From Saccharopolyspora erythraea NRRL 2338 (GTDB lineage: Bacteria > Actinomycetota > Actinomycetes > Mycobacteriales > Pseudonocardiaceae): DNA of 64,000 nt. Location: assembly GCF_000062885.1 (NCBI RefSeq), contig NC_009142.1, positions 4,391,584 through 4,455,583 of the forward strand. The letters run 5' to 3'. A program made the position numbers and the translations under genes. The first letter of the stretch is position 1. Each line of letters opens with the position of its first letter. Of this stretch, positions 1 to 64,000 are shown in pieces. Under the pieces are notes generated by a model. That model searched no databases. It was not told the DNA's origin and saw only the letters and a program-made list of their open reading frames with translations.

Positions 1-851
1 CCGGGGATCAGGTCGGTGGCGAGCATGCTCTCCCGGGTGCGCATCCAGTTCCGGTTGCCGCGCATGGTGTTGATCTCACCGTTGTGCGCGATGAACCGGT
101 ACGGGTGCGCCAGCGGCCACGACGGGAACGTGTTGGTCGAGAACCGGCTGTGCACCAGGCCGATGGCGCTGGCGAAGCGCTCGTCGCCCAGGTCGGGGTA
201 GAACGCCGGGAGCTGCGCCTCGGTCAGCATCCCCTTGTAGACGATGGTGCGCGCCGACAGGCTCGGGAAGTACACGTCGGCCTCGTGCTCGGCGCGCTTG
301 CGCACGCAGAAGGCCCGGCGCTCGAACTGCAGGGCCGTCTCGCCCGCCGCGTCGGGCCCGGCCGCCTCGCCGTGTCCGAGGAAGAGCTGCCGGAACGAGG
401 GCATGACCTCGCGCGCCGCCCAGCCCGCGCACGACGGGTCGGTGGGCACCTCGCGCCAGCCGAGGATCCGCAGTCCCTCTTCGGACACGATCCGCTCGAT
501 CAGCGCCACGGCCTCGGCCGCGGCCTGCTCGTCGGCGGGCAGGAACGCGGTACCCACCGCGTAGGCGCCCTCCTCCGGCAGCTCGAAGGGCACCGTTGAG
601 CGGAAGAAGGCGTCCGGGATCTGGGTCAGCAGGCCGACACCGTCGCCGGTGTCGGGATCGGCGCCCTTGGCGCCACGGTGCTCCAGGTTCCGCAGCGCCG
701 TCAGTGCTTTGCCGACCAGGTCATGACTGCGTCGTCCGCGCAGGTCGGCCACGAACGCGACACCGCAGGCGTCGCGGTCGTTGGCGGGGTCGTAGAGCCC
801 CCGCGCTTCGGCGCCACGCTGCGCCGCTCTCACATGGTGGGAATTAGGCAT
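1..851 (-). CDS. gltB: Glutamate synthase large subunit, N-terminal part (truncated by window edge)
   Basis: The first 283 codons are present; the 3' end lies outside the window. The product is the large subunit of NADPH-dependent glutamate synthase, which moves the glutamine amide onto 2-oxoglutarate in ammonium assimilation. What is seen is the class-II glutamine amidotransferase domain: a short propeptide, then Cys29 in DACGVAFV (expected to become the N-terminal nucleophile after processing), the stretch [17 protein letters not shown], and further in [18 protein letters not shown] and AHNGEINT, all hallmarks of GltB. The ATG start at 851 is preceded by GGAGGA at 855-860. The synthase and FMN domains cannot be seen. 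Identification is firm. Confidence 0.95.
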
Positions 852-1286
852 CGGTCCTCCCCGTCGCCAGGCCGCGGGCCGCGCGAGGGCGGAGTCACTC
901 GACGCGTGCCCGCAAGAACCTTTCGGGCACTGACAAAAGGATGCGCCGTTGCACTCTCGGTCAGTTTGAGGCACTCTACATAGCGAGCGTCCGGAAAGCT
1001 ACCGTTAAGTAACACGAGTTAATAACGCGTGAGCGGTCCCACCCAATGGGAGCAACGGCGGCGACCCCGCTGACCTCGCGAAATTCCGGCCGTCCGCAGT
1101 CCACACGCGACTCCGCAACCCCCGGGTCCGTGGCGTGGTTCACGATCACCTTGTGGGCGCGGCGAAACACACGCTACCGGGCGCCCGCGCGAAGCGCGAA
1201 CCGCAGGGTGACGCGCCCCACAAACCCCTGGCGCCACTCGGATGCCGACACCCGCCAGTCCACAGTCGACCGGTCACGGCCCGGAT
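852..1286. other. Intergenic region upstream of gltB
   Basis: About 435 bp between the gltB start and the stop of the leftward mannosyltransferase gene. It should hold the gltB promoter and leader. The stretch at about 985-1030 is locally less GC-rich (around gctaccgttaagtaacacg), which would suit a promoter. I see no convincing gene, terminator hairpin or repeat. Confidence 0.5.
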
Positions 1287-2567
1287 TCAGCGTGCTCCAG
1301 CCATGATCGATGCGGCAGCGGGCTCGGAGACGCCGGCATCCTGGGCCCTCGAGCGCCTCGCACACCTGACCAGCGACACGAGCAGCACCAGTCCCAGCAA
1401 CAGGTACGGGTTGCCGACCAGGTGCTGCACCGGCGTCCACGGCCCACCGCTGGGCATCCACCTGAAGGACGCGGTCAGCACCACCAACGCGGTGACCACC
1501 CCGGCGGCCAGCCACCCCGCGCTGCGTTCCCGGACGGCGCAGGCCAGCATCACCAGGATCGCCGGCACGCACCACACCCAGTGGTCGGACCAGGACGTCG
1601 GCGAGACCAGCAGCGCCACCAGCGCGTTCGCGACGACCGCCAGCGGCGGGTCGACCCTGGCCATGGCATACGCCGCCAGCAGGACGACGACCACGCACAG
1701 CACCACCCACACCGCGGTCCGCAACGAGGGCGGCAGCTCCGAACGCGCGAGCGCCCCGGCGATCGACTGGTTGGTGTGGAAGGCCGAACCGCTGACGCCG
1801 TTGGCGGGCCCGGCTCCGAACCAGTAGTCCAGCGAGGCCGGGAAGCTCAGCAGGAAGCCCAGCACGGTACATCCGGCGGCGGTCACCACGCCGGTCACCG
1901 CCGCGCGGAAGTCCTTGCGGACCAGGAAGAACAGCAGGAAAGCCGCTGGTGTCAGCTTGATCGCGGCGGCGATGCCGATGAGCAGCCCGCGCGGCCAGCG
2001 CGGAGCGCGCGCCAGGCAGTCCACGGCGGCCAGGCCCATCAGCGCGATGTTGATCTGCCCGAGGCCGAAGGAGGCGTACACCGGCTCCAGGAACAGCGTC
2101 CACGGCACCAGCGCCGAGGCCACCGCCAGCGCGGCGCGGCGGCCCAGGTGCGGCCACGCGTGCCGGGCGACCAGGTACAGCGCGGCACCGATCGCCGCCA
2201 GGTCGACCGCGTAGAGCGCGAACAGCCCCGCCACGTGCGGCAGCAGGGCCAGCGGCGCCAGCGGCAGCAGGGCGAACGGCGGGTACACCCAGGGCAGCAG
2301 CCGTCCGGCGCTGGTCATCGGCGCACCGTGCATGATGTCACCGCCGGAGAGCCAGGTGTGCACCGCCCACCGGTACACCTGGTAGTCGATCCCGGCGCGC
2401 TCGTCGACGCCAGCGCGGCGCAACAGCACCATCACCGCCAGCGACAGCAGCACCGCGGGCACCGACAGCGCGATGACGGCGTTGGAATGCCGGACGAGCT
2501 TCTCCTTCAGTCCGAACCGGTCGAGCACCGTCACCGCTGGACCGGATTCTGCTGGCACCGTGGCCAT
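1287..2567 (-). CDS. GT87-family mannosyltransferase (polytopic membrane protein)
   Basis: A 426-residue membrane protein with about ten hydrophobic segments. The family (GT87/DUF2029) uses polyprenyl-phosphate-mannose to add alpha-1,2-mannose to phosphatidylinositol mannosides, lipomannan or related glycolipids on the outer face of the membrane. Diagnostic features are an early extracytoplasmic loop with GIDYQVYRWAVHTWLSGGD carrying acidic residues after the first membrane segment, the block SFGLGQINIALMGLAAVDC (the family's typical GQxN region), AAAIKLTPAAFLLFFLVRK, and FHTNQSIAGALAR. The start ATG at 2567 is the most upstream sensible one. The gene stands alone; the IS element lies upstream. 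The exact acceptor is unknown. PimE-type is possible but unproven. Confidence 0.85.
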   Translation of the reverse strand: MATVPAESGPAVTVLDRFGLKEKLVRHSNAVIALSVPAVLLSLAVMVLLRRAGVDERAGIDYQVYRWAVHTWLSGGDIMHGAPMTSAGRLLPWVYPPFALLPLAPLALLPHVAGLFALYAVDLAAIGAALYLVARHAWPHLGRRAALAVASALVPWTLFLEPVYASFGLGQINIALMGLAAVDCLARAPRWPRGLLIGIAAAIKLTPAAFLLFFLVRKDFRAAVTGVVTAAGCTVLGFLLSFPASLDYWFGAGPANGVSGSAFHTNQSIAGALARSELPPSLRTAVWVVLCVVVVLLAAYAMARVDPPLAVVANALVALLVSPTSWSDHWVWCVPAILVMLACAVRERSAGWLAAGVVTALVVLTASFRWMPSGGPWTPVQHLVGNPYLLLGLVLLVSLVRCARRSRAQDAGVSEPAAASIMAGAR

Positions 2568-2957
2568 GGGGCCCTCTCGATCGTGCGGCCTCGTCCGCGA
2601 TCGCCCGAGGTGACCGGTGACGATCTCCGACGCTGCACAACGCTCGGCCGCGGGGACTTGAACCCGTCGAAGAACCGCAAGACTCTAACCCACGGCCGCG
2701 CACGCGCGGGCGCGCCCCCGCGCGAAGCGGCGCGGAGCCGGGTGGACGGGCCGACGACGGCTCCTGCGCAGGCTGTGCCCCGGCGCTCACGCTCCGCGGT
2801 GCCGGTGTCCCAAGTGAACATGACATGGCCCTGATCAGCGCGTTCGCCGACCTACGCCCACCCAGGCGCCACCGGACCGATCATGCACGAACGTCGCCGC
2901 CTGCCGGCCCGAAGCGGCTAAGCTGAAGGTCATCATCGGCGACGAGGAGCGGAACAC
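2568..2957. other. Intergenic region between mannosyltransferase and IS element
   Basis: About 390 bp without a gene. It should carry the promoter of the leftward mannosyltransferase. On the minus strand, at about 2643-2695, there is a tRNA-like 3' half: a GGGTTCAAGTCCC T-arm core flanked by a possible acceptor pair (GGCCGTG with CGCGGCC). It is about 20 nt too short for a cloverleaf and has no credible D-arm or anticodon arm, so I do not call a tRNA. Bases 2700-2790 are extremely GC-rich. Confidence 0.45.
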
Positions 2958-2960
2958 GAC

Positions 2961-3110
2961 TTGACTTCCCCCCTGCCCTATAGGGCGGGGATTGCTATCG
3001 GGCTGGCGCCCGATGGTTCCTGCTTCACCGCCGACTGCCGAAGGGAGGACCCTTGCGGACTCACGTCAGCTCCACAGGCATCGCCGGGGGTCTCCCCGGC
3101 TACCGCTCGA
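2961..3110 (-). ncRNA. Candidate omega RNA scaffold overlapping the tnpB 3' end
   Basis: In studied TnpB systems the guide RNA comes from the end of tnpB and the right end of the element, with the guide read from flanking DNA. Here the last codons of tnpB encode a poorly conserved tail rich in Gly/Ser/Pro, and the stop codon lies in a strong hairpin (2971-2990) followed by GGAAGTCAAG. If the element ends there, the guide would be the roughly 16-20 nt reading leftward from about 2959. The boundary and RNA are inferred, not seen. Confidence 0.35.
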
Positions 3111-4252
3111 CCAGCGGCAAGGATGTTCTTCGCCGCGTTGATGTCCCGGTCGTGCCGGGTGCGGCATCCCGGGCACGTCCATGCCCGGGTGGAAAGGCTC
3201 AACTTCTCCAGCAGGTGCCCGCAGGCCGAGCACGTCTTGCTGGACGGGTACCAGCGGTCGATGACGACCAGCGTCTTGCCCGCGCGGGTGGTCTTGTACT
3301 CCAGTTGCCGCCGGAACTCGCCCAACGCCGCGTCCATCACGGCACGGTTCAATCCGGATTTGGCGCGCACGTTACGGCCAGGCTTGGCCACGGTGCCCTT
3401 CGCGGAGCGGGCCATTCCGGCGATGTTGAGGTCTTCGATCGCGATGACGTCGTGCTCGCGCACCAGGTTCGTGGTGGTGCGGTGCAGGAAGTCGGTGCGG
3501 GCACACCGGATTTTGCGGTGCGCCCGTGCGACCTTGGTCTTGGCTTTGCGGCGGTTGTTCGAGCCCTTCTGCTTGCGGGCCATTTGCCGCTGGTAGCGGG
3601 CGAGGTTGCGGGCCTTGCGGTCCAGATGCTTCGGGTTGGCGATCTTCTCGCCGGTCGACAGGACAGCAAAGTCCTTCACACCCAGGTCCACCCCGACCGC
3701 GCTGCCGGTCTCGGGCTGCGGTTCGGGGTCGTCGGTGTCCACGGCCAAGGTCACATACCAGCGGCCATCCGGCTCGCGGGACACGATCACCATCGTCGGA
3801 TTCAGCGTTTCGAGGGTTTCGTCGTCCCAGGACCACACGAACTCAAGCGGCGCGGTGTGCTTCGCCAGAGTCAGCTTGCCGCCGCGCAAGCGGAAAGCGC
3901 TGCGCGTGTAGTGCGCCGACTGGCGGCCGTTGCGGGGCTTGAAACGCGGGTAGCGCGCACGCCCGGCGAAGAAGTTCGCATACGCGGTGTGCTGGTGCCG
4001 CAACGTTTGCTGCAACGGCACCGACGAAACCTCGGACAGGAACGCCAGCTCGTCGGTTTTCTTCCACGCGGTCAGCGCGGCGTCGGTCTCCTTGTAGGAG
4101 GTCTTCTTGCCGTGCGCGTGGTAGGCGCGGTGCCGCTCGGCGAGGGTCTTGTTCCACACCAGGCGTACGCACCCGAACGTGCGGCCCAACTGGGCCGCCT
4201 GTTCGGGGGCCGGGTAGGCCCGAACCCTGTACGCCGTCCTCACAAAGATCAT
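2978..4252 (-). CDS. tnpB: RNA-guided endonuclease TnpB
   Basis: A 424-residue TnpB, the likely ancestor of Cas12 nucleases. The family is programmed by an RNA from the element's right end and cuts DNA beside a short target-adjacent motif, which helps the element persist. The N-terminal helix-turn-helix region (FVRTAYRVRAYPAPEQ, WNKTLAER) leads to the wedge domain, then the RuvC nuclease. The three catalytic acids are in place: Asp189 in GVDLGVKDF, Glu273 in AIEDLNIAGM and Asp370 in HDRDINAAKN. A zinc ribbon lies between the last two (CSACG at 341-344 and CPGC at 360-363). I start it at ATG 4252 (MIFVRTAYRV) because homologues start here; an in-frame ATG at 4282 would add ten unlikely residues. 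The C-terminal tail after the RuvC domain overlaps the probable guide-RNA scaffold. It looks intact and active. Confidence 0.9.
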   Translation of the reverse strand: MIFVRTAYRVRAYPAPEQAAQLGRTFGCVRLVWNKTLAERHRAYHAHGKKTSYKETDAALTAWKKTDELAFLSEVSSVPLQQTLRHQHTAYANFFAGRARYPRFKPRNGRQSAHYTRSAFRLRGGKLTLAKHTAPLEFVWSWDDETLETLNPTMVIVSREPDGRWYVTLAVDTDDPEPQPETGSAVGVDLGVKDFAVLSTGEKIANPKHLDRKARNLARYQRQMARKQKGSNNRRKAKTKVARAHRKIRCARTDFLHRTTTNLVREHDVIAIEDLNIAGMARSAKGTVAKPGRNVRAKSGLNRAVMDAALGEFRRQLEYKTTRAGKTLVVIDRWYPSSKTCSACGHLLEKLSLSTRAWTCPGCRTRHDRDINAAKNILAAGRAVAGETPGDACGADVSPQGSSLRQSAVKQEPSGASPIAIPAL

Positions 4253-4320
4253 TTTACACGATTGCCGATCACCAGTAAGCACGGTGCGTGGTCACCGAGG
4301 AGCACTCGGGATCGGCTCCT

Positions 4321-4341
4321 CCCCGGCGTGAACGGCCGGGG
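4321..4341. repeat. Hairpin at the probable left end of the tnpB element
   Basis: Inverted repeat of CCCCGGC and GCCGGGG (7 bp, 7-nt loop). Subterminal hairpins at element ends are the recognition structures of IS200/IS605 transposases. Its position 22 bp before the PPTase start also means it lies in that gene's leader. Confidence 0.45.
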
Positions 4342-4362
4342 CTTCCGCCGATAGGAGAAAAG

Positions 4363-5025
4363 GTGATCGAGCGAGTGCTGCCCGAAGGCGCGACGTGGGT
4401 CGAGGCGTTCGACGACCCGGCGGAGGCGACGCTGTTCCCCGAGGAGGAGGCCGCCATCGCCCGCGCCGTGGACAAGCGGCGCCGCGAGTTCACCACCGTC
4501 CGGCACTGCGCCCGGCGGGCGATGGCCGAACTGGGCGTGCCGCCCGCGCCACTGCTGCCCGGAGAGCGCGGAGCGCCCCAGTGGCCGGCGGGCGTCGTCG
4601 GCAGCATGACGCATTGCGCGGGCTACCGCGCCGCGGTCGTCGGCCCGGCCGGCACCGTCGTGACCATCGGGATCGACGCCGAGCCGCACGAGCCGCTGCC
4701 CGGAGGAGTGCTGGACGCCGTCTCGCTTCCCGAGGAGCGGGCCCGCCTGCGCGAGCTGTCCACACAGGACGGAAAAGTGCACTGGGACCGCGTGCTGTTC
4801 AGCTGCAAGGAGTCGGTCTACAAGGCGTGGTTCCCGCTGACCGGGGCGTGGCTGGACTTCGAGCAGGCCGACCTGACCTTCGACGCCGCGGGCGGCACGT
4901 TCCACGCCCGGCTGCTCAAGCCCGGCGGCCAGGCCGAGGGGCGCCCGCTCACCGAGTTCACCGGGCGGTGGCTGGCCGCCGACGGGTTCGTGGTCAGCGC
5001 CATCGTGCGGCTGCGGGAGCGGTGA
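4363..5025 (+). CDS. Sfp/EntD-type 4'-phosphopantetheinyl transferase
   Basis: A 220-residue enzyme that moves the phosphopantetheine arm of CoA onto carrier proteins of polyketide, nonribosomal peptide or siderophore synthases. Family marks are present in order: RRREFTTVRHCARRAMAELG, GAPQWPAGVVGSMTHC, the Mg-binding TIGIDAEPHEPL, and the second signature FSCKESVYKAWFP. I use GTG 4363 (VIERVLPEGATW) because AGGAG precedes it by five bases and homologues begin there; an in-frame ATG at 4288 would read through the IS left end. The IS-proximal position means its promoter is probably within or next to the element. It faces WrbA with a shared terminator hairpin between them. No carrier-protein gene is visible in this window. 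Confidence 0.92.
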   Translation: MIERVLPEGATWVEAFDDPAEATLFPEEEAAIARAVDKRRREFTTVRHCARRAMAELGVPPAPLLPGERGAPQWPAGVVGSMTHCAGYRAAVVGPAGTVVTIGIDAEPHEPLPGGVLDAVSLPEERARLRELSTQDGKVHWDRVLFSCKESVYKAWFPLTGAWLDFEQADLTFDAAGGTFHARLLKPGGQAEGRPLTEFTGRWLAADGFVVSAIVRLRER

Positions 5026-5036
5026 CTCATACGCCG

Positions 5037-5065
5037 AACGGGCGGCCGCGTGGCGGCCGCCCGTT
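5037..5065. terminator. Bidirectional terminator hairpin
   Basis: A perfect 13-bp stem (AACGGGCGGCCGC with its complement) and a 3-nt loop lie exactly between the convergent PPTase and wrbA genes. It has no T-run, as is usual in actinomycetes. Confidence 0.8.
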
Positions 5066-5079
5066 CCGGGTTCCCGACC

Positions 5080-5697
5080 TCAGGCGGCCCCGGCGCCCTT
5101 GAGCGCCGACGCGATGGACACGACCCGCTTGGCCTGCACCGCGGCGGCGTTGCGAGCGGTCTCGTCGACCTTGAACTGGCCCTGCCCGTCGACGTGGCTG
5201 GTGCCGTAGGGGTTGCCGTCGACGAACTTCGAGCCGTCGGTGAAGCCCGGCGCGACCAGGATGCCGCCGAAGTGGTGGATCGTGTTGTAGAGCGCCAGCA
5301 GCGTGGACTCCTGGCCGCCGTGCAGGGTCGCGCTGGAGGTGAAGCCGCTGTAGACCTTGTCGGCGAGCTGCCCCTGCGCCCACTGGCCGCCCAGCGTGTC
5401 GAGGAACTGCTTGAGCTGCGAGGACACGTTGCCGAACCGGGTCGGCGACCCGAAGATCACCGCGTCGGCCCACACCACGTCGTCGGCCGTGGCCTCCGGC
5501 ACGCCCGCCGTGGCGTCGGCGTTGGCCCGCCACGCCGGGTTGGCGTCGATCGCCTCGTCCGGCGCGAGCTCCCGGACCTTGCGCAGGCGGACCTGCGCGC
5601 CCGCGGCCTCGGCCTGCGCGGCGAGCTCGTTGGCGATCTCGGAGATGGTCCCCGTCGCCGAGTAGTAGATGACGCTGAGCTTGATCGGCTCACCCAT
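5080..5697 (-). CDS. wrbA: NAD(P)H:quinone oxidoreductase, WrbA type
   Basis: A 205-residue flavodoxin-like protein that binds FMN and reduces quinones by two electrons, avoiding semiquinone formation. The phosphate-binding loop is YYSATGTISEIA near the N-terminus, followed by FGSPTRFGNVSSQLKQFLD and the WrbA-typical SGFTSSATLHGGQESTLLALYNTIHHFGG, then a long insertion containing NPYGTSHVDG. The ATG at 5697 is preserved among homologues and has AAGGAG upstream; the upstream ATG at 5781 would add 28 residues of low-quality sequence. It is divergent from a MarR regulator, which probably represses it in response to quinones or electrophiles. Confidence 0.93.
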   Translation of the reverse strand: MGEPIKLSVIYYSATGTISEIANELAAQAEAAGAQVRLRKVRELAPDEAIDANPAWRANADATAGVPEATADDVVWADAVIFGSPTRFGNVSSQLKQFLDTLGGQWAQGQLADKVYSGFTSSATLHGGQESTLLALYNTIHHFGGILVAPGFTDGSKFVDGNPYGTSHVDGQGQFKVDETARNAAAVQAKRVVSIASALKGAGAA

Positions 5698-5901
5698 AAC
5701 CGCTGACTCCTTCGCACGGGACGGGTCTTCCCGCCCGACGTCGCCGGAGGCGGTACCGCGGCTCCTGCGCCGCTCCACCAACCGACCTCTTCGCTTGCAG
5801 TGCAGACACTACTGGCGCAATATCTTCCACGCAAGCCATTTGCCCGCGAGTCACTTGCGGTAGAATCCGGTGACAGCGCTGGAGCAGGGAGGAGCAGGCT
5901 G
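5698..5901. promoter_or_regulatory. Divergent wrbA/marR control region
   Basis: This 204-bp gap must hold both promoters. It is less GC-rich than its surroundings around 5800-5860. I see repeated CTTGC/GCAAG half sites, the clearest being CGCAAG at 5830-5835 and CTTGCG at 5854-5859 in inverted orientation, and a small palindrome AGTG-CAGA-CACT near 5801-5812. These are candidate MarR operators only. Confidence 0.4.
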
Positions 5902-6402
5902 GTGAGCAGCGAGAACACCGCCCGGCAGGGGTCGACGGTCGACCCCTGCACCGACGACGACGAGATCGTCACCTGGTGGGGCCTGGTGATCGAGGGCTAC
6001 CACGTGACCCAGGCGAAGCTCGACGCCGAACTGGCCGAGCGCTTCAAACTGGCCCCCGCCTCTTTCGACATCCTGCTGCGGCTGGTCCGCTCCCCCGACT
6101 GCCGCATGCCGATGACCCGCCTGGCCCGCGAGGCCGCGTTGAGCAGCGGCGGGTTCACCAAGGTGGCCGACCGGCTGGCCGCGGCCGGTCTCATCCGCCG
6201 CGAACCGTGCCCGTCGGACCGCCGCGTCACCTACGCCACCCTCACCGACCACGGCCGGGACGTCGCCGACCAGGCCAGGCGGGCGGCCGCGGAGGTGCTG
6301 CGCCGGCGAGTGCTCGCACCGCTGGGCGTGGAGCGGTCCGCGGATCTGGCCGACGTGATGCGGGCGCTGCGCGCGGCCAACGGCCCGGAGTGCTCGGGCT
6401 GA
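5902..6402 (+). CDS. MarR-family transcriptional regulator
   Basis: A 166-residue winged-helix regulator. The DNA-binding core reads RMPMTRLAREAALSSGGFTK (recognition region) then VADRLAAAGLIRREPCPSDRR, the classic MarR wing with the DxR signature. Helices on either side form the dimer. I chose GTG 5902 because AGGGAGGAG sits just upstream; the in-frame ATG at 5800 would add 34 residues. Two cysteines (in STVDPCTDDD and REPCPSD) and the divergent quinone reductase suggest a redox or electrophile sensor, but that is inference. Confidence 0.88.
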   Translation: MSSENTARQGSTVDPCTDDDEIVTWWGLVIEGYHVTQAKLDAELAERFKLAPASFDILLRLVRSPDCRMPMTRLAREAALSSGGFTKVADRLAAAGLIRREPCPSDRRVTYATLTDHGRDVADQARRAAAEVLRRRVLAPLGVERSADLADVMRALRAANGPECSG

Positions 6403-6410
6403 CCGCTACG

Positions 6411-6458
6411 CGGCGCGTTCGCCCGTATCTTGACAACGGGACACGGGCGAACGCGCCG
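6411..6458. terminator. Bidirectional terminator hairpin
   Basis: A perfect 16-bp inverted repeat (CGGCGCGTTCGCCCGT at 6411-6426, complement at 6443-6458) with a 16-nt loop separates the convergent marR and endoglucanase genes. Confidence 0.75.
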
Positions 6459-6498
6459 AACCGCTATCGCAGGGACCTGCCGGTCGCCGAGCGCCGGC

Positions 6499-7506
6499 TC
6501 ACCGGACCCGCTCGCGGACCCACACCCCGGCCGGCTTGAGCGGCTCGGTGCCGGTGTAGGGCCCGCTGTCGCAGGTGCCCTCCTCGAACACCGCGCCCGA
6601 CCGGTGGTCGTCGGAGAAGTTCCAGTTGGTCCAGCTGATGTTCTTCTCCGCCATCAGGTCGAGGTAGCGCTGCGCCATGGCGAAGTCGTCGCCGCCGTCG
6701 CCGGACGCCTCCTGGGTGCCGAACTCGGTGACGAACAGCGGCAGCCGGTCCGCCGCCCGCGACAGCGTGCGCAGGTGGTCCTCGCCGTGGGACGCGGCGT
6801 AGAAGTGGAAGGTGTAGAGGATGTTGCCCGCGTCGACCGGGTTGTCGACGATCTCCTGCTCGTCGGCTCCGTCGGAGACGCCCAGCGACGACCACGCGCG
6901 GGTGCCGACCAGCACCACCGAGTCGGGGTCCTGCGCCCGGATCACCGGGATGACCTGCTCGGCGTAGCTCTTGATCGCGGGCCACTCGACGCCGTTGGGC
7001 TCGTTGGCGACCTCGTAGAGGACGTTGGGCTTGTCGCGGTGGGTGCGGGCGACCTCGGTGAAGAACGTCCGGGCCCGTTCGAGGTTGTAATTGGGGTCAC
7101 CGGGATCGAGCATGTGCCAGTCGATGATCGCGTACATCCCCCGCCGCGTCGCGGCCTCGACGTACTGGTTCACCATCGCGGTGAAGCGTTCCGGGTCCTC
7201 CTCGTAGCCGCCTTCCTGGACGTACATGGAGATCCGCAGCACGTCGGCCTGCCAGTCGTGGGCGAGCGCGTCGAGCGACTCGTCGTTGACGCACTGGCCG
7301 TACCACTGCAGGCCGTGCGTGCTCATGCCGCGCAGCTGCACCGGTGCGCCGCTGCCGCACAAGGTGTTGCCGCACACCGAGAGCTTGCCGTTCACCGCCA
7401 CCGGGGTGGGCTCCGGCGCGGCGGGCGGCGCGGCGTCCGCGACCGCGCCCACCGCGACCAGCATCGCGGCGAGAGCCGCCGTGCGAAGGGAGTTCTGCCA
7501 TCTCAT
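6499..7506 (-). CDS. Secreted GH5 endoglucanase (cellulase)
   Basis: A 335-residue glycoside hydrolase family 5 enzyme that cuts internal beta-1,4-glucan bonds with retention. A Sec signal peptide is evident (Arg-rich start, TAALAAMLVAVGAVADA, cut near residue 26). The mature protein begins with the family's VNGKLSVCGNTLCGSGAPVQLRGMSTHGLQW. The acid/base is Glu169 in YEVANEPNG and the nucleophile is Glu261 in LFVTEFGTQ; WHMLDPGDPN and TFHFYAASHG are the substrate-cleft motifs. No carbohydrate-binding module is present. The ATG at 7506 follows GAGGAG; the in-frame ATG at 7638 has no signal peptide. Monocistronic, convergent with marR. Confidence 0.93.
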   Translation of the reverse strand: MRWQNSLRTAALAAMLVAVGAVADAAPPAAPEPTPVAVNGKLSVCGNTLCGSGAPVQLRGMSTHGLQWYGQCVNDESLDALAHDWQADVLRISMYVQEGGYEEDPERFTAMVNQYVEAATRRGMYAIIDWHMLDPGDPNYNLERARTFFTEVARTHRDKPNVLYEVANEPNGVEWPAIKSYAEQVIPVIRAQDPDSVVLVGTRAWSSLGVSDGADEQEIVDNPVDAGNILYTFHFYAASHGEDHLRTLSRAADRLPLFVTEFGTQEASGDGGDDFAMAQRYLDLMAEKNISWTNWNFSDDHRSGAVFEEGTCDSGPYTGTEPLKPAGVWVRERVR

Positions 7507-7756
7507 GAGCGTTCTCCTCGCCACGGCGGCGGAAAACAACAGGAAAGGAAGTTTCCGGTTGCGGGACCGTAGCGAGGTGCCCGGAAGATCGTCAAGGAAT
7601 CCAGGGCGGCAGCGGCACAACGGCGGTACCGGCCCCACCGGACGGCGCAGTGCCGAGACCGGCTCCGGCCGCAGCGGCTCGTGGGCGGCGGCGGCTTGAG
7701 GGCGCGGCTTGTGGGCGACGGCTTGAGGGCGCGGCCTCGTGCGCGGCGGGCCGCCG

Positions 7757-8908
7757 CTACCCCGTCAGCGCGTCGACACCGGTGAGCGAGCGGCCGATGA
7801 TCAGCTTCTGCACCTGGCTGGTGCCCTCGTAGAGGGTGAGCACCCGCGCGTCGCGCAGGTACTTGCCGACCGGGTACTCGTCGATGTAGCCGTAGCCGCC
7901 GAAGACCTGCAGCGCGTTGTTGGCCACCCGGACCGCGGTTTCACCGGCGTGGTACTTGGCCATCGACGACGCCGTGGCCAGCTCCTCCCTCGGCACGCCC
8001 CGCTCGGCGAGCTCCGCCGCCCGCCAGGTCAGCAACCGCGCCGCCTCGACCTCCACCGCCGACTCGGCGAGCAGTTCCTGCACCAGCTGGTGCGCCGCGA
8101 TCGGCTTGCCGAACTGCACGCGCTCGCCCGCGTAGCGCACCGCGGCGGTGAGCGCGGCCTGCGCCACGCCCACCGCTCCGGCGGCCACCGAGATGCGCCC
8201 CTTCGTCAGCGCGCCGAGCGCGATGCCCAGCCCTTTGCCGGCGGCGCCCAGCCGCGCGGAGTCGGGCACGCGCACGTCCTCGAGCACCAGCTCGGCGGTC
8301 GCCTGGCCGCGCAGACCGAGCTTGCCGTGCAGGGTGTTGGCGGTGAAGCCCGGAGTCGCGGTCGGTACCAGGAACGCCGTGACCCCCTCCTCGGCCCGCG
8401 CGAACACCAGGGCCACCTCGGCCCAGGTGCCGTTGGTGATGAACATCTTCTGGCCGCTGAGCAGCCAGTCGTCACCGTCGCGGCGGGCGCGGGTGGCCAG
8501 CGAACCGGCGTCGGATCCGGACTCGGGCTCGGTGAGCGCGAAGCACCCGATGGCCTGCCCGCTGGTGAGCCGGGGCAGCCACCGCTGCTTCTGCATAGGC
8601 GTGCCGTGCGTGGCGATCGACTTGGCCACCAGGCCCAACGACACCGACACGATCCCGCGCACCGACGAGTCCCCGCGGCCGAGCTCCTCGATGACCAGCG
8701 CGTAGCTGAGCATGTCGGCCTCGACGCCGCCGTACTCCTCGGGGATGGTCAGTCCCAGGAAGCCGAGCGCGCCGAGCTTCTCGACCACGCCGAGGTCGAC
8801 CTCCTCGCGGCGGTCCCACTCGCGCACGTGCGGCACGATCTCGGCGTCGACGAAGTTCGCGGCCATCTCGCGGAAAGCGGCCTGGGTGTCGTTGAGCTGG
8901 AGGTCCAT
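7757..8908 (-). CDS. Acyl-CoA dehydrogenase
   Basis: A 383-residue FAD flavoprotein that makes the 2,3-double bond in an acyl-CoA. The family motifs CFALTEPESGSDAGS and GQKMFITNGTWAEVAL bind the flavin, FGGYGYIDEYPVGKYLRDARV lies in the C-terminal domain, and the catalytic base is Glu361 in LTLYEGTSQ, the position of short-chain and glutaryl-type enzymes. I start at ATG 8908 (MDLQLNDTQ) as in homologues. It lies 7 bp downstream of the 3-hydroxyacyl-CoA dehydrogenase gene in one leftward operon with a CoA-transferase. The context suggests a dicarboxylyl-CoA or ring-derived acyl-CoA, but the substrate cannot be told from sequence. Confidence 0.93.
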   Translation of the reverse strand: MDLQLNDTQAAFREMAANFVDAEIVPHVREWDRREEVDLGVVEKLGALGFLGLTIPEEYGGVEADMLSYALVIEELGRGDSSVRGIVSVSLGLVAKSIATHGTPMQKQRWLPRLTSGQAIGCFALTEPESGSDAGSLATRARRDGDDWLLSGQKMFITNGTWAEVALVFARAEEGVTAFLVPTATPGFTANTLHGKLGLRGQATAELVLEDVRVPDSARLGAAGKGLGIALGALTKGRISVAAGAVGVAQAALTAAVRYAGERVQFGKPIAAHQLVQELLAESAVEVEAARLLTWRAAELAERGVPREELATASSMAKYHAGETAVRVANNALQVFGGYGYIDEYPVGKYLRDARVLTLYEGTSQVQKLIIGRSLTGVDALTG

Positions 8909-8915
8909 CGGTTTC

Positions 8916-10469
8916 CTAGTCCTCACCGCCGCCGAGGACCTCGGCGGGCGTGGTGCCGGTTCCGGTCAGTGCGAGGCCGAGCTCGGCGCGCTCGACCAGC
9001 CAGCGGCTCGGCCGGTAGCGCGGGTCGCCGGTCTCGGCGTGCATGTTGCGCAGGATCGCCAGGATGCGCTCGCGCCCGGCGTGTTCGCCCCACTCCAGCG
9101 GTCCGCGCGGGTACCCGAGCCCCACGCGCACCGCGGTGTCGATGTCGGCGGGCCGGCCGATGCGCTGTTCGGCGATGCCGCAGGCGGTGTTGACGATCGA
9201 GGCCAGCAATCGCTGCGCGATCGTGGCGGGTGCGTCGGCGACGACCGTGACCGGCAGTCCGGTGGCCGACAGCGCGACGTGGGCGGAGGCGGCGGCAGAG
9301 ACGTCGGCCGCCGGGTGCACGGCGAGCACGAGCCGGGAGGCGAAGTCACCGAGCGGGTCGACGCCGAAGACCCGGTGCACGGGAAGACCGCGGCTGCGCG
9401 CGACCTGGGCGGCGCTCTGGCCGTACGGGGTCACCAGCAGGACCGCGTCCTCGGACGGTTCCTCCTCGACCACGACGCCCGCCTCGCGCAGCAGGGAGAC
9501 CAGCCGGTCGCGGCTTGCCGGCTCGGTGTCGTCGACCCACACCGGCCTTCGCGGGGCGTCGGGAGCGCCGGGCTCGGGCGCCTCCTGCTTGACGCCGTCG
9601 ATGTAGCGGTAGAAGCCCTCACCGGTCTTGCGGCCGAGCAGCCCGGCCTCCAGCCGGGACCTGGTGATCCCGGACGGCCGCAGCCGCGGGTCGCCGTAGA
9701 AGCCCGACCAGATGCTCTCCAGCACCGGGTGCGAGACGTCCAGGCCGGTGAGGTCGAGCAGTTCGAACGGCCCCATCCGCAACCCGAGCACGTCCCGGGC
9801 GATCCGGTCCACATCGGACGGTTCCACCGCGGACTCGGACATGATCTGCAGCGCTTCGGTGGCCAGGCCGCGTCCGGCGTGGTTGACCAGGAAGCCCGGG
9901 GTGTCGGTGGCCAGCACGGGCTGGTGCCCGAGGCGCCGCACCAGCTCCACCAGGTCGGCGGACAGGTCCTGGCGGGTGCGCGCGCCGGGGATCACCTCGA
10001 CCAGTTTCATCAGCGGCACGGGGTTGAAGAAGTGCAGGCCGATGAGCCTGGACGGGTCGGCCAGCGCGGCCCCGATCGCGGTCACCGAAAGCGAGCTGGT
10101 GTTGGTGGCCAGCACCGCGTGCCGCGGGCAGACCTCCTCCAGTCCGGCGAAGAGCTCGCGCTTGGTGTCCAGGTCCTCCCGGACGGCCTCGACGACCAGG
10201 TCGCAGGAGTCGGCCGGCGCCAGCGGGTCGCCGACCGGCCGCAGCCGCGCGGTCGCGGCGTCGGCCTCCTCGGCGCTCATCCGGCCCTTGCCCACCAGCT
10301 TGCCGAACATCTCGCCGACGTGGTCGACCGCCGCCGACACCGCCTCCTGGCGGGCGTCGGCCAGCTCGACGGTCAGCCCGGCCGCCGCGGCGAGCTGCGC
10401 GATGCCCCGCCCCATCACGCCGGTACCGATCACCCGGACCACGTTGACCTGCTGTGCCCACTGCCCCAT
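8916..10469 (-). CDS. 3-hydroxyacyl-CoA dehydrogenase (PaaH/PaaC-like, double C-terminal domain)
   Basis: A 517-residue NAD-dependent dehydrogenase that oxidises 3-hydroxyacyl-CoA to 3-oxoacyl-CoA. The Rossmann domain begins VRVIGTGVMGRGIAQLAAAAG; ATNTSSLSVTAIG and HFFNPVPLMKLVEVIPG (catalytic His) follow, and the first C-terminal domain has DTPGFLVNHAGRGLATEAL and GLLGRKTGEGFYRY. A second, more diverged C-terminal domain ends with NTACGIAEQRIGRPADIDTAVRVGLGYPRGPLEWGE. This length and duplication are typical of PaaH-type enzymes of phenylacetate and adipate-like beta-oxidation rather than the single-domain FadB2. The operon is CoA-transferase A, B, this gene, then acyl-CoA dehydrogenase. Confidence 0.92.
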   Translation of the reverse strand: MGQWAQQVNVVRVIGTGVMGRGIAQLAAAAGLTVELADARQEAVSAAVDHVGEMFGKLVGKGRMSAEEADAATARLRPVGDPLAPADSCDLVVEAVREDLDTKRELFAGLEEVCPRHAVLATNTSSLSVTAIGAALADPSRLIGLHFFNPVPLMKLVEVIPGARTRQDLSADLVELVRRLGHQPVLATDTPGFLVNHAGRGLATEALQIMSESAVEPSDVDRIARDVLGLRMGPFELLDLTGLDVSHPVLESIWSGFYGDPRLRPSGITRSRLEAGLLGRKTGEGFYRYIDGVKQEAPEPGAPDAPRRPVWVDDTEPASRDRLVSLLREAGVVVEEEPSEDAVLLVTPYGQSAAQVARSRGLPVHRVFGVDPLGDFASRLVLAVHPAADVSAAASAHVALSATGLPVTVVADAPATIAQRLLASIVNTACGIAEQRIGRPADIDTAVRVGLGYPRGPLEWGEHAGRERILAILRNMHAETGDPRYRPSRWLVERAELGLALTGTGTTPAEVLGGGED

Positions 10470-10511
10470 CGCAGCATCTCCTCCAGAAACCGTCGTAGGA
10501 CCCGCTCGGCG

Positions 10512-10533
10512 GGCCGGTGAGCGCGCACCGGCC
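10512..10533 (-). terminator. Hairpin after the CoA-transferase subunit B gene
   Basis: GGCCGGTG and CACCGGCC form an 8-bp stem with a 6-nt loop, 9 bp past the subunit B stop and before the 3-hydroxyacyl-CoA dehydrogenase start. It could cause partial termination inside the operon or stabilise the upstream mRNA. Confidence 0.45.
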
Positions 10534-10541
10534 GGTCGCCC

Positions 10542-11315
10542 TCAGCGTAGATAGACCCGCCGCGGGTCGATCTCCTCCCGCAGCAACCGGAGTTCACGCT
10601 CGGTCGGCGGATTCGTGGTCGGCAGGTCGGCGGCCACCTCCAGCGGCCAGCCGGTGGCCTCGCGGACCTGGTCGGCGTCGACGCCGGGGTGCACCGCGAC
10701 GAGCCGCAGCTCCTCCTCCGCGCTCTCGCGCCGCAGCAGTCCGAGTCCGGTGATCACCGTGGTCACGCCCCGTCCGCGCACCGGCGCGTCCGGCACGGCC
10801 GCCCGCGCCCGCGCGGGTCCCGGGCTCGTGCAGAAGTCGAGCTCGTCGACGAAGGAGCGCCGGTCGTGCCTGCGCATCACCACGAACACCTCGCGCGAGT
10901 TGGCCATCACCTCGGCCGCCCCACCCGAGCCGGGCAACCGGGCCTTCGGTCGCTCCCACTCGCCGATGACCGTGCTGTTGAGGTTGCCCCACCGGTCGAT
11001 CTGGGCGGCGCCGAGGAAGCCGACGTCGACGTGCCCGCCCTGGAGCACGAACCCGAACAGCGCCGACATGCTCAGCACCGACTCCGCCCCGGAGACCAGG
11101 AACGAGTCGCCGATGGATTCCGGCAACCGCTGCGGGTGCGCCCCGTACACGCCGGACTCGTAGACCAGGCCGACATCGGGTGCGACGGTGCGCTGCGCCA
11201 GCGCGACCGCCAGCGTCGGCAGGCCGATCCCGGCGAACACCCGGCGCCTGCCCGCCAGCTCCCGCGCGCTGAGCACGCTGAGCAGTTCGGTGGTGGTGTA
11301 CTCGGCGTCAGTCAC
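10542..11315 (-). CDS. Family I CoA-transferase, subunit B
   Basis: A 257-residue beta subunit of a two-subunit CoA-transferase that moves CoA from a donor such as succinyl-CoA to a carboxylic acid. It has RRVFAGIGLPTLAVALAQ, then VGLVYESGVYG, where the Glu of the ESG motif is the position of the catalytic glutamate that forms the glutamyl-CoA intermediate in this family, then GGHVDVGFLGAAQIDRWGNLNS. That Glu argues against an IpdB-type ring hydrolase. The GTG start at 11315 overlaps the end of subunit A by 8 bp; the longer frame upstream is only the shadow of subunit A. Size and motifs are nearer glutaconate-type transferases than PcaJ. Confidence 0.85.
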   Translation of the reverse strand: MTDAEYTTTELLSVLSARELAGRRRVFAGIGLPTLAVALAQRTVAPDVGLVYESGVYGAHPQRLPESIGDSFLVSGAESVLSMSALFGFVLQGGHVDVGFLGAAQIDRWGNLNSTVIGEWERPKARLPGSGGAAEVMANSREVFVVMRRHDRRSFVDELDFCTSPGPARARAAVPDAPVRGRGVTTVITGLGLLRRESAEEELRLVAVHPGVDADQVREATGWPLEVAADLPTTNPPTERELRLLREEIDPRRVYLR

Positions 11316-12234
11316 GTGCGGCTCCGTAGTCGACCGGTGCGGACAGCGCGGATTTCGGAATGAGCTCGTCCCAGTGCGCGTCACCGAGCTTGGCCAGGTA
11401 CTCGGAGTGGTCGGCGAGGTCGTGCACCCACTCGTCGAGCCACTGCCGCAACCGCTCCGGATCGCGGCTGATCTCCGGCCACGCGCGGTAGAAGGCGCCG
11501 TCGCGCTCGTAGTAGCCCTGCACGTAGGAGGGATGCGCACCGCGCGGGCACTCCACGACCGCGTCGACCACGAACTCCGGGATCAGCGTCCGGTTCGGGT
11601 CGGAACGGATCACCTCCGGCGCCACGACCTCCTCGACCACCACGACGACCTTGCGCGCGGCGAAGGCCACCTCCTGCTGACCGCCGAGCATGCCCCAGAC
11701 CTGGGTGTTGCCCGCCGCGTCGGCGCGCTGCGCGTGCAGGATCGCCACGTCCGGGTTCAACGGCGGGACCGCGTGCACCGTCGTCCCGTCGTCGAACGGC
11801 GAGCGGACGGTGCGGATGTTGGGGTTGACCCGCGGCAGGTCGCTGCCCGCGTAGGAGCGCAGCGGGTAGAACGGCAGCCCCTGCGCGCCCGCGAGGTAGC
11901 GGCCCAGGAGCCCGTAGTGGCTGTACTCCTCCAGCTCCAGCGGTTCGGGATCGGCGTGCTCGACGCGCCTGCGCAGCTCGTGCAGCGATCCGACGGCGCT
12001 GTTGCCGACGAAGGAGGAGACGAGCTTGCGGGCGACCCCGGCGGCCAGCATCTGGTCGAAGACGATGTCGGCGGTCATGCGCACCAGCGTCAGGTCCCGC
12101 CTGCCCTGCCGGATGATCTCGTGCCCGGCCGCCACCGGGATCAGGTGCGTGAAGCCCTCCAGGGCCACCACGTCACCGTCGCGCACGTGCGCCGAGACGG
12201 CCTCGCGCATCGTGGCGGTGCGGTCCTCGCCCAC
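11308..12234 (-). CDS. Family I CoA-transferase, subunit A
   Basis: A 308-residue alpha subunit, partner of the next gene. It shows the CoA-binding features of glutaconate-type alpha subunits: VRDGDVVALEGFTHLIPVAA, RRDLTLVRMTADIVFDQML, ARKLVSSFVGNSAVG, and the substrate-loop region LPFYPLRSYAGSDLPRVNPNI. I chose GTG 12234 because GGGAGG lies 8 bp upstream. The in-frame ATG at 12210 is an alternative. It is the first gene of a leftward operon divergent from a LysR gene, with a candidate operator between. A carboxylate such as a dicarboxylic acid would enter beta-oxidation here. Confidence 0.87.
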   Translation of the reverse strand: MGEDRTATMREAVSAHVRDGDVVALEGFTHLIPVAAGHEIIRQGRRDLTLVRMTADIVFDQMLAAGVARKLVSSFVGNSAVGSLHELRRRVEHADPEPLELEEYSHYGLLGRYLAGAQGLPFYPLRSYAGSDLPRVNPNIRTVRSPFDDGTTVHAVPPLNPDVAILHAQRADAAGNTQVWGMLGGQQEVAFAARKVVVVVEEVVAPEVIRSDPNRTLIPEFVVDAVVECPRGAHPSYVQGYYERDGAFYRAWPEISRDPERLRQWLDEWVHDLADHSEYLAKLGDAHWDELIPKSALSAPVDYGAARD

Positions 12235-12295
12235 CGTCGACCTCCCTCGGTTCGGGTGGATCCAACCAACCACGCCGCGGCGAGAGCGTCCAATA

Positions 12296-12305
12296 CTGAA
12301 TTCAG
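12296..12305. promoter_or_regulatory. Candidate LysR binding site
   Basis: A perfect 10-bp palindrome CTGAATTCAG sits between the divergent CoA-transferase and lysR starts (62 bp and 43 bp away). LysR sites typically are short AT-centred dyads in such gaps. Assignment rests on position and symmetry only. Confidence 0.45.
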
Positions 12306-12347
12306 ACGCCAGTAAGATGGAATGCCGAACAATCGAGGAGGTGCGCC

Positions 12348-13241
12348 GTGGAGTTCCGCCATCTGGCCGGGTTCGTCGCCGTCGCCGAGGAGCTGCACTT
12401 CGGGCGCGCCGCCGCACGCCTGCACATCGCCCAGCCGCCGCTGAGCCAGCAGATCCGCCAGCTCGAACACGAGCTCGGGGTGCAGCTGTTCGAGCGCAAC
12501 ACCAGGTCGGTGCGGCTGACCTCCGCGGGGCAGGCGATGCTCGACCCCGCCCGGCAGGTGCTGGCCGACCTCGACGTGGCGACCCGGGCGGCGCAGGCCG
12601 GCGGGCGCGGCGAGATCGGGCGCGTCAGCATCGGCTTCGCCGGGGCGAGCAGCCACGAGACGCTGCCCCGCCTGACCCGCGCGGTGCGGGCCAGGCACCC
12701 CGGCATCGAGCTGGTGCTGCGCGGCCAGACCTACTCCGGCGAGGCGCTCAACAAGGTCGCCGAAGGCGAGCTCGACCTGGGCTTCGTGCGGCTGCCGGTC
12801 CGACGCGACGGGGTGGCGGTCCGGCTGGTCGAGCACGAGCACCTGGTCGCGGCGCTGCCCGCCGAGCACCGGGTCGCCGACCGGAACGAGATCAACCTGC
12901 CCGACCTGGCCGACGAGCCGTTCGTGACCTTCCCCGGCACCCGCGGCTCGGCCGTCCGCGACGCCCTCGTGCACGCCTGCGTCACCGCCGGGTTCCACCC
13001 GCGGATCGTTCAGGAGGCACCCGACTCCTACACGATCCTCGCGCTGGTCGGCGCGGGCGTCGGGGTGACGCTGACGGTGTCGTCGGTGCAGCACATCCGT
13101 ACCGAGGGCATGGTCTACCGGCCGCTGGCGGGTCCCACGCAGCCCATGTCGCTGGCGCTGGCGTGGCGGCGCGACAACCCGTCGGCCGCGCTGCGATGCG
13201 TGCTGGCGGTCTCGGAGGAAGCCATGCCGACCCCGGAGTGA
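12348..13241 (+). CDS. LysR-family transcriptional regulator
   Basis: A 297-residue LysR regulator. The N-terminal helix-turn-helix is textbook (FVAVAEELHFGRAAARLHIAQPPLSQQI then ELGVQLFERNTRSVRLTSAG), followed by a periplasmic-binding-protein-like inducer domain (VSIGFAGASSHETLPRLTRAV, GELDLGFVRLPV, FVTFPGTRG, ALVGAGVGVTLT). The GTG start has GAGGAGG 7 bp upstream. It belongs to the CatR/BenM-like subset often linked to aromatic-acid catabolism. Divergent to the CoA-transferase operon and upstream of the symporter and thiolase genes, so it probably controls both arms in response to a pathway intermediate. Confidence 0.92.
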   Translation: MEFRHLAGFVAVAEELHFGRAAARLHIAQPPLSQQIRQLEHELGVQLFERNTRSVRLTSAGQAMLDPARQVLADLDVATRAAQAGGRGEIGRVSIGFAGASSHETLPRLTRAVRARHPGIELVLRGQTYSGEALNKVAEGELDLGFVRLPVRRDGVAVRLVEHEHLVAALPAEHRVADRNEINLPDLADEPFVTFPGTRGSAVRDALVHACVTAGFHPRIVQEAPDSYTILALVGAGVGVTLTVSSVQHIRTEGMVYRPLAGPTQPMSLALAWRRDNPSAALRCVLAVSEEAMPTPE

Positions 13242-13449
13242 TCCCGCGGGGCGCGAGCCAGCTCTGGCGTGAGCAGACGCCGAGGCGATTATGTCGATCC
13301 GCGTCTTGCTGCGCGCCTGATTTGGTATTGGACGGTATCGCGCACGGCGTGTCAGGGTGGCCGCTACCGCAGCCCGTGAGCCCGATCACGCCCTGCGGCC
13401 TCAGCTCGCTTCCCAGGACGACGCAGTCCTGCCCACGAGGAGCCCGTCC

Positions 13450-14772
13450 ATGAGCCAAGCCGTACCCGACACCAGAGTGGCGCGCCGAGCCGGTATCGCC
13501 TCGTTCACCGGCACGACCATCGAGTGGTACGACTTCTACATCTACAGCAGCGCCTCCGCGCTGGTGCTGAACAAGGTCTTCTTCCCCACCGTCGACCCGG
13601 CCGCCGGCACGCTGGCCGCCTTCGCCACCTTCTGGGTCGGCTTCCTGGCCCGCCCGGTCGGCGGTGTGCTGTTCGGCCACCTCGGCGACCGCATCGGCCG
13701 CAAGAAGACGCTGATCACCACCCTGCTGCTGATGGGCGGCGCGACCACCTGCGTCGGACTGCTGCCCACCTACGCCACGATCGGCGTCGCCGCGCCGCTG
13801 CTGCTGGTCGTCCTGCGGATGCTGCAGGGCGTGGCCATGGGCGGCGAGTGGGGCGGAGCGGTGCTGATCGCGTCCGAGCACGCGCCGAAGGGCAGGAAGA
13901 TCCTCTACGGCGCCTTCGCCCAGCAGGGCTCCCCAGCGGGCAACGTGCTGGCCACCCTGTCGTTCCTGCTGGTCGCCCAGCTTCCCGACGAGGCGTTCTC
14001 CAGCTGGGGCTGGCGGATCCCGTTCCTGGCCTCCGCGCTGCTGGTGGTGGTCAGCCTGGTGATCCGGCTCAGCGTCGAGGAGTCGCCGGAGATGCGCAGG
14101 CTGATGGAGTCCAGGACGGTGGCCAAGCTGCCCATCCGAGACGTGCTGCGCAGCTCGCCGCTGATCATCGCGCTCGGTGTGGGCGCGTGCACCATCGCGG
14201 TGTCTGCCACCTACTTCAAGTCGACCTTCGCGCTGTCGTGGGCGGTGTCGGACCTGGGCTTCCAGCGCTCGACCTTCCTCACCGTCATCCTCGTCGCGGG
14301 CATCGCCCAGCTGATCTTCCAGCCGCTCGGGGCGGTGCTGGCCACCCGCTGGGACCTGCGCCGCGCGGTCACGGTGCTGCTGGTGCCCGAGCTGGTGCTG
14401 ATGCCGGCGATGTTCTGGCTGATCAGCACCGGATCGCTGGGGCTGTCGATGCTCGGCATGGCGGTGGCGACCCTGCCGCACGCGATGTACTACGCGGCGC
14501 TGGCGGGCATCCTGGCCCGGTCCTTCCCCGCGCACGTGCGCTACACCGGGATCTCGCTGTGCTACCAGCTGTGCACGACGCTGTTCGCCGGTACCGCGCC
14601 CATGCTCGGCCAGTACCTTATGAACGTCACGGGGTCCATCGTGTCGGTGGTGTTCCTGGCGGTGGCCCACGTGCTGTTGACTCTGTTCTGCGTGCTCGCC
14701 CTGCTGCGGCGCGCACCGTCCACCGAGGGCGAGCCCGTGGCCGAACGGCCCGTGGTCGCCCGGTCCGCCTGA
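13450..14772 (+). CDS. MHS-family metabolite:H+ symporter (MFS)
   Basis: A 440-residue, 12-helix inner-membrane carrier of the metabolite:H+ symporter family (ShiA, ProP, KgtP relatives). The start is typical: ASFTGTTIEWYDFYIYSSAS, with LFGHLGDRIGRKKTLITTLLLMG as the conserved cytoplasmic loop and MLQGVAMGGEWGGAVLIASEHAP in helix 4-5. ATG 13450 follows GAGGAG; a longer in-frame ATG at 13357 is rejected. Placed between lysR and a thiolase gene, it is likely the uptake system for the organic acid degraded by this module. The family takes up carboxylates, shikimate and betaines; the substrate here is not known. Confidence 0.9.
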   Translation: MSQAVPDTRVARRAGIASFTGTTIEWYDFYIYSSASALVLNKVFFPTVDPAAGTLAAFATFWVGFLARPVGGVLFGHLGDRIGRKKTLITTLLLMGGATTCVGLLPTYATIGVAAPLLLVVLRMLQGVAMGGEWGGAVLIASEHAPKGRKILYGAFAQQGSPAGNVLATLSFLLVAQLPDEAFSSWGWRIPFLASALLVVVSLVIRLSVEESPEMRRLMESRTVAKLPIRDVLRSSPLIIALGVGACTIAVSATYFKSTFALSWAVSDLGFQRSTFLTVILVAGIAQLIFQPLGAVLATRWDLRRAVTVLLVPELVLMPAMFWLISTGSLGLSMLGMAVATLPHAMYYAALAGILARSFPAHVRYTGISLCYQLCTTLFAGTAPMLGQYLMNVTGSIVSVVFLAVAHVLLTLFCVLALLRRAPSTEGEPVAERPVVARSA

Positions 14773-14796
14773 CCCGACTGCAAGTGAGGAGCAGCA

Positions 14797-16005
14797 ATGC
14801 GCGACGCGGTCATCTGTGAACCGCTGCGAACCCCGATCGGCGGCTTCGGCGGGGTGTTCAAGACCGTGCCCGCGGCCGAGCTCGCCGCCACGGTGATCAC
14901 CGCCCTGCTGGAGCGCACCGGGCTGCCCGGGTCCGCGGTCGACGAGGTGATCCTCGGCCACTGCTACCCCAGCTCCGACGCACCCGCGATCGGCCGGGTG
15001 GCCGCGCTCGACGCGGGCCTGCCGGTCGAGGTCGGCGGCACCCAGATCGACCGCCGTTGCGGCTCGGGGTTGCAGGCGGTGCTCGACGCGGCGATGCAGA
15101 TCCAGACCGGCGTCAGCGACGTGGTGCTCGCCGGCGGCGCCGAGAGCATGAGCAACGCGCCCTTCTACACCACCGAGGCGCGCTGGGGCATCCGCGGCGC
15201 GGGTCTGCAGCTGCACGACTCGCTGGCGCGCGGCCGGGTCACCGCGGGCGGCGCCAACCACCCGGTGCCGGGCGGGATGCTGGAGACCGCCGAGAACCTG
15301 CGCCGCGAGTACGGGATCTCCCGGCAGGAGCAGGACGAACTCGCGGTCCGCTCGCAGCAGCGCACCGCCGAAGCGGTCTCGGCCGGGCTGTTCGAGGAGG
15401 AGATCGTGCCGGTGACGGTGCGCTCCCGCAAGGGCGACACCGTCGTGACCGCCGACGAGCACCCTCGCCCGGACACCACGCTGGACAAGCTGGCCGGGCT
15501 GAAGCCGGTCCTGGGCAAGTCCGATCCCGACGCCACCGTGACCGCCGGCAACGCCAGCGGCCAGAACGACGCGGCGGCCGTGTGCGTCGTGACCACGTCC
15601 GAGAAGGCCGCCGAACTCGGCCTGCGTCCGCTGGTGCGCCTGGTGTCCTGGGCCCGGGCGGGCGTGCCGCCGCGCACGATGGGCATCGGTCCGGTGCCGG
15701 CGACCGCCAGGGCGCTGGAGCGCGCGGGGCTCGGGCTCTCCGACATCGACCTCATCGAGCTCAACGAGGCGTTCGCCGCGCAGGTCCTGGCCTGCACCCG
15801 GGAGTGGGAGCTCAAGCCGGCCGACTTCGACCGGCTCAACGTCCACGGATCGGGCATCTCGCTGGGCCACCCGGTCGGTGCCACCGGCGGACGCATCCTG
15901 GCGACGCTGTCGCGGGAGATGAAGCGCAGGCAGGCCCGCTACGGCCTGGAGACGATGTGCATCGGCGGCGGCCAGGGCCTGGCGGCGGTCTTCGAGCGGA
16001 TCTGA
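14797..16005 (+). CDS. Thiolase (acetyl-CoA acyltransferase; 3-oxoadipyl-CoA thiolase candidate)
   Basis: A 402-residue degradative thiolase that cleaves 3-oxoacyl-CoA with CoA to acetyl-CoA and a shortened acyl-CoA. The nucleophile is Cys88 in DRRCGSGLQAV; the acid/base pair is His358 in SLGHPVGATGG and Cys388 in MCIGGGQG, and ELNEAFAAQVLA gives the conserved Asn. It follows the symporter gene by 24 bp and has GTGAGGAG before the ATG. With the neighbouring dehydrogenases, CoA-transferase and the hydratase at 19.2 kb it completes a beta-oxidation cycle; a PcaF/DcaF-like role is inferred from context. Confidence 0.92.
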   Translation: MRDAVICEPLRTPIGGFGGVFKTVPAAELAATVITALLERTGLPGSAVDEVILGHCYPSSDAPAIGRVAALDAGLPVEVGGTQIDRRCGSGLQAVLDAAMQIQTGVSDVVLAGGAESMSNAPFYTTEARWGIRGAGLQLHDSLARGRVTAGGANHPVPGGMLETAENLRREYGISRQEQDELAVRSQQRTAEAVSAGLFEEEIVPVTVRSRKGDTVVTADEHPRPDTTLDKLAGLKPVLGKSDPDATVTAGNASGQNDAAAVCVVTTSEKAAELGLRPLVRLVSWARAGVPPRTMGIGPVPATARALERAGLGLSDIDLIELNEAFAAQVLACTREWELKPADFDRLNVHGSGISLGHPVGATGGRILATLSREMKRRQARYGLETMCIGGGQGLAAVFERI

Positions 16006-16012
16006 CGCAGGA

Positions 16013-16047
16013 GGACCGGGCCCGCGCGGTCGGCGCGGGCCCGGTCC
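16013..16047. terminator. Bidirectional terminator hairpin
   Basis: A perfect 15-bp stem (GGACCGGGCCCGCGC and complement) with a 5-nt loop lies between the convergent thiolase and MFS genes, 8 bp after the thiolase stop. Confidence 0.8.
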
Positions 16048-16053
16048 GTCCGG

Positions 16054-17424
16054 TCAGGAAGCGCCCTGCGCGCTGGGCTGTGCGCCGATCTCGTCCAGCT
16101 CGCGTCCCTTTGTCTCGGGCGCCGCGACCGCCATCCACAGCGAGGCCAGCAGCAGGAGAACGCCGATCACCGCGAAGGTCATCGGCAGCCCGAGGTGCGG
16201 CCACAGCAGCGAGCCGAAGATCAGCGGCACGAACCCGGCACCGATGCGGCTGACCGTCGAGGCCCAGCCGAACCCGCTGGCGCGCAGCTCCGTCGGGTAC
16301 AGCTCCGAGACGTAGGCGTACAGGGCCGGGATCGTCAGCTCGATGAGGAAGCCGAACGCGGTGATCCACGCCTTGGCCGCGAAGTCGATGTCGAGCTGGT
16401 AGGCGAACAGCACCAGCGACAGCGCCGCCAGCGGACCGCTGGCCCCGATCACCCACTTGCGCCCGACCACGTCGACCAGCCACGCCGACACCAGCACCCC
16501 GACGATGCCGATGGCGGTCATCAGCGTGGTGACCATGAACGCCGCGTAGTTGCCGTAGCCCTGGCTGATCAGGATGCTCGGCAGCCAGGTCAGCGCGCCG
16601 TAGTAGACCAGGAAGACGGTCAGGAACAGCGCCCAGGACGCCGAGGTGATCCCCGCGCTGAACCGCCACAGGTCGCGCAACTGCCCGCCCAATGCCCGAG
16701 GTGAAAGCTTCGCCTTGGGCGCGGGTTCGGGCAGCACCCACGGTTCGGCGGTCGCGCCGGTGCGCCGCACCAGCGCGTCTATCACCGCTCTGGCCTCCTC
16801 ACCGCGTCCCTTGCGGACCAGGTACATCGGCGACTCCGGCACCGAACGGCGCACCCAGAACAGCAGCAGCGCGGGCAGCACCATGACCAGCAGCAGCATC
16901 CGCCAGCTCCCGGTGGCCACGATCAGCCCGGCCGAGACCACGCCGCACAGCGTCGCCCCGATCGGCCACCACACGTCCATCGCGGTCAGCACCTTGCCGC
17001 GCACCTTGGCCGGGGTGAACTCGCCGACCAGCGCGTAGTCCACCGGGATGCAGCCGCCGAGGCCCACTCCGGCCAGGAACCGGAACACGCAGAAGGTGAC
17101 GAAGTCCGGCGAGGCCGCACCTGCCACCGAGAACAGCGAGAACATCAGCAAGGTCAGGCTGAACGCGCGCCTGCGGCCGATGGTGTCGGCGATCCAGCCC
17201 CACACGATCGCGCCGACCGCCATGCCGATCAGGTTCGAGGTGCCCACCCAGCCGCGCGCGCCGGGCGAGAGGCCCCATTCGGCTCCGACGAGCGGGATGA
17301 GGAACCCGTTGAGGGTCACGTCCCACGCGTCGAACATGAACCCCAGTCCGCCGATCAGGAAGATCGTGCCCTGGGTGTTCCACTTCCACGGCAGTTCCTG
17401 GACGACCTGGTCTCCGGTCTTCAT
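16054..17424 (-). CDS. MFS transporter, AAHS/NiaP-like (organic or aromatic acid uptake)
   Basis: A 456-residue, 12-helix major facilitator. Helix 1 has GGLGFMFDAWDVTLNGFLIP, with the Asp typical of aromatic-acid and NiaP-like H+ symporters. WGWIADTIGRRRAFSL is the helix 2-3 loop, ALVGEFTPAKVRGKV lies after helix 4, and VPESPMYLVRKGR in the central loop is common to the sugar/organic acid porter group. The C-terminal half has YVSELYPTELRASGFG. It is the last gene of the leftward molybdenum hydroxylase operon, 37 bp after the SDR, so it probably imports that pathway's substrate. Confidence 0.85.
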   Translation of the reverse strand: MKTGDQVVQELPWKWNTQGTIFLIGGLGFMFDAWDVTLNGFLIPLVGAEWGLSPGARGWVGTSNLIGMAVGAIVWGWIADTIGRRRAFSLTLLMFSLFSVAGAASPDFVTFCVFRFLAGVGLGGCIPVDYALVGEFTPAKVRGKVLTAMDVWWPIGATLCGVVSAGLIVATGSWRMLLLVMVLPALLLFWVRRSVPESPMYLVRKGRGEEARAVIDALVRRTGATAEPWVLPEPAPKAKLSPRALGGQLRDLWRFSAGITSASWALFLTVFLVYYGALTWLPSILISQGYGNYAAFMVTTLMTAIGIVGVLVSAWLVDVVGRKWVIGASGPLAALSLVLFAYQLDIDFAAKAWITAFGFLIELTIPALYAYVSELYPTELRASGFGWASTVSRIGAGFVPLIFGSLLWPHLGLPMTFAVIGVLLLLASLWMAVAAPETKGRELDEIGAQPSAQGAS

Positions 17425-17461
17425 GGCAGGCTCCGTTCGGTCTGGGCCGGCAGTGCGGACC

Positions 17462-18259
17462 TCAGAGGTCCATGATCGCCTTGCGCTGCCCGCCGTCGAG
17501 CGGGATGTGCGCGCCGTTGAGGTAGCTCGCCCGCGGCGAGGCGACGAAGGTCACCACGTCGGCGACCTCGTCCGGTTCGCAGATGCGGCCCAGCGGCAGC
17601 GACGCCAGCGCCAGCTCGTGCGCGCGGTCGCCGGAGACCTGCTTGTCGCGGGCGAACGCCGCTTCCAGACCCGCCCACCGGTCGGTGTTGACCGGCCCGG
17701 GGTTGACGGTGTTGCAGCGGATGCCCATCGGCCCGTACTGCTCGGCCACCGACGAGGCGAAGTTGATGTCGGCGGCGTTGGCCGCGCCCGCGGTCATCTC
17801 CCAGTAGGACGGCTTGAGACCGTCGTTGCCGACCACCAGCACGATCGATCCCTCACCGCGCTCGCGCATGTGGCCGATCACCGCGCGCACCGTGCGCACG
17901 TAGCCGAGGAACTTCAGCTGCATGCTGCCGAGCCACTGCTCCTCGGTCAGCTCCTCCAGCAGCCCGCCGGGCGAGGAACCCGCGCAGGTCACCACGATGT
18001 CGATCTTGCCGAAGCGGTCGATGGCCGCCTGCACGCACCGCTCGACCTCGGCGGTGACGCTCATGTCCCCGGCCAGCCCCAGCGCCTCGCCGCCACCGGC
18101 CGCGGTGATCTCCTTGGCCGCGCGCAGGATGTCGGCCTCCGTGCGCGAGACGACCACCACGTCGCAGCCCTCCGCGGCGAGCCGCTCCGCGGTGGCGCGG
18201 CCGATGCCCTTGCTGGCGCCGGTGACCAACGCGGTCTTGCCGTCGAGCTTCAGATCCAT
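17462..18259 (-). CDS. SDR-fold protein lacking the canonical Ser-Tyr-Lys triad
   Basis: A 265-residue short-chain dehydrogenase/reductase fold. The cofactor site is intact: TGASKGIGRATAERL, VVVSRTE, VTCAGSS in place of the NNAG motif. The catalytic region is not standard. Where the family has S...YxxxK, this protein reads VGNDGLKPSYWEMTAGAANAADINF, so the aligned Tyr and Lys positions are Ala and Asn. The C-terminal NPGPVNTDRW and YLNGAHIPLDGG are normal. The reading frame is clean, so this is a divergent enzyme rather than damage. Operon position, between hydrolase and MFS, points to a catabolic step, perhaps with different chemistry such as a lyase- or hydratase-like reaction; that is inference. 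Confidence 0.8.
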   Translation of the reverse strand: MDLKLDGKTALVTGASKGIGRATAERLAAEGCDVVVVSRTEADILRAAKEITAAGGGEALGLAGDMSVTAEVERCVQAAIDRFGKIDIVVTCAGSSPGGLLEELTEEQWLGSMQLKFLGYVRTVRAVIGHMRERGEGSIVLVVGNDGLKPSYWEMTAGAANAADINFASSVAEQYGPMGIRCNTVNPGPVNTDRWAGLEAAFARDKQVSGDRAHELALASLPLGRICEPDEVADVVTFVASPRASYLNGAHIPLDGGQRKAIMDL

Positions 18260-18287
18260 TGCGGACTCTCCCTTGTCGCGTCGGGGC

Positions 18288-19169
18288 TCACTTGGCGCCC
18301 GTGGTGGACGTGCTCAGCGAACGCGGATCCCTGGCGGGCCAGCGGTCGTTGACGACCTGGGCCAGGAAGCGCTCGACGTGGATGTTGAACAGCTCGGGTT
18401 CCTCGAGGTTGGTGACGTGACCGGTCCTGGGCAGCACCAGCAGGCCCGCCCTCGGCATGGTGCGCTTGAGCATGAGGTCGGTCTCCAGCACGCCCTCGTC
18501 CTCGTCGCCTGCGACGATCAGGGCCGGGACCTGGCAGCCGGCCAGCTCGCCGCGCAGCGCGTACAGCGAGGGACGCGCCTTCTGCACCGCGCGCATCGTC
18601 AGCGCGGCACCGATCGGGTCGTGCTCGGCGAGCACCGCCACGTGTTCGGCGTGCCCGCGCGGGTCCTTGTTCTCGAACTGAACGCGGGCCGGGCCGTAGC
18701 CGTACCACTGGGCCATCTCGGCCGAGCCGTCGGTCTCGAAGGCGACCGCGACCTTCTCCGACTCGGCGCGGAACGTGTCCTGGGTGTCGGGATGCGCGCC
18801 GTAGCCGCACCCGGCCACCACCATGGAGCGGGCGCGGGACGGGTAGCGCAGTCCGAAGTGGAGGGCGCAGAACCCGCCCATCGAGTTGCCGACGACGTGG
18901 GCGGACTCCGCACCGATGGCGTCGAGCACCGCGGCCAGGTCGTCGACCGCCCGGTACTGGCCGTACGCGGCGGGATCGCCCGGCACGTCCGACGGCGGGA
19001 AGCCCCGCGCCGCGTAGACGACGCAGCGGTAGGAGCGGGAGAAGTGCCTGATCTGCGGCTCCCACGAGCGGTGGTCGCCGGCGAACTCGTGGACGAACAC
19101 CAGCGGGACACCGCTGCCCGCCTCCTCGTAGTACAGGCGCACTCCGTCGTCGGTCGTGGCGTGGGGCAT
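18288..19169 (-). CDS. Alpha/beta-fold hydrolase
   Basis: A 293-residue alpha/beta hydrolase. The oxyanion region is LVFVHEFAGDHRSWEPQI (HE instead of the common HG), the nucleophile elbow is VVGNSMGGFCALHFG (Ser), the acid is probably Asp in LIVAGDEDEGV, and the His is in RTGHVTNLEEPELFN. Cap residues between are rich in aromatic residues (AQWYGYGPARVQFENKD). The family includes C-C bond hydrolases, lactonases and esterases as well as cofactor-free 2,4-dioxygenases of quinolone degradation. In the molybdenum hydroxylase operon it may open a ring or cleave a ring-fission product. Assignment beyond the fold is not possible. Confidence 0.87.
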   Translation of the reverse strand: MPHATTDDGVRLYYEEAGSGVPLVFVHEFAGDHRSWEPQIRHFSRSYRCVVYAARGFPPSDVPGDPAAYGQYRAVDDLAAVLDAIGAESAHVVGNSMGGFCALHFGLRYPSRARSMVVAGCGYGAHPDTQDTFRAESEKVAVAFETDGSAEMAQWYGYGPARVQFENKDPRGHAEHVAVLAEHDPIGAALTMRAVQKARPSLYALRGELAGCQVPALIVAGDEDEGVLETDLMLKRTMPRAGLLVLPRTGHVTNLEEPELFNIHVERFLAQVVNDRWPARDPRSLSTSTTGAK

Positions 19170-19210
19170 CCGGGCCTCCGTTTCCGGGACTCATCTCGCG
19201 GCCGCGGCCG

Positions 19211-19903
19211 CTACCTGCGGGGAACCTCCCCGGTGAACACGGCGCCGTTCTCGGTGCGTTCGCGGGCGAGCCTTTCCAGCAGCCGCTCGCCGTGCACGAC
19301 GTGCTCCTTGGCCCTGCGCACCGCGTCGGGGTCGAGGCCGGTCACGGTGCGCGCGACCGCGAGCGCCTCGGCCAGCGGGGCGTCGGCGACGCGGTCGAGC
19401 AGTCCGATGCGGACGGATTCCTCCGGCTCGACGAACCGCTGGCTGAAGATCAGTTCGAGGGCGTGCCTGCCGACCGTGGACGGCAGCGCCCACGGCCCCA
19501 CCGAGAGCCCGTGCGCGGGACCGACGAAGCGGAAGCGGGCGCGCTCCGAGCCCAGCCGCACGTCGCAGGCCAGCGCGAGCTGCGCGCCACCGCCGACCGC
19601 GGCGCCGTCGATCGCCGCGACGATCGGTACCGGCGCGGTGATCATCTGCTCGAACAGCGCGTACAGCTCGTCGCTGACCGCCTTGCGCTCGGCGTCGGGG
19701 ACCGCGAGGTCGGCTCCCGCGCAGAAGCGCCCGGAGGTCTGCGAGCACACCACGATCGCCCGGGTGCCGGGACCGGCGCCGGAGATGTGCTTGCGCAGCG
19801 CGGCGACCAGCTCCAGGTCCAGCGCGTTGTGGACCTTCGGCCGGTCCAGCGCCAGCAGCAGAACGCCGGCTTGGGGTTCGGAAGGCCTCAACGACGTGCT
19901 CAT
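19211..19903 (-). CDS. Enoyl-CoA hydratase/isomerase family protein
   Basis: A short (230-residue) crotonase-fold protein. It has LDRPKVHNALDLELVAAL, SGRFCAGADL (first oxyanion-hole loop), and DGAAVGGGAQLALACDVRLGSERARFRFVGPAHGLSVGPWALPSTVG, the core signature. The usual hydratase glutamates are not obvious: the second-helix position reads GAQLALACD, and the region after LPSTVGRHALELIF lacks the common second Glu. It may therefore be an isomerase, hydrolase or ring-opening member rather than a simple hydratase. It overlaps coxG by 4 bp (ATGA), showing translational coupling. Confidence 0.85.
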   Translation of the reverse strand: MSTSLRPSEPQAGVLLLALDRPKVHNALDLELVAALRKHISGAGPGTRAIVVCSQTSGRFCAGADLAVPDAERKAVSDELYALFEQMITAPVPIVAAIDGAAVGGGAQLALACDVRLGSERARFRFVGPAHGLSVGPWALPSTVGRHALELIFSQRFVEPEESVRIGLLDRVADAPLAEALAVARTVTGLDPDAVRRAKEHVVHGERLLERLARERTENGAVFTGEVPRR

Positions 19904-20649
19904 CGGCGCCCCAGCAGTGTCACGACGCGGCGGGCGGGCAGGGTGTAGCGGTCGGCACCGACGCGGACGGTGGCGTCGACGATCTCGTCGGCCAGCACAC
20001 CGCGCCGCCTGCCCCGGCCGCCCAGCAGCCTGCCCGCGACGACACCGACTGCGAGCGCGGCGGCCAGCGGCGCGATCCGCTTGGCGAGCGGTAACGCGAC
20101 CAGCGACATCCCGTCGAGCTCGGCTTCGGCCGCCCGCGGTTCCGCCGCGGGGGCGGCGGCCGGCGGCGCAGGGGCGGGCTCCGCCGGCGAGGCGGCGGGT
20201 GCGGGCTCGGCGAGCAGGCCGCTGAGGTTGCCCGCGAACTGCTCCATCAGCTTCTGCGAGACGTCCCCGAGAGCGCCCCGTCCGAACTGGGCGACCTTGC
20301 CCCGGATCACCAGATCGGTGTCCAGCGACAACACGCTGCCCTCGTCGTGCGGGCGGACCCGGACCCGCACCTTGGCCTCGGCCGCGCCGCCGCCGTGCTG
20401 GTCGGCGCCCCGCGCGTCGAGGACGATGCTGCTGCCCGCGCGGTCGACCTCCAGGAACCGCACGACCCCGCTGTAGGCGGCCGAGATCGGCCCGACCTTG
20501 ACCTTCACCCTGCCCTGGTAGCCGTCATCGCCCGAGCGCCCCTGCAGGGTGGCCCCCGGCATGCAGGGCGCGACCCGTTCGACGTCGTTGATCAGGTCGA
20601 AGACCTGCTCCGGCGGCGCGGGCAGCACCACCTCGTTGGTCAGCCGCAT
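19900..20649 (-). CDS. CoxG-like SRPBCC protein with C-terminal membrane anchor
   Basis: A 249-residue protein. Residues 1-150 form the SRPBCC fold of carbon monoxide dehydrogenase subunit G: MRLTNEVVLPAPPEQVFDLINDVERVAPCMPGA, GRVKVKVGPISAAYSGVVRFLEVDR, and FGRGALGDVSQKLMEQFAGNL. An Ala/Pro-rich linker follows (about 155-195), then a hydrophobic segment (LAAALAVGVVAGRLLG) and a basic tail. CoxG recruits the molybdenum hydroxylase to the membrane in the CO-oxidising system. Here it follows the second large subunit by 32 bp and probably anchors the enzyme so electrons can reach the respiratory chain. Confidence 0.9.
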   Translation of the reverse strand: MRLTNEVVLPAPPEQVFDLINDVERVAPCMPGATLQGRSGDDGYQGRVKVKVGPISAAYSGVVRFLEVDRAGSSIVLDARGADQHGGGAAEAKVRVRVRPHDEGSVLSLDTDLVIRGKVAQFGRGALGDVSQKLMEQFAGNLSGLLAEPAPAASPAEPAPAPPAAAPAAEPRAAEAELDGMSLVALPLAKRIAPLAAALAVGVVAGRLLGGRGRRRGVLADEIVDATVRVGADRYTLPARRVVTLLGRR

Positions 20650-20681
20650 GGCAACTCCTCCCTCTCGCCGCGGCGAGCACG

Positions 20682-22970
20682 TCAGTTCGCGAGCTCGGCG
20701 ACCCGCCGCGGTGCCAGCGGCAGGTGCCCGACGTCTCCGGACAGGCCGATGGCGTCGCGGACGGCGTTGGCGACGGCCGCGCCGACGGCGGTGATCCCGC
20801 CCTCGCCCGCGCCCTTGACGCCCAGCGGGTTGTCCGGGCTGGGCGCGTCCTCGGTCACCAGCGCCTCGACGACACCTGGGACCTCAGCGGCCGTCGGCAG
20901 CAGGTAGTCCATGAACGTCGTCGCCTGGGGCTGTCCCTGTTCGTCGTAGTGGAAGTTCTCGTAGACCGCACCACCAAGCCCCTGCGCCACTCCCCCGAGC
21001 AGCTGACCCTCGACCAGGGCGGGGTTGATGGCCCGGCCCACCTCGTAGGCGACCAGGTAGCGCAGCACCGAGACGTGCCCGGTCCCCCGGTCGATCTCGA
21101 CCAGCGCCACGTGGACGCCGTAGGGGTAGGTCATGTGGTCGACCTCGAAGACGCGGCGCGCCTGCAGCCCCGGCGCGACCCCGGCCTCCAGGTACCTGCT
21201 GCCGGGCGCGCAGGCGGCGGCGACCTCGGCCAGCTCGACGCGCCGGCCGTCGGCGGCGAAGCCGGCCCCGTCCTGCTCGACCCACGCCCGCGGCACGTCG
21301 AGCATCAGCGCGGCGACCTGCCGGGCGCGCTCGACCACGGCCTGGGCGGCGAGGTCGACGGCGTTGCCCGCCAGCACGGTCGAGCGGCTGGCCCACGACC
21401 CGAGTCCGAACGGCTGCAGCTCGGTGTCGCCGTTGACGACGCGGACCGACGTGTAGTCGACGCCCAGCCGGTCGGCGGCGATCTGGGCGAGCGCCGTCTC
21501 GATGCCCTGGCCCAGCGACGTGCCGCCCGAGTGCACCCGCACCAGCCCGCTGGGTTCGACCAGCACGTCGGCGGTCTCGTGCGGACCGAGCCCGCTCTTC
21601 TCCAGGAACATCGCGAACCCGAAGCCCGCCGTGCGGCCCTCGGCGCGCAGCCGCTCGGCTTCGGCCCGCCACGGCAGCGTCCGCTCCAGCGCGGTGCGGA
21701 GCAGCCCCGGGTAGTCGCCCGCGTCCAGAACGACGTCGGTGCCGAGCGCGCGCAACGGCCGGACGTGGGGCATTTCGTCGGCTCGCAGCAGGTTGCGACG
21801 GCGCAGCTCGGCGCGGTCGATGCCGATCCGGTCGGCCGCGACGTCCAGCAGGTGCTCCCGGGCGAACGTGCCCTCGTAGCGGCCGGGCGCGCGATAAGTG
21901 CCGCACGGCGTCTTGTTCGTCAGCACCACGTCGACCGCGGCGTGGTAGGCCGGAACCCGGTACGGCCCCGGCAGCATGCCGATCGTCAGCTCCGGCACCA
22001 GCAGCCCGTGCGTGCGCAGGTAGGCGCCGTTGTCGTGCACGATCTCGTCGCGCAGCGCGAGCAGGCGCGCGTCGGCGTCGAAGGCGGCGGCGACGCGGTG
22101 GCGCTGCTGCCTGGAGTGGTTGAGCGCGACCAGGCTCTCCGCCCGGTCCTCGGTCCACTTCACCGGCCGCCGCAGGTGCCGGGCGAGCCACGGGATCAGC
22201 AGGTCCTCGGGGTAGAACTCGCCCCTCGCGCCGAATCCGCCCCCGGTGTCCATCGCGTGCAGGCGGATCCGCTCCTGCGGCATGCCCAGCATCCGCGCGA
22301 GCACTCCGCGGTTGAACACCGGGACCTTGGTCGCACCCCAGACCTGCAGCGTCCGCGCGGCCACGTCGTACTCGGCGACCAGTCCGCGCGTCTCCAGCGG
22401 CACGGCGGCGTGCCTGCCGACCTCCAGCTCGAGCTCGACGACGTGCTCGGCCGCCGCGAACGCCCCGGCGACGTCGCCGTATCCGGCCTCCAGCGTGGCG
22501 ACGGGCTTGGTGCCGGCCGCCTCCACCGCGGCGGGAAGCTCCCGCAGATCCACCACGACCAGTTCGGCGGCGTCCTCGGCGGTGTAGGGGTCCTCCGCCA
22601 CCACCACGGCCACCGGTTCGCCGACGTAGCGGACCCGGTCGACGGCCAGGACCGGTTGCAGGCTCTCGGCGGGTTCGTCGCCGCGCGGCAGCCTGATGGG
22701 GATCGGCGGGATACCGGCCAGTTCCGCGCCCGTGATCACGGTGAGCACACCGGGCACACTCCGCGCCTGCGCGGTGTCGACGCCGAGGATCTCGGCGTGC
22801 GCCGAGCCGGAGCGCACCACCCGGGCGTGCGCCTGGCCGATGCGGTCGACGTCGTCGGCGAAGCGTCCCAGGCCGCGCAGGAGCCGGTCGTCCTCGTGCC
22901 TGCGCACGCTGGTGCCGATGACGCGGTGCCCGACGGCGGTGCCCGCGGTCGGCGCGCTGGTGGTGCTCAT
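20682..22970 (-). CDS. Molybdenum hydroxylase large subunit 2 (xanthine dehydrogenase family)
   Basis: A 762-residue molybdopterin-cytosine-dinucleotide-binding subunit. Domains are the N-terminal Ald_Xan_dh_C region (HEDDRLLRGLGRFADDVD, VLTVITGAEL) and the two MoCo-binding halves, with MDTGGGFGARGEF, TPCGTYRAPGRYEGTF, GGTSLGQGIETALAQIAADRLG and the catalytic Glu in GVKGAGEGGITAVGAA. The active-site loop is TYRAPGR, not the AYXCSFR of true CO dehydrogenase, so a carbon-hydroxylating enzyme for an aromatic or N-heterocycle is likelier. It starts at ATG 22970, overlapping the 2Fe-2S gene by 4 bp; a longer frame upstream is an antisense or alternative-frame shadow. It is the second full-length large subunit in one operon. 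Confidence 0.9.
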   Translation of the reverse strand: MSTTSAPTAGTAVGHRVIGTSVRRHEDDRLLRGLGRFADDVDRIGQAHARVVRSGSAHAEILGVDTAQARSVPGVLTVITGAELAGIPPIPIRLPRGDEPAESLQPVLAVDRVRYVGEPVAVVVAEDPYTAEDAAELVVVDLRELPAAVEAAGTKPVATLEAGYGDVAGAFAAAEHVVELELEVGRHAAVPLETRGLVAEYDVAARTLQVWGATKVPVFNRGVLARMLGMPQERIRLHAMDTGGGFGARGEFYPEDLLIPWLARHLRRPVKWTEDRAESLVALNHSRQQRHRVAAAFDADARLLALRDEIVHDNGAYLRTHGLLVPELTIGMLPGPYRVPAYHAAVDVVLTNKTPCGTYRAPGRYEGTFAREHLLDVAADRIGIDRAELRRRNLLRADEMPHVRPLRALGTDVVLDAGDYPGLLRTALERTLPWRAEAERLRAEGRTAGFGFAMFLEKSGLGPHETADVLVEPSGLVRVHSGGTSLGQGIETALAQIAADRLGVDYTSVRVVNGDTELQPFGLGSWASRSTVLAGNAVDLAAQAVVERARQVAALMLDVPRAWVEQDGAGFAADGRRVELAEVAAACAPGSRYLEAGVAPGLQARRVFEVDHMTYPYGVHVALVEIDRGTGHVSVLRYLVAYEVGRAINPALVEGQLLGGVAQGLGGAVYENFHYDEQGQPQATTFMDYLLPTAAEVPGVVEALVTEDAPSPDNPLGVKGAGEGGITAVGAAVANAVRDAIGLSGDVGHLPLAPRRVAELAN

Positions 22971-23449
22971 GCCCGCTCCCGCCTGCTCTCCGCGACGTCG
23001 GCGACCGCCTCGACGATCCCCTGGTACCCGGTGCAGCGGCACAGGTTCGCCGAGACCGCCTCGCGAATCTCCTCCCTGGTGGCGTCGGGGTTCTCGGCCA
23101 GGAACGCCTCGGCGAGCATCAGGAAGCCCGGTGTGCAGAACCCGCACTGCAAGCCGTGCCTGCGGGAGAACGCCTCCTGCAGGTCCGACAGCCGGTCCCC
23201 GTCGGCCAGGCCCTCCACGGTGCCGATCTCGGCGCCGTCGGCCTGCACGCCGAACATCAGGCACGAGCGCGCGGGCACACCGTCGACCAGGACGGTGCAC
23301 GCCCCGCAGATCCCGTGCTCGCACCCCAGGTGCGTGCCGGTGTAGCCGAGGTCGTGGCGCAGCACGTCGGCCAGGGTGCGCCGGGACTCGGCCAGGACCT
23401 CGTGGGGCTCGCCGTTTACCGTCAGGCTGATCAGGTGCTGGTCCTTCAT
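22967..23449 (-). CDS. Molybdenum hydroxylase 2Fe-2S subunit (CoxS-like)
   Basis: A 160-residue electron-transfer subunit with two 2Fe-2S clusters. The N-terminal plant-ferredoxin-like cluster has GCEHGICGACTVLVDGVPARSC, and the C-terminal helical cluster has QCGFCTPGF and NLCRCTGYQGIV; all eight cysteines are present. It overlaps both neighbours by 4 bp (ATGA junctions), so it is made in step with the two large subunits that flank it. It passes electrons from the molybdenum site to the FAD subunit. Confidence 0.95.
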   Translation of the reverse strand: MKDQHLISLTVNGEPHEVLAESRRTLADVLRHDLGYTGTHLGCEHGICGACTVLVDGVPARSCLMFGVQADGAEIGTVEGLADGDRLSDLQEAFSRRHGLQCGFCTPGFLMLAEAFLAENPDATREEIREAVSANLCRCTGYQGIVEAVADVAESRRERA

Positions 23450-25782
23450 CGGTTGCGCTCCAGGGCTCGGTGGATGTGCTCCGGCCGGACGGGCAGCGCG
23501 TCGAGCTCGACGCCGGTGCCGCGCAGGGCGTCGTTGACCGCGTTGAGGATGGCGGCGGGAGCGCCGATGGTGCCGCCCTCGCCCATCCCCTTGGCACCCG
23601 TCTCGGTGAACGCGCACGGCGTCTCCAGGTGTTCGACGCCGATCTCGGGGATCTCCGAGGCGGTCGGCACGAGGTAGTCCATCAGGCTGCCCGCGGTCGG
23701 CTGGCCTTCGGAGTCGTAGCCGATCTCCTCGTACAGCGCACCCGCGATGCCCTGCGCGACACCACCGCGCACCTGGCCGTCGACGATCTTCGGGTTGATC
23801 ACCACGCCGCAGTCCTCGACGACGAGGTAGCGCAGGATGCGCGGACTGCCGGTGCCGGGATCGAGCTCGACCACGACGCCGTGGGTGGCGTTGGAGAACG
23901 TGCCGGAGGTCAGCACGTCGAAGGACGCCTCGGCCGACAGGCCGGGGCCGACGTCCTTGGGCAGCCGGTTCGCCCGCAGGTAGGCGACTTCGGCGACCTC
24001 GGCGATCGGCATCCCGTCCCCCGGGGTGTCGCGGCGGCGGCACCAGCCGTCGGCCAGGTCGATGTTGCCCGCCTCGGTGTCGAGCAGGTGCGCGGCCACC
24101 GTCCGGATCTTGTCGGCCAGCCGGGAGGCCGAGAGCCGGACCGCGCCGCCGCCGATGGCCGCCGAACGGCTGGCGAAGGTGCCCCAGCCGTAGGAGACCA
24201 GGTCGGTGTCGCCCTGGCGCACCTTGATCCGGTCCGGGTGCAGGCCGAGCTGGTCGGCCGCGATCTGGGCGAGCGTCGTCTCGTGGCCCTGGCCGTGCGC
24301 CGAGGTGCCGGTGGTCACCGTGACCGAGCCGCCGGGGTCCATCCGCGCCTCGGAGATGTCGTAGCCGGGGACGACCGCCATCTTGCGCTGCGCGAACGCT
24401 TCTGTGCCGTACCCGGTGCGCTCGTTGAAGCAGGCGAAGCCGATCCCGATGCGCCGGTCGCCGTCGCGGGAGTCGAACCAGCCCTCCTCGCGCAGCCGGC
24501 GCTCGCAGAGGTCGAGCGAGTCGCGGTAGGAGCCCGGGTCGTAGGTGATGCCGTTGATGCCGGTGTAGGGGAACGAGTCGATCAGGTTCCTGCGTCGCAG
24601 CTCCAGCGGGTCCAGCGACAGCTCGCGGGCGGCGCGCTCCATCAGGCGCTCCATCACGGCCACGATCTGCGGGCGGCTGACACCGCGGTACGGCGCGGTC
24701 GGCGCCTTGTTCGTCGCGATCGCCCTGGCCCGCGCCCGGTAGCGCGGAACGCGGTAGACGCCGGGCAGCTCCGCCGAGGCCATCAGCGGCTCGACCCCGC
24801 TGGTGAACGGGAACACCGAGTACGCGCCGACGTCGCAGCGGATGTCGGCGTCCAGGGCGAGGATGCGGCCTTCGGCGTCGAACGCGGCCCGCACGTCGTA
24901 CTGCTGCTGGCGGCCGTGGAAGCTGGCCGACAGCGCCTCGGAGCGGTCCTCGATCCACTTCACCGGCCTGCGCAGCCGCAGGGCCGCCGCGGCCACCGCG
25001 ATCTCCTCGCGCCCGACCACGCTCTTGAGCCCGAATCCGCCGCCGACGTCGGTCACCACCACCCGCACCTGCCGCTCGGCCAGCCCCAGGCAGCGCGCGG
25101 CGGCGGTGCGGACCTGGTGCGGCACCTGGCTGGAGACGTGCAGGACGAGCTGCTCGTCGCGGTCCACCCACTCGGCCAGGCAACCCCTGGGTTCCAGCGG
25201 TAAGGCGTTCTGCCTGCCCGTGCGCAGCGCCGTCCGCACGACGCAGTGCGCGCCGGTGAAGACGTCGTCGATCTCGTCGTCGCTGAACGACGCGACGTCG
25301 AGGAACGTGTTGGCCGCGAGTTCGTCGTGCACGCCCTGCGCCCCGGGTGCCAGTGCCTCCTCGATCGAGGTGACCGCCTGCCGCGCTTCGAAGTCGACCG
25401 CGGCGCGCTCGGCGCCGTCCTCGGCGGCGTAGGGATCATCCGCGAGCACGATCGCCAGCGGTTCACCGGCGTAGCGCACGGACCCGGCGGCCAGGATCGG
25501 CATCGAGGTCGCGACGAACTCCTGCCGGTCCAGCAGCGCGGTCAGCCCGGACACGCCGAGTTCCCCATCTGTGAACACCGCCCGCACACCGTCCACACCG
25601 GACACCTCGGACAGGTCGACCGACGCGCGGACCGCCGAGGCCACCGGGCTGCGGACGAACGCGGCGTGCAACGCGTCCGGCCTCGGGCGGTCGTCGACGA
25701 AGGAGCCGCGACCGGTCAGCAACCGGTGGTCCTCCTTGCGGGCGAACGACTTGCCGATCCAGCCCTGTCCGTGCCCGGTCAT
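23446..25782 (-). CDS. Molybdenum hydroxylase large subunit 1 (xanthine dehydrogenase family)
   Basis: A 778-residue paralogue of the downstream large subunit, clearly diverged from it. It has KEDHRLLTGRGSFVDD, VTDVGGGFGLKSVVGREE, the active-site loop APYRGVSRPQ, TGTSAHGQGHETTLAQIAADQLG, and the catalytic Glu in GAKGMGEGGTIGAPA. The loop differs both from CO dehydrogenase and from its partner (TYRAPGR), so the two proteins probably act on different substrates or positions while sharing one FAD and one 2Fe-2S subunit. ATG 25782 overlaps the FAD gene by 4 bp. Confidence 0.9.
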   Translation of the reverse strand: MTGHGQGWIGKSFARKEDHRLLTGRGSFVDDRPRPDALHAAFVRSPVASAVRASVDLSEVSGVDGVRAVFTDGELGVSGLTALLDRQEFVATSMPILAAGSVRYAGEPLAIVLADDPYAAEDGAERAAVDFEARQAVTSIEEALAPGAQGVHDELAANTFLDVASFSDDEIDDVFTGAHCVVRTALRTGRQNALPLEPRGCLAEWVDRDEQLVLHVSSQVPHQVRTAAARCLGLAERQVRVVVTDVGGGFGLKSVVGREEIAVAAAALRLRRPVKWIEDRSEALSASFHGRQQQYDVRAAFDAEGRILALDADIRCDVGAYSVFPFTSGVEPLMASAELPGVYRVPRYRARARAIATNKAPTAPYRGVSRPQIVAVMERLMERAARELSLDPLELRRRNLIDSFPYTGINGITYDPGSYRDSLDLCERRLREEGWFDSRDGDRRIGIGFACFNERTGYGTEAFAQRKMAVVPGYDISEARMDPGGSVTVTTGTSAHGQGHETTLAQIAADQLGLHPDRIKVRQGDTDLVSYGWGTFASRSAAIGGGAVRLSASRLADKIRTVAAHLLDTEAGNIDLADGWCRRRDTPGDGMPIAEVAEVAYLRANRLPKDVGPGLSAEASFDVLTSGTFSNATHGVVVELDPGTGSPRILRYLVVEDCGVVINPKIVDGQVRGGVAQGIAGALYEEIGYDSEGQPTAGSLMDYLVPTASEIPEIGVEHLETPCAFTETGAKGMGEGGTIGAPAAILNAVNDALRGTGVELDALPVRPEHIHRALERNR

Positions 25783-26636
25783 ACCGCCGTCGCCTCCCGG
25801 CACGCGCGAGCGACCAGCGTGCGGGTCAGCATCCGGCGGTAGTCGGCGCTGCCGTGCGCGTCGTCGCCCGGCTCGATCGCGGTGGCCGCCGCGTCGGCGC
25901 AGGCGGTGAACAACTCGTCGCCGAGCTCGGCCCCGGACAGGACCGCCTCGGCCTCGGGGACCCGGACCGGCACCGCGTCGACCCCGCCCAGTGCGATCCG
26001 CCCGCCCCGGCACACCCCGTCGGCCACGTCGAGGTCCACGGCGGCGGCCACGATCGCGAAGTCCCCGGCGCGCTGGGCGAACTCCGTCAGCGCGGCGTGC
26101 GGCGCCGGGCACGGGAACACGACCTCGACGATCATCTCGTCGGGTCGCAGGGCCGTGTCGAGGAAGCCGGAGAAGAACTCCGCCGCCGGGATCGAGCGGC
26201 GCCCGCCGGTGCTCTCGGCGACGATCTCGGCGTCCAGCAGGACCGCGAGCAGGCACCACTCGGCGGTGGAGTCGGCGTGTGCGAGGCTGCCGCCGACGGT
26301 GCCCCTGGTCCGGATCGGGTAGTGGCCGATCCAGCGCGCCGCCCTGCTGAGCACGCCGAAGGAGTCGGGGAGCCGCGGTGCGCGGGCGGTCTGCACCTCG
26401 TGGTGCGTGGTCAGCGCGCCGATGCGCAGCGCGGCGCCGTCGGAACGCAGGTAGCGCAGGCCGTCGACACGGCCGACGTCGACCAGCGCGGCCGGTCGTG
26501 CCAGCCGGAAGTTCATCATCGCTACCAGGCTCTGGCCGCCCGCGAGCAGCTTGGCGTCGTCGCCGAGCTCGGTGAGCAGCTCGACGGCGCCGCGGACGTC
26601 GTGCGCGCGGTGGTACTCGAACGGTGCCGGCTTCAC
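25779..26636 (-). CDS. Molybdenum hydroxylase FAD-binding subunit (CoxM-like)
   Basis: A 285-residue FAD subunit. The two FAD-binding loops are KLLAGGQSLVAMMNFRLARP and RTRGTVGGSLAHADSTAEW, both family hallmarks, followed by the CO dehydrogenase flavoprotein C-terminal domain (FAQRAGDFAIVAAAVDL). It is first in the operon. I use GTG 26636 (VKPAPFEYHRA) since homologues begin MKPxxFxY; the in-frame ATG at 26786 lies in the low-complexity upstream region. It would take electrons from the 2Fe-2S subunit to an external acceptor. Confidence 0.9.
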   Translation of the reverse strand: MKPAPFEYHRAHDVRGAVELLTELGDDAKLLAGGQSLVAMMNFRLARPAALVDVGRVDGLRYLRSDGAALRIGALTTHHEVQTARAPRLPDSFGVLSRAARWIGHYPIRTRGTVGGSLAHADSTAEWCLLAVLLDAEIVAESTGGRRSIPAAEFFSGFLDTALRPDEMIVEVVFPCPAPHAALTEFAQRAGDFAIVAAAVDLDVADGVCRGGRIALGGVDAVPVRVPEAEAVLSGAELGDELFTACADAAATAIEPGDDAHGSADYRRMLTRTLVARACREATAV

Positions 26637-27445
26637 GCGGACTCCAATCGGCGCGGTAACGCACGGTCTCGCGCGGCGGTGAGCGGTCCCGGTCGGCGAC
26701 CGCACGACCGGCCGGACAGCGCGAGGGTTGGCACTACCGTCGCGGACCGCGCGATGGTTCGCACGCCGGTCGCCAGGCAGCGGCACTGTGGGGTGTCTGT
26801 GGCCAGGGCCGCGCTGGTGGGGCGGCCCTGCCGGAGGCCGGCAGACCGGCGCATCGCCGCGCCGGCGGCGCGGTTCGGCCGGGCGGTGGCGCAGTACATG
26901 GCGGCCATGCCGGGCGTACGGCTCCGTGGGCGGCCGGTGGACCGGCGCCCGGTCATGTCAGCGGGGCGGCTCCATCGGGTGGCGGCGAATTGATGCGCGG
27001 TGGCCCTCTCGGCGGCGCGGCTTCGTCGGGTGGCGGCGGAGAGTTGCATGGCCGTGCCAGCAGGCCGATGCACGGCAGTACCGGCAAGGCGGCCCTGTCC
27101 CGGATCGACGGTCCAGCGCACGCCCGCGCCGGCGCCGCGGCTCGGAAGGCGGTCGACCGGCCGATGCACGGCAGCACCGACAAGGCCGCCCTGTCGAAGG
27201 CCGGAGGACCAGGCCGCGTCAGCCGGGCGACTCGGCCGAGCGCCGACGGTCCGGAGCAAGGCGGCCGCATCGGCACAGACACCCGCCTCGCCTGCCGGGA
27301 GCGGTGGCGCGGTCACGTCCGAAAGCCGTCGATGCCACGCGACATCCGGGCGCGGCGGGGAGGAAGGGCGGGACCGGCGAACGTTCGCGCTGGGGACAGG
27401 GTCCATGACGGCTCTCCTCTCGGTTGCCGTCCGCCTGACACGTCG
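26637..27445. other. Long GC-rich intergenic region with imperfect repeats
   Basis: About 800 bp upstream of the molybdenum hydroxylase operon with open frames on both strands but no recognisable protein. The translations are low-complexity Arg/Ala/Pro/Gly. Related segments recur: GGGTGGCGGC blocks near 26970 and 27030, and a 37-bp unit twice (see repeat entry). It may be decayed or expanded intergenic DNA, or a long leader of the leftward operon. I see no gene I can support. Confidence 0.5.
27063..27195. repeat. Two copies of a 37-bp direct repeat, 96 bp apart
   Basis: The segments 27063-27099 and 27159-27195 differ at only three positions; both contain GGCCGATGCACGGCAG and CAAGGC then GCCCTGTC. 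The DNA between them is also GC-rich with weaker similarity to neighbouring blocks, which suggests local duplication. Confidence 0.7.
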
Positions 27446-27469
27446 TGCGATTTGATATACCATATCGCA
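27446..27469. promoter_or_regulatory. 24-bp palindromic operator of the divergon, probable GntR/FCD site
   Basis: Half sites TGCGAT and ATCGCA flank a TGATATACCA centre; 20 of 24 positions obey dyad symmetry. It is a sharp AT-rich island in very GC-rich DNA, located between the leftward FAD-subunit gene and the rightward acyl-CoA ligase gene. FadR/FCD regulators bind TGGTATACCA-like cores, and such a regulator is encoded three genes to the right at 30439. It probably covers a promoter of one or both operons. Confidence 0.65.
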
Positions 27470-27579
27470 AACCTGGTGGTCCAGCCTTCGCCCGACCTCG
27501 CACGAACCCGAGCGTAGAACGCGCTTTTCGTTGGCGTCACCGGCGAAAGCTCGGCGGACCCGGCGTGCTGGAGGACGCA

Positions 27580-29145
27580 TTGGCGGTATCCGAGGAGTCC
27601 CGAAACCGGACGGCGTGGCTGCGCCACGGCCCCGAAACCAACGTCGAAAACCTCGCCGCGGGCACGCTGCCGGGAACGCTGCGCCCCGACGACGGGCCCG
27701 CGTTGCTCTTCCCCTCCGAGAGCGATCAGTGGCTGAGCCACCGCGTGCTCGACGAGCGCAGCCGGGGCACCGCGTCCTGGTTGCTGAGCCGCGGCCTCGC
27801 CCCCGGCGACCGGGTCCTGCTCTGCGGTGGCAACTCCGCCGCACTGGTGGTGGCCTACCTGGCGATCCTGCGCGCCGGCGGCATCGTCGTGCTGGCGAAC
27901 CCGGCCTACACCGGCGACGAGCTCGCCCACCTCGTCGACGACAGCCAGGCGTCGTGGGCGTTCGCCGCCCGGCCCGCGTCCGCGCTGGTCGACGTCGCGA
28001 ACGCGGTCTCGCTCGACGAGCCGCTCCCCGGGCTCGAACCGGGTCCGCTGCCCCGGATCGGTTCCGCCGACGTCGCGCTGCTCGCCTACACCTCCGGTAC
28101 GACGGGCGCACCGAAAGGCGTGCCGCTGACCCACGCCAACCTGCTCTCGTCGATCCGGGCCGCGATGCACGCGTGGCGCTGGAGCGCCGGCGACGTGCTG
28201 GTGCACTCGCTGCCGCTGAGCCACCAGCACGGGCTCGGCGGCGTGCACGCCACGCTGCTGGCCGGTTCGTCGGCGGTGGTGCTGCCCCACTTCGACGCCG
28301 CCGAGCTCGGCGATGCGATCCAGCGGCACGGCGCCACGGTGCTGTTCGCGGTACCCGCGGTCCACGAACGCCTCGTGGCCGAGGTCCCCGACGCGCTGGG
28401 CGCTCCGAGCCTGCGGCTGGCGGTCAGCGGCTCGGCGCCGCTGTCGCCGGACCTCGCCGAGCGGATCGCGGCGGTCATGGGCGAACCACCGCTGGAACGC
28501 TACGGCAGCACGGAGAGCGGGCTCGACGTCTCCAACCCCCTCGACGGTCCTCGCCTGCCCGGCACGGTGGGTCTGCCGCTGCCGGGCGTCGAGCTCCGCG
28601 TCGGCACGGACTCCGGCGAGCCGATCGAGGACGGCACCGAAGGAGAGATCCTGCTCCGCGGGCCGCAGGTGTTCTCCGGTTACTGGAACCTCCCCGAGGC
28701 CACGGCCGAGGCGTTCCACCCCGGCGGCTGGTTCCGGACCGGCGACCTCGGCCGGATCGACGCCGACACCGGCTACCTGCGCATCACGGGACGCAAGAAG
28801 GAGCTCATCATCACCGGCGGGCTCAACGTCTACCCCCGCGAGGTCGAGCTCGCCCTGGAGAAGCACCCCGCGGTCGCCTCCGCGGCGGTCGCCGGGCTGC
28901 CGTCGCGGCGCTGGGGCGAGCAGGTCACCGCGTGGGTGGTCGCGGAGTCGCAGGTCTCTGCCGAGGAGGTCGTGGCCCACGCGAGGAAGCTGCTGGCACC
29001 GTACAAGTGCCCGAAGCAGGTGTTCTTCGTCGACTCCCTCCCGCGCAACAGCATGGGCAAGCTGCGGCGCTCGGAGCTGCGCGAGCCGCTGGACACCTCG
29101 GAACTCGACAAGGCGGTGGCGAAGCTGTGGCGAGCGGAGTTGTGA
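27580..29145 (+). CDS. AMP-forming acyl-CoA synthetase (aromatic/organic acid CoA ligase)
   Basis: A 521-residue ANL-superfamily ligase that activates a carboxylic acid as acyl-AMP and transfers it to CoA. The P-loop is LLAYTSGTTGAPKGVPLTH, then SLPLSHQHGLGGVH, YGSTESGLDVSNP (A5), GWFRTGDLGRID (A7), and ITGRKKELIITGGLNVYPREVE (A8), with the catalytic Lys in PRNSMGKLRRSEL (A10). I prefer TTG 27580 because CTGGAGG precedes it by 5 bp; GTG 27565 is possible. It is first in the rightward arm of the divergon and overlaps the amidase gene. Malonyl-CoA-ligase-like features exist, but the substrate is not decided. Confidence 0.88.
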   Translation: MAVSEESRNRTAWLRHGPETNVENLAAGTLPGTLRPDDGPALLFPSESDQWLSHRVLDERSRGTASWLLSRGLAPGDRVLLCGGNSAALVVAYLAILRAGGIVVLANPAYTGDELAHLVDDSQASWAFAARPASALVDVANAVSLDEPLPGLEPGPLPRIGSADVALLAYTSGTTGAPKGVPLTHANLLSSIRAAMHAWRWSAGDVLVHSLPLSHQHGLGGVHATLLAGSSAVVLPHFDAAELGDAIQRHGATVLFAVPAVHERLVAEVPDALGAPSLRLAVSGSAPLSPDLAERIAAVMGEPPLERYGSTESGLDVSNPLDGPRLPGTVGLPLPGVELRVGTDSGEPIEDGTEGEILLRGPQVFSGYWNLPEATAEAFHPGGWFRTGDLGRIDADTGYLRITGRKKELIITGGLNVYPREVELALEKHPAVASAAVAGLPSRRWGEQVTAWVVAESQVSAEEVVAHARKLLAPYKCPKQVFFVDSLPRNSMGKLRRSELREPLDTSELDKAVAKLWRAEL

Positions 29146-30434
29146 GCGCCTCGGTCACCGGACTCGCGGCTCGGTTGCGGTCTTCCGGCACGACCGCAAC
29201 CGAGCTGGTCGCCCGGGCGCTCGACGCCGCGCGCAACAGCGCGACCGGTGCGTTCGTCGAGCTGCTGCCCGAACGCGCGGCGCAGGACGCCGCGGTGGCC
29301 GACCGCGAACTGGCCGGCGGGACCGATCGTGGCCCGCTGCACGGGATTCCGGTCGCGGTGAAGGACAACATCGACGTCGCCGGGGCCTGGACCCGCTGCG
29401 GCACGCGCGATCTCGGCCACCACTGCGCCGAGCGGGACGCGGCGATCGTGAGCAGGCTGCGCGACGCGGGCGCGGTCGTGATCGGCAAGACCCGCACCCA
29501 CGAGCTGGCCTGGGGCATGGTGACCCCCGGCTGCCGCAACCCGCTGGACCCGGCGCGGATCACCGGCGGCTCCAGCGGTGGCTCGGCCGCCGCCGTGGCC
29601 GAGGGCGTCGTCCCGGTCGCGCTGGGCACCGACACCGGCGGTTCGATCCGCAACCCCGCCGCGCTGTGCGGCGTGGTCGGCATCAAGGCCGGGGTCGGCA
29701 CGCTCCCAACCGATGGCGTCGCGCCCCTCGCCCCGACGCAGGACGCACCAGGGGTGTTGGGTGCGACGGTTTCCGACTGCCGAGTCGCGCTGACCGTGCT
29801 CGGTGCCGAACCGTCCGGGCCGCCCGTGCGCCGCGTCGGCGTGATCCGCGACCACTGGGCCAGGCGGGTCGAGCCACCGGTCGCCGCCGCCATCGACGAC
29901 GCAGTGCTCCGGCTGCGCGAAGCCGGGGTGGAGGCGGTGGAAGTCGCCGTGCGCAACTCCGACCTCGCCATGGCGGCGTCCTACGTGATCATGCTCGCGG
30001 AGTCGGCACGGCACTGGTGGCCCGCCGACCCCGACCAGGTCGGCCCGCAGGTGCGCGATGTGCTGCGGCTCGGCGCACGGGTCGCCGACGCCGACTACCG
30101 GCGGGCGCTCGCGGTCCGGCGCTCCATCATCGCCGGGCTGGACGACGCCTTCGGCCAGGTCGACGCGCTGCTGATGGCGAGCTCACCGGTGCTGGCGAGC
30201 AGGATCGGCGACGAGCTGACCGGATGCGCGGGCCGGATGCTGCCGGTGCAGGCCGCGCACGCTTCCGCGACCTCCCTGGCCTCGGTGTCCGGAGTACCCG
30301 CGCTGTCGGTGCCCGGCCTGCCTGGACCGGAGGGACTGCCCACCGGCGTGCAGTTCCTCGCCCCCACGACCGACCCCCTGCTGCGCTGCGCGGAACTGCT
30401 GGAGCGCGGGCGCGGCGACGCAGAGAACGGATGA
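29142..30434 (+). CDS. Amidase (amidase-signature family)
   Basis: A 430-residue amidase with the Ser-cisSer-Lys triad: Lys in GIPVAVKDNIDVAG, the cis-Ser in ITGGSSGGSAAAVAEG and the nucleophilic Ser in GTDTGGSIRNPAAL. The GTG start overlaps the ligase stop (GTGA); an in-frame GTG at 29127 is an alternative. In the context of a molybdenum hydroxylase and an acyl-CoA ligase it may hydrolyse an amide released on cleavage of an N-heterocycle, as amidases do in quinaldine, nicotinate and related pathways. That role is inference; allophanate hydrolase or GatA functions are unlikely in this setting. Confidence 0.9.
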   Translation: MSASVTGLAARLRSSGTTATELVARALDAARNSATGAFVELLPERAAQDAAVADRELAGGTDRGPLHGIPVAVKDNIDVAGAWTRCGTRDLGHHCAERDAAIVSRLRDAGAVVIGKTRTHELAWGMVTPGCRNPLDPARITGGSSGGSAAAVAEGVVPVALGTDTGGSIRNPAALCGVVGIKAGVGTLPTDGVAPLAPTQDAPGVLGATVSDCRVALTVLGAEPSGPPVRRVGVIRDHWARRVEPPVAAAIDDAVLRLREAGVEAVEVAVRNSDLAMAASYVIMLAESARHWWPADPDQVGPQVRDVLRLGARVADADYRRALAVRRSIIAGLDDAFGQVDALLMASSPVLASRIGDELTGCAGRMLPVQAAHASATSLASVSGVPALSVPGLPGPEGLPTGVQFLAPTTDPLLRCAELLERGRGDAENG

Positions 30435-30438
30435 GGCC

Positions 30439-31086
30439 TTGTCCCAGCCGCTGTACACCAGCAAGACCGAACTGGTCACCAGCATGCTCCGGGAGATGAT
30501 CGTCACCGGTGAGCTGGCGGCGGGAACCACGCTGCGCCAGCGCGACCTGGCCGACCGGCTCGGCGTGAGCCCGACACCGGTCCGCGAGGCGCTGCGCAGG
30601 CTGGAGTCGGAGGGCCTGATCACCACCGACGCGCACCGCAGCGCCACGGTCGCCGAGTCGGCGTTCGACGCCAAGGAGGAGAACTACCTGATCCGCGCCG
30701 CGCTGGAGTCGCTGGCCGCGCAGCTGGCGGCCAAGCGGATCACCTCGGAGCGGCTGTCGGCGATCCAGTCGGTCAACGACCGGATCGCCGGGCTGGCCGA
30801 GGACGACCGCTCCTACGGCTCGCTCAACCGCGACTTCCACTTCGCCATCTACCAGGCCGCCGAGAGCCCGGTGCTGCTCTCGCTGATGCGGATGCTGTGG
30901 CAGTCGATGCCCGACGGACCCAAGGTCGTGCGCACCCACCGCGAGTCCGCCGAGGAGCACCAGGCGATCATCGACGCCCTGCGCGAGGGCGACAGCGCCC
31001 GGGCCGGAGAGCTCACCCGCGCGCACATCGTCGGCAGCACCCATCTGGAGGACGAGCGCCCGGCCAGGCGCGAGGGAGGCCGCTGA
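30439..31086 (+). CDS. GntR-family regulator with FCD domain
   Basis: A 215-residue regulator. The winged helix is LREMIVTGELAAGTTLRQRDLADRLGVSPTPVREALRRLESEGLI, followed by an all-helical FCD effector domain (ENYLIRAALESLAAQLAA, NRDFHFAIYQAAESPVLLSLM, EEHQAIIDALREGDSARAGELTRAHI) with the Asp/His metal-binding pattern of FadR-type proteins. It starts at TTG 30439, 4 bp after the amidase stop with GATGAGG just upstream. It probably represses the divergent catabolic operons through the palindrome at 27446-27469 and is released by a pathway acid. Confidence 0.92.
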   Translation: MSQPLYTSKTELVTSMLREMIVTGELAAGTTLRQRDLADRLGVSPTPVREALRRLESEGLITTDAHRSATVAESAFDAKEENYLIRAALESLAAQLAAKRITSERLSAIQSVNDRIAGLAEDDRSYGSLNRDFHFAIYQAAESPVLLSLMRMLWQSMPDGPKVVRTHRESAEEHQAIIDALREGDSARAGELTRAHIVGSTHLEDERPARREGGR

Positions 31087-31428
31087 TCGGGGGTTCCTCA
31101 TGAGCACGATCAGCGTCCCCGCGGACCGTCCCTGAACAGGGGTACTCTGCGCGACGGCATTCCCACCACCCGAACGGTCCTCCACTGCTGAACACCCGCG
31201 TGGGTGAACCAGAATCCGGAACCGGATGCTTTCCGTGCTGCTGGATCTCAATCCACTGAGGACGGAGATTCGGACCGCTCACCCTCCGACGTCCCGATCG
31301 AATGTACTCGCTTGCGGGGACGCATACCGAGGGTCTACCGACCCCACCCGCGACCCGCGCCGCACGCCGAGCGCAAGACCCCGACCGAACTCAGCATGGG
31401 GTTGCTGGCCGGTGAACGGGGAGGGTCG
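31087..31428 (+). promoter_or_regulatory. Upstream region of the lanthipeptide operon
   Basis: 342 bp between the GntR regulator and the lanthipeptide synthetase, all rightward. No terminator is obvious. A 14-bp palindrome ATCCGGAACCGGAT at 31214-31227 is a candidate operator. Open frames through this stretch have no ribosome-binding site and resemble nothing. No pathway-specific regulator gene accompanies the cluster. Confidence 0.4.
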
Positions 31429-34182
31429 ATGGAGCAGGAGTCACACCCGAAGTCGGCAGGTCAGGATGCCGGAGAGCTCCTGACCGGCAGGCCCGTCGCC
31501 GACCCGGGGCGCCCCGGACCCGCCCCCGTACTGTCCACACCGGACGCGAAGGATCTCGTTCCGCTGCTGCGCGACGCGCTCGGAGCCCGCGCGGACGCAC
31601 CGCGCTGGCACGTCGCCGAGGGAGAACCGTGGTGCACGGTTTCCCCGTCCGGCGCCCGGGAGGTGCTCCAGGGCTGGAAGCTGCACGTGTCGGCCACGAT
31701 GGGGACAGCGGGCGCGGTGTTGCAGCGGTGCCTGCCCGTTCTGCTCGACGCCGAGCGCCCTTTCAAGTTCGCGATCACGCTGGCCCACGTCTACGCGCTG
31801 AACTCCGGGCACGCGCCGCGCTACGGCGCGGGCAAGTTCCTGACCTGCTACCCGGAGGACGACGAGCAGGCGGTCGGGCTCGCCGAGGCACTGCATCTGG
31901 CGACCACGGGGCTGAGTGGTCCGGTGATCCTGTCGGACCGCCCGTACCGGCCGGGCAGCATCGTGCACTACCGCTACGGCTCGTTCGTCAACCGGCGCGT
32001 TCTCACCAACGACGGCCTGTACCGCCACATCATCGACAGCCCGACCGGAGAAACGGTGCCCGACCTCCGGGAGCCGCGGTACACGCCGCCGGAGTGGGTG
32101 CGATGCCCCTTCCCAGCCGCCGAAAGCGCGCCGTCCTCGGGCGCCAGGCGGATCCTGCTCGGTGACCGCTTCGCGGTGCGGGAGGCGATCCGGCACGCCA
32201 ACAAGGGCGGTCTCTACCGCGCTCAGGACCTGCGCACCGGAAAGCCGGTCGTGATCAAGGAGACCCGTCCGCACACCGTCGTCGGCTCGGACGGCACCTG
32301 CGCCCAGGACATGCTGCGGGCCGAGGCCCGCGCGCTGGAGGCGCTGGCACCGCTGGGCGTCGCCCCCGAGGTCGTCGAGTTCTTCGAACAGAGCGGGCAC
32401 CTGTACCTGGCCATGCGCGACCTCCAGGGGCCGCCCTTGCGGCGGTGGGTCACCGACCGGTTCCGGCAGCACGGGCCGCGCGGGTACCTGCCGGCCGCGC
32501 TGCGGCTGGCGGAACGGCTCGTGGACAAGCTGCGGGCGGTGCACGAGACCGGACTGGTGCTGCGGGACTTCACGCCGAACAACGTCATCGTCGTCGACGA
32601 CGAGCCGTGGCTGATCGACTTCGAGCTGTCGGTCCGCGCCGGGGAGACCACCGGCAGGCTCTCCGCGGGCACTCCCGGCTACGCCGCGCCGGAGCAGTTG
32701 CGCGGCGACGAGCCCCACCAGCTGGCGGACCGCTTCAGCCTCGGCGCGACGCTCGCCTACGTCCTCACCGGAGCCGACCCCCGCCTTCCCGAGGACGAGC
32801 CTGCGAGCCGGCCGCTGCGGGAGCGCCTGTCGGTGTGGCTGCCCACGGTGACGGCCACCGAGCTCCCGGACTCGGTGACCGCGCTGATCACCGCACTGAT
32901 GGACGACGAACCGGCCGACCGCCCCACTCCGTCGCACGCCCGGACGGTGCTCGCGGCGGCACCCGGCCTGGGGCACCGCTCCAGCGCGGTCGAACCCTTC
33001 GACGGCGACAAGTGGCAGCAAGCGGTCGACGGGATCGTCGGCCACCTGCTCGCGACGATGAACCCCGGCGATGACGACGCGCTCTGGCCGCTGGCGCGCC
33101 CGCTCCACGACCCGTGCAACGTCCAGCACGGCGCCGCCGGTGTTCTCGGCGCTCTGACCTCGTACTACCGGCTGCGCGGTGGCGACCGGGTCGCGGAGGC
33201 GATCGGCACGGCGGCCGACTGGATCCGCCGCCGCATGCGGCAGGACGCGTTCCGCCCGCCGGGGCTGCACTTCGGCCGGGCCGGCATCGCATGGGCCCTG
33301 CACGACGCCGCCGACGCGCTCCGCGACCACCCCGCCGCCGACGACGCGGTGGGACTGGCCAAGGAGCTGCCGACCAGCTGGCTCAGCCCCGACATCACCC
33401 ACGGGATGGCCGGGATCGGGCTCACCTACCTGCACTTCTGGCAGGTCACCGGCGACGCCGAGTTCGCCCACCGGGTCCGGCAGTGCGCCGAGGCGCTGCT
33501 GCGCTCGATGCGCCACGACTCCGACGGGCCGTTCTGGCAGGTGCCCGAGGACGCCGACTCCACCTTCGCCGGCCAGCGCTTCCACGGCTTCGCCCACGGC
33601 ACCGCGGGAATCGGCTACTTCCTGCTCGCGGCGGGCGAGCTCGGCGGAGCGGCGTGCGAGACGACCGCGGAGCAACTGGCACGGCCGCTGCTGCGACACG
33701 CCGTCGTGGACGACGCCGGGGCGCGTTGGCACGGCGGGCTGGACACGTCGGGACCGCTGCTGCCCCACTGGTGCAACGGCTCCTCCGGCATCGGGACGTT
33801 CCTGGTGCGGCTGGCCAGGCTCACCGGCGACACGCGCGCCAGGGACATGGCCGAGAAGGCGGCGTCCGCCACGGTCGACCACAGCCGGACCGGCGCCGTC
33901 GGCCAGTGCCACGGCCTGACCGGGAACGCGGAGTTCGTGCTCGACATGGCCGACTTCCTCGATGAACCCGCCTACGTCGCCACGGCGCACCGGATGGCGC
34001 ACGCCGTCTTCGGCCGCCGGGTCTACCGCGACGGGCGAACGGTGTTCACCGACCCGGAGGGGCACGTGTCGGCGGAGTGGGCCGACGGAGTCAGCGGTGT
34101 GCTGGCGTTCCTGCTGCGCCTGCGCTACGGCGGGTCGCGCCGGTGGATGGCCGACGCCGGCGGCTGGACCGGGCAGCGATGA
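31429..34182 (+). CDS. Lanthipeptide synthetase, class IV-like (LanL): lyase-kinase-cyclase
   Basis: A 917-residue three-domain enzyme. Residues about 60-250 form the phosphoSer/Thr lyase domain (GWKLHVSATMGTAGAVLQRC, FKFAITLAHVYALNSG, GAGKFLTCYPEDDEQA). Residues about 250-520 form a Ser/Thr kinase (VVIKETRPHT, catalytic Asp380 in LRDFTPNN, and DFE in place of DFG at Asp397). The C-terminal LanC-like cyclase has the three zinc ligands: Cys782 in HWCNGSSGIG and Cys827-His828 in GQCHGLTGN. Class III LanKC enzymes lack these, so class IV is favoured. I start at ATG 31429, preceded by GGGGAGGG; upstream in-frame ATGs at 31204 and 31396 are weaker. It phosphorylates, eliminates and cyclises Ser/Thr and Cys of the precursor at 36039. 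Confidence 0.93.
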   Translation: MEQESHPKSAGQDAGELLTGRPVADPGRPGPAPVLSTPDAKDLVPLLRDALGARADAPRWHVAEGEPWCTVSPSGAREVLQGWKLHVSATMGTAGAVLQRCLPVLLDAERPFKFAITLAHVYALNSGHAPRYGAGKFLTCYPEDDEQAVGLAEALHLATTGLSGPVILSDRPYRPGSIVHYRYGSFVNRRVLTNDGLYRHIIDSPTGETVPDLREPRYTPPEWVRCPFPAAESAPSSGARRILLGDRFAVREAIRHANKGGLYRAQDLRTGKPVVIKETRPHTVVGSDGTCAQDMLRAEARALEALAPLGVAPEVVEFFEQSGHLYLAMRDLQGPPLRRWVTDRFRQHGPRGYLPAALRLAERLVDKLRAVHETGLVLRDFTPNNVIVVDDEPWLIDFELSVRAGETTGRLSAGTPGYAAPEQLRGDEPHQLADRFSLGATLAYVLTGADPRLPEDEPASRPLRERLSVWLPTVTATELPDSVTALITALMDDEPADRPTPSHARTVLAAAPGLGHRSSAVEPFDGDKWQQAVDGIVGHLLATMNPGDDDALWPLARPLHDPCNVQHGAAGVLGALTSYYRLRGGDRVAEAIGTAADWIRRRMRQDAFRPPGLHFGRAGIAWALHDAADALRDHPAADDAVGLAKELPTSWLSPDITHGMAGIGLTYLHFWQVTGDAEFAHRVRQCAEALLRSMRHDSDGPFWQVPEDADSTFAGQRFHGFAHGTAGIGYFLLAAGELGGAACETTAEQLARPLLRHAVVDDAGARWHGGLDTSGPLLPHWCNGSSGIGTFLVRLARLTGDTRARDMAEKAASATVDHSRTGAVGQCHGLTGNAEFVLDMADFLDEPAYVATAHRMAHAVFGRRVYRDGRTVFTDPEGHVSAEWADGVSGVLAFLLRLRYGGSRRWMADAGGWTGQR

Positions 34183-35933
34183 GCGCGCCGAGCACGACCG
34201 CCGCCGGGAGCGCGGTGGTGCGGTCGAACTTCAGCTTCGCGCCCGGCGGGCGCCACGCGGCCTGCGTGCGGACGCGCGGCGCGGAGTCGGTGTTCGAGGT
34301 GTGGGGGTTCGACTCGGGCGTGGCGAGGCTGCTGCGCCAGGAGCCCGCCCCCCACCGCGGCGCCCAGGCGCAGCCGCTCGCCGACGGCCGGGTCCTGCTG
34401 TTCCCCAACTCGCCCGAGCAGCACGAGCTCGTGCTGCTCGATCCCGAGGGGGGTCGCCGGGTCCTCAAGCGCGTCCACGCGATCGCCGGGTACCTGCTGC
34501 CCCACCCCACGTCCTCCGCGCTCGGAGTGCTGGTCGCACGCGAGAGCGCCTGCCAGTCGGCGATCTGGCGGGTCACCGACGCCGGGGCCGAGCTCGTGCT
34601 GCGGCTGCCCGGTTGGGTGTCCGGCGGCGTGTGGCTGGACCCCAGGCTCGAGTTGCTGGGCGCCAACCTCACGACTGGCCAGGGACGGTGCGACGGCGTG
34701 CTGGTCGATCTGGGGCGGAGACGCTGGCGGACGATCCTGTCGCTGTCCCCGGAAAGCCGCGACAGCATCGTCGCTTGCCATCCGGGCAGCGGCCTTCTGG
34801 TGATCGAGACCAACGCGGGCGGCCACCACCGGCTCGGCTGGGCGCGGCTCGACGGCGCGAACGCGGTCCGCTTCCCGGAGCTGCTGGACGAGGACGGACT
34901 CCGCCACCGGGCGCTGGCGATCGACCCGCCGGGCAAGCGGGTGCTCGTGCAGAGGCAGCGCGGCGCGGTGACCACGCTGCACGTCTACACGCCGCAGGAC
35001 GACCAGTTGCGGCAGCTCGCCATCCCCACCGGGGTCACCCGAGGGCGGGCGCACTGGTCCACCGCCGCGATCCGGGTGCCGTTCTCCTCCCCCACCAAGC
35101 CGACGACGCTGCTGACGATCACCTCCTGCGAGGAGACGTCGTACCTGCCGGACGACGGCACGGGCGGTGAGTGGGTGGACGCCGAGCTCGTGCGGCTGAG
35201 CGCCGCGGCCGGCGGGGTCGAGGCGATCGTCTACGGCAGGGACTGGCTGCGGTCCGACCGGCTCGTGCTCGCGCTGCACGGCGGGCCGCTGTCGGCGTGG
35301 CGCATGCAGTTCGAGCCGCTGTTCCAGGCGCTGGCCTCCGCGGGGGTCGCGGTCGTGGCGCCGAACTACCGCGGCAGCACCGGCTACGGGCACGAGCACC
35401 TGAGCCCGGTGCTGGATTCCTGGGGCGGGCCCGACCTCGACGACGTGGTCGCCATCGGCGCCGACCTGGGCTCGCTGCGCGCCGACCTCCCGCGGCCGAT
35501 GGTCCTCGGCGTCAGCTACGGCGCGTTCCTCTCGCTGCTGGCTGCCAGCGCCGCACCGAAGCTGTGGTCGGCGTGCGTCGCGCTGGCGCCCCTGCTGTCC
35601 GGGGCACGCCTGCACTCCGCGAGCGCGCCCTGGGTCGGGCACCGCGCGATGCGGTTGGGAGCACTGTCCGGAATAGACGATCAGCTCGGTGCGCGCGACG
35701 TGTTGCGGCTGTGTCCGGAGATCTCGGTTCCGCTGCTGCTGATGCACGGCACCGATGACGACGTGATCCCCGTCGGCCAGTCCAGGGAGCTGCGCGACCG
35801 CTTGCTGGAGACCGGCCGCGCCGATCTGACTTACAAGGAGGTCCCCGGGAACCACCACGAGGTGGTGACCGGTGTGTCCGCGGTGGTGCGCAACACCGTG
35901 GCCCGCTTCTGCCGCACGTGGGGGCGCCCATGA
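34179..35933 (+). CDS. S9-family prolyl oligopeptidase-like protease (probable leader peptidase)
   Basis: A 584-residue serine peptidase. Residues up to about 340 form a beta-propeller; the rest is an alpha/beta hydrolase with the nucleophile Ser446 in LGVSYGAFLSL, the Asp in LMHGTDDDVIP and the His in PGNHHEV. It overlaps the synthetase gene by 4 bp (ATGA). Class III lanthipeptide clusters often carry such an enzyme (FlaP-type) that trims the leader after Pro. The precursor here has prolines in LPETEPV in its leader, so a processing role is a reasonable inference. It has no signal peptide, so it acts in the cytosol. Confidence 0.87.
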   Translation: MSAPSTTAAGSAVVRSNFSFAPGGRHAACVRTRGAESVFEVWGFDSGVARLLRQEPAPHRGAQAQPLADGRVLLFPNSPEQHELVLLDPEGGRRVLKRVHAIAGYLLPHPTSSALGVLVARESACQSAIWRVTDAGAELVLRLPGWVSGGVWLDPRLELLGANLTTGQGRCDGVLVDLGRRRWRTILSLSPESRDSIVACHPGSGLLVIETNAGGHHRLGWARLDGANAVRFPELLDEDGLRHRALAIDPPGKRVLVQRQRGAVTTLHVYTPQDDQLRQLAIPTGVTRGRAHWSTAAIRVPFSSPTKPTTLLTITSCEETSYLPDDGTGGEWVDAELVRLSAAAGGVEAIVYGRDWLRSDRLVLALHGGPLSAWRMQFEPLFQALASAGVAVVAPNYRGSTGYGHEHLSPVLDSWGGPDLDDVVAIGADLGSLRADLPRPMVLGVSYGAFLSLLAASAAPKLWSACVALAPLLSGARLHSASAPWVGHRAMRLGALSGIDDQLGARDVLRLCPEISVPLLLMHGTDDDVIPVGQSRELRDRLLETGRADLTYKEVPGNHHEVVTGVSAVVRNTVARFCRTWGRP

Positions 35934-36038
35934 CGTGCAGGCGGATCGGGTGCGTTCCGGCTCGGGGCCCGCCCCCAGGCCGGTGGTGGTGACCGACCAC
36001 CAAACGCGGTTCCGGCTAGAAATCCCAGGAGGTAAGTC

Positions 36039-36194
36039 ATGTACGAAGAATTCGAGCTCGACGTGACCGCTCTGCAGCAGCTTCCGGAAACCGAGCCGGT
36101 CGACCAGGACGGCGTGCAGTTCGGCGGAGGCGGCGGCGACCAGTGCCTACTGCTGAGCAACTGCCTCGCCCTCACCCTCGTCAACGAGGACTGA
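36039..36194 (+). CDS. Lanthipeptide precursor peptide
   Basis: A 51-residue peptide with a perfect AGGAGGT ribosome-binding site 5 bp before the ATG. The leader is acidic and helical (MYEEFELDVTALQQLPETEP) and matches the class IV venezuelin leader around LPETDPVGVDGAPF; here LPETEPVDQDGVQF. A five-glycine stretch follows, then a short core with Cys36, Ser40, Cys42 and Thr46 (DQCLLLSNCLALTLVNED). Only one Ser and one Thr are available for dehydration, and only Ser40 has a Cys on its C-terminal side (Cys42). It lies between the protease and transporter genes. Too short for usual gene finders, but leader, RBS and context make it convincing. Confidence 0.88.
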   Translation: MYEEFELDVTALQQLPETEPVDQDGVQFGGGGGDQCLLLSNCLALTLVNED

Positions 36195-36274
36195 TCCAAG
36201 ACATCCGCTGCTGGGCGGAAGTGGTCGCGCGCGCGGCCACTTCCGCCCGCTCGTTCGTACCAGGGAGGAGTCGG

Positions 36275-38035
36275 ATGTCAGACGTCGCCATGGCGCCGCC
36301 GCGACGGCGCGGCTTCGCGCGCTTCCTGCCGCTTGAGCGCGCCGAGGGCGAGAACGCCGCTGCCGGGCGCGCGCTGCTCGCCGAGTGCCTCCGCGAGTGT
36401 CCGCTGTGGAGTTCGGTGCTGGTTCCCGCGGTCATCGCCAGGACCGCCGCCGCGCTGCTGCTGCCCGCCGCCGTCGCTGAGGGCATCGACGCCGCGGTGA
36501 GCGGGGCGGGTGTGGCGACCGCGGTCGTCCACGTCGGTGTCGTCCTGACCGTGCTCAGCGCCGCCGAGGCCGCGATGGAACTGGCGAACGCCTACTACAA
36601 GGCCGCGGTCACCGCCGACCTGCGCAACCGCTTCATCCGCCACGTCCTGGCGCTCGGTGTCGCGGGCCGCCGCCGCTTCGCCTCCGGCGACCTGCTCTCC
36701 CGCCTGACCACCGACACCGCCAAGCCCGCCGGTTTCCTGCTCGTGCTGCTCAACATCGCGGTAGGACTGCTCACCCTGGCCGGTTGCGCGGTGGCGCTGT
36801 GGATCATCGACTGGACGCTCGCGCTGACGCTGCTGGTGGGAATCCCGGTCGCCTTCGGAATGGTCCGGTTGTTCGTGTCGCGGACGGCCAAGCACTTCCT
36901 GCGCTACCAGCAGATCCAGGCCGACATCGTCGCGCGGTTCCTCGACGCCCTGCGCGGCGCCCGCACGATCCGCGCCAACGGCAACCCGCAGCGCGACGCG
37001 GCGCGCGTGCTGCGCCCGCTGGGCGAGCTCAACATCACCGGACGCGCGGTGTGGAAAGCCCAGGGGCAGATCGGTTGGCAACTGCTGCTGCTCATCTCGC
37101 TGCTGCAGATCGCGGTGCTGTGCGTCGGCGGATTCGCCCTGACGGCGGAGCGGATCACGGCGGGCGAGTTCGTCGCATCGGCGGGCTACGTGCTGCTGGC
37201 GGTCCACGGCTTCGAAGCCGTGGAGAGCATCGTGATGGTGCTGAAGTCCCATATCGGTGCGACGCGGGTGGCCACCGTGCTCTCCACCCCCGCCCGGGAG
37301 CCGGGTTCGCCGGTGGTGCCCGACATCGGGGCCGGTCGGCTCGACCTGCGCGGGGTCACGGTGCGCGATGGCGACCGGGTCGTGCTCGACAACGTCTACC
37401 TGCGGATTCCGGCAGGCAGCAACGTCGCCGCGGTCGGCAGGTCCGGATCCGGCAAGTCGGTGCTGGCCGCGGTCGCCGGACGGCTGGTGCACCCCAGTGG
37501 CGGCAGCGTGACCTTCGACGGCGTCGCCTTCGCCGAGCTCTCGGAGTCGGCGCTGCGGGCGTCGGTGGCCTACGCCTTCGAGAAACCCGCGCTGCTGGGC
37601 CGCACCATCCACGACGCCATCGCCTACGGGCGCCCCGGAGCCTCCCGCGCCGAGGTCGAGCGGGCCGCGCGGATCGCGCGGGCCGACCACTTCGTGCGCA
37701 AGCTCCCCGCCGGCTACGACACCCCCGTGCGGGAGGCGCGGTTCTCCGGCGGAGAGGTCCAGCGCCTCGGCCTGGCTCGGGCGGTGCTGGTCGACGCGCG
37801 GCTGGTGATCCTCGACGACGCCACCAGCTCGCTCGACGCGGCCACCGAGGTCCAGGTCGCGCACGCCTTCGACCGCGTGCTGGCCGGGCGCACGTGCCTG
37901 CTGGTCGCGCACCGCGCGTCCACGGCCGCGCGCGCCGACCTGGTGGCATGGCTGGACGAAGGGCGCGTCAGGGGCTTCGCCCCGCACGCGCAGTTGTGGT
38001 CCGACCCCGCCTACCGGGAGGTGTTCGGTGGCTGA
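36275..38035 (+). CDS. ABC transporter half, permease-ATPase fusion (LanT1)
   Basis: A 586-residue exporter half with six membrane segments then an ATPase. It has Walker A AVGRSGSGKSVLAAV, signature RFSGGEVQRLGLARAV, Walker B LVILDDATSSLD, and H-loop LLVAHRAST. The residue after the Walker B Asp is Asp, not Glu, and the Q-loop position reads AYAFEKPALLG with Glu for Gln, so this ATP site is probably degenerate. There is no N-terminal peptidase domain, in line with a separate protease. I start at ATG 36275 with GGGAGGAG upstream. It pairs with the next gene, which overlaps it by 8 bp, to export the lanthipeptide. Confidence 0.9.
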   Translation: MSDVAMAPPRRRGFARFLPLERAEGENAAAGRALLAECLRECPLWSSVLVPAVIARTAAALLLPAAVAEGIDAAVSGAGVATAVVHVGVVLTVLSAAEAAMELANAYYKAAVTADLRNRFIRHVLALGVAGRRRFASGDLLSRLTTDTAKPAGFLLVLLNIAVGLLTLAGCAVALWIIDWTLALTLLVGIPVAFGMVRLFVSRTAKHFLRYQQIQADIVARFLDALRGARTIRANGNPQRDAARVLRPLGELNITGRAVWKAQGQIGWQLLLLISLLQIAVLCVGGFALTAERITAGEFVASAGYVLLAVHGFEAVESIVMVLKSHIGATRVATVLSTPAREPGSPVVPDIGAGRLDLRGVTVRDGDRVVLDNVYLRIPAGSNVAAVGRSGSGKSVLAAVAGRLVHPSGGSVTFDGVAFAELSESALRASVAYAFEKPALLGRTIHDAIAYGRPGASRAEVERAARIARADHFVRKLPAGYDTPVREARFSGGEVQRLGLARAVLVDARLVILDDATSSLDAATEVQVAHAFDRVLAGRTCLLVAHRASTAARADLVAWLDEGRVRGFAPHAQLWSDPAYREVFGG

Positions 38036-39821
38036 ACCGAGCAGTGTCCAGGCCGGGTACGAGCTGTTGCGCAAGCGGCTGCGCGCCAACCGGTACGCGA
38101 TGAGGAAGCTGATCACCTGGTCGGCGCTGGAAGCCGCGCCTCCGCTGGTCTCCGGCCTGCTGGTGGCGGCGGCCATCGACCGCGGGTTCCTCGCGGGCCG
38201 TCCGGACCTGGGCCTGGTGTGGCTGTCGGCCCTCGCCGCGGTGCACTGCCTGGCGGCGGTGGCGACCCGGCGGGTGTACCCGTGGCTGGCCGAGATCGTC
38301 GAACCGCTGCGGGACTACCTGGTCACCGCCCTGGTCACGGCGACCGTGCGCCGCGCGGTGGCCCAGCTCGAACCGCTGGACGGCGCGAGCGTGGCGCAGG
38401 CGACCGACCAGGTCGACAGCGTGCGCAACCTGGCGGCGTCGGTCCTGCGCAACGCCCGCCAGTTCCTCACCGCACTGGTCGCCGTGGCCGGGCTGGCGTT
38501 GCTGTCCCCGCTGATCGCAGCCGTCGTCGCGCCGATGGTGGCGCTCGCCGTGCTGGGGTTCCTGCGGGTGTTGCGGACGCTGGTCGCCAGGCAGCGCGAG
38601 GTCGTGCTCACCGGTGAGCTGGTCACCCGCGAGGCCGAACCGGTCATCGACGCGATCCGCGACGTCGTCGCATGCGGCGCGCAGGGCCGGGCCGCCACGT
38701 CGGTGGCCGCCGCGGTCCACCAGAACGCGCGGGCGGCCCGTGCGTATGCGCTGACCCGGGTCGCCCGGGTGCTGGTCCTGGCGGTCGGCGTGCACCTGCC
38801 GCTGTTGACGCTCCTGCTGCTGTCGCCGTGGCTGGTCGCACGCGGTTCGGCCACCGCGGGCGTCGTCGCAGGCGCGGTCGTGTACCTGGCGCACCAGCTC
38901 GACCCGGCCATGCGGTTCCTGGTGAACGCGGGCAGCACGTGGCTGGTGGCGCTGGGCGTCGCGCTGGGGCGGCTGGCCGAGGTCACCCGGCGCGACCCCG
39001 TCCACCCGGAGACCGGCGGGGCGCTGCCGGTCCTGGCTCGCGACATCCGCGTCGAGGGCCTGCGGTTCGCCTACTCGCCCCACGCCGCCCCGGTCGTCGA
39101 CGGCGTGGACTTCACCATCGCGCACGGCACTCACCTGGCGGTGGTAGGACCCAGCGGTGTCGGCAAGTCCACCCTGGCCGACCTGATCACCGGCATCACG
39201 CGCCCGCAGGGCGGCCGGGTGCTGCTGGGCGGTGTCGACATCGCCGAGGTGGCCGACGTGGTCCTGCGGCGCGAGATCGCACTCATCCCGCAGGAGGCCT
39301 ACGTCTTCGCCGGCACGGTCCGGGACAACCTGACCGTGCTCAACCCGGACGCGACGCGGGAGGAAATGGAGCTTGCAGCGCACGCGGTCGGGGCCACCGC
39401 GCTGATCGACCGGCTCGGCGGCTGGGACGCCGAGATCAGACCGGGCGCCGACGCGCTGTCGGCAGGCGAGCGCCAGCTCATCGCGCTGACGCGGGTGTGG
39501 TTGTCGCCGGCACGCGTCGTCGTACTCGACGAGGCGACCTGCCACCTGGACCCCGAGGCCGAGGCGAGGGCCGAGGCCGCCTTCCAGCGCCGCGGCGGGA
39601 CGCTGATCGTGCTCGCGCACCGCATCAGCTCGGCGATGAGGGCGCAGCGGATCATGGTGATGGACGGCGAGACCGCCGTCGTCGGCACGCACGAGGAGCT
39701 CCTGGAAACAAGCACGCTCTACGCGGACCTGGTCGGGTACTGGCGCGGCGCGACCGTACCGGCTCCCCGCAACGAATCGTCCACACCGGACGGAACAGCG
39801 GCAGGCGCGGTACGTCCCTGA
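38028..39821 (+). CDS. ABC transporter half, permease-ATPase fusion (LanT2)
   Basis: A 597-residue partner of the previous gene. Six membrane segments are followed by an ATPase with Walker A VVGPSGVGKSTLADL, Q-loop IALIPQEAYVFAGTVRDN, signature DALSAGERQLIALTRV, Walker B VVVLDEATCHLD, and H-loop LIVLAHRISSA. Unlike its partner it has the catalytic Glu and the Q-loop Gln. The GTG start lies inside the upstream gene, with GGGAGG just before, so translation is coupled. Together they look like a heterodimeric exporter with one weak and one competent ATP site, as in RamAB-type systems. Confidence 0.9.
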   Translation: MAEPSSVQAGYELLRKRLRANRYAMRKLITWSALEAAPPLVSGLLVAAAIDRGFLAGRPDLGLVWLSALAAVHCLAAVATRRVYPWLAEIVEPLRDYLVTALVTATVRRAVAQLEPLDGASVAQATDQVDSVRNLAASVLRNARQFLTALVAVAGLALLSPLIAAVVAPMVALAVLGFLRVLRTLVARQREVVLTGELVTREAEPVIDAIRDVVACGAQGRAATSVAAAVHQNARAARAYALTRVARVLVLAVGVHLPLLTLLLLSPWLVARGSATAGVVAGAVVYLAHQLDPAMRFLVNAGSTWLVALGVALGRLAEVTRRDPVHPETGGALPVLARDIRVEGLRFAYSPHAAPVVDGVDFTIAHGTHLAVVGPSGVGKSTLADLITGITRPQGGRVLLGGVDIAEVADVVLRREIALIPQEAYVFAGTVRDNLTVLNPDATREEMELAAHAVGATALIDRLGGWDAEIRPGADALSAGERQLIALTRVWLSPARVVVLDEATCHLDPEAEARAEAAFQRRGGTLIVLAHRISSAMRAQRIMVMDGETAVVGTHEELLETSTLYADLVGYWRGATVPAPRNESSTPDGTAAGAVRP

Positions 39822-39936
39822 GGATTTGTTCTCGGCCGTTGAATCCGCGCAGGCACTTGGCCCATGACCACAATTGCTGCGGGCCTGAGTTCCTGTCCTT
39901 GATCTTAGCCCACCCCAACCGGCACCGCCGCGGGTT

Positions 39937-40024
39937 CTCAGGCGTCCTCTGGCGAGGACAGCGTTTCGCGGCGTATAGGTAGGCATACGTGAGAAAAAGA
40001 TCCTGGAGCCGGAGGACGCCTGAG
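39937..40024. repeat. 13-bp inverted repeat enclosing 62 bp; terminator or small insertion
   Basis: CTCAGGCGTCCTC at 39937-39949 and its exact complement at 40012-40024 enclose 62 bp of lower-GC DNA with an inner CGTAT / ATACG dyad. The left arm can also pair with GAGGAC at 39954-39959 to form a tight hairpin. It lies between the end of the transporter gene and the end of the leftward frameshifted gene, so it may be a bidirectional terminator or a tiny inserted element. Confidence 0.5.
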
Positions 40025-40079
40025 GTTTCCGCCACCAGCACCGCCACGCAAAGTGAACTCAGGGAAGCCTTCGAGATTC

Positions 40080-40431
40080 CTACGCTCGGAGGTTGGGCTG
40101 ATCTATCACCCACAGAGCTCCCGTCGGGCTGGCGCCTGGCGACCTCCGCGGTCGTCACTCCGCGCGCCAGCTTGGTCGCGGTGAGGGCGATTTCCCCGTT
40201 GCGCAGCACGGGAAGCGGCTCGCCCGGCGTGAACACCGGCCGGTCGACGAGGAGCTGTTCGTAGACCTCCCTGATCTGTTCGCTGCCCCGCACCACCTGG
40301 CCCGGCCGGAACGCCAGCACCGCGTCCGGCTCGTAGAGCTCCACGAGGCCTTCCACGTCACCGGCGTTGGCGCGTTCCACGAACAGCCGCGCGAGGTCTT
40401 CGGGGCGGGCGGCGCGTTCCCGCTCGATCAT
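40080..40431 (-). pseudogene. NTF2-like (SnoaL/nuclear transport factor 2 fold) protein, frameshifted
   Basis: From ATG 40431 the frame reads MIERERAARPEDLARLFVER, then ANAGDVEGLVELYEPDAVLA and LTATKLARGVTTAEVARRQPDG, a typical 120-residue NTF2-like domain of the ketosteroid isomerase-like group. It then leaves the family frame. Moving one base gives ALWVIDQPNLRA and a stop at 40080-40082, which matches the family ending (xWxWVIDQPN). A shift of one inserted or two deleted bases near 40111-40119 explains this. Without it the frame runs on into the antisense of the ABC gene. It may be a pseudogene or a sequencing error. Its role is unknown; relatives often occur as small stand-alone enzymes. 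Confidence 0.75.
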
Positions 40432-40469
40432 GCCGATCGCCCCCGCGTGCCTGTGCCGGGCGAGGGCGG

Positions 40470-40516
40470 CGTTCGGCGGAGGGCCGGACCTGCCTGGCCG
40501 GGCCCTCCGCCGAACG
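40470..40516 (-). terminator. Terminator hairpin after the GlsB-like gene
   Basis: A perfect 16-bp inverted repeat (CGTTCGGCGGAGGGCC at 40470-40485 and its complement at 40501-40516) with a 15-nt loop. On the minus strand it follows the small membrane protein gene ending at 40567 and precedes the NTF2-like gene. Confidence 0.75.
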
Positions 40517-40566
40517 ATTCCGGTGAACGCGGTCGCATCAGCTCGCACGTTCGCTGGTCCGGGGGG

Positions 40567-40827
40567 CTACGCCCGCGCCCGGTGGAAGATCAGCCGGTAG
40601 ATGATGAGCAGGATCAGCGATCCGACGACCGCCCACACGAAGCTCATCACGTTGAAGCCCGACACACCTCCGCCGCTCACGGCCGATCCCAGCCAGCCGC
40701 CGAGCAGTCCGCCGAGCACACCGATGATGATCGTCACGATGATCCCGCCCGGATCCTTTCCCGGCATGATGAACTTGGCGATCGCGCCGGCGATCAGCCC
40801 GAAAACAATCCAACTCAGGATGCCCAC
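40567..40827 (-). CDS. GlsB/YeaQ/YmgE-family small membrane protein
   Basis: An 86-residue protein of the transglycosylase-associated family with three hydrophobic segments: ILSWIVFGLIAGAIAKFIMPG, GGIIVTIIIGVLGGLLGGWLG and SFVWAVVGSLILLIIYRLI. The Gly-rich helices and the KDPGG turn are typical. The family is widespread and tied to general stress, with no known biochemical role. The GTG start at 40827 has GAAGGGAG upstream; a longer ATG start at 40893 is rejected. Confidence 0.9.
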   Translation of the reverse strand: MGILSWIVFGLIAGAIAKFIMPGKDPGGIIVTIIIGVLGGLLGGWLGSAVSGGGVSGFNVMSFVWAVVGSLILLIIYRLIFHRARA

Positions 40828-41089
40828 CGGATTGCTCCCTTCGGCCTCGAAATCCCTCTTGGCCCATGGGTGCCCTCCGACGGGCGCAATCACACATTCC
40901 CCTCACGACGCCGTCCCCCGCGAACCCGATCCGGCGCCCGAGCCGGGCTCCCGGCGTAACCGAACCAGTAGCGTGACCAGCGGCGATGCCGGAGTGCACC
41001 GCTCGGGCCGCTGCCACGGCGGGGCGGAGATCACACTCGCGGCGGCGTTGGGAACACCCGGTCGACCACCGCGCGGCGCCGGTCCGCGG

Positions 41090-42103
41090 TCACGGCTTGC
41101 GCGGCTTGGCGGTCACCAGCGCGGCGTCCAGCGGCAGCGGGCGTACCGGTCCGAGTTCGAAGCCGGCCTTCTCCAGCAGCACCCGGTACTCCTGCTCGCC
41201 GCGCTCGCGGCCGTTGCCCATCACCGCCAGCATGTGCAGGTTGTAGCCCAGCGCCAGGGACGGTTCGGTCCCCTCCGGGAGCACGCGCTCGACGATCAGC
41301 AGCGTGGCGTCCTCGCCCATCGCCTCCCGGCAGCTCGCCAGGATGCGCACGCACGCCTCGTCGTCGAAGCCGTGCAGGATCCGCGAGAGCAGGTAGACGT
41401 CGCCGCCCCGCGGGACCGAGTCGAAGAAGTCGCCCGCAACCAGCTCCACCCGCTCGTCGGCTGCGACACCGCCCGCCCGGCGGACCTCCTCGATGACGTG
41501 CGGCGCGTCGTAGAGCACGCCGCGCAGCGTGGGGTGGGCGCGCAGGACCTCGGCCAGCAGTTGGCCGTGCCCGCCCGCGACGTCGACGACCTTGCGCGCC
41601 GCGGAGAAGTCGAACGCACCGGGCACGTCGGAGAAGAACGCCGTGCCCGCGACCATGGCCCGGTCGTAGGACAGCGAGGTCCGCGGGTTGCCGCTGAGGT
41701 AGGCGAACAGCTCGTCGCCGAAGACGTGGCCGAACGCCGACTTCCCGGTCGTCACCGAGTGGTGCAGGTCGCCCCACGCGCGGTAGAACTCCTCGCCGTA
41801 GAGCAGCGCGACGTTGCGCAGCGGCTTGTCCGCGTCCGAGCGCAGCAACTCGCCGGTCTCGGTCAGCGCATAGCCCTGCTGGTCGTCGCCCACCAGCACA
41901 CCGGCGCCGACCAGGAAGCGCAGCAGGCGGCCCAGGGCGTCGGCGTCCACGTCGAGCTCGGTGGCCAGGGCCGCGCTCGTGGACCGGGTGCCCGCCAGCC
42001 GGTCGGCGATGCCGAGCCGGGCGGCGACGTAGACCGCCTGGGTGTTCCAGTAGCCGGTCATCAGCTCCATCAGCCGGCGTGCCGGGTCGACGGTGTTGGG
42101 CAT
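41090..42103 (-). CDS. SAM-dependent O-methyltransferase (plant-type family 2)
   Basis: A 337-residue small-molecule O-methyltransferase. The N-terminal dimerisation/winged-helix domain (LMTGYWNTQAVYVAARLGIADRLAG, DADALGRLLRFLVGAGVLV) precedes a Rossmann domain with the SAM motif KVVDVAGGHGQLLAEVLR, then DVYLLSRILHGFDDEA where the His is the likely catalytic base. ATG 42103 has AAGGAG 8 bp upstream. It lies 112 bp downstream of the PabC-like gene, same strand. Members methylate phenols in antibiotic pathways, so a hydroxylated aminobenzoate product is a fitting acceptor here. That substrate is inferred. Confidence 0.88.
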   Translation of the reverse strand: MPNTVDPARRLMELMTGYWNTQAVYVAARLGIADRLAGTRSTSAALATELDVDADALGRLLRFLVGAGVLVGDDQQGYALTETGELLRSDADKPLRNVALLYGEEFYRAWGDLHHSVTTGKSAFGHVFGDELFAYLSGNPRTSLSYDRAMVAGTAFFSDVPGAFDFSAARKVVDVAGGHGQLLAEVLRAHPTLRGVLYDAPHVIEEVRRAGGVAADERVELVAGDFFDSVPRGGDVYLLSRILHGFDDEACVRILASCREAMGEDATLLIVERVLPEGTEPSLALGYNLHMLAVMGNGRERGEQEYRVLLEKAGFELGPVRPLPLDAALVTAKPRKP

Positions 42104-42156
42104 GGCATGTCTCCTTGTCGAGGTGTTGGTTCCCCGGACGCGGGGCCCATCCGGAT

Positions 42157-42202
42157 CCCGTGAGTCCGTTGGGTTGCTATGACGACCCGAAAGGCTCACG
42201 GG
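42157..42202 (-). terminator. Intercistronic stem-loop between pabC-like and methyltransferase genes
   Basis: CCCGTGAG at 42157-42164 pairs with CTCACGGG at 42195-42202, with room for an inner GGGT/ACCC pairing. It may reduce read-through to the methyltransferase gene or separate two transcripts. Confidence 0.4.
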
Positions 42203-42215
42203 TCGGTTCGGGAGT

Positions 42216-43013
42216 TCAGAGCGCGAGCGGCTCGGCGAGGGCGGACAGCCACTCGCTCCATTCACCGGCTCGCGAAGGAGGTCCAGGCTCGACCGCGGTA
42301 CCGACCCACGAGACGACCGGCCTGATGCCGTGCAGCGCGTTGACGAACCACGCTTCGCGCCCGGCGAGCCCGGACAGGTCGCACTCGCGGTACTCGATCG
42401 GCACGCCCAGGTCGGCGGCGCGGTCGACGACGAGTCCCGCGGTGACGCTGTCGAGCACGGGAAGCGACGGCGACGGCAGGCAGAGCACGTCGTCCTCCCA
42501 CCACAGCAGCGCCGAGGTCGCGCCCTCCACCACGGTTCCCGCGGCGGTGGTCAGCAGCGCCTCGTCGGCACCCGCGTCGACGGCGCGAGCGCGTGCACGG
42601 CCCAGCCACGGCAGGTCCGGACCCTTCGTGCGCGGCGCGCGTCGCTCGTCGGGACCGTCCAGCGGCCATACCCGGATCCGCGTGCCGAGCGGCGGTGCGG
42701 GACGGACGCGCAGCCGAAGGCTCGGCTCCGGTCCCGCGGTGACCAGCTCAACCCGGGGGAACCAGTCGCCCTGGCGCGGTAGCGCCGCCACGACGGCGTG
42801 CCAGAACTCGCCGAACTCCTCCGGCCCCACGTGCTCGGCGAACGCCGTGCCGAAGCGCGCGCGGTGCCGGTCCAGCGCCCGCACCCGGCCGCTGGTCACC
42901 AGCCAGGAGTCAGCGGCCCGCATCGGAGCGTCCTCGACGGGCCCGGCGAGCAGTCCTTCCCGCCGGTCCCACACGTAGGACTCGGCGGCGGGTTTCGGAA
43001 CCGAGCAGCCCAC
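42216..43013 (-). CDS. Class IV aminotransferase-fold enzyme, probable aminodeoxychorismate lyase
   Basis: A 265-residue PLP enzyme of fold type IV. It has LLTTAAGTVVEGATSALLWWEDD (the family's E-x-x-x-SN-like block, here EGATSA), LPVLDSVTAGLVVDRAADLG, and AWFVNALHGIRPVVSW. The PLP lysine is most likely that in APRTKGPDLPWLGRARA. PabC splits aminodeoxychorismate to p-aminobenzoate and pyruvate; the fused PabAB at 47448 would supply its substrate. GTG 43013 is favoured, with GGGAAGG upstream, overlapping the previous stop region; ATG 43031 is an alternative. Could also be a D-amino acid or branched-chain enzyme, but context supports PabC. Confidence 0.82.
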   Translation of the reverse strand: MGCSVPKPAAESYVWDRREGLLAGPVEDAPMRAADSWLVTSGRVRALDRHRARFGTAFAEHVGPEEFGEFWHAVVAALPRQGDWFPRVELVTAGPEPSLRLRVRPAPPLGTRIRVWPLDGPDERRAPRTKGPDLPWLGRARARAVDAGADEALLTTAAGTVVEGATSALLWWEDDVLCLPSPSLPVLDSVTAGLVVDRAADLGVPIEYRECDLSGLAGREAWFVNALHGIRPVVSWVGTAVEPGPPSRAGEWSEWLSALAEPLAL

Positions 43014-43014
43014 G

Positions 43015-44241
43015 TCAGTACCTTCCCGCATGCGGTCTGGGCGTCTTCGGCCCGTAGGTCGCCTGCTCCAGCCATTCGCCGAACGCCGGGACCACCGGTG
43101 AGAGCGCGGCGGCGGCGCGCTGGCGCAGCCGGGTGATGCGGCGCCTCGGCCGCAGGTGGGCCAGTGCCGTGCCCGCGGCGTCGCGGTTCGCCTCCGCCGC
43201 GGCGCGGCGCGTGGCGTCGAACCGCTCGACCGCCGCCCCGGCCTGCCGCGGGTCGGCCGCCGACAGCGCGAGCGCGATGGCGTTCGCCGCGGCGTCGGCG
43301 TCGGCGATGCCGCTGTTCATCCCGCGCGCGCCCAGCGGCGGGAACAGGTGCGCGGCCTCCCCCGCCAGCAGCACCCGGCGCGAGTCGTCGGCGAACGACT
43401 CGGCGACGACCTGCAGGAACCGGTAGTTCGCCACGCAGGTGACCGAGTCGACGTACTTGCGCGGCACCACCCGCGGCAGCCAGTCGCGCACCGCCTCCTC
43501 GGTGGCGAACTCCTCCGGACGGTCGCCGTCGGCGGACTGCACGTCGATCTGGAACCCGCCCGCGAAGGGCACGCGCATCACGTGCCGCCAGCCCAGGCCC
43601 GGGTGCTCGTAGTGGAAGGTCCGCTCCAGCGGCATCGGGTCGTCGGGGTCCTCGGCGATGTCGACGGTGGTGTGGAAACCCTCCGAGCGGGGGCCGTTCA
43701 TCGCGATGCCCAGCGACCGCCGGACCGTGGACCGGCTGCCGTCGGCGGCCACGACGTAGCAGGCGCGGTGGGTCGCACCGTCCTCAGTGGTCAGCAGCAC
43801 CTCGTCCGGTCCCGCCTCGACCGCGGTGACCCGCGCACCCCAGACGAAGTCCGCGCCCGCGACCTTCGCCGCCTCCAGCAGGAAGCGCTCGGTGTCGAGC
43901 TGGCGCAGGCTGGTGAACGGCGGGATGCGGCCCGGCGGCAGCTCCGGGTAGGTCCTGGCGTAGACCTCCCGGCCGCCGAGCAGGGTCCGCTTGGTCCGCC
44001 ACATGACACCGAAGCCGGCGATCGCCGGAGCCAGGCCGGGACTGGCGCGGTCGAGCAGCGCCAGGGACTCGCGGTGGACGAACAGGGCGCGGCTGCCCGG
44101 CCGGACCCGGTTGGCGGGGTCGGCCTCGAGGACGGTGACCTCCAGTCCGCAGGACCGCAGCGCGAGCGCCGCCGACAGCCCGACCGGGCCCGCCCCGACG
44201 ACGATGACGTCTTTCCGGGAGTTGGTGTTCCGCGCGCTCAC
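43015..44241 (-). CDS. Class A FAD-dependent aromatic monooxygenase
   Basis: A 408-residue flavoprotein hydroxylase. The N-terminal dinucleotide fold is DVIVVGAGPVGLSAALALRSCGLEVTVLE, the mid-motif is CYVVAADGSRSTVRRSLG (DG region), and the C-terminal FAD motif is VLLAGEAAHLFPPLGARGMNSGIADA, with Glu for the more common Asp in GD. It lacks the thioredoxin-like third domain of phenol hydroxylases. GTG 44241 overlaps the MFS stop (GTGA). In the p-aminobenzoate region it is probably the second ring hydroxylase or an oxidative decarboxylase, inferred from context. Confidence 0.88.
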   Translation of the reverse strand: MSARNTNSRKDVIVVGAGPVGLSAALALRSCGLEVTVLEADPANRVRPGSRALFVHRESLALLDRASPGLAPAIAGFGVMWRTKRTLLGGREVYARTYPELPPGRIPPFTSLRQLDTERFLLEAAKVAGADFVWGARVTAVEAGPDEVLLTTEDGATHRACYVVAADGSRSTVRRSLGIAMNGPRSEGFHTTVDIAEDPDDPMPLERTFHYEHPGLGWRHVMRVPFAGGFQIDVQSADGDRPEEFATEEAVRDWLPRVVPRKYVDSVTCVANYRFLQVVAESFADDSRRVLLAGEAAHLFPPLGARGMNSGIADADAAANAIALALSAADPRQAGAAVERFDATRRAAAEANRDAAGTALAHLRPRRRITRLRQRAAAALSPVVPAFGEWLEQATYGPKTPRPHAGRY

Positions 44242-45542
44242 GGCGTCTGCGCTCCTTCGCGTTCGGCTTGTCCCCGACCACGGCCCGCCAGTCCTCCGGC
44301 TACCGCGACCAGCACCGCTCCGGCTACCTGGACGGCGCCGAGGACCACCAGCACCGCGGTGAAGCCGGCGTCCCTGATCACGGCGACCAGTTGCGGTCCG
44401 ACGCTGGCGCCCACCAGCAGGGCGAAGGTGTAGAGCGCCACGGCCGCGCCACGCGCGGGTGCGCCCAGTTCGCTCACCAGCTGCGTCAGCCCTGGTGAGA
44501 CCACCATGATGGCGGTGACGAACACCAGCATCAACACGCCCACGACCAGCACCGAGTCCCCGGCGGCGGTCAGCGCGAGGGTCGCGGCCGCTCCCGCGGC
44601 CAGTGCCAGGCCCGCCCGGTGGGTGGCGCGGTAGCGGTTGAGCAGCGGCGCCGCCAGCGGGATCGCCACCATCGCCGGGAACGCGCTGAGCCGCAGCGCG
44701 AGCATCGCGCCGTCGCTGCGCACCAGCACGGGCGGGCCGAGCAGCTGGAGCGCTACGTAGAGGCCGGCGAAGCTGCTGAGCACCGACAGCGCCGCCAGGC
44801 ACACCAGCGCCAGTTGCGGGCGCACGACCAGCCGGGCCATGACCCGGAACGGGGTGAGCAGCGAGCCGCCCGGCTGGGGTGCGTCGGGGAGCATCACGAT
44901 CCGCAGCAGCACGACCACCACCGCGATCGCCGCCGCGCTGACCGCGAAGAAGCCCTGCCACCCGCTCACCTCCAGCAAGGCCTGCGCGCTGACCTGGCCG
45001 GTGATCGCCGCCGCGGTGAACGAGGTGACCAGGCACGACAGCGCGACCGGGCGGTGGCGCGGGGCCAGCCGCTCGGTCAGGTAGGCCAGCGCGGCGGGCG
45101 AGAACCCGGCGGCGCAAAGCCCCTGCACCACTCGCAGCGTTCCGCCCGCGGCGAGCGAGGGCGCGAACGCGATCGCCAGGGTCGTCACCGCCATCGCGGT
45201 CAGCCCGGTGACGACCACGCGGCGCCTGCCGAAGCGGTCCGACAGCGGGCCGGTGAGCAGGAAGCCGACGGCGTAGGCGATGCCGAACAGGCTGGAGGTC
45301 GCGGTCATCTCGGCGTGGGTGCCGCCCCAGTCCCGCGCCATCGCGGGCAGCAGCGGAATCACCGCGTAGAGCTGGCCGACGACCAGCAGGCCGGTGACCG
45401 TCATCAGGGTGATCGTGGTGCCCGCCGGGGCCCACCGGACCGGCTCGCCGCCGGTTCGCGCGGGCGCGGTGGCGCGGTTCTGGTTCTGCCGGGGGCCGGT
45501 CTCTCCCTGCTGGGGCATGGGAGTTCCTGTCGTGCCGGTCAT
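44238..45542 (-). CDS. MFS exporter (drug/H+ antiporter-like)
   Basis: A 434-residue, 12-helix major facilitator of the YnfM/AraJ-like drug exporter group. It has VVGQLYAVIPLLPAMARDWG in helix 1, GFLLTGPLSDRFGRRRVVVTGL as the helix 2-3 loop, and RVVQGLCAAGFSPAALAYLTERLAPRHRPVAL in helices 4-5. It overlaps both neighbours by 4 bp. In a biosynthetic operon it is most likely the product exporter and self-resistance pump. Confidence 0.88.
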   Translation of the reverse strand: MTGTTGTPMPQQGETGPRQNQNRATAPARTGGEPVRWAPAGTTITLMTVTGLLVVGQLYAVIPLLPAMARDWGGTHAEMTATSSLFGIAYAVGFLLTGPLSDRFGRRRVVVTGLTAMAVTTLAIAFAPSLAAGGTLRVVQGLCAAGFSPAALAYLTERLAPRHRPVALSCLVTSFTAAAITGQVSAQALLEVSGWQGFFAVSAAAIAVVVVLLRIVMLPDAPQPGGSLLTPFRVMARLVVRPQLALVCLAALSVLSSFAGLYVALQLLGPPVLVRSDGAMLALRLSAFPAMVAIPLAAPLLNRYRATHRAGLALAAGAAATLALTAAGDSVLVVGVLMLVFVTAIMVVSPGLTQLVSELGAPARGAAVALYTFALLVGASVGPQLVAVIRDAGFTAVLVVLGAVQVAGAVLVAVAGGLAGRGRGQAEREGAQTP

Positions 45543-46735
45543 GAGCCGGCGATCCGGTCGCGGGAGACGCCGACGTAGTTCTCGGCGAACTCGGTGGCGG
45601 CGGCGCGGGAGGAGACCAGGTTCTCCAGCCGCGACCGGCGCAGCCTCTCGGTGAACCCGGTGCTGTCGGCCGGGCGGTGCAGCAGCCACGTCATCGCCGC
45701 GGAGAACTCCTGCGCGCGCCAGACGGCGGGCAGGCAGGTCGCGGAGTACTCGTCGAGCGGCCCGCGGTCGCCCGACGAGTACCAGCGCGCGAAAGCCTGG
45801 GCGAGCGTCCGCACGTCTCCCACGGCCAGGTTGAGCCCCTTGGCCGCGGTCGGCGGTACGATGTGCGCGGCGTCCCCGGCCAGGAAGAGCCGCCCGTACT
45901 GCATGGGTTCGGCGACGAAGCCGCGCATCCTGGTCACCGACGTCTCCAGGATCGGCCCGGGGCGCAGCACCTCGGAGGCGTCCGGCCCCAGCCTGGTCGC
46001 CAGCTCCTTCCAGATCAGCTCCGGCGGCCAGGTCGAGCCGTCGTCGTCCGGGGCGACCTGCAGGTACAGGCGGCTGAGCGACTCCGTGCGCATGCTGTAG
46101 AGCGCGAACCCGCGCTCGTGAGCCGAGTAGACCAGTTCCGATGCCACCGGCGGCATCCGGGCAAGCACGCCGAGCCAGGCGAACGGGTACTCGTGCTCGT
46201 ACACCGACAGCGCGCTCGCCGGCACCGACCGCCTGGAGACGCCGTGGAAGCCGTCGCAGCCGGCGACGAAGTCGCAGGTGATCTCGGTCGGTTCGCCGTC
46301 GATCGTGCAACGCACCACCGGCGCGTCACCGGTGAGGCCGTGGAGCTTGACGTCTTCGACCCCGAAGTGCAGCGTGGCCGCCGCCTCGGTCCGGGCGCGG
46401 ATGAGGTCCTTGACCAGTTCCTGCTGGCCGTACATGCACACGGTGCGCCCGGTGAGCCCGGTCAGCGAGACGCGGTGCCGCCGGTCTCCGATGCGCAGCT
46501 CGAAACCGTCGTGGACGAAGCCCTCGCGGTCCATCCGGGCGCCCACCCCGGCCTGGCGGATCAGGTCGGCCACGCCCTGTTCCAGCATCCCGGCGCGGAC
46601 CCGGCTCTCGACGTGCTCCCGGCTGCGCCGTTCCAGCACCACCGAGTCGATCCCCTGCGTGTGCAGCAGGTGCGACAGCAGCAGACCGGACGGACCCGCC
46701 CCGACGACGGCCACCCGCGTTCGCACGGCGCGCAT
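45539..46735 (-). CDS. PobA-type (4-hydroxybenzoate 3-monooxygenase family) FAD hydroxylase
   Basis: A 398-residue close relative of p-hydroxybenzoate hydroxylase along its full length. FAD motifs: VAVVGAGPSGLLLSHLL, VAGCDGFHGVSRR and LAGDAAHIVPPTAAKGLNL. Residues that bind the benzoate carboxylate in PobA have counterparts (Ser and Arg in FALYSMRTES, Tyr in RLYLQV), as do the tyrosines of the phenol proton relay (SELVYSAH and AENYVG). PobA gives protocatechuate. In this p-aminobenzoate region it may hydroxylate PABA or a derivative at C3, which is inference. The ATG at 46735 overlaps the stop of an upstream small ORF (TGATG). Confidence 0.92.
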   Translation of the reverse strand: MRAVRTRVAVVGAGPSGLLLSHLLHTQGIDSVVLERRSREHVESRVRAGMLEQGVADLIRQAGVGARMDREGFVHDGFELRIGDRRHRVSLTGLTGRTVCMYGQQELVKDLIRARTEAAATLHFGVEDVKLHGLTGDAPVVRCTIDGEPTEITCDFVAGCDGFHGVSRRSVPASALSVYEHEYPFAWLGVLARMPPVASELVYSAHERGFALYSMRTESLSRLYLQVAPDDDGSTWPPELIWKELATRLGPDASEVLRPGPILETSVTRMRGFVAEPMQYGRLFLAGDAAHIVPPTAAKGLNLAVGDVRTLAQAFARWYSSGDRGPLDEYSATCLPAVWRAQEFSAAMTWLLHRPADSTGFTERLRRSRLENLVSSRAAATEFAENYVGVSRDRIAGS

Positions 46736-47019
46736 CAGTTCCTCCCCAGTTCCCGCACGTTGGTCCCGACCCGTTCGTTCCCGCGCGAAAAGCCCCACGT
46801 CGACCGATCGGAATTCCACGCGGCCCTGGTGCGCGCGATCTCGGGTCCGGGCACGCACCGGCCCACCCGGAAAATGTGTTCACAGTGGACGGAGCCGCGG
46901 TATTCCCGGACATTACTACAGCCGCCGAGCAAGTGGCAATGCCCACCGCATTCAGTGCAGAACCCATTGCCGCCCCCGCCATCCGGTAAAACCGTGAACC
47001 GTTCCGACCTGACAAACAT
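46735..47019 (-). CDS. Small Cys-rich protein of unknown function, coupled to the PobA-like gene
   Basis: A 94-residue open frame. Support: an ATG preceded by GGAGAAAGG, and a stop that overlaps the next ATG as TGATG, the pattern of translational coupling. The N-terminal half is unusual: a Gly run, then CTECGGHCHLLGGC and further CEH and GRC, giving six Cys and four His within about 45 residues, suggestive of a metal-binding or disulfide knot. Codon use in the first half is much less GC-rich than its neighbours and includes a rare TTA Leu codon. I recognise no family. It could be a regulatory leader ORF or a ribosomally made peptide precursor. Confidence 0.45.
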   Translation of the reverse strand: MFVRSERFTVLPDGGGGNGFCTECGGHCHLLGGCSNVREYRGSVHCEHIFRVGRCVPGPEIARTRAAWNSDRSTWGFSRGNERVGTNVRELGRN

Positions 47020-47447
47020 TTCCCTTTCTCCGTGATGCCGATCACCACGACCCGACCTGCGCCGTTCCCCGCCGCTGAAGACGGCCCGGTTCGACATCCA
47101 CAACTGGCCATATTCCTTCGCCCACGTCGACGGAGCCGAGATTTCCGCGAAGACGATCTGACAGATATGACCGAACAACGGCCGACGAGAGCCGGCACGT
47201 TGGTAAGGTTCCGTCGACGGTTTCGGGGGAACCACGTCAAATCGCGACCACCTCGGCTGATCGGCGGTCGCGATCCGGTCATCGGCGAGCCGCGGAATCC
47301 GCTCCGCGGACGCCGCCTGCTGCGACCGGGTCGATTCCACGGGTGACAGCGGCGATTCCGCACGTCCGCCGCGACCCACCGCGGGCGGGCGGCCACCCGC
47401 CGAAGCACCAACACGACGGTCGGCCGAGAAGGGGCAGGACGGGCTCG
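47020..47447. promoter_or_regulatory. Divergent control region of the p-aminobenzoate genes
   Basis: About 430 bp between the leftward (Cys-rich ORF, PobA-like) and rightward (PabAB) transcription units. It has lower GC content than the genes, as expected of promoters. A short dyad ATCT-GAC-AGAT lies at 47156-47166 and a CCGTCGACGG palindrome near 47213. No regulator gene sits nearby, so control is probably from elsewhere. A 104-codon open frame here lacks any family resemblance and I do not call it. Confidence 0.4.
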
Positions 47448-49598
47448 ATGCGGACACTGATCATCGACAACTACGACTCCTACACCTACAACCTCTTCCA
47501 GCTGATCGCCGAGGTCAACGGGCAGGAGCCGGTCGTCATCACCAACGACGCGACGGCGGCCGAGGAGGTCGACCTCGCCGAGTACGACAACATCGTCATC
47601 TCGCCGGGACCGGGCAGGCCCGACCGCAGCGGTGACTTCGGCATCTCCGGTGCGATCACCGCCCGAGCCGGCATCCCGGTGCTGGGTGTCTGCCTGGGCC
47701 ACCAGGGCATCGCGGCGGTACACGGCGCGCCCGTGGTGCCCGCTCCCGCGCCGCGGCACGGCCACCTGACCCGCGTGACCCACGACGACCGCGACCTGTT
47801 CGCCGGCATACCCCAGCGGTTCGTCGCGGTGCGCTACCACTCCCTCTGCGTCCCCGAGGAGCTGCCCGCCGAACTGGAGGCCACCGCGTGGGCCGAGGAC
47901 GGCGTGCTGATGGGCATCCGCCACCGGCACCGCCCGCTGTGGGGAGTGCAGTTCCACCCGGAGTCGATCGAGACGCAGTTCGGTCGGCGGCTGATGGCCA
48001 ACTTCAGGCGGCTCACCGAGGAGCGCACCGCCGTTCTCGGGCCCCGCCCAGCGGCGACCGACGCACCGGCCGCGCACCGGCCGAGAAGGGCGGCGGCCGC
48101 CGTCACGCACTACAACCTGCACGTCGAGACCATCGACGCCGCGGTGGACACCGAGGCCGCCTACACGCGGCTGTTCTCCGCCTCGGATCGGGGATTCTGG
48201 CTCGACAGCGCCCACGTCGAGCCGGGGCTGTCGAGGTTCTCCTTCCTCGGTGACGACTCCGGCCCGTTCGCCGAGGTCGCGACCTACCGCGTCGGCGAGG
48301 ACGCGGTGGCCGTCGACGCTCAGGGCGGCGCGACGACCCGGTTCGCAGGCACCATCTTCGACTACATCGAGGACCAGGTCGCCAGGCGCGTGGTCACCGG
48401 TCCGGACCTGCCGTTCGAGTTCAGCGGCGGCTACGTCGGCTACTTCGGCTACGAGCTCAAGGCCGACTGCGGCTCGGCGAACCGGCACCGCTCCGCCACC
48501 CCCGACGCGTGCTGGCTGTTCGCCGACCGCTTCGTCGCGGTGGACCACGAAGCCGCCCGCACCTACGTCGTGGCGCTCAGCGCGGACCGGCCCGGCAGCC
48601 CCGCCGAGGCCCAGCGCTGGATCAACGCCACCACCGCCGCCCTGCGCGAGCTGCCGTCCACCACGGCGGCGCCGCGGCGGCCCGGCCGCCCGGCTCCCGC
48701 GGCGGTGGACGTCGCGGCGGTGGAGAAGCGCCTGGTGCGCGACCGCGAGCAGTACATCGCCGACGTCGAGTCCTGCCGTCGGGAACTGCACGCCGGTGAG
48801 AGCTACGAGATCTGCGTGACCAACGCGGTGCGCATCCCCGCCGAGCAGACCGGCTACGACTTCTACCGCGAACTGCGGCGGCGCAACCCGGCGCCGTACG
48901 CGGCATACCTGCGGCTCGACGAGGTCGAGGTGGCCTGCTCCTCCCCCGAGCGCTTCCTGCGGGTGGACCACCACCGCGTCGCCGAGACCAAGCCGATCAA
49001 GGGCACCGCGCCGCGGGGCGGAACCGAGTCGGAGGATGCCGAGCTCCGCGAGAACCTGGTCAGCAGTCCCAAGACGCGCGCCGAGAACCTGATGATCGTG
49101 GACCTGCTGCGCAACGACCTCGGCCGGGTCTGCGAGGTCGGCAGCGTCCACGTGCCGGTGCTCATGGCCGCCGAGAGCTACGCGACCGTGCACCAGCTGG
49201 TGTCCACCATCCGCGGCACGCTGCGCCGGGACCTCGGCGTCGTCGACTGCGTCCGCGCCTGCTTCCCCGGCGGGTCGATGACCGGTGCGCCCAAGCTGCG
49301 CACGATGGAGATCATCGACTCGCTGGAGACCGAGGCGCGCGGCGTCTACTCGGGGGCGATCGGGTTCATCGGCTGCGGCGGCACCGCCGACCTCAACATC
49401 GCGATCCGCACCGCCGTTCTGTCCGCCGGCGAGTGGCACGTCGGCGCCGGCGGCGCGATCGTCCTGGACTCCGACCCCGTCGAGGAGTACGAGGAGATGC
49501 TGCTGAAGGCGTGCGCGCCGCTGCGGGCGCACAGCGCGCTGTTCGCGGTGGCCGAGCCGGCCGCACCCGGCGCGGACAAGGCGGAGGTGGCCTCGTGA
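47448..49598 (+). CDS. pabAB: Fused aminodeoxychorismate synthase PabAB
   Basis: A 716-residue fusion. Residues 1-190 form the class-I glutamine amidotransferase (IIDNYDSYTYNLFQLIAE, Cys82 in GVCLGHQGIAAV, and VQFHPESIETQFG). Residues about 230-716 form the chorismate-binding domain (SGGYVGYFGYELK, FPGGSMTGAPKLRTMEIIDSLE). Lys518 in KPIKGTAPRG marks it as aminodeoxychorismate synthase, where this Lys forms the covalent intermediate; anthranilate synthases have Ala (PIAGT). PabAB fusions are typical of actinomycete secondary pathways such as candicidin and chloramphenicol. ATG 47448 fits the domain start. GTGA overlap with the ligase gene that follows. Confidence 0.94.
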   Translation: MRTLIIDNYDSYTYNLFQLIAEVNGQEPVVITNDATAAEEVDLAEYDNIVISPGPGRPDRSGDFGISGAITARAGIPVLGVCLGHQGIAAVHGAPVVPAPAPRHGHLTRVTHDDRDLFAGIPQRFVAVRYHSLCVPEELPAELEATAWAEDGVLMGIRHRHRPLWGVQFHPESIETQFGRRLMANFRRLTEERTAVLGPRPAATDAPAAHRPRRAAAAVTHYNLHVETIDAAVDTEAAYTRLFSASDRGFWLDSAHVEPGLSRFSFLGDDSGPFAEVATYRVGEDAVAVDAQGGATTRFAGTIFDYIEDQVARRVVTGPDLPFEFSGGYVGYFGYELKADCGSANRHRSATPDACWLFADRFVAVDHEAARTYVVALSADRPGSPAEAQRWINATTAALRELPSTTAAPRRPGRPAPAAVDVAAVEKRLVRDREQYIADVESCRRELHAGESYEICVTNAVRIPAEQTGYDFYRELRRRNPAPYAAYLRLDEVEVACSSPERFLRVDHHRVAETKPIKGTAPRGGTESEDAELRENLVSSPKTRAENLMIVDLLRNDLGRVCEVGSVHVPVLMAAESYATVHQLVSTIRGTLRRDLGVVDCVRACFPGGSMTGAPKLRTMEIIDSLETEARGVYSGAIGFIGCGGTADLNIAIRTAVLSAGEWHVGAGGAIVLDSDPVEEYEEMLLKACAPLRAHSALFAVAEPAAPGADKAEVAS

Positions 49599-51088
49599 AC
49601 TTCGCGGGCGACCTCGCCGCCCTGGCCACCAGCCGGGGCTGGAACAGCAGACCGGCGTTCCACACGCCCGGCGGCTCCTACGCCCACGGGCAGGTGCACG
49701 ACCTGGCCGCCCGCGCGGCCGGAGTCCTGCTGCGCCGCGGTGCCACCCCGCGCAGCCGCGTGCTGGTCGTGCTCAGCGATGACATCGGCTGGGTCGTCAC
49801 GTTCCTTGCCGCCGCCCGCATCGGCGCGACCCCGGTCATCACCAACCCTGCGCTGACCCCGGAGGACCACGTGCTCATCGCGGGCGACTGCGATGCCGCG
49901 CTCGTGGTGACCACCGGTGAACTCGCCGGGCGCTTCGCGGCAGGCAACGTCGTCGACGTCGGCGAGCTGCTGAGCGAGGCGGTCGCGGCCGAGCCCATGC
50001 CGCCGGTGACGACCGACGCGCCGCTCTACGTCTACTACACCTCCGGCACCACCGGTGCTCCCAAGGGAGTCGCGTACCGGCAGGGCAGTCCGGCGGTCTA
50101 CCACCGCCACATCGGCGTCGAGGCGTTCCGGATCGGACCGGACGACGTGACGCTGTCGGTCTCCAAGCTCTACTTCGGCTACGGGTTCTGCAACACCTTC
50201 GTCTTCCCGCTGCACTCGGGGTCCTCGGCGGTGCTGGTCGGCGACCGTCCGACACCGGCGATGACCGAGGAGCTGGTCCGCCGGCACGGCGTGACGATGC
50301 TGTACTCGGTGCCGTCCGGCTACGGGCGGCTGGTGGCCGAGGCCGACGGCCGGGCCTTCACCACGGTGCGGATGGCGGTCTCCGGCGGTGAGCAGTTCCC
50401 CGCCGAGAAGGCCTCCCAGACCGCCGAGTTCCTGTCCGCGCCGCTGTTCAACCAGCTCGGACTCACCGAGGTCGGCTGCGCGGCCACCGCCAACGGCTTC
50501 GGGTTCAACCGGCTGGGAACCGTCGGCCGCCCGGTGTCGGCGTTCGAGCTCCAGGTGCGCGACGCCGACGGCGCGGTGCTGGGCGACCAGCAGCAGGGCG
50601 AGCTGTGGATCCGGCCGGTGCGCATGACCGAGTACCTCAACCAGCCGGAGCTGACCGGCAGGACGCTGGTCGATGGCTGGTTCCGCAGCGGCGACCGGGT
50701 CTCGCGCGAGCCCGACGGCAGCTACCTGCACCACGGGCGGATGGACGACCTGGAGATGGTCGGCGGGATCAAGGTGTCGCCGCTGGAGGTCGAGGCCGTG
50801 CTCGGCGCCCACCCCGGCGTCGAGGAGATCGGCGTCGCGGCGGTGCCCGACGAGGTCGGCGCCACGAAGCTGCGCGCCTTCGTCGTGCCCGCCGATCCCG
50901 CCCAGGACCCGGCGGTGCTGGAACGCGAGCTGATCGAGCTCGCCCGCCGCAGGCTCGCGCCGTTCAAGGTGCCGCGCAGCGTCCGCACCGTCGAGTCGCT
51001 GCCGCGCACCCACAGCGGCAAGCTCCGGCGCTTCGAACTCCGCGGGCACGGCACCGCACCGCTCGACGCGGCCGCGCACCGCGCATAG
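49595..51088 (+). CDS. Benzoate-CoA ligase-like aryl acid-activating enzyme
   Basis: A 497-residue ANL ligase resembling benzoate- and aminobenzoate-CoA ligases: P-loop YVYYTSGTTGAPKGVAYRQG, LSVSKLYFGYGFCNTFVFPL (the BadA-type aryl pocket region), NQLGLTEVGCAATAN (A5), GWFRSGDRVSREPDG (A7), GRMDDLEMVGGIKVSPLEVE (A8), and Lys in RTHSGKLRRFEL (A10). The GTG start overlaps the pabAB stop by 4 bp. This coupling to PabAB makes p-aminobenzoate or its hydroxylated form the obvious substrate. Without a carrier protein nearby the product is probably an aryl-CoA. Confidence 0.9.
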   Translation: MNFAGDLAALATSRGWNSRPAFHTPGGSYAHGQVHDLAARAAGVLLRRGATPRSRVLVVLSDDIGWVVTFLAAARIGATPVITNPALTPEDHVLIAGDCDAALVVTTGELAGRFAAGNVVDVGELLSEAVAAEPMPPVTTDAPLYVYYTSGTTGAPKGVAYRQGSPAVYHRHIGVEAFRIGPDDVTLSVSKLYFGYGFCNTFVFPLHSGSSAVLVGDRPTPAMTEELVRRHGVTMLYSVPSGYGRLVAEADGRAFTTVRMAVSGGEQFPAEKASQTAEFLSAPLFNQLGLTEVGCAATANGFGFNRLGTVGRPVSAFELQVRDADGAVLGDQQQGELWIRPVRMTEYLNQPELTGRTLVDGWFRSGDRVSREPDGSYLHHGRMDDLEMVGGIKVSPLEVEAVLGAHPGVEEIGVAAVPDEVGATKLRAFVVPADPAQDPAVLERELIELARRRLAPFKVPRSVRTVESLPRTHSGKLRRFELRGHGTAPLDAAAHRA

Positions 51089-51118
51089 CCGGCCCACTCC
51101 CACCGAAAGGAACCCGTC

Positions 51119-52681
51119 ATGCTTCGACGCCTCCTCGCCGGCCGGGGCTTCTACATCGGCCTGATGTTCCACGAGGCCGCCGAGCGCAACGGCCGCACCG
51201 ACATCGTGCTCGACCAGCCGCTTCAGCTCGCGCCGGAGGACGGGACGAGCTTCACCGTCGCGCGGCTCGCCGAGCTGATCGGCACGCTCGGCGCCCGGCT
51301 GCGCGCCGCCGGGGTCCGCCCGGGCGACCGCGTAGCCCTGCACAAGACCGAGAACTTCGACATCGTGCTGCTGGCGTGCGCGATCTCGCGGATCGGGGCG
51401 GTGCCCGCGCTGCTCTCCCCCACCCTGGACGGGGCCACCGCCACCGAGCTGCTGCGCCGCCTGGACCGGCCGTGGCTGGTCACCGACGGGGACCGGTTCG
51501 ACGCCGCGCTGGCCGGCGCGCCGCTGGCCGAGGTCACCCGCGCGGTCCTGCTCTCCTGCGGCGGAACCCGGCCCGGGACCACGCCGCTGCCCGTGCAGGA
51601 CGAGCCGCGCGAGGCCGAACCGGTGCTGCTGCACCCCCGCCAGCCGACGCTGATCACCCACAGCTCGGGCACGACCGGCGTGCCGAAGCTGGTCGTGCAC
51701 AGCGCCGAGGCGCTGTGGCACCGGCTGCTGCCGCAGAAGCTGTGGTCGTGGCCGATGCGCGGGCGCAAGGCGGCCTTCTGCGTCTCGTTCGTGCACTCGC
51801 GCTTCTACCACGCGCTGGGCGTCTTCCTGCACTACGGCAGCCCGATGGTCATCGCCGTCGACCCGGCGCCGGACAAGATCGGCCCGCTGTTCGCCCGCAC
51901 CCGGCCCCAGGTGGTGGAGACCCACCCCAACACCTACGTGGAGTGGGAGCAGCTCGCCGACGCGCAGGATCGCCCGCTCGGTGCCGTGCGCTTCTACACC
52001 GGGACCTTCGACGCGATGCACCCCCGGACCATCCAGCGGCTCCTCTCCGCCTCGCGGCAGCGCAACCCGCTGTTCCTGGCCTTCTACGGGCAGTCCGAGA
52101 CCGGTCCGGTGGCCGGCCGCTGGTACACCCGCCGCAGCGCCGGGAGCGCCGACGGCCGCTGCGTCGGCAGGTCGCTGCCCGGGTTCACCCGGGTCCGCAT
52201 CACCAGTCCCGCCGGCGGCAGGGCCGCGACCGGCGCCACCGGCCACATCGAGGTGCGCAGCCGCAGCCGCGCGGTCACCTACCTCGGCGAGGACGCGCGC
52301 TGGCAGAGCCAGCTCTCCGGCGGCTGGTGGCGGATGGGCGACATGGGCTACAAGGACCGGCTCGGCTTCCTGCACCTGCTCGACCGGGAGGCCGACCGGA
52401 TCGCCACCGTGGACAGCAACCTCGAGGCCGAGGACGTCCTCATGGGGCGGCTGCCCGAGCTCCGGGAGGTGGTCATCGTGGAAGGACCGGGCGGCGAGGC
52501 GGTGCCCGTGGTCTGCACCCGCGACGAGCGCCCGCTCGACATGGACCGGTGGCGGGGCGCGGTCGCGGACCTGGCTCCGATGTGCGATCCGGTCGCATTC
52601 CGGTTCGAGGAACTGCCGCGGACCGGGACCTGGAAAATCCGCAGGCACCAGCTCTCGGAAATGCTTCGCGTGGTAAGGTGA
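51119..52681 (+). CDS. Second acyl-adenylating (ANL) ligase of the PABA region
   Basis: A 520-residue ANL enzyme, distant from the first. The P-loop is THSSGTTGVPKLVVHS, then SFVHSRFYHALGVFLHYGSP, FYGQSETGPVAGR (A5), GGWWRMGDMGYKDRLGFLHLLDREADRI (A7-A8) and Lys in RTGTWKIRRHQL (A10). The N-terminus (GRGFYIGLMFHEAAERNGRTDI) is like that of small secondary-metabolite ligases. The RBS AAAGGAA precedes the ATG. It may activate a fatty or other acyl partner for joining to the aminobenzoate, or act as an amide synthetase. No condensing enzyme is otherwise seen, so one of these two ligases may itself make the bond. That is inference. Confidence 0.85.
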   Translation: MLRRLLAGRGFYIGLMFHEAAERNGRTDIVLDQPLQLAPEDGTSFTVARLAELIGTLGARLRAAGVRPGDRVALHKTENFDIVLLACAISRIGAVPALLSPTLDGATATELLRRLDRPWLVTDGDRFDAALAGAPLAEVTRAVLLSCGGTRPGTTPLPVQDEPREAEPVLLHPRQPTLITHSSGTTGVPKLVVHSAEALWHRLLPQKLWSWPMRGRKAAFCVSFVHSRFYHALGVFLHYGSPMVIAVDPAPDKIGPLFARTRPQVVETHPNTYVEWEQLADAQDRPLGAVRFYTGTFDAMHPRTIQRLLSASRQRNPLFLAFYGQSETGPVAGRWYTRRSAGSADGRCVGRSLPGFTRVRITSPAGGRAATGATGHIEVRSRSRAVTYLGEDARWQSQLSGGWWRMGDMGYKDRLGFLHLLDREADRIATVDSNLEAEDVLMGRLPELREVVIVEGPGGEAVPVVCTRDERPLDMDRWRGAVADLAPMCDPVAFRFEELPRTGTWKIRRHQLSEMLRVVR

Positions 52682-53034
52682 TCAAGAAGTCGGAATGCTT
52701 CTCGCATTCGACTTCGGGGCAAATCGCCCGTTCTTCCAACGAATCGGGCGAGCCCGCAGTTCCGAGCTTCACCCTGCCGCGGGATCCGTCCGGTGGCAGG
52801 CGCACCATCGCGGAAGTTCGAGCGTCTGGGGACTTCGAGCACCACGGCGGTTCGGCAACGGCAATTCGCCAACCGCCGCACGTTCACGGCACCGCGAGGT
52901 GCCGTCAGCGGATTCGCGGACAGGGGCCCGAACCGCGGTCGCCGATTCCGCGCCGATGAACACCGCAACTACCGCGGCCGCGGCTCCCGCCGACGGCGGT
53001 TTCCCGGCGCGCGGCCGCACGACACCTGGTAAGG
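52682..53034. other. Intergenic region after the PABA ligase operon
   Basis: 353 bp. Two weak hairpins (GAATGC/GCATTC at 52693-52709; TCGCCCG/CGGGCGA at 52724-52751) could end the ligase transcript. The rest is probably the promoter and leader of the AhpD-like gene. The open frames across it are antisense-type shadows; I see no gene. Confidence 0.45.
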
Positions 53035-53508
53035 ATGGTCAAGTTGCCACAAGAGGCACGCATCGAGCTCGCCAAGGCGTGGGGTGAGGGCTACCGCGCC
53101 CTCGCGGGAATGCACGCCACGGTCGTCAACTCCGGCCTGGACCACACGCTGAAGGAACTCATCTTCATCCGCGCCTCGCAGATCAACGGGTGCGCGTTCT
53201 GCCTGGACATGCACACCAAGGACGCGCGCGCGGCGGGCGAGACCGAGCAGCGGATCTTCGCGTTGAACGCCTGGCGCGACACCGACTTCTTCACCGAGCA
53301 GGAGCGCGCCGTGCTGGCGCTGACCGAGGCCATCACCCTGCTCACCGAGGGGCACGTGCCCGACGACGTCTTCGACGACGCCAGGAAGCACTTCGACGAG
53401 GAGGACCTGGCCAAGGTCATCATGGCGATCGTGCTGATCAACGCCTGGAACCGCACCGGCGTCACGCAGCGCAAGCCCGTCGGCGGCTACCAGCCCCCGA
53501 AGAACTGA
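53035..53508 (+). CDS. AhpD-like carboxymuconolactone decarboxylase-family protein
   Basis: A 157-residue all-helical protein with the alkylhydroperoxidase signature: ELIFIRASQINGCAFCLDMHTKDAR, where the CxxC pair and the His two positions later form the peroxide-reducing relay of AhpD. The start of the domain (AWGEGYRALAGMHATVVNSGLDHTLK) and end (VIMAIVLINAWNRTGV) are typical. It probably reduces peroxides as a stand-alone thiol enzyme. The ATG has AAGG directly before it, a poor RBS; TTG 53044 is an alternative start. Confidence 0.92.
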   Translation: MVKLPQEARIELAKAWGEGYRALAGMHATVVNSGLDHTLKELIFIRASQINGCAFCLDMHTKDARAAGETEQRIFALNAWRDTDFFTEQERAVLALTEAITLLTEGHVPDDVFDDARKHFDEEDLAKVIMAIVLINAWNRTGVTQRKPVGGYQPPKN

Positions 53509-53592
53509 CGTCCGGTCCGCCCGGACGAATTCCTGCGGCGCTGCGGGCATTCGCGTGCTCGCAGCGCCCTTCTTCGGATCCAGGAGGGACGC

Positions 53593-55110
53593 GTGTCCAC
53601 TCGACGATCTTTCTTGCGCGCCGGAATGGGAGCGGTCACCGCGACGGGTCTGCTCGGCGCAGGCGGTTTCGCGGCGGCGGTCGGGTCGCCCCGCGGGTGG
53701 CGTCGGCTCGGCGAGGAGCTGACCGGCCGGCTGGTGCTGCCGTCCGACGCCGACTACGACCTGGCGCGGCAGCTGGCCTCGGCCCAGTTCGACTCCATCC
53801 GGCCGCGGGCGATCGCCTACTGCCAGACCGCCGAGGACGTGCGGACCTGCGTGCGGTTCGCGCAGGACCACGACATCCACGCCACACCGCGCAGCGGCGG
53901 CCACAGCTTCACCGGCTGGTCCACGACCGAGGGATTGGTCATCGACGTCTCGCGGCTGAAGCAGGTCCGCGTGGAGGGCGACCGGGTGCGTCTGGGCGCC
54001 GGCGGCCAGGCCGACGACGTCGCCACCGCGCTCGCGCCGCACGGGGTGTCGCTGCCCGCCGGGCTGTGCCCGACGGTCAGCGCGGGCGGTTTCATCACCG
54101 GCGGTGGGCTCGGGTGGCAGACCCGCATGTTCGGGCCGGCCAGCGACCAGGTGGTCTCGGCCGAGGTCGTGCTGGCCGACGGCCGGATCGTGCGCTGCTC
54201 CGACCGCGAGAACGCGGACCTGTACTGGGCGCTGCGCGGCGGTGGCGGCGGCAACTTCGGCATCGTCACCGAGTTCGAGATGGCCGCGGGCACCGTCACC
54301 CGCGCGGCGACCTTCAGCCTGAGCTGGCCCTTCGACGCCGCGGCGGAGGTGATCAGCTCCTGGCAGCGCTGGATCGGCGCCGCGCCGGAGCGGCTGGCCT
54401 CCGGCATGGGCGTCCTGCTCCGCGACGCCGAGCCCGCGGCGGTGCCGAAGGTCCTGGTCTCCGGCGCCTTCTTCGGACCGCGGGCCGAACTGGAGGAGCT
54501 GGTCGGCGCGCTGGTCTCCGAGGCCGGGTCCCAACCGCTGACCAGGACGGTCGCCGAGAAGACCTACCACGAGGCGCTCATGGCGCTCTACGGCTGCGCC
54601 GGCAAGACGGTCGACCAGTGCGACCTCGTCGGCCACAACCCGGAGGCGACGCTGCCGCGGGAGAACTACGTCCGCCACCGCAGCCGGATGTTCAACCGAC
54701 CCTGGCCGCGTTCCGGCGTCGACGACGCGCTGGCCGCCTTCGACGCCGACCGCAGAGCCGGGCAGTACCGCTGGCTGGGCTTGCTCTCCCTGGGCGGGAA
54801 CGCCAACAAGCCCGCCGAGAACGCCACCGCCTACGTGCACCGCGACGCGGAGTTCTTCTCGGTGTACTCGCTGGGTCTCAACGCGGGCCACACCGGCGAG
54901 GAGGACCGCCGCGCCGGGGAACTGTGGGTGGACGGCGGCTTCGCCGCGTTCGACCCGCACTCCAACGGCCGCACCTACTCCAACTACCCCGACACCGAGC
55001 TGCCGGACTGGCGCACCGCGTACTACGGGCGCAACCACCCGCGGCTGGCGGCGATCAAGAAGAAGTACGACCCGCACGGCTTCTTCCGCTTCCCGCAGGC
55101 CGTCGCCTGA
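53593..55110 (+). CDS. Tat-exported BBE-type FAD oxidase with bicovalent flavin
   Basis: A 505-residue FAD-linked oxidase. A twin-arginine signal is clear (STRRSFLRAGMGAVTATGLLGAGGFAAA), so it should be exported folded. The FAD domain has TPRSGGHSFTGWS, where His binds flavin C8, and SLPAGLCPTVSAGGFITGGGLG, where Cys binds C6; GGGGNFGIVTEFE follows, and the C-terminal BBE segment has NYPDTELPDWRTAYYGRNHPRL and YDPHGFFRFPQ. Such enzymes oxidise sugars, alkaloids or polyketide alcohols with O2. The GTG start has AGGAGG upstream. It may or may not belong to the PABA region. Confidence 0.92.
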   Translation: MSTRRSFLRAGMGAVTATGLLGAGGFAAAVGSPRGWRRLGEELTGRLVLPSDADYDLARQLASAQFDSIRPRAIAYCQTAEDVRTCVRFAQDHDIHATPRSGGHSFTGWSTTEGLVIDVSRLKQVRVEGDRVRLGAGGQADDVATALAPHGVSLPAGLCPTVSAGGFITGGGLGWQTRMFGPASDQVVSAEVVLADGRIVRCSDRENADLYWALRGGGGGNFGIVTEFEMAAGTVTRAATFSLSWPFDAAAEVISSWQRWIGAAPERLASGMGVLLRDAEPAAVPKVLVSGAFFGPRAELEELVGALVSEAGSQPLTRTVAEKTYHEALMALYGCAGKTVDQCDLVGHNPEATLPRENYVRHRSRMFNRPWPRSGVDDALAAFDADRRAGQYRWLGLLSLGGNANKPAENATAYVHRDAEFFSVYSLGLNAGHTGEEDRRAGELWVDGGFAAFDPHSNGRTYSNYPDTELPDWRTAYYGRNHPRLAAIKKKYDPHGFFRFPQAVA

Positions 55111-55147
55111 CCCGGCACTGATCCCGGCGGCGTGCGGACGTGCCGGG
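55111..55147 (+). terminator. Probable terminator after the BBE oxidase gene
   Basis: CCCGGCAC (55111-55118) and GTGCCGGG (55140-55147) form an 8-bp stem immediately after the stop codon, with a 21-nt GC-rich loop. Confidence 0.45.
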
Positions 55148-55297
55148 GCGCCCGCGACGGTCCTGGCGCACACCTCCGTCCCGACCGGCCGGCGTCGTCG
55201 CCCCGGGAGGACGGCGCCACCGGCGTTCCTGCTGGCGGAGATCCACGGCGGCCGATAGCGTCTTGCGCAGGAGTACGCAACCCCGGGAGGACCCACC

Positions 55298-56527
55298 ATG
55301 GCAGTTCCTCGTCGCGTGGTCATCGTCGGTGCCGGGCTCGCCGGCGCCTCCGCCGCCGGTACGTTGCGGGAGCGCGGTTTCGACGGCGAGATCCTGCTGT
55401 TCGGCCGGGAGCGGCACCGGCCCTACGAGTTGCCCGCGCTGTCCAAGGAGATCCTGCTCGGCAACGCCGACGAACCGGTCTGGGTGCACGACGAGAACGT
55501 CTACGCCGACAGGGACATCCGCCTGCACAGCGCGACGGCGGTGGAACGGGTGTCGCTGGCCGAGCACAGCGTGCTCGACTCCGGCGGCGAGGAGCACCGC
55601 TACGACCGCCTCCTGCTCGCCACCGGCTCGCATCCGCGCGCGCTGCGCGTGCCCGGGAGCGAGCTGCGCGGCCTGCACCTGCTGCGCACGCTGGACGACT
55701 CGCTCGCGCTGCGCGCGGCGTTGCGGCAGGCCGAGCGGGTGGTCGTGGTCGGTGCGGGCTGGATCGGCTGCGAGGTCGCCGCAGCGGCCCGCTCCCACGG
55801 GGCGGCGACCACCGTCATCGACCCGCTGCCGCTGCCGCTGCGGGGTGCGCTCGGGGACGAGATGGGCGAGGTGTTCCGCGCGCTGCACGCCGAGCAGGGG
55901 GTCGACTGGCGGCTCGCCACGGCGGTCGCCGGGTTCACCGGCGCCGACCACCTGAGCGGCGTCGTACTGACCGACGGCACCGAGATCCCGGCCGACATGG
56001 CGGTGGTCGGCGTGGGAGCCGCGCCCCGGCTCGGCCTCGCCGAGCAGGCCGGGCTGATCCTGACCAACGAGGTGCCAGGAGGCGGCGTCGCGGTGGACTC
56101 GACGCTGCGCACGTCGGATCCTGACGTCTTCGCCGCGGGCGACATCGCCGCGCCCGACCACCCGGTGCACGGCCGCATCCGCGTCGAGCACTGGGCCAAC
56201 GCGAAGGACCAGGGCACCCACGTCGCGGGCAACCTGCTCGGCGAGGGGCAGCCGTTCCGCGGCGAGCCCTACTTCTTCACCGACCAGTACGAGCTGGGCA
56301 TGGAGTACCGGGGACTCGCCGACCCCAGGCACGACGAGCTGGTGGTCCGCGGCGACCTCGGCGCACGCGAGTTCATCGCTTTCTGGCTGCGGGAGGGGCG
56401 CGTGCAGGCCGCCATGAACGTCAACTGGTGGGACGACGGCGACGCGCTGCAGGCGCTGGTCGACCACCACGCCGAGGTCGACGCGCGGCAGCTGCGCTCC
56501 GGCGACCTCGCCTCGCTCGTGCCGTAG
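55298..56527 (+). CDS. NAD(P)H-dependent FAD oxidoreductase (ferredoxin reductase type)
   Basis: A 409-residue two-dinucleotide-fold flavoprotein like the reductases of Rieske oxygenases, P450s and rhodocoxin. FAD binding: VVIVGAGLAGASAAGTLRERG; the active region YELPALSKEILLG; NAD(P)H binding: VVVVGAGWIGCEVAAAARSHG; second FAD motif VFAAGDIA, followed by VEHWANAKDQGTHVAGNLLG, which is diagnostic for this group. The C-terminal reductase domain is present (YFFTDQYELGMEYRG). It lies alone without a ferredoxin or P450 gene next to it. Confidence 0.92.
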   Translation: MAVPRRVVIVGAGLAGASAAGTLRERGFDGEILLFGRERHRPYELPALSKEILLGNADEPVWVHDENVYADRDIRLHSATAVERVSLAEHSVLDSGGEEHRYDRLLLATGSHPRALRVPGSELRGLHLLRTLDDSLALRAALRQAERVVVVGAGWIGCEVAAAARSHGAATTVIDPLPLPLRGALGDEMGEVFRALHAEQGVDWRLATAVAGFTGADHLSGVVLTDGTEIPADMAVVGVGAAPRLGLAEQAGLILTNEVPGGGVAVDSTLRTSDPDVFAAGDIAAPDHPVHGRIRVEHWANAKDQGTHVAGNLLGEGQPFRGEPYFFTDQYELGMEYRGLADPRHDELVVRGDLGAREFIAFWLREGRVQAAMNVNWWDDGDALQALVDHHAEVDARQLRSGDLASLVP

Positions 56528-56736
56528 CGTGGCGCTTCGGTCAGTGGAGTTCGCCGGGCGGAAACACCTCGCCCCCCGGGCAGTCGCGCCTGCCATGCCC
56601 AGGCAGGTCGCACCGGACCAGCTATGTCCAATGTGGAACATCCCGCAGAGGACGTGACCTCCCTCGTGCGCAACGGGTGGCCGCGGCCACTTCGTTCGGT
56701 CCCGCCGCGACTCACCCGGTTGATAAGATCACGAAC

Positions 56737-57597
56737 GTGAGCGGCACCGCAGAGGGCAAGTTGTTCGCCACCAGCGACCTGCACGTGGGCTACTCCCAGA
56801 ACCGGGAGATCGTGGAGCGCCTGGTGCCGGAGTCCGACGACGACTGGCTGATCGTCGCGGGAGACGTCGGAGAGCTCGCCGAACAGATCGAATGGGCGTT
56901 GTCGCTGCTCAGCAAGCGTTTCTCGCGGGTGCTGTGGGTGCCGGGCAACCACGAGCTGTGGACGCCGTCCCAGGACTCCGTGCAGCTGCGCGGCGACGCG
57001 CGCTACCGCCACCTGGTCGAGCTGTGCCGCGGTCTCGGCGTGGTGACGCCGGAGGACCCCTACCCGGTGTGGGAGGGCGCGGGCGGACCCGCGCGGGTCG
57101 CGCCGCTGTTCCTGCTCTACGACTACTCCTTCCTGCCGCCCGGCACGTCCAACAGCACCGAGGCGCTGAAGAAGGCCTACGACACCGGCGTGGTGTGCAG
57201 CGACGAGTTCCTGCTGCACCCCGACCCGTATCCGAGCAGGCAGGACTGGTGCGAGGCCCGGGTGACGGAGACCGAGAAGCGCCTGGAGGTGCTGGACGAC
57301 GACATCCCGCTGGTCCTGGTCAACCACTACCCGCTGGTGCGTCAGCCCACCGACGTCCTCTACTACCCGGTGTTCGCTCAGTGGTGCGGCACCGAGCGCA
57401 CCGCGGACTGGCACCGCCGCTTCCGGGTCAGCGCGGTCGTGTACGGGCACCTGCACATCCCCCGCCGCACGCGGTACGACGGCGTGCCCTTCGAGGAGGT
57501 GTCCATCGGCTACCCCCGCGAGTGGGGCAAGCGCGGTCACCCGCACGGGCTGATGCGTCAGATCCTGCCCCCGCTCGACCCCGCGGACCGATCCTGA
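56737..57597 (+). CDS. Metallophosphoesterase
   Basis: A 286-residue calcineurin-like phosphoesterase with all two-metal motifs in order: FATSDLHVGYS (DxH), WLIVAGDVGE (GDxxE), WVPGNHELWT (GNHE), LVLVNHYPL (second His block) and VVYGHLHIPRR (GHxH). Similar actinomycete proteins are often next to an Sfp-type PPTase gene; here the PPTase is 50 kb away. The GTG at 56737 starts just before the domain and follows TTGATAAGATC. The natural substrate is not known. Confidence 0.9.
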   Translation: MSGTAEGKLFATSDLHVGYSQNREIVERLVPESDDDWLIVAGDVGELAEQIEWALSLLSKRFSRVLWVPGNHELWTPSQDSVQLRGDARYRHLVELCRGLGVVTPEDPYPVWEGAGGPARVAPLFLLYDYSFLPPGTSNSTEALKKAYDTGVVCSDEFLLHPDPYPSRQDWCEARVTETEKRLEVLDDDIPLVLVNHYPLVRQPTDVLYYPVFAQWCGTERTADWHRRFRVSAVVYGHLHIPRRTRYDGVPFEEVSIGYPREWGKRGHPHGLMRQILPPLDPADRS

Positions 57598-57600
57598 CCA

Positions 57601-57631
57601 CGGCGCTCCGGCCGACCTGGCCGGAGCGCCG
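57601..57631 (+). terminator. Terminator hairpin after metallophosphoesterase gene
   Basis: A perfect 13-bp stem (CGGCGCTCCGGCC and complement) with a 5-nt loop begins 4 bp past the stop codon. Confidence 0.8.
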
Positions 57632-57662
57632 ACCGGCGACAGCAGGAAGGTGGACATCGAGC

Positions 57663-58154
57663 ATGTCGAACGACGTGGTGCGGCTGATCCTGGACGACCA
57701 CCGGCGCTTCGAGGACCTGCTGCGCGAGCTGCGCAGCTCCGAGGGCGACCGGGAGAAGGCGCTGGGCGAGCTCTCGCGGCTGCTCGTCGCGCACGCCGAG
57801 GCCGAGGAGTCCGACGTCTACCCGGTGCTGCGGCGGTTCTCGCAGGTCGACTCCGAAGAGGTGGAGCACGGCGCGGAGGAGCACGCCGAGGGCCATGCGG
57901 CGCTGCTCGGCCTGCTGGAGGCGGGTGGGCCGGGGACGCCGGAATGGGACCGCAAGCTCGAGGAGCTCAGCGAGTCGCTCACCCACCACCTCGACGAGGA
58001 GGAGCGCACGATTCTCAACGACGCCCGCGCGACGCTGGACGAAGCGCGCCGCGGCGAGCTCGGCGAGGCGTTCCTGCGCGCACGCCGCGCCAGGATCGAG
58101 GAAGGCTGCGGCAGCGTCGAGTACGTCCGGGCGCTCGTCGAACGCCAGTCGTGA
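57663..58154 (+). CDS. Hemerythrin/HHE-domain protein
   Basis: A 163-residue four-helix protein with metal-binding His/Glu pairs on each helix: LILDDHRRFEDLL, LLVAHAEAEESDVYPVL, GAEEHAEGHAALLGLL and SLTHHLDEEERTILN. The pattern HxxxE, HxxxH and HxxxE fits a di-iron site as in HHE/RIC-like proteins that sense or handle oxygen, NO or iron. No extra domain is present. The gene follows the terminator, so it should have its own promoter in the short gap or depend on read-through. Confidence 0.88.
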   Translation: MSNDVVRLILDDHRRFEDLLRELRSSEGDREKALGELSRLLVAHAEAEESDVYPVLRRFSQVDSEEVEHGAEEHAEGHAALLGLLEAGGPGTPEWDRKLEELSESLTHHLDEEERTILNDARATLDEARRGELGEAFLRARRARIEEGCGSVEYVRALVERQS

Positions 58155-58200
58155 ACGCGCGGGCCGGCGGCCCGCCGGGCGCGGACCGCCGACAGCGGCG

Positions 58201-58461
58201 TCAGTTGAGCACCTGGTCGACGAAGGAGACCAGGGCCTGGAAGAACGCGATCGGCGCGGACAGGACCGCCTTGGCACCGTCGTCGAGGGCCGACAGGAAA
58301 CCGTTGACCCCGCTGGCGGCGCGCGACGGGTCCTGCGCGATCACCACGGCGGAGACGACCACGGCGATCACGAACAACGCGATCAGCGCACCGAGCAGGC
58401 GCAACCAGAACCGCAGCCGACGTCTGACCTTGCGCACCGCACCCTGTTCGGTCTTGGACAT
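58201..58461 (-). CDS. Small single-pass membrane protein of unknown function
   Basis: An 86-residue protein: a basic N-terminal region (KTEQGAVRKVRRRLRFWLR), one strong membrane helix (LLGALIALFVIAVVVSAVVIA), then an amphipathic tail (ASGVNGFLSALDDGAKAVL, APIAFFQALVSFVDQVL). GGAGGATCG directly precedes the ATG, so expression is likely. Convergent with the hemerythrin gene. I recognise no family. Confidence 0.75.
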   Translation of the reverse strand: MSKTEQGAVRKVRRRLRFWLRLLGALIALFVIAVVVSAVVIAQDPSRAASGVNGFLSALDDGAKAVLSAPIAFFQALVSFVDQVLN

Positions 58462-58690
58462 CGATCCTCCCGTTGCTCTCGCGTCCCGGCCTCGGCGGCC
58501 CGCCTGGCCGGGCCGGTTCCCGGCCGGGCGGGAGTGATCCCCCAACGAGACCGTTGCCCCGGTTGCGTGGGGACCAAACCAGCATCGGCGCGCATGATCG
58601 ATCAACCGAACTCGCGGCCTCGACCCAGCACGTCGCGACCGGCCGACGCAACCGCCATTCGAGTCGTTCACACCTTGCGAGGACACCGCC

Positions 58691-59731
58691 ATGGAATTCG
58701 GGATGCTGACGATCGGGGACCTGCTGCCGGACCCCCGCACGGGAGCCCGCCCCAGCGAGAACAACCGCGTCCGGGCGCTCAGCGCGCTCGCGCGCCGGGC
58801 CGAACAGGCCGGGCTCGACGTGTTCGCGCTGGGAGAGCACCACAACCCGCCGTTCGTCACCAGTTCCGGCAGCACGCTGCTGGCCTACATCGCGGCTGTC
58901 ACCTCGCGGATCGTGCTGTGCACCGGCTCGACCCTCATCACCACCAACGACCCGGTCAGGATCGCCGAGGAGTTCGCCACGCTCCAGCACCTCGCGCCCG
59001 GACGGGTCGAGCTGATACTCGGGCGGGGCAACACCGAAGCGGTCTACCCGTGGTTCGGCAAGAAGGCCGAGGACGGGGTGGAGCTCGCCGCCGAGAACTA
59101 CGCGCTGCTGCACCGGCTGTGGCGGGAGGAGGAGGTCGACTGGGACGGCAGGTTCCGCACTCCCCTGCGCGGGTTCACCTCGGTGCCGCGACCGCTGGAC
59201 GGCTCGCCGCCGCCGGTGTGGCACGGCTGCGTGCGCCAGACCGAGACCGCCGAGAACGCCGCGCGCTACGGCGACGGCTTCTTCATCAGCAACCTGTTCA
59301 TCCCGATGGACCATTTCGAGCCGCTGGTCGAGCTGTACCGGCGGCGCTACGAGGAGCACGGCCACGGCCGGGCCGAGGACGCCGTCGTCGGCGTGGGCGG
59401 CCAGGTGTTCATCAGGCAGAGGTCCCAGGACGCGGTCGAGGAGTTCCGCCCCTACTTCCACAACACCCCGGTCTACCGCGAGCAGACCTCGCTGGAGCGG
59501 GTCGTGGAGACCACCGCGCTGAGCGTGGGCAGCCCGCAGCAGGTCATCGACAAGACCCTCACCTTCCGCGAGCGCTACGGCGACTACCGCAGGCAGCTGT
59601 TCAGCCTCGATCTCGGCGGCATCCCGCTGGACACCGCGCTGGAGCAGGTCGACCTGCTCGGCGAGCACGTGCTGCCGGTCCTCCGGCGGGAGACCGCCTC
59701 CGGGCAGACCGGTGCTAAGTTGGTCGGATGA
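58691..59731 (+). CDS. LLM-class flavin/F420-dependent oxidoreductase
   Basis: A 346-residue luciferase-like TIM-barrel enzyme. It has MEFGMLTIGDLLPDP at the first strand, LDVFALGEHHNPPFVTSS, LTLQHLAPGRVELILGRGN-like core (EEFATLQHLAPGRVELILGR), and PPVWHGCVRQTETAENAARYGDGFF. The family uses reduced FMN or F420; this one resembles the CE1758/atypical LLM group. It overlaps a TetR regulator gene by 4 bp (ATGA), so the regulator probably controls its own operon. Substrate unknown. Confidence 0.9.
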   Translation: MEFGMLTIGDLLPDPRTGARPSENNRVRALSALARRAEQAGLDVFALGEHHNPPFVTSSGSTLLAYIAAVTSRIVLCTGSTLITTNDPVRIAEEFATLQHLAPGRVELILGRGNTEAVYPWFGKKAEDGVELAAENYALLHRLWREEEVDWDGRFRTPLRGFTSVPRPLDGSPPPVWHGCVRQTETAENAARYGDGFFISNLFIPMDHFEPLVELYRRRYEEHGHGRAEDAVVGVGGQVFIRQRSQDAVEEFRPYFHNTPVYREQTSLERVVETTALSVGSPQQVIDKTLTFRERYGDYRRQLFSLDLGGIPLDTALEQVDLLGEHVLPVLRRETASGQTGAKLVG

Positions 59732-60315
59732 CCAGTTCAGGTGGTGCCGGGCGGGGTGCCCGCCGCCGGGCGCACCTGGTGGAGGTCGGCGTGGAGCTGC
59801 TGGCCGAAGGCGGCTGGCCCGCGGTGACCACCCGGGCCGTGGCCGAGCGCGCGGGCGCCAACCTGGGCCTGATCCACTACCACTTCGGCGGGTCGGCGAA
59901 CCTGCACGCCGCCATCGCCCGCCGGGCGACCGAGGTGGTGGTCAACCCGGTGCTCGACGAGCTCCTCGGAGCACCCGACGAGCACGCCGCGCTCGGCGCG
60001 CTGCGCAGGCTGCTGCCCGCCACCACCGACGACACGAGGGCGACGCGCCTGGCCGTGGAGCTGATCGCGGGAGCGATGCGCGACCCGCTGCTCGGGGAGG
60101 TGCTGCGCGACCAGCTGCGGCAGGCGCGCGCGGACCTCGCCGACCGGATGGGGCAGCTCCACCCGGACTGGACGCCGCAGCGGCGCGTCGGCGCCGCGAC
60201 GCTGATCGTCGCCCTCCTCGACGGGCTGATGCTGCACCGGATGGTCGACCACGATCTACCCGCGGACCAGGCGCTGGAGACCCTGGGGGAGCTGGTGGCG
60301 CGAACGGACTCGTGA
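59728..60315 (+). CDS. TetR-family transcriptional regulator
   Basis: A 195-residue TetR regulator. The helix-turn-helix is VGVELLAEGGWPAVTTRAVAERAGANLGLIHYHFGGSANL, a very typical TetR_N domain. The C-terminal ligand domain has LIAGAMRDPLLGEVLRDQLRQAR and ALLDGLMLHRMVD. Overlaps the LLM oxidoreductase gene and is probably its repressor. It is also a possible binder of the orphan palindrome at 61628. Confidence 0.92.
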   Translation: MTSSGGAGRGARRRAHLVEVGVELLAEGGWPAVTTRAVAERAGANLGLIHYHFGGSANLHAAIARRATEVVVNPVLDELLGAPDEHAALGALRRLLPATTDDTRATRLAVELIAGAMRDPLLGEVLRDQLRQARADLADRMGQLHPDWTPQRRVGAATLIVALLDGLMLHRMVDHDLPADQALETLGELVARTDS

Positions 60316-60321
60316 CCGCGG

Positions 60322-60534
60322 CTACCGGGCGCCGCGGACCTCGATGGTGGACAGCAGCTCGGCCGTGGCCCGCTCGATCTCGTCCACCGCGCGGTCGAAG
60401 GCGGCGGCGTTGTGCGCCGCGGGCTGCCGGAAGCCGGACACCTTGCGCACGTACTGGAGCGCGGCGGCGCGGATGTCGGTCTCGGTCACCTGCTCGGCGT
60501 AGGGCGGGCGGAGCGTCTTGATGCTGCGGCACAT
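60322..60534 (-). CDS. DUF2277-family small protein
   Basis: A 70-residue protein: MCRSIKTLRPPYAEQVTETD, then IRAAALQYVRKVSGFRQPAAHN and AAFDRAVDEIERATAELL, matching the DUF2277 family over its whole length. Members are helical, widespread in actinobacteria and uncharacterised. ATG 60534 fits the family's MCRxIKTLR start; the longer ATG at 60576 is rejected. Convergent with the TetR gene. Confidence 0.9.
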   Translation of the reverse strand: MCRSIKTLRPPYAEQVTETDIRAAALQYVRKVSGFRQPAAHNAAAFDRAVDEIERATAELLSTIEVRGAR

Positions 60535-60579
60535 GCCGGCATTGTGCTCCGGCGCACCGACAGGCGCGCGCGGCATCGC

Positions 60580-60955
60580 TCATGCCGGAGCCCGGTCGAG
60601 CTCGATCGCGCTCGCCGATCTCGCGCCGAGCCAGCGGAAGAAGCCGGTTCCCGCCCGCGACGAAAGGACGCGGGAGAGCTGGTTGCGCCGCCAGATCGCC
60701 GCCCGCGTGGGCGGGCGAAGAACGGGCCGACCCGCGCGGGCCCCTCTGGCACTCGGTCGCGTATCGGCGGATGCGCCGCTCGTACCGCTCGAAGGCGACC
60801 CGGTGGTCGCCTCCGGCCTCCGCCAGCACGGTCGCGAGCACGTACGCGCACACCACCGCCAAGCCGGTGCCCTGGCCCCCGGACGCGGCGCCGTAGCCCG
60901 CGGCCCCCAGCAGCACCACCCGCCCGGTCGAGTAGCGGTCGAGGTCGATACCCGG
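60580..60955 (-). pseudogene. C-terminal remnant of an FAD-dependent monooxygenase
   Basis: Reading left from about 60955: DQPGIDLDRYSTGRVVLLGA, then AGYGAASGGQGTGLAVVCAY and VLATVLAEAGGDHRVAFERYERRIRRYATECQ. This is the last third of a class A flavin hydroxylase (the FAD motif GRVVLLGDAGY, the helix after it, and the ERYExRxRPY region), with the GD Asp replaced by Ala. Nothing of the N-terminal FAD domain precedes it; instead the sequence joins a TetR fragment on the opposite strand. The tail is also degenerate. Clearly a deletion remnant. Confidence 0.75.
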
Positions 60956-60961
60956 CTGATC

Positions 60962-61141
60962 GAGTCGAAGTCCGCCTACGCCGCGCTGGCCGCCTCCGGC
61001 GACTACCCGGCGTTCGCGCCCGTGCTGGCCGCCTTCTCCGACGGCGACGACCTCGACCTGGACTCGGTGTTCGAGTTCGGCCGCGCCCGGCTGCTCGCGG
61101 GCGTGGAACGGATGGTCGGCGCCGACTGGCCTCGGCCGCTA
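60962..61141 (+). pseudogene. C-terminal remnant of a TetR-family regulator
   Basis: The frame gives ESKSAYAALAASGDYPAFAP, then VLAAFSDGDDLDLDSVFEFGRARLLAGVERMVG, the end of a TetR_C_1 ligand domain (DYPAL...FEFGLxRLLDGxxAL is the family pattern). There is no DNA-binding domain and the frame is open into the antisense of the next gene, so the natural stop may be lost too. It starts within about 10 bp of the monooxygenase remnant on the other strand. Confidence 0.7.
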
Positions 61142-61615
61142 GCGCGGCGTGAAGCGCAGGAACGGGATGCGCCGTCCGACCTCGCGGTAGTCGGCCGCGG
61201 AACCGTAGACGGCGAAGCCCATGAAGCGGGCCAGCTGCCGAGCCGCGACGGGATGGCGCGGGGCGTAGCGGGCCATCAGCTCGGCGCCCTCCTCTGCGGG
61301 GAGCGCAACGGCGGTCGCCGGGAACGTCCGCCCGCGCACCTGGACCGTGACCTGCGGTGTGCGCAGGACGTTGCGGTACCAGTCGGCGTTCGGGCCGAAA
61401 CCCGAGGCGACCACGTAGGAACCGTCGCGAGCGTCGTGCTCCACGACCTCGACGACGACCTGCCGCATGCGCCCCGACACCCGGCCGACGTGGTTGATCA
61501 GCAGGAAGCGCCCGCCGAGCAGGCGGCCCAGCCCCATCCGGCAGAGCCGGACCGGGATCCGGAAGAGCAGCCGCGCGAGTCCGGTGGGCGGACGGCGGCG
61601 GCCGAGGTCCTCCAT
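61139..61615 (-). CDS. Deazaflavin (F420)-dependent nitroreductase-family protein
   Basis: A 158-residue split-barrel protein of the DDN/F420-dependent family: RMGLGRLLGGRFLLINHVGRVSGRMRQVVVEVVEHD, then GSYVVASGFGPNADWYRNVLRTPQVTVQVRGRTFPATAVAL and a C-terminal FMGFAVYGSAADYREVGRRIPFLRF. Members reduce nitroaromatics, quinones or enones with F420H2. ATG 61615 gives the usual length; an upstream ATG at 61711 reads through the operator and is rejected. A large palindrome lies 13-47 bp upstream of the start, so it is probably under TetR-type repression. Confidence 0.9.
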   Translation of the reverse strand: MEDLGRRRPPTGLARLLFRIPVRLCRMGLGRLLGGRFLLINHVGRVSGRMRQVVVEVVEHDARDGSYVVASGFGPNADWYRNVLRTPQVTVQVRGRTFPATAVALPAEEGAELMARYAPRHPVAARQLARFMGFAVYGSAADYREVGRRIPFLRFTPR

Positions 61616-61627
61616 CACCACTCCCGT

Positions 61628-61662
61628 CTTGGTCAGGCGACCAAGTTGGTCGCCCGACCAAG
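61628..61662. promoter_or_regulatory. 35-bp palindromic operator upstream of the F420-dependent reductase gene
   Basis: Seventeen base pairs on each side of a central G, with 16 of 17 pairs matching. It is built of four alternating TTGGTC / GACCAA hexamers, the kind of nested repeat bound by two TetR dimers. It lies just upstream of the reductase start. The nearest TetR gene on the right side of the reductase's own 3' end is the truncated one. Confidence 0.75.
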
Positions 61663-61774
61663 GTAGCACGGCGGCGGCGCCGGCTGACCGGTTCCCCGGT
61701 CGCACCGTCACGGCCTCGGACCAGGATGCGTTGGGTTCCCGGCTCCGCGTCAGGCTGCGCCGTGTCGCCCGGTT

Positions 61775-61990
61775 CGATCAGACCGTGCACGGACCGCCCG
61801 GCAGCTAGCCGCGCCCGGATCGCCCGGCCTGGGATCAGGCCATGCCGGGCCACCCCTCGTCGGATCAGCCCATGCCGCGCCGTTCGGCGTCCGACCAGGC
61901 GATGCCAGGCCTCCCGTCGCCGGATCAGGCCATCCCGCGTCGCCCAGGCCCCCGGTCAGACCGTGCCCGGCCGCGGATCAGGCCGTGCCC
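61775..61990. repeat. Imperfect 30-bp tandem repeats downstream of the dipeptidase gene
   Basis: Units starting at 61832, 61862, 61892 and 61922 are exactly 30 bp apart and share GGATCAGGCCATGCCGCGCC with few changes. Less regular copies start near 61775, 61953 and 61975; the last overlaps the dipeptidase stop codon. In one frame they would encode a ten-residue SDQAMPxxPS-like repeat, but with no RBS or start I treat them as non-coding. They fill the gap between the dipeptidase 3' end and the operator of the reductase gene. Confidence 0.75.
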
Positions 61991-63141
61991 AGTCGCGCGG
62001 CCACCGCCTCGGCCTCGCGCAGCACGCGCAGGACGTTGCGACCCGCCAGCTTCGCGCAGTCGTCCTCGCTCCAGCCGCGCTCCAGCAGCTCGGCGATCAG
62101 CACCGGGTAACAGGAGACGTCGTCCAGCCCTTCCGGCAGGTCGGAGACCCCGTCGTAGTCACCGCCGAGGCCGATGTGGTCGATCCCGGCCACCTCGCGC
62201 GCGTGCTCGACGTGGGCGAGGACGTCCGCCGTGGTCGCCCCGGGCTTGGGGTGGTCGGCCTCCCACCTCGCCGCGAAGGCCTCGCGGGCTTCGAGATCCC
62301 GCGGATCGCCGCCCTCGCGCCGCATCGACTCGCGCAGCTCGGCGTCCCAGGACGCCCGCGCCTCGGAGACGAACGACGGCACGAAGGTGACCATGCAGAC
62401 CCCGCCGTTGCCGGGCAGCCGAGCCAGCACGTCGTCCGGGACGTTGCGCGGGTGGTCGGCCACGGCCCGGCACGAGGAGTGGCTGAACACCACCGGGGCC
62501 TCTGCGACGTCGAGCGCCGCACGCATCGTGGCGGGTGCGACGTGGGACAGGTCGACGAGCATGCCCAGCCGGTTCATCTCGCCGACCACCTCGCGCCCGA
62601 AGTCGTTGAGGCCGCCCACCGCCGGCTCGTCGGTCGCCGAGTCCGCCCACGGCACGTTCTCGTTGTGGGTCAACGTCATGTATCGCACGCCGAGCCGGTG
62701 CAGTGCCCGCAGCACGCCCAGCGACTCGGCGATGCAGTGCCCGCCCTCGGCGCCCAGCAGGGAGGCGACCCGGCCGTCGGCGAACGCCTTCTCGGCGGCA
62801 TCGGCCGACCGCACGATCGCGAGGTCTCGCGGGTACCGGGCGGCCAGCTCGTGGACGAGCTCGACCTGCTCCAGCACGGCGGTCACCGCGTGGTGGCCGG
62901 TGTACCCGCAGGGCACGTAGACCGACCAGAACTGGCCGCCGACGCGGCCCCGGCGGAGCCGGACCAGGTCGGTGTGCAGCCCCGGCTGCTCGACGGCCAC
63001 GTCGAGCGGTCCGGGGTCGACCCGGGCGGGGTCCGCGCCGACGCTCTTGCGCAGCGCCCACGGCAGGTCGTTGTGCCCGTCGATCAGCGGGGTGCGCTCC
63101 AGCAACGTCTTGGCGCGGTTCAGGGCATCGGCTGTCGGCAC
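61978..63141 (-). CDS. Membrane (renal) dipeptidase, peptidase family M19
   Basis: A 387-residue zinc dipeptidase of the amidohydrolase superfamily. Zinc ligands appear in [14 protein letters not shown] (HxD), [13 protein letters not shown] (bridging Glu), [13 protein letters not shown] and [17 protein letters not shown] (His residues), and [12 protein letters not shown] gives the C-terminal acid. It cleaves dipeptides, including those with D-residues. No signal peptide is visible, so it is cytosolic here. Its stop codon lies within the tandem repeat array. Confidence 0.94.
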
Positions 63142-63245
63142 GCGGTCTCCTCACGTCGTCACGGCGTCTGTGCCTCCCGCACGCTATCCGGCGCCTTCTG
63201 CCGACGCGTGCGATTTCCAGCGCGACCGACCGCGACGCACGTGCG

Positions 63246-63281
63246 GGCCCGGCGGGTACCGCGTGGAGCACCCGCCGGGCC
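63246..63281 (-). terminator. Terminator hairpin after the Vms1-like gene
   Basis: GGCCCGGCGGGT (63246-63257) and its exact complement (63270-63281) form a 12-bp stem with a 12-nt loop, 12 bp past the stop of the leftward gene at 63294. Confidence 0.75.
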
Positions 63282-63293
63282 GCGCGTCCAGGA

Positions 63294-64000
63294 TCAGGAC
63301 GCGAGCGGATAGCGCAGCACGGCACCGATGCCGTCGGTGAGCTCGACCGAGCCGGGTTCCACGACCACCAGCTCGGCGTCCACGCCCGCGACCGCGCGCA
63401 CCAGCGCCGCGCTGGCGGGTGCGGTGGTGATCTCCTCCACGCCCATGTCCCGCAGCGGGCGCTCGTCGAGCGCGACCTGGCTGGCGCGCGGGCCGGTGCT
63501 CAGGTCCGTCACGTCGTGCGCGGACTTGGACCACAGCAGCACCTGCACCTGCTCGCGCTGCAACGCCTCGACCGTCGGCTCCCAGCCCTCGACGGCGCGG
63601 CTGTGCCTGCCGCGCTCCTGTTCGAAGAGCCCGACCACCTCGTCCACGCGCGCCGACACCGCCGAGCCGACCGCCTCGTCGATCTTGGCCTCCAGCGGCT
63701 CGACGGCGGCCTTGCGGTCCCTGGCACCGGCGTCGGTCTCCACGACGATCTCCTGGACGCCCTTGCCGAGCCGTTCGCGGACCAGCTTGCGCTGCTGCAC
63801 CTCACCGGCCAGCACGAGCGCCTCGGCGCTGATCTTCTCGGCGGCCTTGGTGATCTCGTCGGCGGACTTGACCGCGTTGTGCTTCCAGGTCTCCTCCGAC
63901 GACTGCTGGAAGTGCTTCTGCAGCTCCTCCGGCGCCGAGTGCGTCTTGTGCACCGGATGGTCCTCGCCCTCGACGGTCCGGGTGCTCATCTCGCCCTCGG
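63294..64000 (-). CDS. Vms1/BaeRF-like (Rv2629-type) protein, C-terminal part (truncated by window edge)
   Basis: The frame is open to the right edge and enters as EGEMSTRTVEGEDHPVHKTH, so the ATG at 63989 is probably internal and the true N-terminus is outside. The visible part has the eRF1-like central domain (ALVLAGEVQQRKLVRERLG and QEIVVETDAGARD) and a C-terminal domain with VQVLLWSKSAHDVTD and GVEEITTAPASAALVRAVAG. This matches the Rv2629 family of bacterial eRF1-like proteins related to Vms1 peptidyl-tRNA hydrolases, linked to ribosome rescue or hypoxic stress. The catalytic loop expected in the middle domain is not visible. Confidence 0.8.
   Translation of the reverse strand, partial: EGEMSTRTVEGEDHPVHKTHSAPEELQKHFQQSSEETWKHNAVKSADEITKAAEKISAEALVLAGEVQQRKLVRERLGKGVQEIVVETDAGARDRKAAVEPLEAKIDEAVGSAVSARVDEVVGLFEQERGRHSRAVEGWEPTVEALQREQVQVLLWSKSAHDVTDLSTGPRASQVALDERPLRDMGVEEITTAPASAALVRAVAGVDAELVVVEPGSVELTDGIGAVLRYPLAS

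Follow-up and report, generated by a model that had tools for sequence, protein, structure and literature searches.

We propose that a 51-residue precursor encoded in the genome of Saccharopolyspora erythraea NRRL 2338 yields a class IV lanthipeptide of the VenA family with a reduced core, which is fairly likely to be closed into two tandem, non-overlapping rings of five residues each, both with the cysteine first. On this best reading, the product would have a mass shift of -36 Da and no free thiol. The gene genuinely encodes a class IV precursor, and its family is already listed; its core is unlike the rest of the family examined.

The precursor and its operon

The window, that is the whole stretch of DNA analysed (64,000 nucleotides), holds the following elements around the precursor gene:

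31429-34182, + strand: LanL class IV lanthionine synthetase with RamC_N lyase region, kinase and LanC cyclase (NF038150, PF25816, PF00069, PF05147)
34179-35933, + strand: S9 (prolyl-oligopeptidase type) peptidase (PF00326, E=8.3e-23)
36027-36032, + strand: AGGAGG ribosome-binding site, six bases 5' of the precursor ATG, kept in the ortholog
36039-36194, + strand: VenA-family class IV precursor (LanA), 51 aa (NF038147, 54.3 bits, cut-off 35; NF038157 ALQxL, 24.3 bits, cut-off 19)
36039-36137, + strand: precursor leader, residues 1-33, with LPETEPV, DGVQF and then five Gly (alignment)
36138-36191, + strand: precursor core, residues 34-51, DQCLLLSNCLALTLVNED (ortholog comparison; venezuelin topology)
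36144-36158 and 36162-36176, + strand: predicted rings Cys36-Ser40 and Cys42-Thr46 (putative pairing)
36213-36248, + strand: 16-pair hairpin between the precursor and exporter genes (folding energy -45.4 kcal/mol, z -3.67; equalled by 0 of 200 shuffles)
36275-38035, + strand: ABC exporter 1 (PF00005, PF00664; start read from the sequence)
38028-39821, + strand: ABC exporter 2, overlapping exporter 1 (PF00005)

The 51 codons at 36039-36194 (+) translate as MYEEFELDVTALQQLPETEPVDQDGVQFGGGGGDQCLLLSNCLALTLVNED. The original prediction had placed this gene, with its ribosome-binding site, between a leader-type protease and two exporters, and the AGGAGG site, the S9 peptidase and two ABC genes were indeed found, in the order LanL, S9 peptidase, precursor, ABC, ABC. 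The LanL start at 31429 was picked for its GGGGAGG site, in a frame that is open from 31204; the LanL and S9 peptidase genes overlap by ATGA. The peptidase contains the stretches GVSYG, HGTDDDVIP and HHE, which would fit a Ser-Asp-His triad, and it is the likely leader protease. We infer the leader/core border after residue 33 and regard Pro16 and Pro20 of the leader as candidate cleavage points. The genes thus offer what POP-type processing calls for, an S9 peptidase in the cluster and prolines at 16 and 20 in the leader; FlaP is the precedent for such processing of class III/IV precursors in the accessible text of PMC10885120.

The stem of the hairpin is kept in the ortholog sequence, in which a single T to C substitution replaces a U-G pair with C-G. 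It is not called a terminator because it lacks a T run, and it perhaps sets the ratio of precursor to exporter. A search for promoter and terminator consensus sequences gave no match. A GntR/FCD-type regulator is encoded upstream of the LanL operon (30439-31086, +). Neighbouring frames of the minus strand (39655-45435, -) encode a SnoaL-like domain, an O-methyltransferase, a class IV aminotransferase and an FAD-binding monooxygenase type, and look like a separate small-molecule cluster.

Class and family assignment

The venezuelin-type class IV leader that had been predicted is borne out by the NCBIfam model of the VenA family, NF038147, which the precursor passes with E=1.2e-14; the ortholog described below reaches 52.5 bits. 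The LanL protein passes the class IV model NF038150 (1000.5 bits, cut-off 650) and stays under the cut-off of the class III (LanKC) model (498.4 bits versus 575). Its zinc-ligand motifs are present, WCNG with Cys782 and CHG with Cys827 and His828; a scan for the CHG motif is an imperfect test, given that the other LanL of the genome, over the cut-off, shows WCQG and no CHG. Class IV membership is also indicated by the position of the precursor beside the synthetase, in the same operon. The SflA family model NF038148 did not match the precursor at E up to 0.1, and the class III core motif SxxSx(2-5)C (given in the accessible text of PMC11251773), the labionin motif, is absent from its core. Equally absent, from both the precursor and its ortholog, is the eight-residue four-ring core TCxC...T...TxC...SC. 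Judged from leader and model, the precursor is a member of the VenA family whose predicted product is not venezuelin-like.

Since both NF038147 and NF038150 are passed, this kind of system is already catalogued. The description of the precursor as unlisted could therefore hold for the annotation of the record only, the family itself being in NCBIfam. A published count of lanthipeptide clusters in Saccharopolyspora assigns 17 of 58 to class IV (accessible part of PMC11162802), and the cluster described here is probably itself in such published lists. A search of open full texts for two core segments found no paper containing them, and among the open papers listed for class IV, LanL, venezuelin or lanthipeptide combined with the species, no title or abstract opening describes the peptide.

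A better precursor elsewhere in the genome was sought and none emerged: there is no second VenA match at E up to 0.001, and the other LanL has a peptide of its own. This second LanL over the cut-off (754 bits, G000:C1:5158594-5161080) stands beside an SflA-family peptide (26.8 bits, cut-off 25). At its locus (L066:13263-13433, -; L067:13136-13306, -) the SflA-family precursor has 56 residues with five Cys, and the protein is identical in both species. The third locus has the following precursor:

L068:8997-9137, + strand: class III precursor of the SapB/AmfS family, with a LanKC-like synthetase and ABC genes alongside

We take this peptide to be, probably, erythreapeptin. The SflA-family peptide and the SapB/AmfS peptide at the class III-type locus were considered as better precursors and rejected, each adjoining its own synthetase. 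With VenA, SflA and SapB/AmfS peptides at three loci, each of the three lanthipeptide synthetases of the genome has its own precursor nearby.

Relatives of the precursor

The precursor is present in both genomes examined from the genus. Across the family, 6 of 390 genomes score over the NF038147 cut-off and two more (G058, G246) match below it. A draw across the phylum gave a VenA-family match in one of 396 genomes, the source genome itself, and a second genus (that of G319) gave 46 matches in 45 of 392 genomes. Profile searches favour complete cores, a bias to bear in mind; a scan of genome contigs with a leader motif matched 59 stretches, with 17 loci confirmed. A single-protein LanL scan of genome contigs found nothing, nor did searches of plasmid and viral contigs. 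The 22 distinct precursors compared come from the window, from related genomes of the family and from the 17 loci of the scan, a set that omits L064 as coming from the same genome as L071.

The eight ring residues of venezuelin are kept in 66 of the 68 VenA-family records (the 22 distinct precursors plus the 46 matches of the second genus). In a scripted comparison of the distinct precursors the eight-residue pattern fits 20; the present gene and the G012 ortholog, with four residues each, are the exceptions. A looser pattern, the four residues of the two small rings, fits all 22, and all 46 matches of the second genus fit both patterns. The core is thus as unusual as it had been said to be, and its composition is as first described: Ser40 and Thr46 are the only dehydratable residues, and positions 36 and 42 hold the only cysteines.

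Gene order is conserved across the group. The arrangement LanL-S9-precursor-ABC-ABC was found in 20 of 22 related loci (19 genomes); L079 and L088 gave no LanL match, the DNA examined starting inside the operon. The frame is no chance one, given the NF038147 match and its conservation in the same operon of the related species. Distant clusters carry a precursor with the same leader at the same position, but with a four-ring core. Some clusters of the family hold more than one precursor, with three VenA-family precursors in tandem in Planosporangium thailandense (L069, about 4460-5140) and two at L063 (G013, 11783-12239).

The core in a second species

The ortholog in G012, the only other species of the genus examined, lies in the same operon and reads MYDEFELDVTALQQLPETDPIDQDGVQFGGGDQCLLASNCLLASLLIDD. 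The operon proteins of the two species are highly similar (LanL 93%, S9 peptidase 97%, ABC proteins 94 and 95% identity). All four ring residues recur in the core of the ortholog, DQCLLASNCLLASLLIDD, which holds the exact repeat CLLAS-N-CLLAS; codons differ in three of the five pairs between the two halves, so that the repeat did not arise by recent copying of DNA.

The core has changed fast. It differs at 16 of 54 bases versus 148 of 2751 in LanL (binomial 1.5e-8); the leader differs at 4 of 93 bases, a two-codon gap set aside, and the flanking DNA at 1 of 80 bases downstream and 5 of 24 upstream. Cys36, Ser40, Cys42 and Ser/Thr46 persist between the two species despite this fast change, and Ser40 is specified by AGC in the one species and by TCG in the other, two codons that differ at every position. 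Statistically this conservation is weak, the six class-changing replacements missing the four sites with a hypergeometric probability of 0.16 in a comparison of two species. Silent divergence is raised as well (dS 0.33 in the core versus 0.12 in LanL), so that some of the difference may stem from local recombination. Compared with L062, the core at 36138-36191 is a divergence hot spot, silent sites included, with nearly identical flanks, for which diversifying selection or cassette replacement are suggested as alternatives.

A fast-changing core without four of the eight ring residues kept in nearly all family records might be read as a degraded precursor that is losing its ring residues and has no defined product. 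This we consider highly improbable, in view of the open frame, the ribosome site, the leader and the operon proteins, all of them conserved (LanL dN 0.034, dS 0.12), and of the persistence of the four ring residues in two species.

Ring topology

According to the accessible text of PMC11251773, the majority of known lanthipeptide bridges link a Ser/Thr to a Cys that follows it at a distance of three or more residues. In venezuelin, the accessible text of PMC2843593 gives the rings as Cys34-Dhb39, Cys45-Dha49, Cys32-Dhb43 and Dhb31-Cys50; three of the four thus close from Cys to a downstream Ser/Thr. This topology was derived from tandem MS of mutants, and the authors asked for confirmation by NMR (PMC2843593). 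The original prediction had held that a Cys before Ser/Thr is unlike known class III/IV products, a view that these three rings contradict, and the puzzle of a Cys36 preceding both dehydratable residues mostly dissolves with them.

The alignment pairs the C-terminal Cys-xxx-Ser of the family with Cys42-xxx-Thr46 at identical spacing. Cys42-Thr46 matches venezuelin Cys45-Ser49 in spacing and place; once this ring had formed, Cys36 and Dha40 would be the only pair left for a second. At the first small ring, two relatives have a Cys-xxx-Ser/Thr arrangement (CVVLS in L065, CDWVT in L083), a likeness of spacing only. The residues of the L106 peptide fit the venezuelin ring numbering. MAFFT pairs Ser40 with Thr43 of venezuelin, not with Thr39, which makes descent of a Cys36-Ser40 ring from venezuelin Cys34-Dhb39 uncertain as judged from the alignment; for the same reason we no longer take as proof the argument that the surviving residues are exactly those of two complete venezuelin rings.

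Ser40 and Cys42 are the only Ser/Thr-before-Cys pair in the core, and a minimal forward ring between them, with Dhb46 unbridged and Cys36 either a free thiol or part of an intermolecular disulfide, would have the direction common to most known bridges, a rule that is stated, however, for residues three or more apart (PMC11251773). The same T-x-C spacing exists in venezuelin (Thr43-Val-Cys45) and goes unused there according to the accessible text of PMC2843593, and such a ring gives no joint role to Cys36 and Ser/Thr46, both of which persist in a fast-changing core; we regard it as unlikely. The small ring could also lie nested inside a large reversed Cys36-Thr46 ring. All four residues would then be used, and in venezuelin the large reversed Cys32-Dhb43 ring likewise encloses a smaller one (accessible text of PMC2843593). 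Nesting still requires an SxC ring, which is without counterpart in venezuelin, and does not predict the CLLAS-N-CLLAS repeat, so that there is little probability for this arrangement either. Finally, the two cysteines, six apart, could pair as a Cys36-Cys42 disulfide beside dehydro residues, with partial or no cyclization. The LanL protein retains the zinc ligands Cys782, Cys827 and His828, which points to a cyclase being present, and the conserved Ser and Ser/Thr would not be needed; this outcome appears very improbable. The reversed ring, one of the options first named, therefore finds the best support, twice over, and the SxC ring and the free dehydro residue with a disulfide come out weaker.

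According to the reading with two Cys-first rings, LanL would bind the leader and phosphorylate and eliminate Ser40 and Thr46 to Dha40 and Dhb46. Its zinc cyclase would then add Cys36 to Dha40 and Cys42 to Dhb46, giving two five-residue rings, each with Cys at its N-terminal end and with Asn41 as the link between them. Cleavage of the leader by the S9 peptidase would probably follow Pro20 or Pro16; aminopeptidases would remove the stretch of glycines, and export of the Leu-rich, acidic-tailed peptide would fall to the two ABC proteins. The monoisotopic masses calculated for two dehydrations are 5476.53 for the entire precursor, 3113.44 for the part after Pro20, 2225.05 for the part from Gly29 and 1939.94 for the part from Asp34.

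The synthetase itself differs from its relatives beside a zinc-ligand Cys. Residue 783 (numbered from 31429) is Asn in both two-ring LanLs and His in the 18 others aligned. As a control, 36 of 238 columns invariant in the 18 LanLs are changed in the two-ring pair, and for the cyclase region the figure is 13 of 93; these 36 lineage-specific changes weaken the idea of His-to-Asn 783 as an enzyme change matched to the core, and we keep it as a lead only. In its widest form, for which we see an even chance, our proposal is that a LanL lineage has left the near-frozen venezuelin core for a product made up solely of two tandem reversed rings of five residues, whose interior evolves fast; it would be the simplest substrate that nature offers for backward closure, and the change at 783 would go with the switch.

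Comparison with known class IV products

Venezuelin (VenA/VenL) of Streptomyces venezuelae shares with this system a LanL enzyme, the leader LPET(D/E)PV..DG at the same residue numbers (compared with L106) and the C-terminal Cys-xxx-Ser/Thr, whose ring in venezuelin runs from Cys to the residue downstream of it. It differs in its four interlocked rings from eight residues, whereas the four residues of the present core allow no more than two rings; only the present precursor has five glycines ahead of its core and an acidic tail. The accessible text of PMC2843593 describes the venezuelin cluster without a protease gene, in contrast to the S9 peptidase of this operon.

Few-ring class IV products are already known. 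SflA has two separate, non-overlapping thioether rings, like our predicted product, in the accessible part of a review (PMC8358304); its leader family, NF038148, is a different one, and the likeness concerns the rings irrespective of their directions. Similarly low in rings are two class IV products, from Chondromyces crocatus Cm c5 and from Streptomyces sp. DvalAA-43; the accessible text of PMC9576775 gives a single methyllanthionine for one and two rings with three dehydrations for the other. The erythreapeptin-type L068 peptide resembles our precursor in its Leu-rich stretches between Ser and Cys and its nearby exporters, but belongs to the SapB/AmfS family, has Ser before Cys and is accompanied by a synthetase that showed no WCxG and CHG motifs in the scan.

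A Leu-rich ring pair with an acidic tail suggests surface activity, and our guess is that a surface-active or developmental peptide is likelier than an antibiotic. For the annotation of the family, the precursor illustrates that, when a model depends mainly on the leader, quite different products can be grouped under a single name.

To our knowledge, it is still open what makes a lanthionine close in one direction or the other. The interlocked rings of venezuelin are a hard place to study it. In a two-ring core each ring can be judged alone, and the natural variant in a second species, together with the four-ring LanL relatives, would let direction be tested by swaps of core and enzyme. If the proposed topology is true, this precursor would provide a natural, simple case of backward ring closure.
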